Below, in pieces: positions 1 through 64,000 of a DNA stretch of 64,000 bases. Position 1 is the stretch's first letter; every line of letters begins with the position of its first letter. Source of the DNA: Coptis chinensis (taxonomy: Eukaryota > Streptophyta > Magnoliopsida > Ranunculales > Ranunculaceae); contig CM027377.1 of the NCBI GenBank assembly GCA_015680905.1, positions 29,288,501 through 29,352,500 on the forward strand, written 5' to 3'. The position numbers and the translations under genes were made by a program. The notes beneath the pieces were generated by a model. That model did no database searches and was not told where the DNA came from. It saw nothing but the letters and a program-made list of their open reading frames with translations.

Positions 1-793
1 GTTCATCTCCATTGTTTCTCCATTGTTTCCCTCTATCATTATCTTCCAAGAGAAATCCTACATTTCAAACTCTGGATTGGGCGTCTCTCAAATACTCCTT
101 CAGGTTTGGATATTGGTTTCTATAGATTAGGTGCTGAAATTCATTAGCTTCTTATTAAATTTCTATAATAATTTACCTCAATGAACTCTTAAAACTTATA
201 TGTTAGTTGTTGGGATTTGTCTGACCAATGTGCTTAACTTGGAACTTGTTTATTTAGTTCATTGGTTGCCACTTTAGATCTTTGTATCAATCATGGTCTA
301 ATGTTAAATCCTGCTTATGAGTCATCAGTCAAATTTATCATATTCATCTTACTCTGTTTGGTTTCTACTTGATGCAACCTCATTTGTCTACTAGCCAACT
401 TCTGAGTTTTTTGTTTTTTAGGAGTGATACTTGTCCAATATTTGATAGTTGTATTTCAGCACTCTTTTGTTGTCCAAGCGTTAGTGGAAAGAGAAACACA
501 AGATTTTTGAAATCTTTATGCAATTCCTTTCCAGAATGACAAATCAAGATTAACTGATTACTTTGAATACCATTTCAGTTATATTACTTTGATTAACTAA
601 TATTAGTTGTCCTTACCATTTCCGTGTTGTCTGATTACTTCCATTAGTTTGATACTAGAAATTTCTCGTTCTTAATTGTAAGGTGAAACACAAACATGAT
701 ATCTTTACTGTAATATATTACCACTTAATACTCTTTTAAAGTATTAACTAATTAATGACATAACTATATATATTCTTTATACATCTCTTGCAG
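1..793. other. AT-rich non-coding stretch
   Basis: No gene, RNA or repeat could be supported here. If the exon-like segment that begins near 794 is real, the part just before it would be its upstream intron, since it ends in a pyrimidine-rich tract and CAG. Confidence 0.4.
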
Positions 794-925
794 GTTTAAC
801 TGCATTTATCGATGCATCTTCTTTGGGTTACTTGAGCACTGCAGTCTATCTTCTTGAAGAAGGTGTTAATCCTGATACGAGGAGTTATCTAGGTTTTATT
901 CATTTGCATACTGCAGCATCTGAAG
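794..925 (+). pseudogene. possible ankyrin-repeat exon fragment
   Basis: Directly after a plausible acceptor (ttgcag at 788-793) the + strand reads open for about 43 codons. The pattern looks like one and a half ankyrin repeats: GLTAFIDASSLGYLSTAVYL, then a Leu-Glu-Glu-Gly turn, then an H-x-HTAA-like start of a second repeat. The canonical ankyrin Thr-Pro-Leu-His is not preserved. No partner exon was recognised on either side, and the downstream sequence turns into AT-rich simple sequence, so this looks like a remnant. The family assignment rests on spacing and a few residues only; it could also be chance coding-like sequence. Confidence 0.28.
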
Positions 926-2061
926 ATATTTCTTTTACTATTGGTGTTGTTCATATTATAAACAATTACTATTGTTGTTATTATTATATATTATTCTAAA
1001 ATTCTCATGCAGTTGATGTAAACATTGGATATCTCGTTTACAAATATGGTTAGTTCTTATACTTGAGGGTCTAATTGTTCTTGCATGCTCTTAAATTTTG
1101 TGAGGATTGCTTGAGAACAACATGGAAACATGTGTCTGTTGCTAGCGGTATAGGGGCTCAATTGTCCACTACTTCCCTCTCGGAGGTCATTGGCTGGCTC
1201 ACTTTTAGTTTTTCGATTGATATTCATCACAAATTGTGAAATACAAGTTACCAGATTGACCATTTCAATAGCCTGATTTTTTTTTTTTTTTTTTTTTTTT
1301 AATTATTTTTATAAAATGGACAAATCAAGTCATATATCCTACATTATTTAGATCGTATAGATAATGCATTCAAAAGATGTAGTGTTGCCGTAATGTTTAG
1401 TCCATGAATGAATTCTTTCTTGCTCTTAGTTTGATTTCCAATTAAAGAGTATTTTCTTTGTCTCGCGAGTTTCCTATTCTTCTTAGTGTTCCACATTGTT
1501 ATAAGTTATCATTTTATTTTTATTTGATTACTATGTTCTCTATACCAATACTCCAATAGTGGTTCTTAGTGCCAATTTCTGTCCTTCGCACAGTGGGAAA
1601 GTCATACGCTCCTTTGTTCCCATTGGAAATATTTTGAGACATGTGCTGAATGAGTGTGTGACACTGGTCACCTGTTACTAGAGTTTGGCTTTGATTATGC
1701 GTGGAGAAGCAGAATTGATGTTGGTTTTCCGGGTAAGTCTATTAGGTCTTCCTTATGATTACATTCTAACAGTTCCTGACCATGATGTTTTGCATGGTCT
1801 ACAAACTCTACACATTTGAAAAATAATCAATATTGGACAACTTGTCTGCTGACATTGTTATATGCTTTCATGTATGAATTACAACTACCAGTCAAAATGT
1901 TGGTTCCTATTCGGAAGGCCTTGCTTGTTAGCAAAGAAACACATATATAGTCACTGAAAATTAATCCGCTGGTTATCTGTCAGCCATGCTTAGGACTTCA
2001 TAATTTTTTTTTCATGGTTGAGTTTTGAAAGGTAGAAATTTGACCTTGCTAACAAAGAATA
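926..2061. other. non-coding stretch with a T24 tract
   Basis: No supported gene. It holds an uninterrupted run of 24 T at 1277-1300. It ends at the insertion point of the large LTR element; the last five bases (gaata) are the left half of that element's imperfect target duplication. Confidence 0.45.
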
Positions 2062-5000
2062 TGTCACACCCCGAATTTCGACAGAATTCGGAAAAACAGT
2101 TATTTGTTCCCGACTCTTCGATTTTCGTGGTGTGATGCACTCTCCACTCCCAAAAACCCATAATCAATTTAAATACGCGGATAATTAAAAACTAATAAAC
2201 ATTTCAAATTAACAAAAGTCCTCTTCATTACAAAAATTCACAAAACTGATTAAGTTATAAATACAACTGAAAATATAAAACAACATTTGTCTCAACTAAA
2301 AATCTATTACACCTTAAGGGAAAACAAAACATATCCTGAATGCGACGCTAATGCAAACCACAAGCAACAACCAACCTTCTTCAACATGAAACCTGTCAAG
2401 ACTTATCAACTATGTTCATTTAATGAACAAACCCGATAAGCAAACATGCAAATCGGGTTAGCATTATAAACAATGCTGGTTTGAGTAGCTCTAAAATACA
2501 ACATATATGTATACATATACATACACAATCCATAAGGCAGCTAGTTCCTCCACCGAGGCGCCTTAACTTCCAACAACTAATACAACATTCTTAACTATAA
2601 TAAGTAAGACAGGTAGTTCCACCACTGAGGCGCCTTAACTTCCCACTAACCACACAACAAACCATACGCATAATAAAAATGCATTTAGTTCCTCCACGAG
2701 GCGCCTTAGGTTCAAACTAAACTAATAACCAGCCAACCATATTCTATACTTATCGCATTTCATGCTCAATTACAGAGTAGGTCGTCTCAGTACAAATAAT
2801 TAGTTTGACCCACCATTCTGCAAAACCATATACAATTATCTATCTAAAGATATATAATTAACCAACATATTACCATAATTATATTAATTAAGGCTTTCTT
2901 TGCGTGTCCCTAAAATCACGTCGTATCTATGTCTTACCTAGTTTTCCTGGCTACCACAATCACTTCCCAACGCCGAACATGTACATCCACATGCCTCCCC
3001 TCACATAATGAACCACTCCGTGCCTAACTACCCTGAGCGGGATGCCGCACACCAGGTAACCCTCACATGAAAGCCATTATACAAGTACTGCCACTATTCG
3101 ACATAAAATATTGCGCGTCTCGTTCTAATTTTGTGAACGGAATAATCAAGCCACCATTCGGCTTCGCCCGGAAGGGGCCATTCAAATTCAAAGCGCCGTA
3201 AGGGCCAATCACATTACTTACGCCAGAAGGGTCATTCAAATTCACTGAAACGCCCGAAGGGCCAATCATATCACATACGCCCATTACTAAGGCCAAATCA
3301 CATGAGTTGTGGCAGCTAGGTTCTAGGATTTTTGTTACGTAATTTATTCAGGTGTCATACCTTAGTATCTCATAACCATTTCACTCTATCACGTGCCAAA
3401 TAAATTATTGCACTAAGCCACCATATTTGGAAAATCTCAATAATAGTTCTTGTTCTATCTCATGTCAGTATACTTAATTGTACTGAAGCTCAACGTTTCT
3501 CGTTATAATACAATCCACATTATCACGTGCCAATACTATTCATTGCACGATATCCAAATATCTCTATATCAAATCTTGAAACTTATTATTTCACGTGTCA
3601 ATCATATATTGCACTACACCATATGGAATATCTCAAACCTTCATATATACTACAATTCATTTAAGTAGCAACTCATAATAATAATCAATCATGAAATGTA
3701 TTCGTTCAATATATTTAGGTGAACTCAAGTCACCATTAAAGCCCAATACTAAAGTCCGTGAATCTGAGTCCATGTGTAGATTAATTCTCATAAAAATGTA
3801 TATATCTAAGTCTTATAAGAATTCCCTTCTTGTTACGTGTCAATATTTATATTCTTTACACACTGCTCACGTCAAATCTTAATTAGATAATGACAAACAA
3901 AGTTATATAATTTTCGACAATATTTTATTACTACATTTGTCCATATTCTTAAATATATGAAAATCTGGAAAAAGTCAACATTCCACAGTCAACGGTCAAT
4001 GGTCAACGGTCAATGTCAAAGTCAACCTGTCATTAACAAAGTCAAACTATCGTTTCCATGTTCAACAAGTTCAGGGTCATAACCCTGGTTCATGGCTAAG
4101 GGCAAAGATGCATGGCTCATGGGCTCATGACTAAGGAAACAGTTCGGACCCAACTAGCCAAGCCTAAACCTAAACCTTAGAACCCGCCCCAAAAGTCTAA
4201 ACATTTAAAGACCCAATTAGATATATTTTAAGTTATATGGACTGGCTCCCAAAACAAACTTGAAACTGGCCCAAAACTTTAATTGGTTCGGCCCAAAGAA
4301 AACTAAAGTGGTCTGACCCAAAAACAAAATAGAACTGGCCCGACCAAACAACTAAAACCGGGCCCAAAGAAACAAAATAGAACTCGGCCCAACAACTAAA
4401 CAAGCTAAGGCCCAAAACAATTTAAACTAATATGGACCGGCCCAAGTAACTAATTGGTTTGGCCCAAGGCCCAACCACAGCAACAGTCGTCTTCCTCTTC
4501 TCCCTCAGCTCACCAGCTTCTTCCACCACCAGCTCACGCGCCGGCCACCACTCGTCCTCCTCTCTCGATCCAGCAGTTTTGACCTGGATGAAAAACCCAA
4601 TATTTCTATACAATAAAAACTCGATACCCTCACGCTTCAAAAACTCAACCTTGACCGCCATTGACAAGCTTTCAAGCTCCCAACAACACCTATACTAACC
4701 ACCAACCACCACCAATCGATTCGGTGTTGACCTACATCAAAACCAAATCTTGGGATAGGCACGAAAATCCAAACTCCTCACTCCTCACCAAACTGTCTCG
4801 ATGCCATTAACGCCTCCAAGCTTTGACAGCACCGTACCACCGATCGAAACATCACTAACCAATCCCATAACAAAATACAATAGTTTAACATCACAAAAAC
4901 AGAGTTCAAACAAATAAGAACAGGACGATTCCGTTCCTTTGGCTGGGCAACGCCATTGACGCCCTCTTAAGCTCCAACAGCACACCCAAATTTCCATCCC

Positions 5001-5578
5001 AACGTCCCCCGACATCAACCAAATCAAAATAAAATCAACCCACACCACAACAGTATAGCAGATTCAAACCAGATACAGGACAAACGTTGGTTTGGCTCGC
5101 GCAGCCATTACCATTACCGACCTCAGTTCCAATAGTTTAACAACTCAACTTCCAGAGTTTTAGTAATTAAGCAAAACTAGCATTTAATGAGGTATCCATT
5201 CAACAGGATGAGAGAAAACTAAACGACATAGTAAAATAAAAACTGAGCGGAAGAAAAACTCGATAGTAAAGCTTTTTCCGTAGATTTAGTAAAATAGATT
5301 TAAAATATAACTACTCACATAAATTAACAGCTCCCCGAGTTCATCATAGTTCGAATCGTCGCGCTCCAACACTCGAGCAAACAAGCCGCCTCCATTTTTT
5401 TTTTTTTTTTTTTCTAAGAACCCTATTCTCCAGAACAATACGAATATATACTTGGGTTTGAAACCCAAGCCCAACACAGACTCGGGCCCAGGAACCAGGC
5501 CCACATATCCCAAATCCAATCCAATTAAATTTTAAATAAATAAATAGATAAATACGTATTTTAAATACGGGCGCTACA
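2062..5578 (-). repeat. LTR of the LARD (3' LTR in element sense), 3517 bp
   Basis: It matches 8290-11872 along its whole length. Its outer edge begins tgtcacacccc and its inner edge ends gcgctaca, where the partner has gcattaca. All open frames inside it are shadows of repeat structure. It contains three copies of a tagttcctccac-type block and a proline/glycine-coding-like mini-repeat near 3160-3295, both shared with the other LTR. Confidence 0.88.
2542..2710. repeat. three spaced copies of a 25-30 bp block in the LTR
   Basis: The block tagttcctccac..gaggcgcctta occurs at about 2542, 2614 and 2685, spaced roughly 70 bp. The other LTR has the same three copies at about 8798-8965. A related pair, tagttcctccaacacagagg, lies in the central region near 7745. 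The even spacing suggests old tandem amplification before the element last transposed. Confidence 0.6.
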
Positions 5579-8275
5579 GCTATACCCATCTCAAAAGAAT
5601 CTCGTCCCGAGATTCGGAAGTAAATCTATACGAACAACTAACGTTGGTTATTAACTTAGAACCTACACAAGAATGTACAAAGATTAAACTTAAGCAAGAT
5701 AACGTTGATATTAATTATTTTAAATAATTCAAGAATATATGTCCTCATGCCATTACAAAATCAATCATAGTTTAACTGTCTATATTAAAACACATTATTA
5801 TTGTCACTTAAACGCAAGATAAATACATCATTTCTTTTTAGCATGTAGTTTCTTGACACATAGCAAACTCTATGAAAATTAATATTCTACTTAACTAATC
5901 AATAATATAGTTCATCCCTGCATAAAACATTAGAGAGTTTTTTTTTTTTTTTTCATTATCATGCACCAAAGAAAATTAGTGTAACACACTTTAAACAAAA
6001 ATCACTCATGTCATTGAAACCACAATAAAAATCTCAAACATTTTAATTACGTGTACTCCCGTATAAGATGAGTCAATAACGTTCACTACTCTAAACATCA
6101 ATGTATCATCATTAAGAACGCATAAAAACACTCTTATCCAATTTTATATCAATTTCTTCTCATGCATATATCAAAATTTATTTTCTTTTATTAGTATTTT
6201 TTTTTTCTTACTACACAAACAAATCAAGTTCTCTTATTGTCATAGATGACAATCTAAGCAACGGACATACTACGTACTTCATAAGAAAATTTAAACAACA
6301 AAATGCATATACTTTATAGTTTATTTCATGACTGCTCACTATGATAAACCATGGATCTAAAAGTGTAAGAAAACTTCGACACACTAACACATTTTAATCA
6401 CACAAGAATAAAATTAATTCGTTGACAAAAGTTATAGAGAACGGATGAATTGCACTAATTATTATGCATGTGAAATCTATTGAAATGCCACATGCCACAA
6501 GATAATAACCACCTCAACCAATAAAACTTTATATTTACTTTAGTCATGCTATCAGAAACCCTTTTATTTTATTATTTTATTGTATCTAACAATATTATTT
6601 ACTTGCATTGTTAAACAAATTATTAAGGAACTCTAACTCGACTTCATACAACTATGATTCATCAACACGAGAGGAAGATAAACAATCAAATCTATAATAC
6701 TCTCATTTCAGCAAAACAAAAATGAATCATATATAGCTATAGAAATTGGAAATATTAAATTTAGAACAACTATCAAATCCTAATTCAGGAATGCAACTAG
6801 ATCAAATATAACACGTATTCAAAAATAATTTTTCATATTCATCTATCAAAACCATATAGACTGAAACAAAACACTTAAGAATAAATACTCGACGTTCATT
6901 GCTATTATTATTAGGGTGAACTAGTTATTTCCCCAAATGGGAAATTAGGGTCTCCCACCTAAATACACATAAAAAAAATTCGGTCAACCCACATTGACTT
7001 TTTTTTTTTTTGTGTATTTAGGGGGGAGACCCTAATTTCCCATCTAGGGGTAATACTAGTTAACCCTTTATTATTATTAATTATTTTAAACGGCGAAAAG
7101 AATAAAAAATTAATCTCCATATACAATGACAATTAAAATAAGACTTGCTACTGTATAACCCGAATTTTAAAATTTTTAAGAGAATACAAACCCACTTCTA
7201 ATATATCACCCATAACAAGCTATATTCTCAATATAATATTTATGAACCATAAATCAAGGTATATATTTTAAGAATACTCGAATATGCAAAAATCAATGTG
7301 AAACGAATGTAACAATAATAATCCCTCATGTCATAGTTTATAGGCACGAAACATACTTATAAAACAAAAATAAAAAATCCGTTTGGTGTTGAAATAAGAT
7401 CTACATTATATTAAGACATCCTTCATAGAACTTCCAATATGGTTTATGACCACCGATTACCACAACTATTTTAATTAATCATTAATAACGCAGCATTAAG
7501 AAAACAACCTACACATGCATGTCTCATTGGTGAAACCATATTATCATCATATATACACGGTAATAGTTCATCTATATACAATAATATAAGAAAGCGTGTA
7601 TACGCAAGTATACACACCTCAAAAGGAATACATGTATATTTTATTTATTATTCGGTCTATTTCTAACTAATCACCTCTAACAAATTAATCTCTTATACCT
7701 TAAAATATTATTCATCCATTAAAATGTACGAGTGAGGCGAGATAGTTCCTCCAACACAGAGGCAATTAGTTCCTTACTTAGTACGTCACAAAGTCATCAG
7801 TTAATGCAGTACATTTAATATATATTAAAATATCTCCTTGTTTCTTGAATAATAACATCACACTCAAATACAAAGTTCATAGACATGTGGTCGTACTTAT
7901 CCCATACTCCATGTGAAAATGAACATTAACAATTAAACAATATTATAAATTAAACAACCTTATAGTAGCACACCTCATTTTGATTAAATCCTTTAATAAT
8001 TAACATATTACACATATAACCACTCCTCATATGATAAGGAAAAATAAAAGCATATCATATGCACTCCACAAGAGTAACTAATATAAATATACACATTACA
8101 CATATAAACAAATCACGAAAAATATCGACTCTCTTTATTTCTGTATCTCTTTTCTTTTCTTTGTAAAAATAAAATGACTAACGGAAATAGTTTTGAAAAT
8201 AATACTTCCTAAACACCACCATAAACCACGATCCGAGAATCACTTAGACTCACCTAAGTCTAAACTAACCAAATA
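5579..8275 (-). other. central domain of the LARD, non-coding
   Basis: This 2.7 kb stretch is very AT-rich and contains no reading frame of note in any frame. It holds no recognisable gag, protease, reverse transcriptase or integrase motif. Apart from the pre-LTR motif at its left end, the primer binding site at its right end and the nested foldback element at 6913-7067, I see nothing interpretable. Confidence 0.6.
6913..7067. mobile_element. 155 bp foldback MITE nested in the LARD
   Basis: The outer 55-60 bp on each side are inverted repeats of each other: the left arm starts agggtgaactagt and the reverse complement of the right end starts agggttaactagt, with gggaaattagggtctcc shared deeper in. 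About 35 bp of loop including a T run separates them. It sits in an ATT/TTA repeat, so the target duplication (ttattatt on both sides) cannot be measured reliably and the superfamily stays open. It is absent from the two LTRs. Confidence 0.75.
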
Positions 8276-8286
8276 CTCTGATACCA
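8276..8286 (-). other. primer binding site (tRNA-Met type) of the LARD
   Basis: The minus strand reads GTGACA, then agtt, then TGGTATCAGAG, directly beyond the LTR end. This is the common plant initiator-tRNA-Met complement. It fixes the orientation of the element: right LTR is 5', left LTR is 3'. Confidence 0.85.
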
Positions 8287-8289
8287 AAC

Positions 8290-11200
8290 TGTCACACCCC
8301 GAATTTCGACAGAATTCGAAAAAATAATTATTTGTTCCCGACTCTTCGATTTTCGAGGTGTGATGCACTCTCCACTCCCAACAACCCACAATCAGTTTAA
8401 ATACGCGGATAATTAAAAACCAACAAAAATTTCAAATTAACAAAAGTCCTCTTCATTACAAAAATTCACAAAACTGATTAAGTTATAAATCTCCTTTCAA
8501 CCCCCTTTAGTTATAAATACAACTGAAAATATAAAACAACATTTGTCTCAACTAAAAATCTATTACACCTTAAGGGAAAACAAAACATATTCTGAATGCG
8601 ACGCTAATGCAAACCACAAGCAACAACCAACCTTCTTCAACATGAAACCTGTCAAGACTTATCAACTATGTTCATTTAATGAAACCACCCGATAAGCAAA
8701 CATACAAATCGGGTCAGCATTATAAACAATGTTGGTGTGAGTAGCTCTAAAATACAACATATATGTATACATATACATACACAATCCATAAGGCAGTTAG
8801 TTCCTCCACCGAGGCACCTTAACTTCCAACAACTAATACAACATTCTTAACTACAATAAGTAAGACAGGTAGTTCCTCCACTAAGGCGCCTTAACTTCCC
8901 ACTAACCATACAACAAACCATACGCATAGTAAAAAGGCATTTAGTTCCTCCACGAGGCACCTTAGGTTCTAACTAAACTAATAACCAGCCAAGCATATTC
9001 TATAGTTACCGCATTTCATGCTCAATTACAGAGTGGGTCGTCTCTGCAAAAATAATTAGTTTGACCCACCCTTCTGCAAAACCATATACAATCATCTATC
9101 TAAAGATATATCATTAACCAACATATTACCATAATTATATTAATTAAGGCTTTCTTTGTGTGTCCCTAAAATCACATCGTATCTATGTCTTACCTAGTTT
9201 CTCTGGCTACCACAATCGCTTTCCAACGCCGAACATGTACATTCACATGCCTCCCCTCACATAATGAACTACTCCGTGCATAACTACCCTGAGCGGGATG
9301 CCGCACACCAAGTAACCTTCACATGAAAGGAATTATACAAGTACTGCCACTATTCAGCATAAAATATCGCGCGTCTCGTTCTAATTTTGCGAACGGAATA
9401 ATCAAGCCACCATTCGGCTACGCCAGAAGGACCATTCAGCTTCACTGAAACGCCAGAAGGGCCAATCACATTACTTACGCCAGAAGGACCATTCAGATTC
9501 ACTGAAACGCCCGAAGGGCCAATCATATCACATACGCCCATTGCTAGGGCCAAATCACATGAGTTGTGGTAGCTAGGTTCTAGGATTTTCGTTACGTAAT
9601 TTATTCAAGTGTCATACCTTAGTATCTCATAACCATTTCACTCTATCACGTGGCAAATAAATTATTGCACTAAGCCACCATATTTGGAAAATCTCAATAA
9701 TAATTCTTGTTCTATCTCATGCCAGTATACTTAATTGTACTGAAGCTCAACGTTTCTCGTTATAATACAATCCATATTATCACGTGCCAATACTATTCAT
9801 TGCATGATATCCAAATATATTTATATCAAATCTCGAAACTTATTATTTCACATGTCAATCATATATTGCACTACACCATATGGAATATCTCAAGCCTTCA
9901 TATATACTACAATTCATTTAAGTAGCAACTCATAATAATAATCAATCATGAAATGTATTCGTTCAATATATTTAGGTGAACTCAAGTCACCATCAAAACC
10001 CAATACTAAAGTCCGTGAATCTGAGTCCATGTGTAGATTAATTCTCATAAAAACGTATATATCTAAGTCTTATAAGAATTCTCTTCTTGTTACGTGTCAA
10101 TATTTATATTCTTTACACACTACTCACGTCAAATCTTTTAATTAGATAATGACAAACAAAGTTATATAATTTTCGACAATATTTTATTACTACATTTGTC
10201 CATATTCTTAAATATGTGAAAATATGGAAAAAGTCAATATTCCACAGTCAACGGTCAATGGTCAACAGTCAACGGTCAATGGTCAACGGTCAATGTCAAA
10301 GTCAACCTGTCATTGACAAAGTCAAACTATCGTTTCCATGTTCAACAGGTTCAGGGTCATAGCCCTGGTTCATGGCTAAGGACAAAGATGCATGGCTCAT
10401 GGGCTCATGACTAAGGAAACGGTTCGGACCCAACTAGCCAAGCCCAAACCTAAACCTTAGAACCCGGCCCCAAAAGTCTAAACATTTAAAGACCCAATTA
10501 GATCTATTTTAAGTTATATGGACCAACTCCCAAAACAAACTTGAAATTGGCCCAAAACTTTAATTGGTTCGGCCCAAAGAAAACTAAAGTGGTCTGACCC
10601 AAAAACAAAATAGAACCGACCCGACCAAACAACTAAAACCGGGCCCAAAGAAACAAAATAGAACTCGGCCCAACAACTAAACAAGCTAAGGCCCAAAACA
10701 ATTTAAACTAATATGGACCGACCCAAGTAACTAATTGGTTTGGCCCAAGGCCCAACCAAAGCAACAGTCGTCTTCCTCATCTCCCTCCACCACCAGCTTC
10801 TTCCACCATCAGCTCGCGCGCCGGCCACCACTTGTCCTCCTCTCTAGATCCAGCGGTTTTGACCCGGATGAAAAACCCAATATTTCTATACAATAAAAAC
10901 TTGATACCCTCACGCTTCGAAAACTCAACCTCGACCGCCATTGACAAGCTTTCAAGCTCCCAACAGCACCTATGCTAACCACCAACCACCACCAATCGAT
11001 TCGGTGTTAACCTACATCAAAACCAAATCTTGGGATAGGCACGAAAATCCAAACTCCTCACTTCTCACCAAACTGTCTCGACGCCATTAACGCTTCCAAG
11101 CTTTGACAGCACCGTACCACCGATCGAAACATCACTAACCAATCCCATAACAAAATACAACAGTTTAACATCACAAAAACAGAGTTCAAACAAATAAGAA

Positions 11201-11872
11201 CAGGACGATTCCGTTCCTTTGGCTGGGCGACGCCATTGACACCCTCTCAAGCTCCAACAGCGCACCCAAATTTCCATCCCAACGTCCCCCAACATCAACC
11301 AAATCAAATAAAATCAACCCACACCACAATAGTATAGCAGATTCAAACCAGATACAGGACAAATGTTGGTTTGGCTCGCGCCGCCATTACCATTACCGAC
11401 CTCAGTTCCAACAGTTTAACAACTCAACTTCGAGTTTTAGTAATTAAGCAAAACTAGCATTTAATGAGGTATCCATTCAACAGGATGAGAGAAAACTAAA
11501 CGACATAGTAAAAGAAAAACTGAGCGGAAGAAAAACTCGACAGTAAAGCTTTTTTCCGTAGATTTGGTAAAATAGATTTAAAATATAACTACTCACATAA
11601 ATTAATAGCTCCCCGAATTCATCATAGTTCGAATCGTCGCGCTCCAACGCTCGAGCAAACAAGCCGCCTCCATTTTTATTATTTTTTTTATCTAAGAACC
11701 CTATTCTCCAGAACAATACGAATATATACTTGGGTTTGAAACCCAAGCCCAACACAGACTCGGGCCCAGAAACCAGGCCCACATATCCCAAATCTAATCC
11801 AATCAAATTTTAAATAAATAAATAAATAAATTAATAAATAGATAAATACGTATTTTAAATACGGGCATTACA
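8290..11872 (-). repeat. LTR of the LARD (5' LTR in element sense), 3583 bp
   Basis: This is the partner of 2062-5578. It is longer because of several indels: an 18 bp filler at 8491-8508 bounded by direct copies of agttataaat, extra copies of a gtcaacggtcaatg unit around 10248-10310, and a longer GPSGVS-type mini-repeat. The outer end reads gcattaca and is followed by taata. Confidence 0.88.
9406..9545 (-). repeat. tandem GPSGVS-type mini-repeat inside the LTR
   Basis: On the minus strand this segment encodes alternating Gly-Pro-Ser-Gly-Val-Ser and Asn-Leu-Asn units in one frame. At the DNA level it is about two copies of a roughly 66 bp unit, each with two sub-blocks around cagaagg(a/g)cc. 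The other LTR has a more diverged version at 3164-3295. I regard it as a DNA-level tandem repeat, not a gene, because it lies inside an LTR and the frame is not conserved outside the repeat. Confidence 0.55.
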
Positions 11873-13054
11873 TAATAGATCACTGAGGTATGTGGATATT
11901 AGCTGCAGTCTCATGACCGTAGGTTGATCAGTTGTTTTTCAAAGTTGACGGTTCCAGTTAATAGGCCTTGTATTGAGTTAGTGGGACAGAAGAAAGTGAA
12001 TCATCAGTCTACTAGCTATAGAAGTGAAGAAGTACACAATTGTGAAGAAAGACATTGTCCCAGTTCTTGGTCATTGCTACTAGACCTGATGTCTTAGCAA
12101 TGCCCTAACCCTGCTCTATTGGCCAGCAAAAGCATGTTAGATAAAAAAACACTTATTTTATTGATGAACTTGGCCTGTTCAAAAATTTAAGTGTAGTAGT
12201 AGTTATATTATTGCACTAAATTTGTTTGTAAACTCTTGAGGTTTGAGACAAAAGAGGTTTGAGAATTTCACCATCATGTCATAATAACAATTCTGTTTTT
12301 AAGCAAAAAGAACGGTGGTGTTGAACGCTTTCACTAACAGTACAACAAAAGATCCTTGGAACGTTCTGATTTCTAGCATACATATTAAAAAATAAGAACT
12401 ATGATGGATGATTTTTCAATGTGTCCAAGAAGACTGACAAGGTCCTGAATCATTTCAATATATTAGTTCTAATTGATTGTTTAAACGTTAAGAGACTTAT
12501 TACAGTAGAACTGAGATTCTACGTTAAAAGCAACTCGAGAGGTAAACAGCCAGGATAGTTGAAATAACTAGATAAAAATGTATAACATGCTATCTACTTA
12601 ACACTAGTCACTGGCTAAGTGCTGAATTAGTAACAAAAAAACTTGTACAAACAACAGACATCTGCAACATGCATGTAGAATCAAAACTTGAGAGAAAACA
12701 ACAACACACAATAAGGTCAACAACGTACTTTCTCAATTACTCTGGTACAGAATGAAGAATTAGAAACAGGAATTAAACATCCAACAGTGGGTTACAACTT
12801 GCAACTAAATCATCTCGGATATATTGTAAAATTCAAGAAGAAAGTATGTACAGAGTAGGACATTGTCCATTCAACATGACCACTATGTAAAACTATAAAT
12901 TGGTAATGCCTGCAGTTCAAGATGTGCGTCTACCATAAGACATTCTTTCATTACAAAATTTTCCATCACCACCACATAACCCTAATCATCAATCTTCCAT
13001 CCACAACCTTTTTTTGGGTGGGGATTCTCCGATATCATGAAGAAAATGTCCGTT
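11873..13054. other. no gene recognised (LARD to SP1 pseudogene)
   Basis: It starts with taata, the right half of the LARD target duplication. The rest is AT-rich and non-coding as far as I can see; it would hold the 3' flank of the minus-strand SP1-like pseudogene. No terminator-like or repeat structure stands out. Confidence 0.4.
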
Positions 13055-13913
13055 TTAATGGCGGAAAGTCCTTACCACCGATCAATTCATCATTGACAAA
13101 GTGGATAAATCAAGTGTGATGATGAGCACGCCATACAACAAAGACATATGTCCACACCTAAAAATGCATACAAATAATTAGTGTTTTGTAAGAATAAGTA
13201 CACCAAATGGAACAAAAGACAGCCTGAAGGGAAATATTTAGCAGACTTAATTCCTTATCAACTAAAAATACAGGCAACTGTTAATTAATAAAGAGAACAC
13301 CATCCATACCGCACCTTATTCTCCATTTGTTAAGTAGGATGCACTTCAGTGGTCGCTAGCAAACAAGCACGATGTTAACAAGACGACAAATATTCACCGA
13401 CACAAACCAATCTAGTGAAGTGAAACCTCGAACATGTGGTTTAGTCAGCTGAGCAATCCAAATTATTCCATCACAGATCCACTGATTGGATAGAGCACTC
13501 TAGGAATATTTCTATGAACATAGTGTTCTAAGAGATCTACAATCTTACCGACCGAAACTTAGTAGCCCCAACAACTAAAACCTTCACTACTCTAAAATGG
13601 ACAAAAGGAAATCAACCAATCAACACTTCAACTCTAGGCGATCTTAGTGACTTACAAGCTGCAGAAGGGCTACAACGACTTCCTCTTCTCATATGACCTC
13701 TTATTTCCCTAATTTTTTGAAGTTAAAATTATCCATCTCGTCATTGACTCTTTTTAGATTTCTATTTCGTAGTTCCTTTGGACTTCTCATTACAGAGCAA
13801 ATGAAGCATCATTTCTCAATGAAGAAGCAAAGATCTAACGTAAACCATAAGTTATCCCTACATACACAAAATTTTCCCTTCACGCTCATGTAAAACACTG
13901 AGCCATCATCCAC

Positions 13914-13991
13914 TCCATCAGACCTCCTAAATGATAGTGATGGCCATATAATTCCATCAGACCTCCTAAATGATAGTGATGGCCATATAAT
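13914..13991. repeat. perfect 39 bp tandem duplication
   Basis: Two identical 39 bp units, 13914-13952 and 13953-13991, each beginning tccatcagacctcc and ending ccatataat. They lie in the last intron of the SP1-like pseudogene. Perfect identity implies a recent slip or duplication. Confidence 0.9.
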
Positions 13992-15396
13992 CAAGATTAC
14001 TTGTGGCCTAAATGTTTCTAACTTTCTATATGTAAAGGTGGGCCTAGCTTTACTAAATGTACCCACATAAGTGACACAGACTCATAAGGTAATTTTTCAA
14101 TACCTTGCACCTAGAAGTGAATTAAGAATACTAGTCATGGTGAAAAAACATGAACCCCACCAATAATAAAAAGTAAAAAAACAAAAGAATTTTTCTAGCC
14201 AAATTAGGCAAACTAAAAGGAGAGTTTGCAAGGTGCTTACGGGACAAACACTGCGTTGTACTCACGTTCCAAGCATATCACACACAAATCTGGTATGAGA
14301 CGCTCCTTTTTTGCACTCTCCGGTCCATTGTCAGCCTTCTCATCTGAACCTACTCGTCAAAATTAAACTCATAAATTTTTTTATAAACTAATAAAAAAAT
14401 AAAACACTGGAGAAATGTACCATCATGATCCTGCTCTAATCTTTGTGCAAAGAAGAAAAGGACTCTGAAAGAACAAGACCTCATTACATGTTTTTCAGAA
14501 GGATAACAAAGAAGCATAGTAGAACCTGCTAATATATCATCTTGACAAAGTCACCCTGCATAGTCAAGACAAATTTTAATCTAGGAGTTTAATTTTCAGA
14601 CTTTCCTCTCTCGATTAACATTCTCACATGCTTACGTTATATCGATTTATAGTGGCTTAACTCTTGTATGACCTACAAACTCATGGTGTAAAAAGGTAGT
14701 GCAAGTGGTGCAACAGAAATCTATCGATTGCCTTCTGAGAGACATGATAGTGAAAACAGAAATCCATCAAACGATCCAAGAAGTTATGTGGTCATCGGGC
14801 TACAATCTCATTAAAGAAGATGGGGATCTTTAATTTGTTGGATCTGAGAGAATTAGAAGTAGATTATTTATTATTTTTATTAAATTGGCAATATGCTACT
14901 TAATTAGTAGTTTCTATTTTCTTTGGTTTCCATATTCAAATAGGAATAGGAATTAGGGTGAGTTCCTATTCGGATTCCATTATATAATAGACATTTAGTA
15001 GTTTTTTATTATTTTAAGGCATGTTAGCCTTCATTCTTGGTTGGTTGTTATTGAAAATTTATTTAAGAGAATCATTCTTCTGATTGAAGATTTAATCCCT
15101 ACATTTAGGTGCATTTTTCGTTAAAATTTATCAGTGTTTATCATCATATTTTACTTCCACCTTTGTGTTACATCATGTTCATAGTACCAACCTTCTAACA
15201 TTGATATGGTTGTGTACATTTCTGCCTTTCGGATGAAGACAGTTATGCATATTCTCATAACAGTACCATGAAATTTAAGATTTAAAGGGGAAAAAAAAAT
15301 AGATTTACCTTCACGCAAAAATCATACCGCGCCTTTCTTTCCATGATGTATCGAATAGTATGTTTAGCAATACTACAAAGAAAAACACCTGTACTA

Positions 15397-15708
15397 CAAT
15401 AACATATAATTGGTAATGTATTAAAATGAAACCCATTTCAATGAGGCATACTTGGTAAATAGAACATTCACCGAGACATCTCTATATAGATGTACCCTTC
15501 AATTGTAGTAATCCAAAGTCCCAATAACATATAATTGGTAATGTATTAAAAATGAAACACTTTGGAAGAATTCTTTCAATGCGCTTCACTCCAAGCATCT
15601 GCAGATGGTAAATAGAATTAATAGGTAATACATTCACTGAGACATCTCTATATAGTGATGTTGCAGAATAAGACAAACCTTCAATCCTTGAAGATAATCC
15701 AGTGTCCC
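15397..15708 (-). repeat. tandem duplication of an exon-intron-exon junction in the SP1 pseudogene
   Basis: 15523-15708 and 15397-15522 are related copies. Both begin (minus sense) with the exon end coding GTLDY, run through intron sequence containing tatatagagatgtctc, and end in attaatacattaccaattatatgttattg after the next exon position (read on the minus strand). The second copy has lost most of the MLGVKRIERILP exon, including its acceptor. The duplication removed the reading continuity between the GIDE domain and the membrane exon. Confidence 0.7.
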
Positions 15709-15816
15709 ACGTACAAGGGCTCGACCAGACTCTTCAAAGATTTCTCTTCCTATAGCTAATACCAAGCCGTTAGTACCTCGAGCTCCCACCACATGTACAC
15801 GCCCAGTCCCATCATC

Positions 15817-16779
15817 CTGTCATAAAATTTATTTAACAAAAATACAGAGAGGAAGGGTCATGTTGACCTACCAAACATGCAGAGAAGAATAAATTAACTT
15901 AAAATTTACTCAAAAGAAGAGTAATTTTACATTATCTGGTCCATTAGAAATACCACTAACTTAAAACACAATTTACTAAGAAGAGTAGTAAATTTTAAAA
16001 TTTTGAGCCATTAAATGCAGTCATGGAATGGGAATATAAAAACGCCATTTCTCTGAGATAAAGTTTATTACTCCATGACGTTGGTTCACAATACGCACCC
16101 AAAGTAACAACTCTCCAAAGTATTAGAGCAAAGGTCTTGAAAGGCCCTAGTATGCCAATTCCAAAGATGCAGCAGAATTCACTAAACTCATTAATTCAAA
16201 CAAATTAACGAGCAAAGCTACAGTTAAGCATTGTAGTAAAGATAAGAAAAGTTAGAATCAGTTCACATACATGTAGAGAATAATTGATAACAGGTGTTCA
16301 TTAATTAAACATGAAGAACTAAAGCAAAGAACATATAGAACATAGAAAATATTACCTTTGCTAAAGCATAGAAAACATGAAGAACTAAACATATAGAACA
16401 TATAGAGCATAGAAAATAGAACATAGAACATATTGACACGAGAGCTGAAAAAGAAACAAAGCAGAGAACAACTGTTGACTGTTGATGGTTGATGTCTCCA
16501 ATTGGGAGGGGTAATAAATGGAGCGGAAATAGAGAATGTGCAGTGGAGATCCATTCGAAAGTGGAGAGGGGAAACATGGTGATCGTGGGTTTAGACGTGG
16601 TGTGTGGGGATCGTGGGTTTTGACGTGATGTGTGTGGGGAAGCCGGGAAGAGAAATTCTTGAATTTAATTTTTTTGAAGTTTTTAAATTTTGAAAATTCT
16701 GATAAACTGAAACAAAATTGAAAATTGTACTTCATCCGAAATGTGGGTAACGGGGCAAATCCACAGGGCCCAATTTTTC
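15817..16779. other. no gene recognised upstream of the SP1 pseudogene
   Basis: The 5' exons expected for an SP1-type gene were not found here. Open minus-strand frames around 16258-16934 are made of simple repeats of catagaaaat/gaacatag-type sequence and match nothing I recognise. Confidence 0.4.
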
Positions 16780-17135
16780 CATATCTGCCGATATTTCGCC
16801 CCCCTCCACCCAAAACCGAAATATATTGGTCTATATTGATATTTCAGAGATTCTAGCTTTTTTGAAATAGTTAAAATTTCAATATATATCATTATATACC
16901 TGATATATCGCTGATATATAACGACATATGTCAAAATTATCTGTCAACAATCAATATAATCGGTCAAACAGTCAACAAGTCAATCGATATATATCAAATA
17001 TATTGGATATATTGTTGATTTATATCGGTCCAAAAATAAATCAAAATATCTAACCGAAATATCACATTATTTTCATATCATGTACCCATATTCCGATATA
17101 TTGATATATCGGACAATATTTTTGACCTTGGTTGA
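16780..17135. repeat. ATATC/GATAT-rich dispersed repeat
   Basis: About 350 bp dense in the words gatatat, ccgatat, cgatatat and tcggtc. It contains self-complementary words such as atatcgatat and ends in gatatatcggacaatatttttgacc. Such sequence recurs as a dispersed repeat in many plant genomes (recalled, not checked). No transposon ends could be fixed. Confidence 0.5.
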
Positions 17136-17224
17136 AGAGAAAAAGAACTAAGTTAGGGTTCAATAACGTTTTATTTTTCAATTTTTGGTTTAGGAGGGAA
17201 GTAAAATCAGTTTATGTGTTTGCT

Positions 17225-18288
17225 CAATAACCCCAAATAGATATGAACAATGATTGTTCATATGAATAGTGATTGCTCATAACTCATGTTAAGGTATGAA
17301 CAGTAATTGTTCATACTCATGTTGAGGTATGAGCACTCATTGTTCATACCTAAAATAGGTATAAACAATGAGTCTTCATATAAACAATGATTATCCATAA
17401 CTCAGGTTGATGTATGACCCCCCCCCCCCCAATAGGTATTAACAATCATTATAGGTAGGAACAATCATTGTTCATACTCATAGCTCATATTGATGTATAG
17501 TATGAACAATGAGTGTTCATAGCTCATTTCGTCCTTAATAGGTATTAAAATTAAAAAACTTAGTTCGTGGGCTATTTCAATGTGGAGATTGGGTTTGTGA
17601 GTGATTTTAAAAAAAATCATATCCTTAAGACTAGACAATTACCATGGTGGTTTCTCAAGCTTGTTGATTGCATTGCTAGCTCTGGTGGAGTCAGATTCCA
17701 ATTCAACCTCTTTATCGCCTTCTTCAATTAATACATCGACCTAAGTATATATACTTCAATAGCTTTTAGCTCTTGCAAGTATAGTAGTTCTTTATGTCTC
17801 TTACCTTCTAGTTATAGAACATTGAAGCTGGCTTAGATGTTTGCTGAAATCTTCTCGCATTTTTTTCCTTCCAAATTAAATGTCGTCCATTGAACCTCAG
17901 ATAAAAACTTTATATATCTCTCCTGTAATGACAAATATCCTGGATTTGAAATAAATTTTTTTCCGATTTTGCATTTTATGTCGTTTTGGTCATTGTTCAT
18001 ACCTTATGTGATGTATGAATAGTGATTGTTCATACCCAAATAGGTTAACATACTTCATACACTATGTTGATGTATATTCATACTCCAAATATGTACGAAC
18101 AATGAACAATGATTGTTCATAACTTCATACTCCAATATGTGTTCTTACTGATTATACATTACGTTAATGTATGAACTTATGAACAATGATTGTTCATACC
18201 GTACCCCAAATAGATATGAAAAATGATAAATTGTTCATATGAATAGTGATTGCTTGTAACTCATGTTAAGGTATGAATAGTGATTGTT
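17225..18288. repeat. array of TGAACAATGATTGTTCA palindromes, left of the CACTA element
   Basis: The 17-nt odd palindrome occurs exactly at 17244-17260, 18103-18119 and 18180-18196. Many near copies (gaacaatcattgttc, tagtgattgttcat) alternate with (a)tgttgatgtatga and ccccaaatagatatga spacers. A segment starting ccccaaatag at about 17231 recurs at about 18204, so the array contains a duplicated block of roughly 1 kb. The second block is cut by the CACTA insertion after 18288. A run of 14 C lies near 17422-17435. No known function; it could form cruciforms or be the body of a foldback element. Confidence 0.65.
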
Positions 18289-18680
18289 CACTACACCATA
18301 ACAGGCTATTTGCAACGGCAAAAAAGCGTTGCTAATAATTTTCGCAATGCTTTTTAAGCGTTGCAAATATGGCGTCGGTAAAGTGTTGGAAATATTTGCA
18401 ACGCTTAAAAAGCGTTGCAAACATAAATTTTCAACGCTTAAAAAGCGTTGCAAACAGAAATTTCCAACGCTAATTATAACTATTTCGTACACATATTTAA
18501 AACCTTTGCAACGGTTTTTTATTTCACAAACGCTTTTTAAGCGTTGGTAATTTGTTAAAATTTTTACCAACGGTTTGTAACCGTTACAAAGTTGTTAGTT
18601 AATTTTAAAAAAAATAATTTAAAATTTGTTTGTAACGGTTATAAACCATTGCTGATGGGTTGCTAATAAAAAAAAAATTC
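18289..18680. repeat. left terminal and subterminal repeats of the CACTA element
   Basis: The terminal CACTACACCATAA is followed by about ten copies, in both orientations, of gcaacgctttttaagcgttg-like words up to about 18660. Each unit is itself nearly palindromic (aacgcttaaaaagcgtt). In the En/Spm family, subterminal repeats are binding sites for the TNPA protein. Confidence 0.88.
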
Positions 18681-19298
18681 TCATATTTTGTAGCGAGACC
18701 AACTAAACCAATTTGGTGGTATAACTAAGACTTTTATGACCGACAACATGACACAGATATCATCATACCCTATACATTTACAACTACACTTCTAGACTAA
18801 CATATTCTCGTAGAGTCTTGCAACTCGAGAGTAGAACAAAAAAGAAGGATTCAAACAGTTGTAATTGCTACCACAATAATCCTAAATGAGCATTTTGTAT
18901 GATAAAGCTAACTATCCATCCAAATGAATTAAACATAAAGCCCGAAACACAATTATTATTCCTAGCGTAGGAATAGTATACTCGGCCTATCCTACCCGAA
19001 TAACACGTATTTCAAGATGACACTGCTAAGATACTTTATACTAACAACTAGAGTATCCCATGCAATTTTTCACTCATTCTGAAATATTCACTACATAATG
19101 TAAGAAATTTAACAGTTGTTCAAAAACAATAAAACAAAACATCCCCAAACACCAAAACCGATAACTTCACTTTACTTGCACTAAAAAAACATACTTTACC
19201 ATTTAAACTTCATATTTCATCAAAAGACATCAAATTTCTCAAGCCTACTTGATAAAACAATCTAAAAAATAATAAATAGTACAAAAAAAAAGGTTTAC
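18681..19298. other. CACTA interior without recognised content
   Basis: Non-coding. It follows the donor site of the captured PRMT exon (minus sense), so part of it may be that gene's first intron. The expected next PRMT exon was not seen. Confidence 0.35.
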
Positions 19299-19419
19299 CA
19301 AAGTGTGAGTAGGAATCGAAGTAGTAATCATCACTAGTCTTATCACTACCAATAAGAGCTGATGCTGCTCCTTCATCTGTATTAGAAGCTTCTTCAAATT
19401 CTTCATCTTCAATATTCAT
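19299..19419 (-). pseudogene. captured first exon of a PRMT1-type protein arginine methyltransferase
   Basis: Minus-strand exon starting with ATG at 19419-19417. It reads MNIEDEEFEEASNTDEG and then a linker, and ends in SDDYYFDSYSHFG just before a GTAAAC donor at 19298. DYYFDSYSHFG opens the catalytic core of PRMT1-type enzymes, which place asymmetric dimethyl marks on arginines of histones and RNA-binding proteins; the acidic N-terminus also fits the plant PRMT1 group. The S-adenosylmethionine-binding exons are absent, so no enzyme can be made. It lies inside the CACTA element, on the same strand as the transposase, and is best explained as transduplicated host sequence. The frame is open with an intact start and donor, so capture may be fairly recent. 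Confidence 0.8.
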
Positions 19420-20213
19420 GTTTGTTACTTATTGTAAACCAGTGAGCATAACAAGCACGTAGCATAGATAAACAACGTGGTATTGCATGGATTTATTGTA
19501 AACGATCGATTCTAAAGCACACAGATCGTTGCTAATATTCTCATTTTAATAATATATAACAAGTTTGAAACGCTAAAACCACAAACTAATATTGGGGGAA
19601 CCCTATGTACAGATAGAAATATTTTCCCAATCAATTAAAATATTTAGGATGTCATCTTTGTCGACTTTACCTAGATAAGTATTTCCTTTCCATCCCGTAG
19701 CACTGTACATGCATATGATTACAAATGCATAGTGTAGTCAGCATTGGCGAGGACAATAATCCACTATATTACTAGAAAGATTTTACTAGAAAATTGTTTT
19801 CTTCTACAAGAGCAAACAAAGTGGACTTTGCATTAAATAAATTCTTGGAACAAATTACAGAAACACAAAAAGGTTTCCTTTTCCTGCAACTTCTGGCAAA
19901 CCAAACACTGGTAATAGGATAACTTAGACCATGTCAAGGATTCTAACGCACCAAGAACCGGGGCTCAAAGCCAGGTTTCCAAGTTGAAATATTAACAAAA
20001 CTAAAACTGATTGGATACACTATGCTTCAACAAAATGACCAAAACGAAACTAATCTGTCTAGCCATGTAGTTGCTAAACAAGCACCTTCCCTTTGTAATG
20101 ACCATCGCCAAGGACTTAGACGTAACCTAGAAACTAATCGAAAACTTCATGTCCATCGCCAAAAACACCCAAGTCACAAAATAATCAAAACTATTGCATA
20201 AAAAAAAAATTAC
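19420..20213. other. CACTA interior between captured exons
   Basis: Non-coding. The part next to 19420 may be 5' untranslated or promoter sequence taken with the PRMT exon, and the part next to 20213 starts as the intron following the kinase exon (donor GTAATT on the minus strand). Confidence 0.35.
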
Positions 20214-20359
20214 CTGAATTGATAGCTGGAACCACCACAAGCAGTGTAATACAATCCCCAAGTTGAACAACATGAGTCAAAGCCCAAACCAAAGCAGTTC
20301 TCGGAATCTCCTTCATAGAGGCCTTAACAAAGAATAACCACCTTCCCCGCCGTGGCATC
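20214..20359 (-). pseudogene. captured N-terminal exon of a UspA-domain protein kinase
   Basis: The minus strand reads DATAGKVVIL, a one-base shift, then VKASMKEIPRTALVWALTHV, VQLGDCITLLVVVP and AINSG before a GTAATT donor. This is the start of the nucleotide-binding alpha-hydrolase-like (UspA) domain at the N-terminus of a plant receptor-like cytoplasmic kinase group; members begin with a V-x-V-A-V-K-A-S strand followed by PGDCITL. The kinase domain is absent. The frameshift between VVIL and VKAS prevents translation from upstream. It lies inside the CACTA element on the transposase strand, between the PRMT and phosphorylase fragments, and ends at a natural-looking exon border. Confidence 0.8.
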
Positions 20360-20547
20360 CGGCCCCTTCCCGCCTTCCCTCTCTTACATTTGTATATTCA
20401 TCTCAAAAAATTATGAATTACTTCTAATCATGACTTTTACTAGAGATCGAACCAAGAATGCCCAAGATATATGTAGAATATATGAATATAACCAGTGTAT
20501 TTTGAGCTCGGAAATGATGATAACTGGATTTGATATAATTTGCTTAC

Positions 20548-20918
20548 CGTTCCAACTCCTCAGATCTCACATAGATGACACTCTTGTCTTGGATCTTGCC
20601 CACACGAAAACGACATTTACCCTGTCACAACCAAATTTATATCATGTATAATGACCAAACTCTGTATCTCAAATGTTTGGAATTGGGTGATACAATGAAT
20701 AGTACCTACAAGACTAGATTGAAATCTCTAATATAATACCAAAATGAAAAGTCATGGTCATAGCAAAGAGTCCTACCAGATAAATCAATGAATGGATAAC
20801 TTGGGTGTGCTTGAAATGCCTTGGTAGCAAAGAATGCCTTTTCTTCAGGTGGATAAACTGTGATGAGACCAATGTATGGTCCTTCACGGTTCACCTCTCA
20901 CACCTTCCTCAATGATAC
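20548..20918 (-). pseudogene. captured two-exon fragment of a bark-storage/nucleoside-phosphorylase-like gene
   Basis: Two minus-strand exons are separated by a short intron. 20777-20918 reads SLRKV, a TGA stop, EVNREGPYIGLITVYPPEEK and further to PFIDLSG. 20548-20621 reads GKCRFRVGKIQDKSVIYVR and ends in a GTAAGC donor. The GPYIGL-x-x-YPPEE and FIDLSG/FRVGKI-x-D-K-x-VIYVR blocks belong to the N-terminal part of plant bark-storage-protein-like members of the phosphorylase superfamily, vegetative storage or vacuolar proteins related to bacterial nucleoside phosphorylases. The stop (TGA where Arg is expected) and the missing remainder of the domain make it non-functional. Upstream to about 20990 a further open stretch reads SDLKCDRQTGQICQTIDGYV; I do not recognise it, and it may come from a different captured source. 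Confidence 0.72.
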
Positions 20919-21153
20919 CTGCCTGGATACAGGAATAGCCAAGACATAACCATCAATAGTCTGACAAATCTGCCCAGTTTGACGGTCACACTTTAAATCA
21001 GATATAACGGGCAAACTCACCGAGATATGAAGCGAAAAGAAAGATATGAAAAGTATATCAAGTGGAGTTCATGTAGTTGCAATAAAGGAAGTACATACGC
21101 GAGATCCTTAGAGTTGATAACTCACGGGTCATTTGGGATCTTTGCTTTTATTT

Positions 21154-21328
21154 CACGATGGAGTTCTTAAGAGCCCTTCGACTATCATAATCGCATCATG
21201 CAAACTTCGCTCAGCCTCCTCAATAAACTGAAATGAAAACAGAGGATGTTCATCAATGAGTAATCGTTAACACACAAGATTTATTTAGATCACACAATTA
21301 CAGGTGTTCAGATACCTGATCAGCTCCA
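21154..21328 (-). pseudogene. captured chaperonin CCT-eta (TCP-1) fragment, part right of the break
   Basis: 21316-21328 is the end of an exon coding (A)DQ with a GTATCT donor. After a short intron, 21154-21227 reads FIEEAERSLHDAIMIV, then a one-base disturbance and RALKNSIV. In CCT-eta, a subunit of the cytosolic TRiC/CCT folding chamber for actin and tubulin, the sequence GGADQFIEEAERSLHDAIM is diagnostic. The rest of this exon lies at 29952-29995, separated by the Athila insertion. Beyond 21154 the match to CCT-eta ends; another frame reads ELHREIKAKIPNDP, of unknown origin. Inside the CACTA element, on the transposase strand. Confidence 0.82.
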
Positions 21329-22300
21329 TGATAAATGATAAAAATGATAGTTTACCTACGAAATGAATGATGAAACTCAAAACGTAAGTAAACTAAAACT
21401 TATACGAGTCTATATTTATCAAGTTTTCTACTCTCAATTCTATCGAAATAGAGTGGAGTAACAAATTCGTTCCACTCCTAGTTCTCTAGCATGGAATGAT
21501 TTCATAGTTAACTAATCGGTCTTAAGTCTAATGAGAGGTTTACGAGGGGAATTCTATACTACAAGGTGAATTAAATTAACAAGTTACGAATAACGAAAAG
21601 AGAGAATGCTAAGGGTTTGAATCTAGATAAAGAATTAAAGGGAATTGAATCCACCTTAACTCGACTTAATCCTACTAACAAAGACTCATCGTGATCCAAA
21701 TTGAATGCTTAGCATATCAAAATAGTAGTTCTAATCCCTAATTATACATGGCATTTCTACCAATTCATAACTAGCATGTGAGCGATTAAACCCATTCTCA
21801 TGGTAAATTAATTGTTTCTAGAGTGGAATAATTATCATGACGATTTCTAAGTTTAACAAAGATCAAGCGTCATCAAGGCTTCTTCAACCCCTCTAATGGA
21901 GGTTTAGCCTTGAATCATACCACTATCATTTCCCATTGATTTAAAACTAAACATCATACCAAAATTCTATTTGGCTAATTTAACTAACAATACTTCAATC
22001 TAATTTAACAACTCAGAAATGATACTCAACAAGAATTAAAATTAGATCTATAAATTAAAATGACAAAAATCGAAATGAACAAACTAGCTATTTTATTTAT
22101 CAATACTAATGAAGAACAATGATTCTAAGAGTTTAATCTAAAACAAGAATTGAATTTAAACTAAACTTAATTTTATTTAATGAAAACTAGATCTAGAATT
22201 ATCTATTGTTTTAGATCTAACTAGCTACCATTAACAAAAAGCTAAGCTTTTGTTTTTTATATGTTTAGATCTAAAAATCGTGCATGGGCTTGGAGCCATG
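21329..22300 (-). repeat. truncated 3' LTR of the Athila element
   Basis: It is nearly identical to 28482-29455 of the full LTR and begins tgataaatgataaaaatg, but similarity stops within gggcttggagccatg. About 500 bp of the LTR (its 5' end in element sense) is missing. The break coincides with a perfect 18 bp inverted repeat (22270-22313). Confidence 0.85.
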
Positions 22301-22313
22301 CACGATTTTTAGA
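22270..22313. repeat. perfect 18 bp hairpin at the LTR breakpoint
   Basis: The arms tctaaaaatcgtgcatgg (22270-22287) and its exact reverse complement (22296-22313) flank the 8 nt loop gcttggag. The left arm plus loop is normal LTR sequence; the right arm replaces what the intact LTR has at this point (tttgggccaaag). The hairpin was therefore created by the event that truncated the LTR. Confidence 0.88.
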
Positions 22314-22505
22314 TTAACTTGTTTTTAGAAGTTCGTGAAAATGTTTTAACTGTTGACCATTAACTTGAAAGGTACTGTTGTCCTTGGGATTTACCAAGGT
22401 AATTGCCCCGTAAGAGGTGACTTCAAAGAACTGAAAAAAGGATCGGACCAACGGGTTTTAGTTTCCACAGGGAAAATATGTAGGCGGGGAGTTGTAAAGC
22501 AAAAC

Positions 22506-23546
22506 CTATTGACCAACCACAAACTCTTTGCGCAAGATTTGCTTATCATGAACACGTTTCATGTTAGCTTTATAATCCTTCGCGAGATCGTAAGAATCGC
22601 TACAGATTTCTTCAAGCTCATTCAATTGCAACTTGCGTTTGACACCCACCTCATCAATATTGAAGTTATGGCTTTTATAGCCCACGAGCATGGTGCTCTA
22701 ATTCAACGGGCAAATGACATGGTTTCCCAAATACAAGTCTAAAGGGAGACATACCTATAGGAGTTTTGAAAGCCGTCCCCATACACCCATAAGGCATCCG
22801 ATGATAGACGCTTCACCCGACCTTTTCCTATCGGGGTTTCTGAGTTGTTTCTAAAATCTTTTTTGATTTCCCTATTAGAAACTTCTACTTGTCCGCTAGT
22901 TTGTGGATGATAAGGAGTTGCTACTTTGTGTGTAACTCCATACTTTTTCACTAGGGATGCAACAACTCTGTTGCAAAATGTATTCCACCATCACTAATGA
23001 TGGCTTTAGGAATGCCAAACCGACGAAAATATATTCCTTAATAAAAAATACAACCGTCTTATGGTCATTGCTCACGGCAAGCCGATTACCTCTATCTATT
23101 TAGACCGTAGTCCACGGCAACTAGAATATAAATATAACCGTGGGAAGCGGGGAAGGGACCCATGAAATCAATGCCCCAAACGTCAAAAAATTTCTACTAT
23201 CAAAATTGGATTTAATGGCATCATATTACGTTTTGTGATTAAGCCTAAGTTGTTGGCAATGAAATACCGTCTTCGCAATGCACTTGGGCATCCTTAAAAA
23301 GGGTAGGCCAATAAAATCCACATTGAAGAACTTTAGCGGCTGTTTTCATTCCACTAAAATGGCCACCACACTCTTTGTCATGGCAGAACGATAGAATTTC
23401 ATTATATTCCCACTGGGGAATGCAACGACGAATAATCTGATCCACACAATACTTGAAAAGGTAGGGCTTATCCCAGTAGTATAGCTTAACTCTGGCCAAA
23501 AACTTCTTACGTTCATTTCTTGACTAATTATAAGGCATAACATCAC
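22506..23546 (-). pseudogene. Athila integrase remnant
   Basis: Fragments in several frames. The H2C2 zinc-binding region lies at 23245-23499 (IIRRCIPQWEYNEILSFCHD, then ECGGHFSGMKTAAKVLQCGF and YWP). The end of the catalytic core is at 22739-22951 ([20 protein letters not shown]). The region after the core is at 22506-22691 (VKRKLQLNELEEI, ILRKEFVVGQ). The middle of the core (roughly 22952-23244) is scrambled by frameshifts. Integrase would insert the cDNA copy into the genome; this copy cannot be active. Confidence 0.85.
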
Positions 23547-23852
23547 CCGCTAAATAATTTACAATGTCAGCATACCATGGTGCTGAAAAAATAGCATACA
23601 GATGCTCATCAGGAAAGGAGTCCGGTATGGACTCAGAATCACTATTATCGTCGTTTGTAAGTCTAGATAAGTGGTCGGCAACTTCGTTTTCGACCCCTTT
23701 TTGTCCTTTTTATTTCTAATGTGAACTCTTTGCGGGAGAAGGATCCATCGGATTAATCTACCTTAGCATCCTTCTTTGCAAGAAGGTACTTAAAGGTCTG
23801 CATGGTCCATGTAAACTAAGGTTTTATAACCAACCAAATAAGGATCTAAAAC

Positions 23853-25106
23853 TTATCTAAAGCATAAATGACTAATAATTCTTTTTAAGGTAGTTGAATA
23901 ATTTCGTTGAACATCGTTTAAGGTTTTACTAGCATAATAAATAACAGTGGACTTATTATCTAGTTTTTGTCCCAATACTACACCAACTGCATAATCACTA
24001 GCATCACACATGAGTTCGAAAGGTTTAGACCAATCGGGAGGCTGTATAATTGGTGCAGAGGTTAGGGCGGCTTTTAAAGTTTCAAAAGCCTGCTTACAGT
24101 TAAAATTAAAATCAAAGATTGCATCCTTCAAAAGCAGATTAGTTAAAGGCCTAGCTATTTTCAAGAAATCTTTAATAAATCGCCTATAAAAACCTGCATG
24201 GCCTAGAAAGGCTCTAATATCATGGACAGTCCGTGGTTTAGGTAGAGTCGCTATCTTATTTAGTTTGACCTTATCTACTTCGATGCCATCGCTAGATACA
24301 ATGTGACCTAGTACTATGCCCTTTTTTACCATGAAATGACACTTTTCTCAATTTAAAACGAGGCTCTTTTCTTCACACCGTGTCAAAACCTTAGACAGGT
24401 TAGACAAGTAGTCTGTGAAGGAGTCTCCATAGATAGAAAAATCATCCATGAAAACTTCCATAAAGCTCTACCATGTCACTAAAATATATGAAGCATACAA
24501 TCACTGGAAAGTACGGGGAGCATTACAAAGTCCAAAAGGCATTCGTTTATAGGCATACGTTCCAAAGGGACATGTGAAGGTAGTCTTTTCTTGGTCGCCA
24601 ATATCAATAATAATCTGAAAATAGCACGAGTAGCCATCCGTAAAACAATAAAAGCATGACCAGGCTAGGCGCTCGAAAGCATCCGATCTATAAAAGGTAA
24701 AGGAAAGTGATCCTTTAAAATGTCATAGCATTTAAACGTCAGTAATCAATACAGATTCTCCATTTCATAGGACCTTGTGTGACAACATAGTCACCTTTTC
24801 GCTACGCACCATGGTAACTCCCGATTTCTTAGGAACTACATGAATGGGGCTTACCCATTCGCTATCGAGATTGGGTATATGATACCGCGCGATCGAAAGT
24901 AATCGTAAGACTTCTTCCCTAACCACCTCTTTCATGGCGGGGGTTCGACGGCCGAGGTTCGCGAGAAGTCTTCGCGTTATCCTCCAAATGGATCATGATG
25001 AGTGCAAACATTAGGTCAATTCCTTAATGTCGGCTAGGGACCAACCAATCACAGACCGATGTTCCCTAATCACCCGGATTAAACGTGTTTCTTCACCCTT
25101 AGTTAA
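23853..25106 (-). pseudogene. Athila reverse transcriptase and RNase H remnant
   Basis: The reverse transcriptase catalytic motif FMDDF is visible on the minus strand at about 24438-24452, followed in another frame by IVLGHIVSSDGIEVDKVKL and AFLGHAGFYRRFI. The RNase H start (FELMCDASDYAVGVVLGQK) is at 23853-24332. The earlier fingers and palm part, 24460-25106, is recognisable only in pieces with stops and shifts. The order RT, RNase H, integrase is that of Ty3 elements. Confidence 0.85.
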
Positions 25107-26599
25107 CTAAGAAGATATAATTACCGGATGACTACCATCCGGATCAAGTTGAATATATTTTAACTCCGGGGGAAGAGGTTTAAGCACTGGGGTGGAAAGA
25201 ATGTCAATAGATATTTCATCAGGGTCCCCATTTTGCATAATGAATACTTGCTTAGGTAGCAAGTGTTCATACTCAGTATATAGAGCAACCGAAGGGTCTA
25301 CAATTGGTGTGGACTCAAGGATGGTGTTGACTTCCTTTAAGTAGGAGTCATTTACAAAATCTGAAGTTCCAAAAGAAAGAAATTTATACATATTGTTTTC
25401 GGGAAAAGTGTTGTTAAAATAATCTTGAGCTAAGCTCTCAATCATGCTAACCTCCCCATCTATAGACGATTCTGGTAACTGTTTCATCATTTTAAAAACA
25501 TTTACTTCAATAGAAAGATGGCCAAAAGATAAAGACATCTTACCATCGCGGCAATTTATAAAGCGTTTGCGGTTTAAAGGGATGAAGGGCTCCCTAAGAT
25601 GATTGGTACAGAGTCGTTAGCGACTTATGTATCAAGGATAACAAAATCAGCAGGATAGTAGAAATCCTGAACCTTAACAAGCACGTTTTCCACTACACCC
25701 TTAGGATACTTAATTGACCTGTCCGCTAACCGCAACGTTATTCTTGTAGGTTGCATTTCTGTAGACCTATTTGTTTATACAAATAATCACGGAGTAAGTT
25801 AACACTCCCCCCGGTCTAATAAAGCGGTCGTCGTGGGAATCTCCTAAAATACATTTTACAGATGGGATCTAATTGGTCCTTTGTACTTAACAATTCCATT
25901 ATTTTCGATATAAAGTTGGGAACCGCTCAGGTTAGAAAGGCGTCTTTAGGTATGTTGGTCTTCGCCCTAGTAGTGCCACAACTCTTTAAGAAACTTAGCG
26001 TGGTTAGGTAGCTTTTTAATAGCTTCGAGAAAAGGAAGGTTTATCGTTAGATTTTTGAAAATGTTCCTAATCTCCTCAAAGTTTGTATCCCTGGTTAGCA
26101 TGGCTAATTTCTGAGGGAATGGTGGTTTCGCTCTATATTTAGTGTATAGCTCAACTTGATGTGTAACCTTGGCTTTCTGTTTCTTAGTTTGTTGTTTAAC
26201 TGGTACCTCTACAGTGGTAGGCTCTTCAGTTTCTATTTCGGTATTTAGTTCAATATCCGGTGTAGGGAGTACTGATGGGGTAACTATAGGCATAGTTACT
26301 TTGTTATCAACCACTCTTCTAGAACGGAGAGTGGTGATGGCATTTAGGTCACCTACGATTGTAGTTTCTGTACTAGTATTACCGTTTACCTCAAAGGCTG
26401 TGTTTGCTATTTTAGGGTTTGGTATCGCTTGTCTTGGAAACACGCCTTTTGGTTGGGTTTTCTCTTGGGCTAATTGTTGTATGCCTTGATTTATGGATTG
26501 TAAGATCTGTTGGTTTGATTGAGTCATTGTTTGGAAAAGTTGTTGGGTAACTTGTATAAAGGCGTCAATACGATCCGGTTGTGTAGGTGTATTAGTCAC
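25107..26599 (-). pseudogene. Athila gag C-terminal, protease and linker remnant
   Basis: 25967-26599 opens with a Gln-rich stretch (ILQSINQGIQQL) and ends in NLTINLPFLEAIKKLPNHAK and FLKEL, the conserved block before the protease in Athila/Tat elements. 25107-25538 ends LPPELKYIQLDPDGSHPVII, which in this branch links protease and reverse transcriptase. The protease segment itself, 25540-25960, is broken; no clean D-S/T-G motif is readable. Confidence 0.75.
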
Positions 26600-26649
26600 A
26601 GGTGGTGCGACTGGAACTATCTCACGTTGATTATTTATGGGTGGGTTGT

Positions 26650-27952
26650 GATAGTTACTATTGTTAACCGAACGATACTTCTATTGATATTATAACTATT
26701 ATAATTACCCTGACCTTGTGCTAGACCTTGTCGTGGTTGCACTTGGTTGTTATAATTATTATAATTCCCCTGACCTTGTCCTTGTCTAGGTGGAGCTTGG
26801 TTATAGTTGTTTGCTTGCCTAACATTTTGGTTATTAAACCCTGGAGGTGTAACTTGTTGATTGTTTCGCCAACTAAAGTTGGGATGTTGTCTCCATGGGC
26901 ATTAGGAATAGGATAGCTATTAATGGAGCAAACATTATCTTGCTCTAATTGTTGTTGTTCATAGGCGAGAGGACAATAGGAGTCAGGGTACTAGTGCTCA
27001 GGACTCAAACAGAAATTACATGGGTTGGAGTTTACATTCATAACGGGGATAAGCTTTTGTTGAACAGAAATAGCCTCAACCTTTTTAGTTAGAGATTCGA
27101 TTAAATTTTTAAGTTCTGGATCGGGTTTCATCTCAAACATACCGGGCCTTAATCATTGAAGAAGAACTAGCAGAGCCGGGGATATCATCACTACCCCCAA
27201 TTATTATTGCGTTTAGTTTGATTTTCTAAAATTTGTAAGCCTCGGGGCTCCTTTACTTAGGAAACTACCCCATTCATTATGTCAAGGACTTCTTTATGGT
27301 GGTGTAGAAGTCCTTTGAAAAAGGCACGAACTAACGTGTCTTTTGCTAGGTTATGGTGTGGACACTCTATAAGCAGATCGGTGAAACGATTTCAAGCCTC
27401 AGAAAATGATTCATGAGGATTCTATCGAAAAAAATGAATCTTGGAAAGCATCTCATCCATCTTTAGGGGTGGGTAAAAATGTTCCATAAACAGCTGAACA
27501 AGTTTAGCCCACGAGTCCACAGAGTTAGGCGCTTGGGCAGTTAACCAAGACGCTACCTTATCGGCTAAAGTGAAGGGAAATACCCTCAGTTTAATTTGTT
27601 CCACACCAACCATAGGATGATGGAATGTTGTAAGGACTTGTTCAATCCTACGCATGTGTTGATAAGGTTTTTCATGGTCTAACCCATGGAAAACGGGTAA
27701 CAAATTAAATATGTTTAGGGGAATTCGAAAATCCTCCACTGGGTCTGCTAGAACGATGCAAGATTTAGGGCTATTGCTCAAGGCTTTATAAAAGTCGGAG
27801 AGAGGAGTCTCTCTTTTTTCAACCATTATGTCAGGTGTGGTGGGTGGGATAATAGCTAGAGTTGTAGTGATTGGTATACTCGATAGACTTGTTTGTTGAC
27901 GTTGACGGTTAATTACGTTCAGTGTTTTTCTCCGACCAGGCCTTAATCTCAT
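26650..27952 (-). pseudogene. Athila gag remnant
   Basis: 27422-27952 is open for 176 codons and contains the retrotransposon gag core (FPFTLADKVASWLTAQAPNS, then LFMEHFYPP and the KIHFFR end). Downstream in a shifted frame, near 26890-26860 on the minus strand, HPNFSWRNNQQVTPPGFNN is followed by Gln/Asn/Tyr/Gly-rich repeats, typical of Athila gag C-termini. Gag would form the particle shell. Frameshifts between 26930 and 27420 inactivate it. Confidence 0.85.
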
Positions 27953-28465
27953 GCAAGTCTAAGTCTAAATAATGACAACCGTCAAACAATCTTGATATAT
28001 CGGTATAAACCTCTAACCGGAGATGCGCGGTATGGAAGAAAGGAATACCTGATTGCGTCCTTGCTTTGCTTATGAATAAATAGCGTCTTGTTTACGCGTG
28101 TTCAGTTGTATATAACAAGTTAGAACACTGAAAAACTTAAAACTTCGGTTCAAAACAAACCCGTGGAATCCGCAAAATTCAAATTTTAGATGTCATCTCA
28201 CTTTGAAGCGCTGGTCGCTCCGTGTAACTTCAAGTTACAGTGTTTTAGGGCGGGTCGTGCTCACTTTGGGCACGGGTCGTGCTCAAGGTTCTAGGCGTTT
28301 GGTAGGTGCGCCCGCTTTGGCAGTCGCTTCGTGTAATTTTTCACTTTAACTTTTCAATCTTTGAAACGGACAACCACAGTATGAATCCAACAAGGGTGGG
28401 TGGGTTTAATGGGACTTAAAAATGACTAATTATACTATGAAAACAATACTATGAGGTAACTAAGA
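27953..28465 (-). other. Athila leader between primer site and gag
   Basis: Non-coding leader of about 0.5 kb. It is locally GC-rich with gggtcgtgctc repeated twice near 28253 and 28266; nothing else of note. Confidence 0.5.
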
Positions 28466-28466
28466 T

Positions 28467-28479
28467 GGCAGCGGCGCCA
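28467..28479 (-). other. primer binding site of the Athila element
   Basis: The minus strand reads aa then TGGCGCCGCTGCC next to the LTR end. TGGCGCCGTTGCC-type sites are usual in Athila and Tat elements; one base differs here. Confidence 0.85.
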
Positions 28480-28481
28480 TT

Positions 28482-29951
28482 TGTTAAATGATAAAAATGA
28501 TAGTTTACCTACGAAATAAATGATGAAACTCAAAACGTAAGTAAACTAAAACTTATACGAATCTATATTTATCAAGTTTTCTACTCTCAATTCTATCGAA
28601 ATAGAGTGGAGTAACAAATTCGTTCCACTCCTAGTTCTCTAGCATAGAATGATTTCATAGTTAACTAATCGGTCTTAAGTCTAATGAGAGGTTTACGAGG
28701 GGAATTCTATACTACGAGGTTAATTAAATTAACAAGTTACGAATAACGAAAAGAGAGAATGCTAAGGGTTTGAATCTAGATAAAGAATTAAAGGGAATTG
28801 AATCCACCTTAACTCGACTTAATCCTACTAACAAAGACTCGTCGTGATCCAAATTGAATGCTTAGCATATCAAAATAGTAATTCTAATCCCTAATTATAC
28901 ATGGCATTTCTACCAATTCATAACTAGCATGTAAGCGATTAAACCCATTCTCATGGTAAATTAATCGTTTCTAGAGTGGAATAATTATCATGACGATTTC
29001 TAAGTTTAACAAAGATCAAGCGTCATCAAGGCTTCTTCAACCCCTCTAATGGAGGTTTAGCCTTGATTCATACCACTATCATTTCCCATTGATTTAAAAC
29101 TAAACATCATACCAAAATTCTACTTGGCTAATTTAACTAACAATACTTCAATCTAATTTAACAACTTAGAAATGATACTCAACAAGAATTAAAATTAGAT
29201 CTATAAATTGAAATGACAAAAATCGAAATTAACAAACTAGCTATTTTATTTATCAATACTAATGAAGAACAATGATTCTAAGAGTTTAATCTAAAACAAG
29301 AATTGAATTTAAACTAAACTTAATTTTATTTAATGAAAACTAGATCTAGAATTATCTATTGTTTTAGATCTAACTAGCTACCATTAACAAAGAGCTAAGA
29401 TTTTGTTTTTTATATGTTTAGATCCAAAAATCGTGCATGGGCTTGGAGCCATGTTTTGGGCCAAAGAATCAGGCCCAAAACCCAATTCTTTCAGTCCAAA
29501 AAGGCCTCTTCAGCTGCAGTTTCCTTCAACAGACTTTTTGTCCACTTTTGCTCCTCTGATTGGGTCAAAGCTTAGACCATTGGAAATCTCTTTCCGAGCC
29601 GGTCGTTTTGACATAAGGTAGGCCCAATTCAAGGTCTGAGTCCAAAGATCTGACGCCCGGAAGTTCTCACGACTTTGAGTGTTGTTTCTGCCCGCGTCAA
29701 CTTTTTAGCTTTTGATCGGGCTTTAGAAAGGCTTTGTCTTCTTGAATCTTGGCTTTTAATCATAGAACTCCTTAGCAACCGACCTTTGCTCCTTTATCTC
29801 GCTAAAGTGGCACATTTCTGCACATAATGGACTTTGAAGCCTGAAATGCATAAAAACACGTAATCAGTATTAACTCTTAATTATTACTCACATAATTGGT
29901 CTAAAAGTATGACTATTACAGGGTTAAAACTACAGTTTTGGGCTCTTATCA
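28482..29951 (-). repeat. full-length 5' LTR of the Athila element, 1470 bp
   Basis: It begins tgttaaatgataaaaatg and ends gggctcttatca on the + strand. It matches 21329-22300 with only scattered substitutions over the shared 970 bp, which suggests a fairly young insertion despite the decayed coding part. Confidence 0.9.
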
Positions 29952-29995
29952 CTCCACCACGAAGAACAATTGTTGTTGTCCTACCTGATGGACAT
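29952..29995 (-). pseudogene. captured CCT-eta fragment, part left of the break
   Basis: The minus strand reads CPSGRTTTIVLRGGA up to the Athila target duplication. Joined across Athila to 21328-21316 it gives the CCT-eta junction R-G-G-A-D-Q. The preceding codons up to about 30172 stay open except for one TGA but match nothing I recognise. Confidence 0.8.
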
Positions 29996-30346
29996 CAACC
30001 AACGTAGCATAACCGCAGAACTGTCCACCACTCTCCCTCCTCCTTTATCCGGGCTTGGGACCGGCGGTCTGAACTTTCATTATTTTGCACTGGAGGAGTT
30101 AAAAACGGGGTTGTTATCTCTTCAACCTGCAAAAAACAAAAAAACTTTCATAATATAACATTCTTATAAACCATCTAGCCATCATACCATCATAACAAGC
30201 TATAGTGCACAAGTTCGTTATGTCATTCTTACATCTTGCAAAAGGCTCGTTACCATTACTTACAAAAACATACTCAAAAACCAAAATAGAAAAAAAAAAA
30301 GTTGCATATCCCACACAATAGATTACTCATCTATCGCAACCTTGAT

Positions 30347-31099
30347 TCAAGCCAAATCAAAGGCCCCTTCAACAAAATCACTAAGGTTCGAGCAGCCAAA
30401 TTGAGGTCCATCATAAATAGGAGCATTGGGAACCAAGACTTCCTGGATGTAGATCTTTTTCTCCCCTCCAAGGACGACTCTGCCATGGCAAATATTAGCG
30501 GTGGTAGTCATAACATATCCCCTAGCAACCGGAACACCATCTCTACCTAATAGGATAACCTTAAGAGGTGGACTCAACGTTTCAGCAGGAGGGTTCACAG
30601 GAAGGTTCGCAGATTCAAACATATTCATTAAATTCTGTTGAGACGAACGGCGAACTGAGTTGGAACCAACATCGGTTCCAGGTGTTGTATCACCACGCGG
30701 CGGTTGACTATTCGACATTCCATTGTTGGTTACAAGCTTAAGCATATCGACAAAATGAAAAACAAAACTAAGATTTATATATATGATGAAAGCAATAAGT
30801 TTTATATTTAAGGCAAACTCACCATCAACACACCCTCTCAACTCTAGCTATGGGGACTTCATCTCACTCATTTCACCCTTAAATTCAGAATTTGATGAAG
30901 ACCTTGCTTGTGCTAACATCACCTTCAAATACTTGTGCGTTTTAATTGCTTTAGAGAGGTTAGAGTTGATTCCACGAGTCCTATTCCTTTTGTCCGCTCC
31001 TAAAACTTCGGTCAATTCGTCATTATCAAAATCAAGATGAGTTGCACTGCCCTTTCCACTTGAAGTTGCATTTTTTCTTTTCTTTTGAGCAGCCTCCAC
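30347..31099 (-). pseudogene. second protein of the CACTA element (TNPA/TNP1-like C-terminus)
   Basis: Two consecutive minus-strand frames. 30848-31099 is Lys-rich with a short acidic patch (DFDNDELTEVLGADKRNRTR). 30347-30841 ends in a beta-rich block, VILLGRDGVPVARGYVMTTT, then VVLGGEKKIYIQEVLVPNAP. Such a V-A-x-G-x-V ... V-x-LG ... V-x-I-x-x-V pattern is found at the C-terminus of the accessory protein of plant CACTA elements (family knowledge, moderate certainty). In En/Spm the accessory protein binds the subterminal repeats. Shifts between the pieces indicate decay. Confidence 0.55.
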
Positions 31100-31114
31100 T
31101 TGGAGTTCCTGATA

Positions 31115-33370
31115 TCAAAAAACGATGGTGGAAAATATTTTTCAAGCACGCACAATGCTTCTGCAGCCATGTACTTGTCCTCTTGGATATGTTGCCGGAC
31201 TAAGACTTTAGAGCACAACAAGTTGAAGAATAAGCTTATCTGATGAATAGCTCTTCGCAGGTCACGATGTTTAGGAAAAGCATGTTGAAGCAATACAGGT
31301 AGCAAATAACATATAATGACATGATAGTCATGTGATTTCATTACGAGCAAACCAGGTGGATTTAAAGTGACAATGTTGCTTTCCGGTTGATGAGAAACCG
31401 AAAGGAAGCTTCAAGTCCTTCAAAATTTTGCAGAAATTTAACTTCGTCTTTAGCTAAGACAATGGAGCCTTCGTTTTATTGGTTTCCCTCGTGGATCGGG
31501 TCGATTGCATCCATCGACCAATCGTGAATTAGCATCTTCCTCATATCTTCTCGCACCCTCTTGTATCCTTTGACTTGTCTTTCTTGTCTAGGATGTAATT
31601 TAGTAGATGTTCCGCAACATTTTTCTCAGTATGCATCACATCAACAACATGTCGGGATTTATAAGTGGGCCAATAGGGCATATCCCAAAAAATAGACCTT
31701 TTATACCAAGCCTCTGTAACTTGAACATCTTCATCATCTACACTATCATCCAAATTCACATCAAATGTGCTTCTTTTGCTACCAGTTGGGATTTTACCCG
31801 GCTTATACTTGATATGACTCACCTGCTGCATAACTTTTTCTCCACTTAACCTTAGTGGAGCAATGTTCAACTCTTCAGTCTTAAGTCCCAAGTATTTGCC
31901 TGACCGAAACGGGTGACCCAACGGAAGAAAGGGGCGATAGTTTGTGTAAACAATCTTCTTTGCATGCTCAAGATATATCGATTGAGTGTTATCTGAACAA
32001 ATCGGACATGCTTTGTAACCATGTGTTATACAGCCCGCTAAGTTTCCAAAAGCAGGAAAATCATGAATACCCCACATTAGCATAGCTCTCAAGATAAAAT
32101 GCTGTTTTTTATGCATGTCATAAGCCAACACCCCTTCCTTCCACAAATGTTCCAACTCCTCATACAATGGCTGAAGAAAAACGTCAATATCTTGACCCGG
32201 TGCCTTCCGCCCAGGTATCAGCAAACACATCATTTGGAACTCTGGTTTCATACATAAAGAAGGGGGGAGATTATAAGGTACCAAGTAAACAGGCCAACAA
32301 GCGTAGCTAGTGGATTGTATTCCACGGGGGATTGAAACCATCGGTTGCAATTCCAAGCCAAACATTACGCCCTTCCCGAGCAAAATCGGGCCAACTCTTT
32401 TACATGTTTTCCACTTGGATTGAGTCGATGGGATGTCGCATATGATCCCAAGAAGGTGTAGCTCGGTCGTGCCATGTTATTTCGTTAAGCTATCCATGGG
32501 ATAGTGTACAACCTCTTGAGCCTTGGAATCAAGGGAAAATGTCTCAAAACTTTATTCGCTCTTTTTGTTTCTTTCTTACCCATCTTTCCTTCTTTCACTT
32601 TGTATCCGGGTGCTTTGCACCCAAGACATTCCGTTAACTTAGCATCATCTTTCCAAGATAACATACAATTGTTCTCACATGCATCGATACTTGTGGCTTT
32701 CATTCCTAGATCTTTCAAGCATTGCTTTCATTCTGGGGTACTTTGATGGCAAAGTGATTCCTTCAGGAACCATATCCTCAAAAGGGACAAAAGTGCGGAA
32801 CCGCGCTAGTTCCCCGACCAACCATATTTCTTCTTCAAGTTATGAAGGTCAACAAGCTGGCTGAAAGTGTAGTAACGGGAGCCTCACATGAAGGGTATAG
32901 CTTTTGTTCGCCATTTTCTTGTATTCATTGTACCTCTTCCCCAAATCACGTTCAAGAACAGGTGGTGGTTCAAAATCCTCCATATGATTTTCTTCATCCT
33001 CATTCAAATCACCTACAACTACTTCATGCACTCCATAAAAAGCATCAACAAAATTCCCCATCCCAAGCCCTTCGGCCTCAGTGTTTTCTTCTTCAATCAC
33101 TGGCTCCACCACCGGATCCGTACATGGGTTCTCACCATGTAAAACCCATACACGATAATTCTTATCTATCCCGTACTTAATCAAATGTCTAGAGATTGTA
33201 CCAAACACAAAGCTTTTTCCATTTCGACATTCTCTGCAAGGACAAGGACACGTGGTCGAGCCGTGGTTGTTCACAATCGCAAATTGAATGAAATCAGCCA
33301 CCCCTTGTTTGTACACATCTCCAAATCTGTCCAATTCATTCATCCACTCTTTCTGAATTGGCCGAGACAT
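31115..33370 (-). pseudogene. CACTA transposase (TNPD/TNP2 family), decayed
   Basis: Domains follow family order on the minus strand. A transposase-associated zinc-binding domain opens at 33370 (ADFIQFAIVNN, CPCPCRECRN, HLIKYGI). A linker and a Cys-containing region lie at 32485-32718 (SIDACENNCMLSWKDDAKLT, then LTECLGCKAPGYK). The core tnp2 domain is at 31541-32383 (KAPGQDIDVFLQPLYEEL, PAFGNLAGCITHGYKACPIC, HVVDVMHTEKNVAEHLL). The downstream DUF4218 region is at 31115-31350 (MKSHDYHVIICYLLPVL, CVLEKYFPPSFFDI). Many frameshifts and stops separate the pieces. The protein would cut the CACTA ends; this copy cannot. The start at 33370 is the natural Met-Ser-Arg before the zinc-binding domain. 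Confidence 0.92.
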
Positions 33371-34560
33371 TCTGCAAAATTAGACGTGGGGGGTTGAACA
33401 AGCACATTGTGTAATCTATCGATTTGATACAACATAATACACAATCAAACCTTGAATATAGACCGCAGTACTAAGGCTTTTGTGTAAGTTGTTGAATCCT
33501 AAACTTCGACTTCAACTACATCAAAAGTAAGCTCTAAAATCGGCCTTAATGCAAAATTGGCCTAGGTAGCAAGCAAAGACTAGTATTCTCAAATTCTAGC
33601 TAAGTCTATGATATTAAAAGAATATCTATAAATAGAATTAACAAAGAATATTAACAAAGAAAAATTGATTTAATCTGTCGTAACATTGGGCTATACTACC
33701 ACCTTAGGTAGGCACCGCCGCCCTCAATCGACATATCTTTATCTAAGCAACCACATATACTTCATCATTGTTTCACCACTGAACATAAGAAAACTTCAAA
33801 CAACAAAGCTATCAATACTTTCGGTCGGCGTCAAACCGTGGTACCGATGAAAAACTTGAAGAGTCCGTAAACCTAGCATGCTTCATTTTCTAACAACAAT
33901 GCTACATATACAATTACTTCACCTGTTTCTAACTTGTTATGTAGATAATCTGAAAATAAATTTTCTTCCCCTACATGACTACATGACACTTTTATTGAAA
34001 AAAGAGACCCTGATGCATCAAATAGCTTTCAATGAAAATATATACTCTCTACACAAACCATATACACATTTCCCAGTATGTAAATTCCAAACAAAGCAAT
34101 CACGGCATACTGCAGTCAGTACTATTTAACTTAACCATCCTAATCAAGCTCTATGAAATGCAATTTTATCTTATCAATTTCAATGAAAAGTTTATCAAAT
34201 CAAACAATAACCCATATGCATATATAATCTTTATAAATCAAAGACATAATAACCCTTAAACAACAAAGCATACCCCTTGGATTCTCTTTCCAGTAATAGG
34301 GCACTAGGCTAGTAGGCTAGTAGGTAGATATAGTGGCGAGGCTGAGACATACTATACACATGCTAAATGGAGCAAGCCTCATATTATAAATAAATTGAAA
34401 GGTCTTGTAATAAATCACAGTAGCACGAAGCGGACAATGTGGATAACGAAGGTAGCAATGGATTATTATTATTCACCGCTTCACTTGTTCGCAGCGTTCT
34501 CTTAGAGTCTACATTGATATCTTCTTTATCTTATTTGAACCAACTCTAGCTGCTACATCG
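33371..34560. other. CACTA interior upstream of the transposase
   Basis: The transposase 5' leader or promoter should lie here (minus sense). AT-rich, with a short tandem ctagtaggctagtaggtag near 34310-34330. No captured exon was recognised before the VPS18 piece. Confidence 0.35.
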
Positions 34561-34853
34561 GAAATTATTCTTGGCACCGATAGTGGCCAACTATATGAGA
34601 TTGCTTGTTGGCCGAAAGGATAAGAAAGAGAAGTATGTCAAGTTTTTGTTTGAGCTAATTGAACTCCCTAAGCATTCATGGATTTGCAGGTATATTCAAG
34701 TATTCAAAATGTTTTTATTTTCATCCATATGGTTCATTAATCTTCTGTTTTTCAGATGGAAACAGCAGCTATTGGTAATTCGACGCGGTACTATGTCATG
34801 GCTGTTTACTCTACTACGCCTTTATTCCTTCAATCGGCATTGGGGGTTAGATG
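34561..34853 (+). pseudogene. captured two-exon fragment of VPS18
   Basis: On the + strand, opposite to the transposase, 34561-34689 reads EIILGTDSGQLYEIA, a disturbed segment, DKKEKYVKFLFELIELP, and after one lost base an EAFMDLQ-like end before a GTATAT donor. The second exon starts after ttttcag at 34756 with METAAIGNSTRYYVMAV, then a one-base shift and TRLYSF. This block is characteristic of the N-terminal beta-propeller of VPS18, a core subunit of HOPS/CORVET tethering complexes at the vacuole. The intron is retained, so a DNA copy was captured, not a cDNA. At least three small indels rule out function. Confidence 0.82.
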
Positions 34854-36129
34854 TATGTACATATCTTATCTTGAATGTTCTTAGTCTCTTTAGGCATAAA
34901 AAGATTATGCCTTATCTAGTAGGCTAGTAAAGATTTATTGAAGAAGAATGGGTATTGAAAGCCTTATCATTTGTGGTTCAAGTGTGATACTTGCTTGCGG
35001 GTCTTATATAGAGTGAAATATCGATTATAATATTCATTTAAGTGAAGCGGAGACCACATTGTAATTCAAGTAAAGAAATGTAATGCCAACACTGACTGAT
35101 CAAATCCTTTCTTCTTGGCGATTCTAGAAAAGTGAGCGGCTAAACCTAAGAGAGAGGCGATTATCGGGAGAGAAGCCTAGCAAGTCAAAGGCATATCTGA
35201 TTTCTGCTAGTATTCTAAATAACATATTAGAATAAATGCCAACAAATCAAACCTAATCTACATATTCGAGCACCACGAAAAATTTATCATATCAAAACCG
35301 GAAGGCCACAACTTGTAGCCGGGATAACCTTTGAAAAACTCTTAACTAGTTTCTTGTTTTTTTTTTGTCGCATTCGATCCAGTGATTGAATTTTCAGATT
35401 TAGATTTAGATTTAGAATTTTCAAATTACTATCTTGGCCATAGTTTGCCTCAAAATTCTCAAAATTTTGATATAGTAATATAGTAACTGATCGAATATAA
35501 TTCTCAAAATTAGCAAGTATCTCGTGAAATAGCATAAGAGAAACTCAAACCTTGGATTTTGATAGTGTCTTAATATGCTTGATTGCTGTCCTAATTAACA
35601 ATGGATGATCCAACAAATCGGACTCGAAGGTGTGGCCTCAACGTTATCTGCACATTACATAAGTCATTAAGACAAAAATGCATTCAATTTGTAAACAAAC
35701 TAAATTTTAAAATGAAATTCTAACCTAAAAGTTTTCCGCAGTTCCTCCTAGACAGACTTTCCCGCTATCTCTGGATTTTTCTTTACAAAATGGAGACAGT
35801 GCAAGGTAATAAAGATTGTCCTGACAATTTGTTTGTAAGTAGACCTAAAGAAGCCTAAAGATATTTGGTATCAAAATTTAGTATATGTTTTTGATAACAC
35901 TGATATTTGGTATTATCAAAGATTGTTACCTCAAACTGCAAGAAATGGATTGTGTCAAAACGGACTTCCAAACTCCTTGTTTTCTTCTTCTTTCTTTGAT
36001 TGACTGTTTACTGAATCTGAAAATTAGGTTTTGAGGAGTGCAAAAATAATGCGGCGGTGAGAGAGAGAGAGGAGAGAAAAAAAAAGTTATGTTTTATATT
36101 TCGATTTTTTTCGTTTCATTTCGCGAAAT
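34854..36129. other. CACTA interior, right side
   Basis: AT-rich, no supported gene. 35570-35830 contains short open stretches with splice-like edges on the minus strand that could be leader exons of the transposase unit. A GA-rich simple repeat lies at about 36057-36075. Confidence 0.35.
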
Positions 36130-36315
36130 TTTTAAGTTTGTAACACTTCTCCAACGCTTTTTAAGCGTTAGCAATTAATTCCGGAAATTCACCCAAATAA
36201 AGTAACGCTTTACAACATTGCTAATGCTTATTTAACGTTGGAAACTTACTAACGCTAAATAAGCGTTGCAAATCAAAAAAGGTGTGTGTTGCAAATATCT
36301 TATTATGGTGTAGTG
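36130..36315. repeat. right terminal and subterminal repeats of the CACTA element
   Basis: Words of the type caacgctttttaagcgtt and aacgctaaataagcgttgc occur in both orientations, as at the left end, and the element finishes ttatggtgtagtg. The array is shorter than on the left. Confidence 0.85.
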
Positions 36316-36542
36316 GTTTATACTCATACTGAGGTATGAATGAGTATAAACAATGATTGTTCATACCCCAAATAGCTATGAACAATGAGTATTCATATAA
36401 ACAATGATTGTTCATAACTCAAGTTGAGGTATGAACCCCGCCAAATAGGTATGAACAATCATTACAGATATGAATAATCATTGTTCGTACTCATAGCTCA
36501 TGTTGATGTATAGCTCATTGTTCATACTCATAGCTCATTGTT
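36316..36542. repeat. palindrome array, right of the CACTA element
   Basis: Continues the array cut at 18288: aaacaatgattgttcat, ccccaaatagctatgaac, gaataatcattgttc and tatgaacaatcatta units in the same order as 17300-17520. It ends at the solo LTR insertion. Confidence 0.65.
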
Positions 36543-36547
36543 TGTGA

Positions 36548-37797
36548 TGTAGGAACCGTTATGGTTGCATCGAATGATTTACAAACTACAAAAACCCATG
36601 CGCAGCGGAATAAAGGGTTCTCATGATTTGGTTAGGAATCATACCTTTAGATCAGCTGTGATATCTCTGAGAATCCAAGATCTACGAAATCAGCAACCTC
36701 TTGATCTTCTATTGTATTCCTATCCTTAGAATGGACGTTGTGTGGGCAACGATCTTCCAGCCTCTTCTTTCTCTCTTGACCTCTCTCAGTCACAAAGTTG
36801 GAACCGAATTTGGATCTCACTTTTCTTGAGCAAAACCTTGGTATTTCGGCCAGAGAAAAAAGGGTTTCTATTTATAGGCTACAACAGGGACCATGAGGAG
36901 AAATCAGGGTTAGGTCTCCTGACGGGGTTGGGTTTCCCATGTTCGCCCAGAACACACGGCCCAAGTCCGTCAACAAATGACTTATTCCACTAAAGGCCAT
37001 TGTTGCACTACCGCCCTAATCCCAAATTATGTTTATGGGCTCCATATTATATGCTTGTTGATCTCCCCATGTTTAAGATATCGAATGCCCGTTGATTAAG
37101 TCAAGTTATTGACAACTACATTAATCAACTTCTTATGTCCTTGAGTAGTACCACTCAACCTCATTGTCATGTCGGATTAAATCCACCTGCAGGGTTTACA
37201 TGACAATCTTTATGAGCTCCTCAAGGGGACATCATCAACTCGACTTCATGCGGGTCACGGATTCCTTCTATAATAAACAGCACACCTTACATATAAGGTC
37301 ATTACCCAATCCATCGAGTTTGTTGATTCACAAATGAATCTCACTCATTGATGATTTAAAGCAATGTACAATACACATAAGTGCCCATTATTATATCCGG
37401 ATTAAGAGGACAAGCATCCATAATAATAGAGGTGTTTGTTCTCTTATATAGTCAGTATAAAGAGAAACAACCTCACTTGGTCCTGTTCAATACACACAAA
37501 GTGTACTAGTGTAATCCTTTAGTCAAGATAGATTAATACCAGATTATACTACAACCTTACCAATGGTTTGTCTAAATATATCTAGGTTGTGAACGTTTAC
37601 TTATACTTTATAAGGAACTGATGATATGATATTCTGTGTGTCCACACACCATATTATCTACAATATAAAGTATTAGACACATGCATATAACTAATAACAT
37701 ATATAATATGCATAACATTTGCCCATATAATTCTCATTCAAAATATAAAGAATTAGAGTTAATACAAAAGTAATGCTTTTAGTATATAACCCTATCA
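36548..37797. mobile_element. 1250 bp solo LTR
   Basis: The segment starts TGTAGGAACC, ends CCCTATCA and is flanked by perfect 5 bp duplications TGTGA (36543-36547 and 37798-37802). A related uninterrupted site exists at 17596-17600, where tttgtga runs straight into gtgattttaaaaaaaatcat. A TATA-like ctatttatagg lies near 36868 on the + strand. No internal region or partner LTR is present, so it is a recombination remnant. The family is unclear; length and ends fit Ty1/copia or Ty3. Confidence 0.85.
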
Positions 37798-37802
37798 TGT
37801 GA

Positions 37803-38137
37803 GTGATTATAAAAAAAATCATATCCTCTAGAATTGTTTTGAAATGAACTTGGACCCTGGGGCAAATTTATTGTATTTAGAATTTATTGCCTTGGCTTGA
37901 CCTGATTTGACTAAAGTAATTTCATTGTGCAATCAAGTCAACTGCTGTTTGGTAATACTCAAGGTCTCAAACAGAATCTAAGAGGTAAACAAGGTAATTG
38001 ATGAGGTTAAACCTGGGTAGTTTAAGTGCCTATTAATTGCCGCTTAAGACCGATTTTTGAGAAATCGGTATAAAAAAAATGTCGCCTTAATAGGTCTGTA
38101 GGTTTTGTTTGTTTGTTTGTTTGTTTTTTTAATTTTT
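37803..38137. other. no feature recognised
   Basis: The first 35 bases resume the block also seen at 17601-17635. The rest is non-coding, ending in a (gttt)n run and T tract beside the MITE. Confidence 0.4.
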
Positions 38138-38145
38138 AAATTTAA

Positions 38146-38325
38146 ATAGTAATGCTACACCGACCCACTTATTTGACCTACTATTTGAACCTACTGATGT
38201 GTCAAAAGTCCTAATCATTGATTTACATAGAGATATGTGTCTGTGTGTATTACAATGCAAACCAACGTTATCCAAATAGTGAGTTCAATAGTAGATATAA
38301 AAAGTAGGTCTGTGTAGCACTACTC
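38146..38325. mobile_element. 180 bp hAT-type MITE
   Basis: Inverted ends: atagtaatgctacac on the left, and gagtagtgctacac as the reverse complement of the right, continuing through gacc(c/t)actt. The 8 bp flanks aaatttaa at 38138-38145 and 38326-38333 are identical. An 8 bp target duplication is the hAT signature. No coding capacity. Confidence 0.8.
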
Positions 38326-38333
38326 AAATTTAA

Positions 38334-39572
38334 GTCCACAAAAAAGCCAAAAAGAGAAAAGCCGATGAATCCATATATTGAAAACGTTGACAAGGTAAAC
38401 GAACTCAAGGTAAACAAACACTAGCTAAAAAGAAACTGTTGAGGTTATTTTGGAGGTATTTTAGAACTCCCAACCCCCACATTCAAGGTTCAAACCCCCA
38501 CGTCTCTAGTCATTTTTTCATTTGTTTCGTCTTCAACAATCATTACCCTAAGAGGTGACAATTTTGTTAGCATGAGGTCTTTAAAGGATATCAGTGGACT
38601 TCACATTTCCGAGGTATACACGTATCCAATTCCCATTGCTTAGAAGTTTTTAGCTTTTCATGTTATTTTTCTTTTTGTTCCTTTGTTTTGTTGCCTAGTT
38701 TCATTATGTCTACCAAGTAGTAATTCTTGTGTTTTTTCTGATGATACCGGTACCTTCTTCTTGAGAAGTAACAAAAGTGCTAATCTTGTGAAAAGCTTAT
38801 TCTGATCATATTGACCCGACCCAATTCTAACTTCCAAGGTATGTGTGGTTTACTTGGAGGTCACTTCTAGCATCTTATGTTTCTTGTCATGTTTTCTCTT
38901 GTTGCATCTTCTTTTGCTATGTGGTATTGTGCATGCATTATTACTTCCAGTTTTATTGGAAACTTATACTACGGTATTAGTTTTACTTTCATTCAATATT
39001 ACGAATCGGTTTTTTTCCTAATTGTTTGATTTATTTATTCTTACTCACTGATTGGTATTTTCACTTATATTAGCTGATGAGTGTTTCCTACCTAGGTGAG
39101 TTTATGTATTGTGTTTTTAATCTTAGTTGGTTTTCCTATCACAAATTGGTAACAGAGGACATATAGCCTTTATTAAGCATTCACAAACAGCAGCCTAGTT
39201 TGATTGTTTTATAAATTTTGCTATTTTAGTTCTCATATATTCGTATACTGCACCTTCTCATTTGCGAGTCAAAATGAACGTCTAAAGGATGTTAATGGTC
39301 AATTGTTATGCTCGACTAGAGTTATCAATATGTCGTTGAAGCCTAAAATATTAATGTTTCTTTATTTAGGTTTGATTTTCAGGTTCCAATGGAAAAACTA
39401 CATAAGGAGGTGGTTGGCGTGAAGCTAGATTTATGTGTAATGAAATCGTATCTTGATGAGGCTTTTAAAGGTTTAGCGTCCCATGCCAACCTTTACAACG
39501 AAAAATGTGCATTCACATAATTCTTATTTGACTTGTTATAAGCACCAAGGTAACCATTTGTTATTGTTTTAG
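38334..39572. other. upstream region of the OTU-like locus
   Basis: No protein recognised. Splice-like edges occur (for example ttttcag at about 39376-39382 followed by an open stretch starting VPMEKLHKEVVGV), so there may be upstream exons of the OTU-like gene, but I cannot place them firmly. Confidence 0.35.
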
Positions 39573-40196
39573 GTTGAGTTTGGTAAGGATATGGGTGATT
39601 GCCCTTTCTATCGCTATCTGGATTACTTCCCAGACGTTCTACAACCTTTAATTTTGGATATTGAAGATCCAAAGGGTGACGACAACTTTGGATTTAGGGC
39701 CTTGGCCATGGCATTGGGGTATGGCAAGGAGGGCTGGGTCCAAGTACGAGTTAATTTGATTTCAGAGTTGCACGCAAGTAAAGAAGAGGACATATAGATG
39801 TTCGGTCATGAAAACGTGACTCGTTGTGAGGGAAGTCTATTACACTTTAAGGGTGATGCTCCTGAGGAGAAATGGATGTTGCTACCTAAACATGGTTATC
39901 TTGCAGCGTCAAAGTATCGCGTTGCGATTGTGTATTTCTCAATGGCAGGTTATCACACTATTATGCCGTTAAAGTCAGTATTCAATGAGAATGACTATAA
40001 AGTCATTGGTATTGGGCCTGTTCCAAACTACTTTTTAAAATTGAATTTGGAAGCAAATTGTCCAATGCCAAAGATCGTGACGTTTTGGGAAAAACATCAT
40101 TGTGAAATCGCATATGAGTGGAAATCATATTTCATGTCTCGCTTTGATGCATTTCCACTTGTCTCTTGTAGAGATGATCATTTGGGCGACCTGTGA
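39573..40196 (+). pseudogene. OTU-like cysteine protease domain, catalytically dead, one internal stop
   Basis: After an acceptor (tgttttag, 39565-39572) one frame runs from VEFGKDMGDCPFYRYLDYFP to a TGA at 40196, broken only by TAG at 39795-39797, immediately followed by ATG. It resembles the OTU-type domain often found in plant transposon-related proteins: DIEDPKGDDNFGFRALAMAL, then GWVQVRVNLISEL, EEKWMLLPKHGYLAASKYRV and a hydrophobic strand. OTU enzymes cleave ubiquitin with Asp/Cys/His, the Cys sitting in D-G-N-C. Here that position is Phe (DDNFG), and the late N-H-F motif reads NYF, so both key residues appear replaced. About 208 codons, close to a full domain. It is either a decayed copy or a pseudoenzyme whose first part ends at the stop. 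Confidence 0.68.
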
Positions 40197-41466
40197 ATCT
40201 GAGTGATTCAGACTGACTTGGTAGGAGGCCACATTTGTTAAAGCTTTCGCCCTATTATGGTTACAGTAGACTTTAAAACCTTGGAATCACGTAGCCAATG
40301 TTCTTTCTCAAGTTTAATGTAATTGTTTGAGTTCACTTTAAATTTGTGTAGAAAAAAATAACATGTTCTTCATAATTTTGGATGTTGTTTGAAACAAGTT
40401 ATTGCTTCCTCTTAAATTAGTTATGCGCAAGTGAAAAACTATCGAATCCAAAGCCTCGTGTGTATGTAAAATCATGAGTGATATGATTTTGAGTTGTAAT
40501 ATGATTATGAATAGCTGCAATATTATCTTAAGTTGTAATATGATCATGAAATAGATGGAGAAAGAGAAACACAAAAAAAATTGTGCCTCTTTCAGATTAA
40601 ACAATTAATTAGAAGTGGATCTAGATAGATTCAAACCATCAGCCTCTCAAATAATGAGCGTTCTTACCCTTTTGAGCTTATGGATCCATTGACAAAGACA
40701 AACATTCACCATATGATGAGTAACAAGTTCAGATATCATAAGTCGTATTGATCTGATATACATACAAAGGGTACAAGAAAATCAATTTAAGGGTGATTTG
40801 ATGAGGGAAATGGTAGGAGATTCACTTTAAAAAGATTCAAGATATAACATTGCAGCAGGTGAAAACAGACTTCATCAAGGTATGCTTGTATGCGCTCACT
40901 TCTCAGGTAATTAGATTGCTCATGTATTCTAAGAGCTTTAGTTTATCCGAGCTTTATTTCAAAGTAAGTAATGGAATTCAAAGTCCTGAAGGAACTCTAT
41001 TATGTTCCCACCAAATCAGCAGGAAATAACTTGACAAATAGGTAGTTCTCTGTATTGTGCTCTAAAAAACTGAATGTGGGAAAATAACATGCTAAAATGT
41101 AAAAAGAGGCATTGCTTCCTTGAACTTTTGAACAAGACTACCCTGCCTTAAAGCATTTTCGTTCAGAGATAGTAGACAATTTGGGGTTTATTCAACACAC
41201 GACAGGTCAAAAGATGCAAGCTGAGATGCTATTAAACTATTATGCAGAAAGGGGATGGAATAATTGAATCAAGCATATCAAACATCAATTTTTCATTATG
41301 ACTACTGGCCTACTGCATATATAACAGAATAGAATAGTACTTGCAATCATATGTGTTGCATCTTTATGTAATAAAATGAAGTTACATACAAAAAAAAAAC
41401 ATATGCAAGCCAAAATATAACAACTTGTTGAAAATATTAAATATTTCATTAGAACGGTACACAAAG
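40197..41466. other. no feature recognised
   Basis: AT-rich intergenic sequence. The last exon(s) of the nitronate monooxygenase remnant were expected here in minus sense but were not found. Confidence 0.4.
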
Positions 41467-42186
41467 TTAGGAGAAGCCAACCCTTCTATGTATCATAGTA
41501 TGGCCAATGATTGGTTGGTTTGCCTCATGTTCATGATCTGGAAGAAGCCTCCAGTTAGTTAAGACAGGGGTCTGAAGGACCCTCTGTGGAGCATCATGCC
41601 ACCTTACACGGCCAAATATATCGGTATATTCAGTTTTATCTAGTTCAACCAACTTCCTTTTGTATGTTGGATGGGCATAGCTTTCCTCAGTTGCGAAAAA
41701 TTTGTAAATAACGGAACAAATTCTAACGTAAGATCATATCTTTTCTGGCACACCAGTTTAAAGACTGCATGTCTATGTTGGAACCTGGACACTGGTCGCA
41801 CGATAGCTTCCGAAAAAGCAAAAAACTGAAGTAGTTTAAATGATAAGTGTGTAAATAAAAAAAATGAAATCAGAATCTGGCTATGAAACCTAAGTGTCGT
41901 TCTATACATAGTTTTTGGAACGAGGACTTTTATCATTATAACTTTTTACAATAAACATCTCCTTCACAGATAGAACAACTTTCATTACAGTGTTGTTACC
42001 TTAATTAGCTTCTGTGAAAAAGAACCATTATACCGCTCACCTAGTGCCAAGGTCGATGCCCCGAGCCCCAAGGGCCAAAGCAGCAACATAACCATGCCTA
42101 TCCACAATACCACCTGCAGCACTGATGGGTATATCTTGACCAACAACGAGATCAACTACTTTTGGCAATAGCGACATCAATCCATC
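41467..42186 (-). pseudogene. nitronate monooxygenase (2-nitropropane dioxygenase family) remnant
   Basis: Two minus-strand exons remain. 42041-42186 reads DGLMSLLPKVVDLVVGQDIP, then ISAAGGIVDRHGYVAALALG and ARGIDLGTR before a GTGAGC donor. 41467-41701 reads FFATEESYAHPTYKRKLVEL, DKTEYTDIFGR, APQRVLQTP and NQPIIGHTMIH. These are the FMN-phosphate-binding AAGGI strand and the following segment of the TIM-barrel flavoenzymes that oxidise alkyl nitronates such as propionate 3-nitronate. The second exon should begin A-TTT-TTC, which leaves AA instead of AG at the acceptor (41702-41703). The N-terminal barrel exons and the last exon are absent, and the frame ends after TMIH with foreign residues. 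Family certain, function very unlikely. Confidence 0.85.
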
Positions 42187-42957
42187 CTGAAAAAACAATT
42201 AGAATCAATGCTAAAGAGGTGAATAATTTTCCTACATACATTTGTAAATTAAAAACATCAAAAAGTTAAACACATTGTGTCACTTAGTATCCATGAATCG
42301 TGATAATTTTCTGTAACATGGCAAACATATTGTTAAACCTCTTACAAAGGGCAAGTAATAATTTTCTGATATTGATTAACATCATACAAGAGAAAAATAA
42401 TAACTTGCAACACTTGATAATATAAGTCTCAACTATTATTTCAACCATATTGTTAAACCTCTTACAAAGGGCAAGTAAAAGACATACCTCCTTGTAGTAT
42501 GAGGAAGAGCAGTTCGTACATTTTCTGCCATAGGATGTCATAATCCTTCCATCCACAGAAAATCCAAAGCTAGCATGTTGAAGGCCTCAAAGATAAGTTT
42601 TGTGTGTATTTGTATTTAGCCGTTTAGGTTATAAGTTCAATATTATCTTCGTTAAATTGGATAGTATCAAGAAAAAGAAAATGCAAGTAAGCCTATTTGT
42701 CAGTGAGTAAAGAGAGACGGAGGAGAGAGTTATCGAAAATAGAGACTGGGGAGAGGAGTCTGGGCACGAGTTTCTTGTTATAGAATAATGGAAACCTAAA
42801 CAAAATTTCATCCAGTTTTATGTCGGTTTCACACTTTCTACATTTTCTCATCTTTATGCTAGAAGATGACAGATGTGTGGTCTAGATATGTGTGCATTGG
42901 GATGCATTTGAAGCTCTGCGCATTGTAGATTTAGTAATATATATACCTCATTTGACT
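42187..42957. other. no gene recognised; contains a 33 bp direct repeat
   Basis: Expected upstream exons of the nitronate monooxygenase are not visible. The 33 bp unit at 42326-42358, starting catattgttaaacctc, recurs exactly at 42446-42478, 120 bp away, which points to a recent local duplication. Confidence 0.55.
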
Positions 42958-43400
42958 ACTAGTATTTGCCCGTGTCCTACGACACTGTTTAAAATAGGCC
43001 CAAAATAACCCTAACCCACTAGACTTTAAAGCCCACCAAATGTGACAAAACCCAGCCCACCAGACAATAAAAGGCTAGCCTAGCATCCTTTGTTGACCAA
43101 ATCATAAGGATCCAATACTCTTGTGCCCAAATCTATATAACAAATTAGGGTGGTGTTGGACATCCAACACCACTCCCTAACCTTTGGATCTAGCTTATGA
43201 TGTGGCGAATTTAAGGGCTTCTGAGCTGTGGGTCATTTAATAGTGTGGAACAAGAGTGTTGTATCATTATTAAAGCCAACAAATGCGACTGGGCTTTTAG
43301 TGGGCTTTTTTGTTAGGCTTCTACTGGGCTTCGATTGGATTTTTTTTAGTCGGTTTTAGTTGGGTTTTTTAGTGTCGTACGACACGGGCAATATACTAGT
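42958..43400. mobile_element. element with Helitron-like inverted termini
   Basis: The right end reads GTGTCGTACGACAC (43372-43385, a perfect palindrome), then gggcaatatactag and T. This resembles the 3' end of a Helitron (GC-rich hairpin shortly before CTAG, next base T). The left end (42958-42985) is the reverse complement of nearly the same 28 bases. A third, left-facing copy starts at 43882 (actagtatttacccgtgtcg). No target duplication was found for the 42958-43400 pair, which agrees with Helitron ends in opposite orientation, but a TIR element that lost its duplication is also possible. The interior is GC-poor with cccacta-type repeats and no gene. Confidence 0.45.
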
Positions 43401-44460
43401 AACAAACTGCACACACCTCACAATCATTTGGATCTGCCACGTCATAAACAACCAAGAAAGAATTTGAGCCCCACACAAACCTGTTTTATTAGATAATAGG
43501 GTATGCCCATGCCTACGGCCCGCGAGATCTTGACGCACCTACGATGCTACCCCGACAACTCATCGCGCCTTCGGCGTGAAACAACTAGTCGCACCTTCGG
43601 CGCAAGACTAACCCAATTTCCCATTATCCATAAGCCCAAATCAATTGGGTCAGCCAACTGTGCAGTACCATGTCAAATTTGGAGGCTCAACAATTTATAA
43701 GCCCAGCCGTAATTGTTGACTTTTGGCTGATTTTTGGATAGATACTATGATATTGATTGTACTTAATAAAATTGCACAAACCCTCTAAACACTTAAATCT
43801 GCCAAGTCATATTTTGGTGAGAATGATTACCTACTATTGGATGGGGTTTTTTGGGCCCCACACTTTCCTATTTTTTGTTAGACTAGTATTTACCCGTGTC
43901 GTACATCACAGATACTCTAGCCTTCGGCGCCCCCGACGCGCATCCGCCCGTACGGCACATATACACGCGCTTTCTACGACCCCCCTACTTATGTTTCCAG
44001 AGCGCAACCGCCCATAAAAGTTCAGCCCAAAAACAGTCCAGGCCTTTTTTGGGTGGGGTGGGTGAGGTGAGAAATTTTTTTAAACTCACCCAAAAAAACT
44101 TGTTAACTCACCCACCCCAGAAAAACATTTAAGTGGCTAGGATTAGGGGGTGGCACGACTAGGTATCACCTTGTGAGGTGGAATTTGTCCACCCACTTCA
44201 CCCTTCTTTGTTATATGGCATTTTCTTCAATGCACCAAAAATCAAATGGACTCAATGTGCACTAATCTACACCCCTCATCCACTCAAACCAAGGGTTGAA
44301 GATATATTGATTGCAAAAAAGCAAATTTTTTTTAGTGAAATTTTCACAAAAACCCAAATCTCAATGAAAAGAATGCCAAATCAAAAGCAACAAATTGTGC
44401 TAATTGAGTCCATGCATTGTGATGCATATTGAAGAAAAGAAGCACTCTTGTTATATAGAC
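43401..44460. other. non-coding region with repeat fragments
   Basis: It includes two cgccttcggcg stretches (about 43567-43603 and 43920-43930), a third Helitron-like terminus at 43882-43909, and an inverted pair ctcacccaaaaaaac / ttttttgggtggggt at 44040-44100. No gene supported. Confidence 0.4.
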
Positions 44461-44461
44461 T

Positions 44462-44655
44462 AGTACACTGGCACATGGCAGTCGCCACGTGTGCGGTTAG
44501 CTTTTGGTCCGGGCAGCACAAAAGTTTAAAATTCGGTCAATGGCAATATAAAAAATGACTGAAAAAATAAGGACAATGTATTACGCCATGTGTGAGGTCA
44601 GTTGGGTTAGGCCGGACAGCACAAAAATACAAAATTCGGTCAGTGGCAATTTTAT
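44462..44655. repeat. diverged tandem duplication upstream of DSS1
   Basis: Two copies of about 95 bp, each running from catg(g/t) through g(c/a)ggt(t/c)ag and c(g/a)g(g/a)cagcacaaaa to aaattcggtca(a/g)tggcaat. They differ by substitutions and small indels. They lie 300-500 bp upstream of the DSS1 start. Confidence 0.6.
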
Positions 44656-44950
44656 AATTTTTAACAAAATTGATGGGCTAAAATGAGGGAGAAGCATCTG
44701 AATTTCACTGTGGAAATAGACGATTTTACCCCTCCATGAATTACGTTATTACAAAATTCATTAATATACATATCCGTAATTATCGAAGCCGGATAGGAAT
44801 AAAATCGTAAAGTGTTACTGTTAAAGAGACAATTCTGTTTAAAGTAGGAAGATAGAAAGATAGAAGATGTGAAGTGGCGCGTGGGCTCTAACATTTAGGT
44901 CCAAATGTCCAATGTTGAACGGGGCTCGTGGGTTTTAATTCATGGAGATA

Positions 44951-44990
44951 CACGTGCCGAAACACGTGACATAAAGTGGCAGTATAAAAT
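44951..44990 (+). promoter_or_regulatory. probable DSS1 core promoter: two G-boxes and a TATA box
   Basis: CACGTG occurs at 44951-44956 and 44963-44968, and tataaaat at 44983-44990, about 160 bp before the start codon. A leader intron ending ttgtttcag at 45127-45135 probably separates the transcription start from the ATG. G-boxes are typical binding sites of plant bZIP and bHLH factors; the functional role is inferred. Confidence 0.5.
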
Positions 44991-45148
44991 AACGAGGGAA
45001 ATCACATTTTTCTTCCAACTCAATTGCAGAAAAAAGAGTAAGGCGAAATTTAATTTTCTAGGGTTTTCAGACCTTATTTAAAATTGAAAGATTTAATGAG
45101 TCTATAATCAAATTAATTAATTGTTATTGTTTCAGGTTTCCAGTGAAT

Positions 45149-47842
45149 ATGTCAGCAACGGCAGAGGAACCAAAGGTAGCGAAAGAAGAAGCAAAGATTG
45201 ATTTATTTGAAGATGATGACGAGTTTGAAGAATTTCAACTCAATGAAGGTATAATAAGTCTTTCTTATTATTAGGCTATACCTGCTTTGTAAGCTTTTAT
45301 TCTAGCTAATTCATTGAGTAGTTGTCTGTATAGAACATGGCTCAATAAGATTTAGAAGATACTAGAGGTTCTTCACTGAACAAGTAATAAGCTATGTAAC
45401 ATGGACACTTCATATTCTTAAGAAAATCCGTGTCCAATACGCGGACACACGGACACATTAGATTTCGGGGTATGGATCCCAACAACATTCGTCTCTCCCT
45501 TTTTTTTTTTTTTTTTTTTTAAAAAAATTAATGGGAGTCCTGTAATACTCCGCTGACCACAAGCATTCGCCTCGGTTTATGATTTCCACTAGGGTTTATT
45601 TTAAACCCTAAAAGACTAATTAATATACACAAATCTATAAATATGCCACTTTCATAGTAATTCAGTAAGGAGGCGCTTTGTAAGGTCTTGACTCTTGAGA
45701 GCTGGAATTAGTTTTGTAAGTAAAGAATAGTAATATTTTTCTTTTTTAATTGGCTGTGTTCCCGTATCTGTGTCAAACGCCGGCATGCGTACCCGTGTCA
45801 ATGTGACTTAGTTATTAACTTGATTTCTCACCAAATACAGAGGCAGACCATTTGCGGGATATTATAAGAACTTCTCAGGACTTAACAAAAACAATTGAGA
45901 AGATAGACAAGATGAACCAAGGAAAATGTCGTCTTGGTTCTCGTCATGATCTTCTGCAAAGATATACTCACTCAATGTTTGCGCTTATTACTCAACTTTT
46001 TCACTTACTACTGACTACGTAGAGAGCTAGCTCTCCTTAAATAACCAGCAGTTGTATATTCAAAGTAATCCAACGAGATAAATAATTCGGAGTTCTGACC
46101 TACTTTGGATGGAATAATGCTGAAAGGGTTTTGTTTGTTGTTTGACTTGTTTTCCTTTTCTTATATTTATAGGTCTTCTAGACCTACTTTGCCTATGTTA
46201 CTGAAATTTTACTTTATTGAGCCGATTTTGAGGTTTTGCTCCTTGTAAATTATGCTTAGTTAGATTTTGGCCCTTTTTTTTAAATGAACATTTTTCTCAA
46301 AGCTTAGTGAAACACAAACTTGATGATAAAAAGTAAAAAAAATAAACAAATAAAGAAAGAAATGAAGTTTATGATAGTCAAAAAATACACAATGTTCTCA
46401 TTTCTGATTTCTTAGTTTTAAAATACACTTAAATCTACATTTTCTAAATGATCCCATTCTTAGTCGTGACATGGTAGTCTTTAAAAATTGATTATATGGT
46501 TTTTCATGTGTTGAGAGGATTGATGGTTGACATACTATTACAATACAAAACTATTCGCTTGCTCAACATTATACACAGCTTGCTGTAATGTTTACTTTTG
46601 CCTTTTGTGAATATAATAATATTGTAGTTTTTTTTTCCGATAATCAAATAATATTGTAGTTTGTCTTGGAGGTTTCGGAGAACACATATTGTAGTCATTT
46701 TGTATTTTTTTTTATAGGTACAAAAGAACTTCGTTGTGCATTTATTACGTTCATTCTACTGTACTTTTATAGGATTCCATTAGGCATTAATTTTTTCCCC
46801 TTTTAAATCCAAGTTGCATCGACACAGATAGGTGTGTCTGTATCTGACATGGTTACAAACTGCCTGACATGGAAAAATATAAAAAATTGGGATATATCAC
46901 ATACAATATGTGTTTGTTGGGCTATTAAATCGTTGAGTACTCGCTACTCGCTGTTTAGCCGACCTGACTAACAATTTAATTCCCGATCACAATCGGGCTC
47001 AAAAACTCCCCGAGTACTCGGCCGATTAGCTGAGTAATTATGTTCACTATTTCAGCTATTTCAATGTTAAGCATTGAACTCGACATTTTGCCGATTCGAC
47101 CAGCACAAAAAGTTTACACTTTAATCATATTTATTTTAGTTGATTGAGTGTTTTAATTGTTTATTGATTGATTGGGTTCTTAATTGGCTTCATTATGTTG
47201 GTATTTCAAAGTTAAATATATTTAATAATTATTTGTAAAGAAATATAGTGTTATAAAAAATCGTCCGATTAATCCCCGACCGATTACACCTACTCGCTAC
47301 TCGCTTTTCGAGCGAGTAGCAACCAAGTAGTGATTTAACTGCACACTCTGACATGGACACGTGGATACGTATCCCACATGGACTATTTTTAAAATATGGC
47401 ATGTCCTTGTAACATATTTTTAAACTATTAAGCCTTTACATTCTTTTTGTTGTGTTGTTGTCCACTTAGTTTGGTAAGCCCATACATTCTCCAACCTTCA
47501 ACTTACTCATTTTTGGCACTTAAGATGCTTTTATAAACAGTGTGGTGCACCTAACCATGCTAAAAAAAAATTACATAAATAAAAACACAATTGAATAGTT
47601 ACCTACTTTTGCAATCTAACGTTCAACTTTCATATATAACCCTTAATTATTTTTTACCCTGCTACTTCATTTACTGTCTGATTTATTTTGGCATGCTTTC
47701 TTTTCATTTGCCATATACAGAATGGGATGACAAGGAAGAGGGAAAAGAAGTGACTCAACAATGGGAAGATGACTGGGATGATGATGATGTGAATGATGAC
47801 TTCTCACTACAGCTGAGGAAGGAACTGGAGAAGAAGACCTAA
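45149..47842 (+). CDS. DSS1: DSS1/SEM1, small 26S proteasome lid subunit (two coding exons)
   Basis: Exon 45149-45248 encodes MSATAEEPKVAKEEAKIDLF followed by the acidic block EDDDEFEEFQLNE. After a 2472 bp GT-AG intron, exon 47721-47842 encodes WDDKEEGKEVTQQWEDDWDD, DDVNDDFSLQLRKELEKKT and TAA. That makes 73 residues, the usual length. Two acidic/aromatic clusters (around residues 19-30 and 47-58, with WEDDWDDDD) are the ubiquitin- and BRCA2-binding sites known for the family, and the C-terminal helix follows. DSS1 works in the proteasome lid, with BRCA2 in homologous recombination, and in mRNA-export complexes. The start is the first ATG after a likely leader intron. No coding damage seen. 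The intron holds a TTAA-flanked MITE and a possible alternative last exon. Confidence 0.93.
45841..46022 (+). other. candidate alternative last exon inside the DSS1 intron
   Basis: Directly after ccaaatacag (acceptor, 45831-45840) an open frame continues DSS1 exon 1 in phase: the split Glu codon is completed, followed by ADHLRDIIRTSQDLTKTIEK, then IDKMNQGKCRLGSRHDLLQR and a hydrophobic tail to TAG at 46020-46022, 60 codons after the junction codon. Splicing exon 1 to it would make a protein of about 93 residues with the first acidic DSS1 cluster and a different, helical-looking C-terminus. I do not recognise the added sequence. It may be a captured exon of another gene or chance. No homology or transcript evidence is available here. 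Confidence 0.35.
46929..47334. mobile_element. 406 bp TIR element in the DSS1 intron (candidate TTAA target)
   Basis: The left end is atcgttgagtactcgctac and the reverse complement of the right end is atcactacttggttgctac; both continue tcgct. TTAA flanks the element at 46925-46928 and 47335-47338. The terminal inverted repeats are imperfect (about 26 bp). TTAA with short repeats would fit a piggyBac-type MITE, but in AT-rich sequence a 4 bp match is weak evidence, so the superfamily is left open. Confidence 0.5.
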
Positions 47843-49790
47843 GGTCACCCATCATCATAACTGAGCATTTTATCATCTTGTTGTTCACCACCGATGGATA
47901 GTCTTGTATGGGAAACTATTTCTTGATATGACTTGTAAGCATACATTTGGTTTCATTTTCCAAGGCTTTAGGTAGGTCTGTTGGAGAGCTGTACTTGTCT
48001 CCCAAATTGTTCTATTGGAGTATCATGGACCAATTGACATCCTTGTTAACTTTCAATTTAGTGCTTCTTGAAGAGAGTTCCACTCAGCTTGGTGCACTCA
48101 GGCAGTCAGGCTACTTGGATGCAAAAAGTGAATAATCTGACTAACGGACAGGAACCTCTCTTAAAGGGACCTGAACAGTAAAATCAGACATGGCCAGATT
48201 GGTTGATGTCATTATGTTAGAAAATGCAAGTTGAAATTGATGTAAATCTAATAGTTTGATTTATTGAATTGCATGATCTAACAGGTAAACTTAGTGATAT
48301 ATTCTGTGTATACAAGTGAACCAACTGTCAATTAATACTTTGTGTGCGGATTCATCTAAGATAGAGCCGCATCCATACACATGATTTGAGCCGAGTGCAT
48401 TGAGTTGGGTATGAGTGAGTCTTTTTCCAAAATCTCTTGCTTAGCAGCTCGGTACTTTTTGGCGTAGCAGTAAATGTGATTACACACAAATCTTAGTTGA
48501 ATTACATATATAAGGCAAGGGAATGACCTAGCCCCTCCTATTGATGTGTACAATGCAGTGCTTAGACGATATTGAGGAGAGATTTCATTAGCCCACTACT
48601 CATCCCTCAGTGCTTCCTCCTTTAATGGGTACGTTCAGGAATATGTTTTCTTTTTTTCCGCTATATGTTGCAGGCTAGTCGTTGATGGTTAATTAGTAAT
48701 CTCTCGATTCTCTGAAATGATCTTTGACAAATTCGAGACCCTTGTTTTTCTTTCTGAAACGGATATCTATTGATTAGCAAGTGATCAAACTTGCTTAGAA
48801 TGGTACTAACGCACTAAGGTTGGAAAGCCCCCCCTGTTAAAAGTTTCTGTTATTAAACGCAATCCTCTAACCTTACCCATGTTAAGGTGCCTTGTAGATA
48901 CAGATGAGAAGAAAAAGACAACGTCCATGATAGGTAACCACCTGCAGTACTGCGAAATGATCATCTCAGTATCATTCATTCATTGCATTGGCGGATTGGC
49001 CAAAGAAAGTAGGAGCAATGAACGTGCCTTCACTAATAAGTAAATCTCTGGGGAATTAACCGGCTGTTTGCCATGGCTTGTCCAGACCATACCCACTGGT
49101 CATTTTCATGTCTGTGCTATCTTGCTCCAGTGATACACTGATACTATATACTCCACAGTACATGAGCCAGCGGGGTTACGGGGTCATGCGAGAAATAGTG
49201 GGTAAGAGGTCGCAAAGAGGCGATTCGTTTTTTTCTAAAATCTAATCACCTTTTTTCGATTTACTGCAACAACAGCAGCAATATAAATGTAAAACACCTG
49301 TCCGTAATCTGGTCCTGAGGTTGCAACCCCCCTGAAATCCTTATATATCTCTCACCTTTGTTGATGATCTCAGAATGGTTTGTCTAGAATAGAAACTATG
49401 ATAACAGTACCAAACTTGTGACCTTTATTGATGCCTTGAATGAGCTGAATTCAATATTCAAATGGATGGATTCAAACGGATAGAATATGTATTCGGAAAG
49501 CAAAAATGCAACACGAAGATGGTTTTAACTGCCAACTGATGCATCTGAGTCGTCATTGAAGGAGTATGAGAAGAACTTTCTGTAATGAAAGCACCACCTT
49601 TTGTTTTAGTAATATAATTGGCAGATCGAATCTTTCACATAAGATTGGCAATCATAATCAATCTGCGGAATACAAGGAAAGAGAAATGGGTGTCAATAAT
49701 CTGGTGGTAATCATTCACAAATGAGTGGGTTTGATTATTATAAAATAGGTGTTGCATCAAATGTAAGGACAGGTCATCTGCAAGGAACAA
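47843..49790. other. DSS1 3' region and intergenic space before the UGT gene
   Basis: The first few hundred bases are probably DSS1 3' untranslated sequence. No further gene or repeat is supported. Open frames here are short and show no family features. Confidence 0.4.
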
Positions 49791-49797
49791 TATATAG
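49791..49797 (+). promoter_or_regulatory. TATA box of the UGT gene
   Basis: tatatag lies about 100 bp upstream of the preferred start codon in otherwise mixed sequence, a normal distance for a plant gene with a short leader. Confidence 0.5.
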
Positions 49798-49894
49798 AAT
49801 AAAACCATCACACAGGGAGCCTGATGTAAAGGCACACCGCAGAATTTGTTTATAAGAAGAGATCATGCACAGAAATGCAGCAGTACATTGGAAC

Positions 49895-51283
49895 ATGGCA
49901 TCTTGTCCTTCTCCTCACTTCGTTCTATTTCCTTTCATGTCCAAAGGCCACACCATCCCTCTTCTACACCTTGCTCAGCTTCTCAGCATTCGTGATATTG
50001 CAGTAACTATCTTCACCACCCCATCAAACTCTCCCTTCATCCTTCAGAAACTAAGAGATACTAAGATATCAGTCATTGACCTCCCTTTCCCTGGAAACAT
50101 ACCTGGACTTCCTCATGGAGTTGAAAGCACAGACCAACTTCCTTCCATGTCTCAATTCATTCCATTTGCCCGTGCAACAAAACTTCTTCAACCCCACTAT
50201 GAAAGATTCCTTGATACCCTGCCATTTATCACCTGCATAATCTCCGACGGCTTCCTTGGGTGGACTCTTGAGTCTGCTTCAAAGCATGGCATTCCTAGGT
50301 TTGTTTCATTTGGTATGACCTGCTACACAATGGCTGTTAATCGAGTTGTACGTCAAGAATATCATAACCTGAACTGCGAAGACATCCATGAGCCATTGGT
50401 CTTGAAGAGTTTTCCTCGGATTGAAGTTTTGAAAACTGATTTAGGTCAAATTGAGCTATATAAGGCAGGTAATGCTTGGTATGAGTTTACAATGGAACAA
50501 ACAAAAGCAACATCAAACAGCTGGGGAATTCTATTTAACACTTTCTATGAATTGGAGTCCACTTATGTTCATTATTGGAATCGTGAGTTTAAGCCCAAAG
50601 CTTGGTGCTTAGGTCCTCTATACCTGGCTGATCCCCCAAGAGTTCAACCTCTTAGTAAACCTTCATGGATACAATGGCTTAACAGAAAACTACTTGAGAA
50701 ACACTCAGTCTTGTATATTGCCTTTGGTACTCAGGTGGATATTCCACCAGAACAATTGAGGGAGATTGCAATTGGCCTAGAGCGTTCGAATGTGAATTTC
50801 TTGTGGTTGGTTAGGTCGAAGGGATTAATATTCGACGATGAGTTCTTCGAGAGGGTGAAAAATAGAGGATTGGTTGTGAAAGAGTGGGTTGACCAAACTG
50901 AAGTACTTGGACATGAAAGTGTTGTGGGATTCATGAATCATTGTGGTTGGAACTCAGTTTTGGAGAGTATTTGTGCATCAGTACCGATCCTGGCATGGCC
51001 TATGATGGCTGACCAGTTCTTTAATGCAAAATTGGTGGAGGAGGAACTAGGTATTGGCATGAGGATTTGTGCTGATGAAAGTAGCTCAGAGAGTGATTTG
51101 GTGAAGTCTTACAGAGTGGAAAAGATGGCGAGGGACTTGATGCTAGGAGATAAGGGTGAGGAAGCAAGAAACAAGGTGAAAGAGATTGGAGAAGCATCTA
51201 GAAGGGCCATGGAAGAAGGTGGATCGTCTAAGAGATCATTAGACCTACTCATTAATGAAGTTTGCAGTATGAGATTGAGGTAA
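49895..51283 (+). CDS. UDP-glycosyltransferase, UGT90A-like (family 1)
   Basis: Single-exon gene of 462 codons, the usual size. It would transfer sugar from a UDP-sugar to a small acceptor in the cytosol. N-terminal acceptor half: FVLFPFMSKGHTIPLLHLAQ, with the catalytic His at 19 and its partner Asp at 118 (ISDGFLGW). The C-terminal donor half carries the 44-residue PSPG box at 331-374, starting WVDQTEVLGHES, containing HCGWNS and ending ADQ. The last Gln is the residue linked to UDP-glucose use. One unusual point: the box has ASVP where AGVP is standard. PFMSKGHTIPLL and the ESICA.VPILAWPMMADQ part point to UGT90A; the substrate cannot be read from sequence. Start: MASCPSPHF fits the family better than the in-frame ATG ten codons upstream (49865). 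A decayed relative lies just downstream, so this is a tandem pair. Confidence 0.93.
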   Translation: MASCPSPHFVLFPFMSKGHTIPLLHLAQLLSIRDIAVTIFTTPSNSPFILQKLRDTKISVIDLPFPGNIPGLPHGVESTDQLPSMSQFIPFARATKLLQPHYERFLDTLPFITCIISDGFLGWTLESASKHGIPRFVSFGMTCYTMAVNRVVRQEYHNLNCEDIHEPLVLKSFPRIEVLKTDLGQIELYKAGNAWYEFTMEQTKATSNSWGILFNTFYELESTYVHYWNREFKPKAWCLGPLYLADPPRVQPLSKPSWIQWLNRKLLEKHSVLYIAFGTQVDIPPEQLREIAIGLERSNVNFLWLVRSKGLIFDDEFFERVKNRGLVVKEWVDQTEVLGHESVVGFMNHCGWNSVLESICASVPILAWPMMADQFFNAKLVEEELGIGMRICADESSSESDLVKSYRVEKMARDLMLGDKGEEARNKVKEIGEASRRAMEEGGSSKRSLDLLINEVCSMRLR

Positions 51284-52159
51284 TGTGAAAGAGGGCAGCA
51301 ACATATAGGTTAATTCCAAAATGTAAATCAACTTGATTGCCCTTTCTTGTTTCACAGGCTAATTTGGGGACTAACTCAATGTCTTGTTGGTGGATTGCAA
51401 ATCATTAATCTAGGCTAGCTACGTTTGTTACAATGTTTTATTCAAGGCCCTAGTACGAAATTTGGTGTGATTTAACTTAGCAATAAAGTGATTGCAAAGA
51501 TTTGACGGAAGATAGTCTTCATTTAATTGTATCGGGTATTGAAAAAAAACACAATCATATCCGTTAGAATTTTGAACTTAATAGTTATAATCCAGATTAT
51601 GCTCCGGAATCTTTACCGTTATTTAGGTTAGTATGAACTGCAAAAAGAAAACGATGACAAAAAGATACTTTAGCACAAATTCACAATTCTCTCTCTTTTG
51701 CAGACAAACATCTCTCTGCGTAGTGCAAGTGCTATGTTATACCAGAAGAGTTGCAGGCTGAAAAAAGTGGAATTGCTCTGGAAAGATTTCGTTGTGTTTT
51801 CATGAAAATTTGAAATGCTCTGCTTCAAAAAAGAAGCATATGGTAGATAAATTGCCCTAAAATAATTCCTACCATAGGTATGTCTCTTCTCTCATCTATT
51901 TGTTTGTGTAAGAATAAGATGTTTCACATTTGGTCAGATATACAATTTCTTGTTTCGTTGTTAGCATTTCCTGGAAGAGAAGCACTATCTATCACTATCT
52001 ATAAACGCACCTTTGTAACTGTTCCTTTTTCTTAGTACAATTTTGTAAAAAAAAAAAAAAAACAGGCCACACTATCTATTACTAGTTACTACCAAAATTA
52101 GCATAACAAAGAGTTAGCCTAGAAATCTTTCCTCACTCTATTTCCTTTCCAGTTGACTG
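51284..52159. other. spacer between the tandem UGT copies
   Basis: 3' region of the UGT gene followed by non-coding AT-rich sequence with an A run near 52050. No other feature seen. Confidence 0.4.
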
Positions 52160-52905
52160 AAGAATTTTAATGGTGTCCTTTCCAGTTGTTATATTTCCTT
52201 TCATGTTAAAACTCCAAGCACCACTCCATCCCCTCTTACACCTTGCTCAAATTCCCACCCTCACTACAGAAACCATCCTCACCATCCCAATCAAATTCCA
52301 TGTTCTTCGGTCAATCTCTGAATCTGACAATCAGAAACGTATCTGTTTCTGACTGTTCCTTTTCAAAACTTATCTGGTCATCCTCATGGAGCAAAACTGC
52401 ATAGACTGAATTTCCATCCATGTATTTCTTCAAATTGCTGCTATCGAGCCCACTAGAAGCAAATCCTTGATGACCTGACATTTGTCACCTGGATGCACAC
52501 AGACGATCGTGAATCTGTTATGGAGTTTGGCATACCTCAACTTGAATATTTAGGTAGACTATATGATAATTGTATGTTGATCTCTACGTTCAAGTATTTC
52601 AAAAGGCTGTGTGTCATCTGCATCCATGAGCCATTTGCCTTGGCTAGCTTTCGTTTTATCAAAGACAATAAGTACGTGATTTGACTCGAGAAGACCTCAA
52701 GACCGCTAGGTCCTTGGTATGAGTTTTCAGTTCAGAAAGATAAAGCACGTAAACAGCACCAACTTTATAGAGTAGATTTAAGTTAATTGATGTAAATTCA
52801 AGTACAAGCCGAAAGGATGAAACTTGTAACCTTTTATGCCCTGCTCATCCACCAAGAGTTCAATCACTCCTGAAAGCTTTATGTAGGCATGCCTTGACCC
52901 AGTAA
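52160..52905 (+). pseudogene. decayed tandem copy of the UGT90A-like gene
   Basis: Pieces in shifting frames follow the order of the intact gene: PVVIFPFMLK and PLLHLAQIPT (compare FVLFPFM, PLLHLAQLL); HPHG near 52378-52390 (compare GLPHG); a diverged DGFLGW-ESA region near 52480-52540 ending FGIPQL; CIHEPFALASF (compare DIHEPLVLKSF) near 52618-52660; GPWYEFSVQKDK near 52710; and a PPRVQ-like piece at about 52850. The sugar-binding half with the PSPG box is missing. The sequence then runs into the segment duplicated around the copia element. Confidence 0.78.
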
Positions 52906-53266
52906 AGAACTTCAACAACAGATGGTTCTCTGTGTTGATGCTCACTAGACCTGCTTTTTTATGAAGCTTGCTAGTAAGAAATTGCAGTGACCTTGCAAGG
53001 GAGCACTGTGGTATTTTCGTATATCCCTCGAATCCAAATTGTTAAGTTGACGGCAGTTCTCAGTTCACTCAAACATGATATCCATTTTACTGGTAAAAAA
53101 CATAGGCTTTCAGTTGACTAAATTATGCCCTATTTAGTCCAATGCAAAAGATTTCGCACGGCAGAACTACATCTGGGTTTTTTGTGCTAGGCGCAATATT
53201 GCCGTCAAGTTAATGGTGTTTAGAACTTAACTTTTTATCAATTCTTGAAAGTTGTTGGAAAGTTGA
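52902..53266. repeat. left copy of a 365 bp segment duplicated on both sides of the copia element
   Basis: It matches 58517-58882, which lies beyond the element. Both start gtaaagaacttcaacaacag and end gttgttggaaagttga. A normal insertion duplicates about 5 bp, not 365. Confidence 0.85.
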
Positions 53267-53275
53267 TGTAGTTCT

Positions 53276-53988
53276 TGTTGGGGATTATACCAATACCAAT
53301 CGGTTCCCCCACTACACAGATAACTTGTATGAACACAATTCAACTCCGGACAAAATCTAAATATCAACTACAACCTATACTAACATGCCCAACTCGCTAA
53401 ACAACTATCAACAACAAATAATAATGTAAAGCAGTAAAAGCAAACCACAACACAAAGATTTACCGTGGTTCGGCCAATGATGCCTACTTCCACAAGAGCC
53501 AGTTCTTAATAAAGTGGGAAGGAAGATTACAATCTCTCCTTACAGCCTCACCTTACTAGATCACTCTTATCTCTTTACGAGGGGTTGTATCTCTCAGAAA
53601 GGTTCTCTTTTGTTTTAGTCCGATTCCAATCCTTCCGACTTGTTAGGTTAGGTTTTCCAAAACCTTGATTTTTGGTTTTATCTCCAAAACCAAATTTCGC
53701 TGTAATCTTGTGAATAAGCCCACCAGGCCAAAAACTGAGCGCGGGCGCTTTATGTGAGCGCTGGTCGCGCTAAGACATTGACAGCGAAGGCTGGCGCTAC
53801 GCTTCTTTGAAGCGCGGCGCTATGTTTCTGAACTTCGGGGCTGGGTCGCCTAGCCCCTTGGTCGCCTTTACTTTATCGAACTCGAAGCGAAGTCGCGCTA
53901 TCTGAAGCCTTGCGCCGACACGCGCGATGTCGAATTACCGTTTCTCTCCGGCTCTGTTTTCTCCCTCATGTGAGGGATAACTCCAACA
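53276..53988 (-). repeat. complete LTR of the copia element (3' in element sense)
   Basis: Bounded by TGTTGGGGATT and TAACTCCAACA. It contains blocks shared with 58206-58510 (tggttcggccaatgatgc, gaaggaagattacaatctc) and, at about 53639-53700, the two blocks that reappear isolated at about 58590-58650. Confidence 0.85.
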
Positions 53989-54267
53989 ATCTCCCCTCCC
54001 GGTCAGCCGAGGGGCTTCCTCCATGCAATTTCCAAATCAACGGAGGAGTATCCGCCATTCCCGCAATAAGACAACAAACATCAAACTTACCTTTCGGTAA
54101 GACTTTGGTCATCATATCCGACCCGTTCTTGTCGGTATGGATCTTCTCGATACACAAATGCTTGTCCTCGAAAGTACTTCTCTAATCCAATGATAACGCG
54201 CCGCGTGTATGTGCTTGGATCTAGAATGAAAACTTCGGATTCTTGCTCAAGTGGATGGCTCACATCA

Positions 54268-57200
54268 TCACATGTAAACTACAAACTGTTTACGCTTTAG
54301 CCCTAGTTCGTCGAAGAACCTCTTCATCCATAGAACTCTTTGCAAAGACTCGCTGGGCTGCAATATACTTTCGCTTCGTAGTGGGAGAGGGCAACACACT
54401 TTGCAACTTAGATTGCCAAGAAACCGCCCCTCGCAAAAGTAACCGGATAACCGGGTGGACTTCATCGAAATCAACATCACCCGCCATGTTCATCGATTAG
54501 TAGCCTTCAAGTAAGGACTTACTTCCACCAAAACACAAACACGATTTGGAAGTGCCTTTGATATCTCAATATCCACTTAACACCTTCCCAATGCTTTACC
54601 CGGATTTGATGTAAATCGCTTACAACCCCAACGGCGAAAAAGCAATATCCGGTCTAGTACACACCATGGCATACATCAAACCGCCCACCGCGGATGCATA
54701 AGGAATCTTTTCCATCCGACTCGCATGCTCACCCTTAGACACATCTCTTTGGTCATGCGAATCGCCACCAAGCGGACAAACCGGATCGGCTTCGCTTGAT
54801 CCATGTTGAATCTCTTCAACACCTTTCAATGTAGCTTTCTTGAGAAAGCCACAACTTCCCACTCTTTCTCATCGAAGGTGATCCGCGATCCCAAGTATCT
54901 GCTTTGCTTGACCCAAATCCTTCATCTCAAAGGACTTACTCAAGTCTTTCTTTAGCTTGATATCTTGTTGATGTTTGGGCCAACTATCAACATATCATCC
55001 ACATACAAAGAATAGCAAATGAAATCCCTATCCGAAATCTCGAACAAAGACACAATGATCGGGCGGACTTCTTGTATCCTTGCTTCGCCATAAAGGAATC
55101 AAACTTTATGTACCACATTTGTCTCGGTGCTTGCTTCAACCCATACAAGCTCTTTATCGACTTGCATACTAGGTGCTCCTTGCCTTTGACCTCAAACCCT
55201 CCTCGGCTGGTCCATGTAGACATCTTCTTCAAGGTCTCCATGAAGAAAAGCCGCTCTTAACATCTAGTCAGCTCAACCTCTAGGTTCATACTTGCGGTCA
55301 TACCCAATACCACCCGGATAGAAGTCATCTTTACTACAGAGAGAAAAATCTCATCAAAGTCAATCCCTTTTCTTTGACCGAATCCTTCACAACAAGGCGA
55401 AGCTTTATGCCTTGGGTGAGGATTGTTCTCCCTATGCTTAACTTTGTATATCCACTTATTCTTGAGAACTTTTCTCCCCGGGTTTCTCAACTAACTTCAT
55501 AAGTGTGATTCTTATGCAAAGAATCCATCTCGCCATGCATGGCCTTCAACCACTTTTCTTTGTCTCGTACCTTCAAGTGCCTCTTGATAGTACATAGGTT
55601 CTCCACCATCCGATAGTAGCACGCGTGCATGTGGTGGATACCGGTTGAAGCTATTCTCCTTCCGGACCTCCTCCTTGCCCCATCCATCCGGCCGGTGCCT
55701 CGTGAGGTTGCACTTCGCTTGCTCGGTGGTGGTTCATGCATCTCATCTCCGCATCTTCTATACCAATAGGTTCTATCCCATCATGAGCAATAGGATTCTC
55801 ATCATGAGCTTCAAACTCATGGTTCTCTGCATTCTCAATGCCTTCTCGCGACGCTCCACAAGAGGAACTTCCGGTTACAATCAACAAAATCATTGGTGAA
55901 AGCCCTCAGAACTTCACCTCCTCAAAGTCTGCTATGGTTTGGTCTTCTAAGAACACAACATCTCGACTTCGGATTACCTTCTTGTTAATCGGATCATAGA
56001 GTTTGTAACCAAACTTTTCATCTCCATAACCCAGGAAAAATGCACCGCTTGGCTTTGTCATCAAGCTTGGATCTCTCATCCTTCGAATATGCCTGGAAAT
56101 GCCCCGCACCCAAATACCCTCAAGTATCCATAATCAACATCTCTCGCCGACCATACTCTCCGATAATCACTATTCGTAGGCTTTGCTCGGCGACATGTTG
56201 ATCACATGCACCAGCACAGACGCATTGCTTCTACCCAAGAGTTTCTAGGTAGCTTAGAGTGAGATAGCATGCATCTCATCCTCTCTACAATGGTACGGTT
56301 CATTCTCTCTGCTATTCCATTCCATTCAAGGTGTCTTGGGAACGGGTCCGCGCTCATGACGAATCCCATGACTCGGACAATACTCTTCAAATGGCCCAAT
56401 GTACTCACCCCATTATCCGAGCGAACACACTTCAACAACTTCCCTCCTCTTACCATCATGTTTGTGGAATTTCAAACACGCCAAATACTTCATCCTTGGT
56501 CTTCGACTATAGACCCATATCTTTCTTGGACGATCATCAATGAATGTCAAGAAGTCGGCCCTCCCGGTGGGACTTTACTCTCATAGGACCACATAAGTCG
56601 TAGTGCACTAGTTCAAGGACGATGTCCTTTCGGAGATCGGAATCTTTGGAAAGACACCGTGTTGCTTCCTACCAAACAATGAGTACACGATTTAAATGTG
56701 TACCTTTAATGTCCGCACGGCCTTTTGCTTAGCAAGAACTTCCATCCCTTTTATGCCCATGTGACCACGGTCTCTTGTGCCACGCATTCGGATGAAGAAG
56801 CTTCTTCGCGCGATTCGCTCGCTTTTACACAAACTAGCTGTGTTTTTGTAAAGAGAAGTTTTTTTTCTTTCCTCCGCCGCTACAATGGAACCTCTGCGCT
56901 TTCGGTTCCATACCCCGCTACTAAACGAGTTTACAAAGCCATCGTCATCTAATTTCCCAAATTTAAATTAGGCTTAACCGTATGTCGTGGACATGTCTTA
57001 CATCCTTTGAGTGTCAAGGTGTAGCCGACATTGGTTTCTACATGAACATCTCCAATGCCTATAATCTTCGAGGACTCCATCATTACCCATCCTTACTTCA
57101 CCATATTCAACACGTTTATAGGTAGTGAAGAATCCCCGCGGCGATTGTGACGTGATAGGATGCTCCCAGATCTATCACCCACTCAGATCCCGCGACATGA

Positions 57201-57960
57201 GGTACTAAAGACAAAGACACACCACAATCGACACAATTCCCACTCAGTCGCCGACTAGTCAAGGTAAAGTATCTCCTCAGAGCCTGTTTCCGTTCCTCCC
57301 GCACCATGTCTTCATGTACACACGGTTATTCTTCTCATCCCTCTTCGTTCTCGCGACTCATATCCGAAGTGGCCTTTGGTGGCACAATAGTAACATTGCC
57401 TCTCTCGCTTGGGAGTTCTAGCTTCACCCCTAGATTTACTTCGCCATCATCACCTCTAGACGAGATGGTTTTGCTTCGACCTCTCCCCGCTTTCTCTGCG
57501 AAAAGGATCTCCTCGAGGTGAGAAGAGCCGCTTGCACTCCTTCTAGTCTCCTCATTCAACAAAGACGTGGTAGCCATCTCCATGGTAACAATTCCATCCT
57601 TGGGTCGCTCCATGTAGAAACCGCTAATGTCTCCCAACTTTCGGGTAGAGCCTAATAGAAACAAAGCCTCAACTTCGTCTCCCAAATTGATCTTCATCAA
57701 ATGCATCGATTGATGATATTCTCAGACTTCATTAAGATGCTCGGACATTGAAGAACCTTCTTGGTACTTTTGTGTCCGCAAACTTTTAACGACTAGCACT
57801 TTGTTTCCACCCGACTTTCTCTCATAAAGGTCTTGAGTTTCCATCCATAGTCCGAAGTCTCTCTTAGGCCACATGGTGAAAGACAACGCCGCCAATCCAT
57901 CCGAATGTATCCAATCGCTTTTCGTCAAGCTTTTTCCACTTTCGGCCTCATCATCCTTTT
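54268..57960 (-). pseudogene. copia gag-pol polyprotein remnant
   Basis: From 5' to 3' on the minus strand: gag (57335-57928; LYERKSGGNKVLVVKSLRTQ, KYQEGSSMSEHLNE); protease (about 57116-57307; SEWVIDLGASYHVT, the motif with DLGAS in place of the usual DSGA/S); integrase core end (56202-56459; VRSDNG, WNGIAERMNRTIVERMRCML); reverse transcriptase (54987-55490; NKWIYKVKHRE, GFGQRKGIDFDEIF, SLYGLKQAPRQ, and ILCMWMIC near 54987 where the YVDDM catalytic motif is expected, one base out); end of reverse transcriptase and RNase H (54268-54862; SAVGGLMYAMVCTRPDIAF). Integrase before reverse transcriptase defines Ty1/copia. Frames change every 60-80 codons. Confidence 0.85.
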
Positions 57961-58205
57961 CTCGGTTTTACTCCCTCATTCTCAATGGGAAGTGCCAAGT
58001 CCTTGCAGATAGCAAGTCTTCCATCTTGGCTTTCCGGATGGTGTAGTTCTTCCTATTCGGACTCATCATACGAAAGTGTTCACGGAATGGTCCATCCGTA
58101 CCGCTTATTTAACCTCAAATCTTCTCTCGAATTTTAAATTGAAACACCTTCCGACCAGATTCGGATAACACCCTAGGCTATTCTAACCAAGGCTCGATAC
58201 CCACT

Positions 58206-58510
58206 TGTTGGGGATTATACCAATACCAATCGGTTCCCCACTACATGTGATAACTTGTATGAACACACAATTCAACTCCGACAAAATCTAAATATCAACT
58301 ACAACCTATACTAACATGCCCAACTCGCTAAAACAACTATCAACAACAAATAATAATGTAAAGCAAGAAAAGCAAACCACAACACAAAGATTTACCGTGG
58401 TTCGCCAATGATGCCTACTTCCACAAAGAGCCTTTCTTAATAAAGTGGGAAGGAAGATTACAATCTCTCCCTTACAAATCTCACACCTTACTAGATCACT
58501 CTTTATCTTT
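58206..58510 (-). repeat. partial LTR of the copia element (5' in element sense)
   Basis: Matches 53276-53575 with scattered one-base gaps and ends around agatcactctttatctttta, where host-like sequence takes over. About 400 bp of the LTR is missing or scattered. Confidence 0.8.
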
Positions 58511-58516
58511 TACGGT

Positions 58517-58882
58517 GTAAAGAACTTCAACAACAGATGGTTCTCTGTGTTGATGTTTTAGACCTGCTTTTTATCCTTGCTAGTAAGAAATTGTTAGGTT
58601 AGGTTTTCCAAAAGCACTGTGGTTTTTGGTTTTATCTCCAAAAATCCAAATTGTTAAGTTCGAAAGCCGGCTCAGTCAGTTCACTCAAACATGATATCCA
58701 TTTTACTGGTAAAAACATAGGCTTTTTCAGTTGACTAAATTATGCCCTATTTAGTCCAATGCAAAAGATTTCGGAACCAGAACTACATCTAGGTTTTTTG
58801 TGCTAGAAGCGCTATTGCCGTCGAGTTAATGGTGTTTAGAACTTAACTTTTTATCAATTCTTGAAAGTTGTTGGAAAGTTGA
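58517..58882. repeat. right copy of the duplicated flank, interleaved with LTR pieces
   Basis: It follows the order of 52902-53266, but at least two LTR blocks (gttaggttaggttttccaaaa near 58592 and tttttggttttatctccaaaa near 58624, each also found at 53639-53700) are set into it in place of host bases. After 58882 it continues into gaacagttctatc, the presumed original right flank. Confidence 0.82.
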
Positions 58883-60183
58883 ACAGTTCTATCTTCAATC
58901 TGCAACTGGAACTTCTACCAAGAGCCCAAGACACCATACATTCCTCACACCTATGAGATCAACATTCTTAAACCTGTTTTTGCTTTACAGATTTTGCATT
59001 TCCAAGCAGAGAAGGCTAACATAGTTTACAAAACTAAATATTGTGTGATATGCAAAAGTTCTTCATATTTTCGTATACGTTAGTGTTAGTTTAGAAGAAG
59101 CTGATGAAATTTTTGCCAATAACCCTAAAAGCACAGGTCTCTTGTGTTTGCAGCCAACACAGCTCCCTAATATATCTATCTAGCATTTTGTAACAGATTT
59201 GTTTGGTCACAGAAGTTACTGATTAAAATTGTTGTGAATTTTATATGTCACAGTGGCAAGCTATAGAAGGCACAAGTGTTTTTGCCAAGGTATATATGCA
59301 CCCCGACTCTTTCTTATCACCGGTTGAGAGAAAGAACTAAGTCGCAATGTTGCTACCAGCGAATAGAAGGCTCCGCTTCGATTGGATGCCATGTGGGTCT
59401 TCATTGTAATGTCAGGTATCTCTCTTCTTTCGATCTATTGTTTGTGTTCACAAGAGTTTTTACTGTTATGGTTAGCTAAATAGATTTTTCACAATTTTCT
59501 GTCAGCATTCAATTTCCTGTTGAGTGTCTGTTTTTCTTTTTTTAAAGGTTGGTACTCTCCTTATGTCTAAACTCTAAAGTAATATTGTCACTCTACACTC
59601 TTCCCTGTTCCCCCCCTCCCTCTGAATACAAATAACATTTCCCCAGTAGTAGGATACTTTATAGATTTTTATGGTCAGCATTGCTGTGCTTAGCATAATG
59701 GTTTCAGTTAAAGGATTCAATGATTCTGGTGAAGAGATTGATATCCATCGGTGTTCTTCTATTTTTCTTAATGAGAAATTTGAACATATATGTGTGGTTT
59801 CATTCACAGGAAAAATGCAGAAAGGCTATAGGAGGTTTTACCATATTGTTTTAGGCCATTTCTTAATGATAGACGTGGTTGCAGTGAGAAATAAGCTAGT
59901 CCACGTATCCAGAAAATTGCTAAACAAATTTCTGAATTGATCAATTAAAAGTTTAAAATTACGCAGAAAGTTAAATCAAAATGAAATGTAACCAGGTCAT
60001 AAATTATCCTATCACTATATGGCCCTACTTAAACGAAAGAACACCACTGAAGCCTAATTTCTCAAGTTTGTAAAACCATTAGGATAAACCAAGGACAAAA
60101 GGAACTAGGCCAAACAAATAGAACAGTCTTTTATAGCAAGCTGGTAAACTTGATCAACAATTCCGATTTAAAATAAAACAAGC
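58883..60183. other. no gene recognised between copia element and ATL gene
   Basis: Open frames of up to 89 codons (for example 59671-59940, +) show no family features. The last 200 bases are probably the 3' untranslated region of the minus-strand ATL gene. Confidence 0.4.
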
Positions 60184-60750
60184 TTAAACAACTGGTTCTG
60201 CTGGAGAATTTTGCAGAGGAGATGTATTGGAGCTCAACTGAATCCCACCTGCAGTTTGTTGGCTCTCCCTGAATTCGAATCCAACTTCGCCTGGATGGCT
60301 ACTTCCCTCACCCGAAACCATGCAGCTTTTCTTTAAATTGGCACTAGTTCGACAAATTGGACAAATTGGTGTCTTTAGCAACCATGAATCAATACATTGG
60401 GAATGAAAGCTGTGGTTACATCTTGGGAGTAACCGACATCTATCCCCCACCTTCAGGTTCTCCAAGCAAACAGCACAATCTACAGGGTTACTATCCTTTT
60501 CTTCTGCCTTAAAATTGTAGCAAGGAAGCTTTCCCAAATCAACACTGGGCATGTTATAGCATGTACTCCTCCTCGGAACAATGTTAACTGGAGCGAAAGT
60601 CCATCTATAGGGCCCCCCACCAACACAAAAATGAACTAAAAGCAAAAGACCAACACCAACAAATAAAAATATAAGACATACCAGAATTCCCATCATTATA
60701 ACCTCAGGTGAAAGAACAGGAATCCTGTAAATCATAACAAGCTCCCACAA
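60184..60750 (-). CDS. ATL-family RING-H2 finger protein (putative E3 ubiquitin ligase)
   Basis: 188 codons without intron, typical for ATL genes. One hydrophobic segment (about residues 17-41, MMGILVCLIFLFVGVGLLLL) anchors it in a membrane. It is followed by a basic/aromatic linker, a short LPCYNF block and a RING-H2 domain. The zinc ligands are C92, C95, C111, H113, H116, C119, C130 and C133. L108-P109 stand two residues before C111, and W123 four residues after C119, as is usual for this family. ATL proteins pass ubiquitin from E2 to substrates at membranes and often respond to stress or elicitors. The ATL GLD motif is weak here (VDLGKLPCYNF). The C-terminal 50 residues are Ser-rich and probably disordered. 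Start: first Met of the frame, 16 residues before the hydrophobic segment. Substrate unknown. Confidence 0.9.
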   Translation of the reverse strand: MWELVMIYRIPVLSPEVIMMGILVCLIFLFVGVGLLLLVHFCVGGGPYRWTFAPVNIVPRRSTCYNMPSVDLGKLPCYNFKAEEKDSNPVDCAVCLENLKVGDRCRLLPRCNHSFHSQCIDSWLLKTPICPICRTSANLKKSCMVSGEGSSHPGEVGFEFRESQQTAGGIQLSSNTSPLQNSPAEPVV

Positions 60751-63700
60751 ACACTTCTAGAAACAGCCAAAGCAATTCTTTCCTAATTCATGAAAGTAGT
60801 TTCTGCAATCAAACCACCTCCATAAATTGCAGTAAAAGATCGAAGGAAAACAATTATAACCAGTAAAGATGAAGAAGAAAACTGAAAGTTACAGATGTCC
60901 GGGTTGTTCTGAAATAGTTTGGTGAAGTAGTGACATGCAGAAACTGAAGTTTTTAGCTTTAACAGGTGTTGGTGGTTGTTCTATTTGTTTTTCAATAAAT
61001 TTTGACAATTTTTAGTAACTGGCCAGTGAAAAATATTAGTCACCGTATCAGGTGGCCAGGTTTATGTGGCATAGGAGGTCAGGGTCATTTACCTTGTGCT
61101 TCATACAGATTTTGAATTAGCTGTATTCGATCAAAGCTCATAATGCCCAATGGTCCTCAGAATTATTGTCAGATGGACTGTTCCTAGGTTCACCCACTGT
61201 ACCATCAATTCTAGTCTTGATCATGTAAGGCTGGTAATGATTTCTCGACTTCATACATAGTAATAATTTTTTGTAGATGTTATTATGATAACTAGTAATT
61301 TATGTGAATGCATGCAAACAGCAAATGATTTAATTAGAATAGTGATTAGTCAACAAGTACAAGTAGGATTTAAAATGGATCTTCAAAGCAATCAATAAGG
61401 ATTAAATATGGAAATTTTAAATAAAAAGTACAAAAGAAGCATAAAAAGACTTAAAAAAAGACGGGTTTAATGCCTAAAATTATGTCGTTTTAGATGGTTC
61501 GCCCTCGCATTTACTTACGTGCTAAAGAAAACGGCACTAAAATGAAACAAAAAATCTATATCTAAATCAAAATTAATAGGCAGGATACACAAAGTGGTTG
61601 TCATACAGAGGGGCCGGTTGATAGACTTTCGGGGTTCTTTTATGCTTTGTTTGTTCTATGTTTTGCTTTCTGATACAAACGATTGCTACCATGTTTGTCG
61701 TAATCCTTGCTTCTGCATGATTTCTAGTAACACATCGGTACTAAAATGTTTGGTTTATAGAGATGGCACCAAAACTGGTGGAGATTTTTCTTTTTCTTTT
61801 TCTTTTTTATGGATGGAAACCAAAATGATGGTGAATGCAAAGTTCTACATGCATGAAAACCAACTTGCTTTTTCAGGTCTGAGACATCTTGATTCAACAA
61901 GATAAGAAGAAACTACAGGGAATCAGTCCATGAGAGGATCATGAAGAATTTGATCTTCATATATGTTCAACAGTGAGGTCTCTCAAGGGCACCATAGAAC
62001 TTGATAATGAAAAATCTCACTATAGGGATATGTACAAAATTGCACTATAGGGATATGAACAAAGTTGGAGACCTAGCTTGTATATGAGGAACATCTTTAT
62101 TTCTATTTTACAAAGGTGCAAGCTGAGTATAAATATTTTATTAAGAACGGAAATGAAAACAACCGAATCTATCATAGGCTTAAAAGCCAAGCATAATGGG
62201 GACTTTCTATCATTTAATGAGCACTATCTATAACCACTACCATATTTAAGATATTGAATTAGCCTTTATCATTCTACAATTTACAATACCTTTAACTTAT
62301 TACTCTATGTAATATTTATTTGCTCGCTTCTGTATTTGGTTTGGTTTTTCTTACCCTCATTCCCTCCCATGGTTTTTTCATCCTTGTTAGTGCTAGTAGG
62401 TAGTAGACAAAAGCTTCTTAAATCTTAGAGCTCCTAGCTTTAACCCCAGGTCCCTTAGTCTTCACTAGCTCCATGACAATACTTTGGTAGCTTCCTCAAA
62501 GGCCTTTGCAGAAACTTGTAAGTTGCATGCAGAGGCAGTAGTCTCTAGGCACAAGCACTTACGTGTTCCACAAAATTTCTCTGAGTTGTTGAACAGTGTC
62601 TTTCAAGGTTATGAAGTTGGGGAGGCTCTCCTTGTGAATGACTTAAAAGAAAAGGAAGGAGGAGGAGGAGGAGGAGGGCTTAGGATATGGGGCATAATTA
62701 TAGGAAATCAAGGTTGAGGATTTGAAATGTATTTGTGCAATTTCAGGAGTGATGGAGCAGTCTGTGACTCTGTGACTCTGTCAGTGACTTCCCCAAACTC
62801 TTTCTTGTCCACTACTGGGGTATCCGGGTATAACAGCTTCCTTCTCGCTCAGGAAAGGTGATATAGAATCTGATGTGGCAGATGTTTAATCACCAGTTCA
62901 AACACAACAAAAGCCAAGGCCACAAGCTCGACAAGCTGATATAGTCTAACACAAAAGCTCCTCCTTAATCTCAAAACCCACCTGAGAAGGCGCACGATCA
63001 GGATGCAAAACATTTGTGAATCAAATTTGAGGCCTTTGTATTATGACTTGCAAATGTAAACTCCAAAATTTGATTGAAGACAGTGGCACTGTGAAGAGTA
63101 ATGATACCATTTGTCGACGAGAAGAGAAAAAAGAAGTTATTCTTATATGAGGAGCTTCTAATCAATAGGCGGAAAAGTGCAGTTGTCTAATCAATAAGTT
63201 TCTATATATTCTGCAGGAAATTTGTGAGAAGACATGTACAAACGACAGTGCACTTGTCTAAGAGTAAAATGTATAGCAATAAGGATTAAGGAAGACATGG
63301 GAGTGATCAGGAACTAGGGGGCTGAACCCAGACTAAGTGCAGCACCAAGGATCAGAACTTGTAGGTGGATTCCTCCTGAAGACAATGTGATTAAAGCAAA
63401 TACATATGGTGCATCCAAGGGCAACCCGGGGGCTGCGTGAGCTTGTGTAGTTTTCAGAAACTCAGTTGGGTTGTTTTTGTTGGTCTATAGCAAGAATTTG
63501 GGCATCTCAACTAACTACATAACTGAGATATTTAGGCGCCTCGAGTCAATTATGTGCACCGTTTGTCTTTGTTCATATATTTAGAAACTTGTAATCTCTA
63601 TAAAAACAATTGTAATCTCCTTAGAAATTAATCAAGTAAATATTCTCAAATCTCTCTCTAATTTATCAGTTGTGGCCTTTGGAACTAAAAAGTAGATAGA

Positions 63701-64000
63701 GACAAGCAGTGAGCAAGATGACATTATGCAGAATTTACTCGTACTTGGAGGGAAGTCAACTTCTCAGCCGACCGAGCAGGTAATATGGGAGCTTCTCTCG
63801 ATGCTAATAGTTCCATTTTGTACCAGTGTAAGCCACCATGGCAGACTATTATATTTTATATTTGATTGAGAGTGGGAATACTGTCAGATACTTATATAAT
63901 ATATTTCAAATCTTACCAAGACAAAAAATAGTGGGAAAAGTGATGGTATTTAAATGCAATCACTAAAACATTTGGGTTGCAAACTTGGACTCCCAAGAGG
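60751..64000. other. upstream of ATL and right edge of the window, no gene recognised
   Basis: The first few hundred bases should hold the ATL leader and promoter (minus sense). The rest is non-coding as far as I can tell. Small repeats: cactatagggatatg twice (62020, 62043), gtgactct three times near 62763-62785 (one with a g inserted), and (gga)n at 62658-62678. The stretch 63540-63675, with ctctataaaaacaattgtaatctcc, looks like the end of a retrotransposon LTR, but no partner is in the window. Confidence 0.4.

Follow-up and report, generated by a model that had tools for sequence, protein, structure and literature searches.

A plant CACTA element that formerly carried its own tnp2-type transposase very probably captured about five pieces of host genes as DNA, entered its present site as one insertion, decayed, and later received a Ty3-type retrotransposon. 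The element was found in a 64,000-nucleotide stretch of Coptis chinensis DNA, called the window below. The whole element and the parts assigned to its transposase are as follows.

18289-36315: CACTA element, whole, bounded by matching ends and GTT
31111-33370, minus strand: broken tnp2-type transposase with Transpos_assoc, Transposase_21 and the start of DUF4218 (Pfam; pieces in two frames)
29995-30126, minus strand: exon-like stretch behind an acceptor-like site, with a stop codon adjoining the CCT-eta piece

The original prediction had named a TNPD remnant, and this was confirmed as a broken gene. On the minus strand, Tnp2 (PF02992, E 6e-60) and Transpos_assoc (PF13963, E 8e-21) both scored above the Pfam cut-offs, and the start of DUF4218 scored below its cut-off. 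When a large protein collection was searched, 35 of 441 candidates were relatives of the transposase; the 11 of these 35 that carry an organism name are all from plants, and the nearest named one, from Papaver somniferum, showed 60% identity over 61% of the query. The open frames at 30347-30847 and 30848-31114 matched no Pfam family, and no TNPA-like second gene was recognised. The stretch at 29995-30126, which also matched no family in Pfam, is possibly the last exon of the transposase.

Pieces of host genes were found on both sides of the transposase, inside the same CACTA insertion.

19299-19419, minus strand: N-terminal exon piece of PRMT1 type, with a splice-donor-like GT at its end
20214-20385, minus strand: plant protein kinase first-exon piece, ending at a donor-like GT
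20548-20915, minus strand: two exon-like pieces flanking a 155-bp GT-AG intron (20622-20776), 5ʹ limit set by eye
21144-21328, minus strand: CCT-eta, downstream half, with the remainder of a split exon, an 88-bp GT-AG intron (21228-21315) and the next exon
29957-29994, minus strand: CCT-eta, upstream half of the split exon
34338-34848, plus strand: VPS18 beta-propeller fragment, three exon pieces, frameshifted (Pfam)

Five gene identities had been proposed from the sequence. CCT-eta, VPS18, the kinase exon and, by a short match, PRMT1 were supported, and the bark-storage identity and the UspA part of the kinase label were not. Host gene DNA with a supported identity in four of five pieces thus lies between the two CACTA ends.

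For CCT-eta, eta chains of T-complex protein 1 ranked first among PDB sequences (E 4.3e-12), with other subunits behind them, and the match to the chaperonin family PF00118 (E 2.6e-7) stayed under the curated Pfam cut-off. The alignment in the next exon reaches 21156, and the limit beyond that position was set by eye. The VPS18 fragment, aligned up to 34806 with its 3ʹ limit set by eye, keeps two GT-AG introns (34452-34549 and 34690-34755). It matched PF05131 above the cut-off (E 5e-13) when the query was the three exon pieces joined with X, and below the cut-off (E 0.0042) in a separate Pfam search; no match to it was found among PDB sequences. For ten further peptides and open frames, the only Pfam matches were VPS18 and TEP1_N, the latter at chance level (E 4.6).

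The kinase piece aligned at 20209-20328; its frame is broken upstream and its 5ʹ limit was set by eye. All of the 110 candidates from the large protein collection, which were confined to lengths of about 37-119 aa, scored E 3e-5 or better, and the best relative showed 90% identity over 59% of the query. One of the 110 is named as a kinase (‘inactive protein kinase’). The nine relatives inspected start with M and extend beyond the donor site in the window, which fits a first coding exon. This exon matched no Pfam family, and its two PDB matches were rejected as being at chance level. The piece at 20214-20385 presumably comes from a kinase of the UspA-domain type. In the PRMT1 piece, 15 of 17 residues were identical in a short match to PDB sequences (E 4.4e-4), and all ten matches listed were arginine methyltransferases; Pfam gave no family for this piece.

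The two exon-like pieces at 20548-20915 are what we take to be the bark-storage/phosphorylase-like piece. This identity was unsupported by PDB sequences, by Pfam and by the large protein collection, which yielded one candidate and covered lengths of about 54-171 aa, so that full-length relatives were beyond its reach. A sixth piece at about 20920-21045 was considered and rejected: it matched no Pfam family, and its match to an eggshell membrane protein among PDB sequences was judged to be chance (E 1.3e-4 for the whole sequence, E 7 for the best single stretch).

Fragment queries were also compared with the window itself, where self-matches are 100% by construction. Other matches away from the fragments had E values of 0.12 or worse, and the row with E 4e-6 for the CCT-eta query was its own upstream half at 29994.

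As predicted, introns were kept. Four complete GT-AG introns were found, one of them within the piece with the unconfirmed bark-storage label, and these retained introns indicate that the pieces were copied from DNA. Donor-like sites on the minus strand lie at about 19298, 20213 and 20547. The predicted arrangement was also observed: four pieces lie on the strand of the transposase, and VPS18 lies on the opposite one. The original prediction also had the element picking up DNA on several occasions; more than one capture event is suggested only by VPS18, through its location away from the other pieces and its opposite strand.

The arrangement has a second possible explanation. The gene pieces could have been joined beforehand, in a segmental mosaic or one made earlier by transposons, and at least the left four would then have been taken up in one CACTA capture. 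The four left pieces do share a strand and form one group, bounded by the transposase on one side and by the left end on the other, and two wheat CACTA families seem, as far as that account goes, to have swapped captured DNA (PMC4290129). VPS18, however, stands apart, beyond the transposase and in the opposite orientation, which makes at least two events likely; we consider the pre-joined origin unlikely. The strictest form of the capture account, in which a transposase-encoding CACTA gathered pieces of unlinked host genes on both flanks of its transposase in at least two separate events, has in our judgment somewhat less than an even chance of being correct. If it is true, gene capture would not be confined to stripped-down Pack elements but would also be a property of CACTA copies that were once autonomous.

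Under the favoured account of DNA-level capture by a formerly tnp2-bearing element, a plant CACTA of the En/Spm type would once have carried its own tnp2-type transposase and would have taken up about five host gene pieces as DNA, introns included. The pieces may derive from unlinked loci. Template switching in the course of gap repair, or the fusion of neighbouring copies, could have brought them in. A 2026 review describes a capture route in which insertions lie close together and aberrant excision follows (PMC13317346). The interior of the element holds only one weak subterminal site, at 19564, so a fusion of two elements would leave no visible trace. The element may have moved by its own transposase before decay, or by the transposase of relatives afterwards. 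It would then have entered a local repeat as one unit with a 3-bp duplication and decayed, and a Ty3-type LTR retrotransposon would later have jumped into the captured CCT-eta exon.

That the pieces are instead processed pseudogenes, or arrived as separate insertions with no connection to the CACTA, is very improbable, because, short as all five are and frame-broken as several of them are, they include four complete GT-AG introns and all lie within one bounded insertion.

The boundaries of this insertion are given by the following features.

18286-18288: GTT target site duplication, left copy (alignment to the paralogous site is most collinear with a single GTT)
18289-18301, plus strand: terminal inverted repeat, left, CACTACACCATAA (sequence match to the other end)
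18309-18640: subterminal repeat cluster, left, AAGCGTTGCAAA and its reverse complement (motif count)
36137-36297: subterminal repeats, right, fewer copies (motif count)
36303-36315, minus strand: terminal inverted repeat, right, the reverse complement of CACTACACCATAA
36316-36318: GTT target site duplication, right copy

The matching termini and GTT duplications that had been reported were reproduced. The terminal inverted repeats are identical at 13 of 13 positions and start with CACTA, as in CACTA/En/Spm elements. A 10-base matching block is also present just inside both of them, and GTT flanks the element on both sides as a 3-bp target site duplication. The local repeat that hosts the element has a second copy in the window at about 17230-17500, which we used as the paralogous counterpart of an empty site. 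When the flanks were joined with one GTT and aligned to this copy, 237 of 285 columns were identical and the alignment was unbroken at the junction; when both GTT were kept, the result was 237 of 288 and a 3-base gap appeared at the junction. The repeat is internally repetitive and gave weaker, shifted secondary alignments too, and the best alignment was the collinear one. The collinearity of the flanks with one GTT kept indicates that both ends belong to a single insertion, and it speaks for 18289-36315 being one CACTA insertion with a 3-bp duplication.

The subterminal repeats were found clustered at the ends, as had been described. With up to 2 mismatches and on either strand, AAGCGTTGCAAA occurred at 16 sites in the two terminal 500-bp segments, 13 of them in the left segment and 3 in the right. 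In 200 sequences simulated with a first-order Markov model of the same 1,000 bp, the mean was 0.365 sites and the highest count was 2; the motif had been picked by eye from the sequence analysed. An internal CACTACA at 19089 was considered as a relic end and rejected, as no repeat cluster lies beside it; by arithmetic, a 9.4-kb sequence should contain any particular 7-mer about once when both strands are counted.

The original prediction would have been overturned if its two ends had belonged to separate elements, and within the window the collinear flanks came out against such a separation. The repeat-rich region and the unequal subterminal repeats of the outer 500 bp would suit ends from different elements with a chance mosaic between them, and we give this explanation hardly any credence against the matching 13-bp ends, the identical GTT and the collinear rejoining of the flanks.

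The single bounded insertion therefore stood, and the description of it as a complete 18-kb element did not: it is a decayed 9.4-kb element plus a later retrotransposon guest, which was absent from the original prediction.

21329-29951, minus strand: Ty3-type LTR retrotransposon, 8,623 bp, with broken gag-pol

This retrotransposon makes up almost half of the 18 kb, and the CACTA element is 9,399 bp long after subtraction of the retrotransposon and one CTCCA. It splits the captured CCT-eta exon, separating the two halves by 8.6 kb, and is flanked by a 5-bp duplication, CTCCA, at 21324-21328 and 29952-29956. The order of events is thus partly visible, with capture first and the nested retrotransposon after it. 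The LTRs differ at 18 positions over 972 bp, an identity of 98.1%. Substitution rates in plants are 7e-9 to 1.3e-8 per site per year, which would put the age of the retrotransposon at about 0.7 to 1.3 million years. The left LTR copy is shorter by about 500 bp, and the coding regions are broken despite the 98.1% identity of the LTRs.

The label Pack-CACTA did not hold. In the published classification, as its text states the rule, a transposase match with E below 1e-5 over more than 250 bp makes an element autonomous or autonomous-derived and not Pack-TYPE, and some maize Pack-TYPE elements may hold small pieces of transposase (PMC8903248). The element described here is not a Pack-CACTA by that classification because a substantial match to a broken tnp2 remains. 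It shares with Pack-CACTA and other Pack-TYPE elements captured coding DNA between CACTA ends, and differs from them by its transposase match, which places it in a class that is kept apart (PMC8903248). In maize, Pack-TYPE elements commonly hold several loci per element, Pack-CACTAs most of all, according to the same account (PMC8903248).

Five sources in one element had been considered exceptional, and this is contradicted by Tgm-Express1, a 5.7-kb soybean CACTA described as containing both intronic and exonic parts of five unrelated host genes (PMC1947982, PMC2613891). Chimeric transcripts have been reported for Tgm-Express1. The present element resembles it in having five unrelated host gene pieces, with introns and exons, in a CACTA. 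It differs in that it also has a broken tnp2 flanked by captured pieces on either side, as well as a nested LTR retrotransposon. CACTA elements of Chenopodium combine, in the published description, a transposase with host gene fragments, which are reported from the 5ʹ region ahead of ORF1; Neprosin and AP2 are among the fragments named (PMC8978399). These elements are likewise transposase-bearing, and VPS18 has the corresponding position in the present one, whose other four pieces are found beyond the transposase; no five-gene case is described as far as that report goes (PMC8978399). In the Tpn1 family of Ipomoea nil, CACTA interiors are reported to be replaced by host genic DNA and copies with broken TnpD exist, as in the present case, but the gene carriers there are described as non-autonomous copies (PMC5105172). 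On wheat chromosome 3B, 140 CACTA capture events have been described (PMC4290129).

Gene scavenging by CACTA elements is thus already known from soybean and other plants. The present element is a well-bounded, clear case of DNA-level multi-gene capture by a CACTA; it extends a class known mostly from transposase-less copies by a case that bears a transposase, and it leaves the known picture unchanged.

Several other features were noticed in the window. A direct duplication of about 3.5 kb with 94.2% identity occupies 2062-5553 and 8290-11831, and both copies hold CACTACACCATATGGA (at 3612 and 9869), with no similar opposite-strand end seen nearby. A long open frame at 49856-51283 matched UDP-glycosyltransferase (PF00201, E 2.5e-19), and an open frame at 60184-60756 contains a RING-H2 finger (PF13639, E 3.6e-13). 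Diverged repeat pieces with about 86% identity were found at 52902-53696 and 58204-58882, the two pieces being in swapped order.
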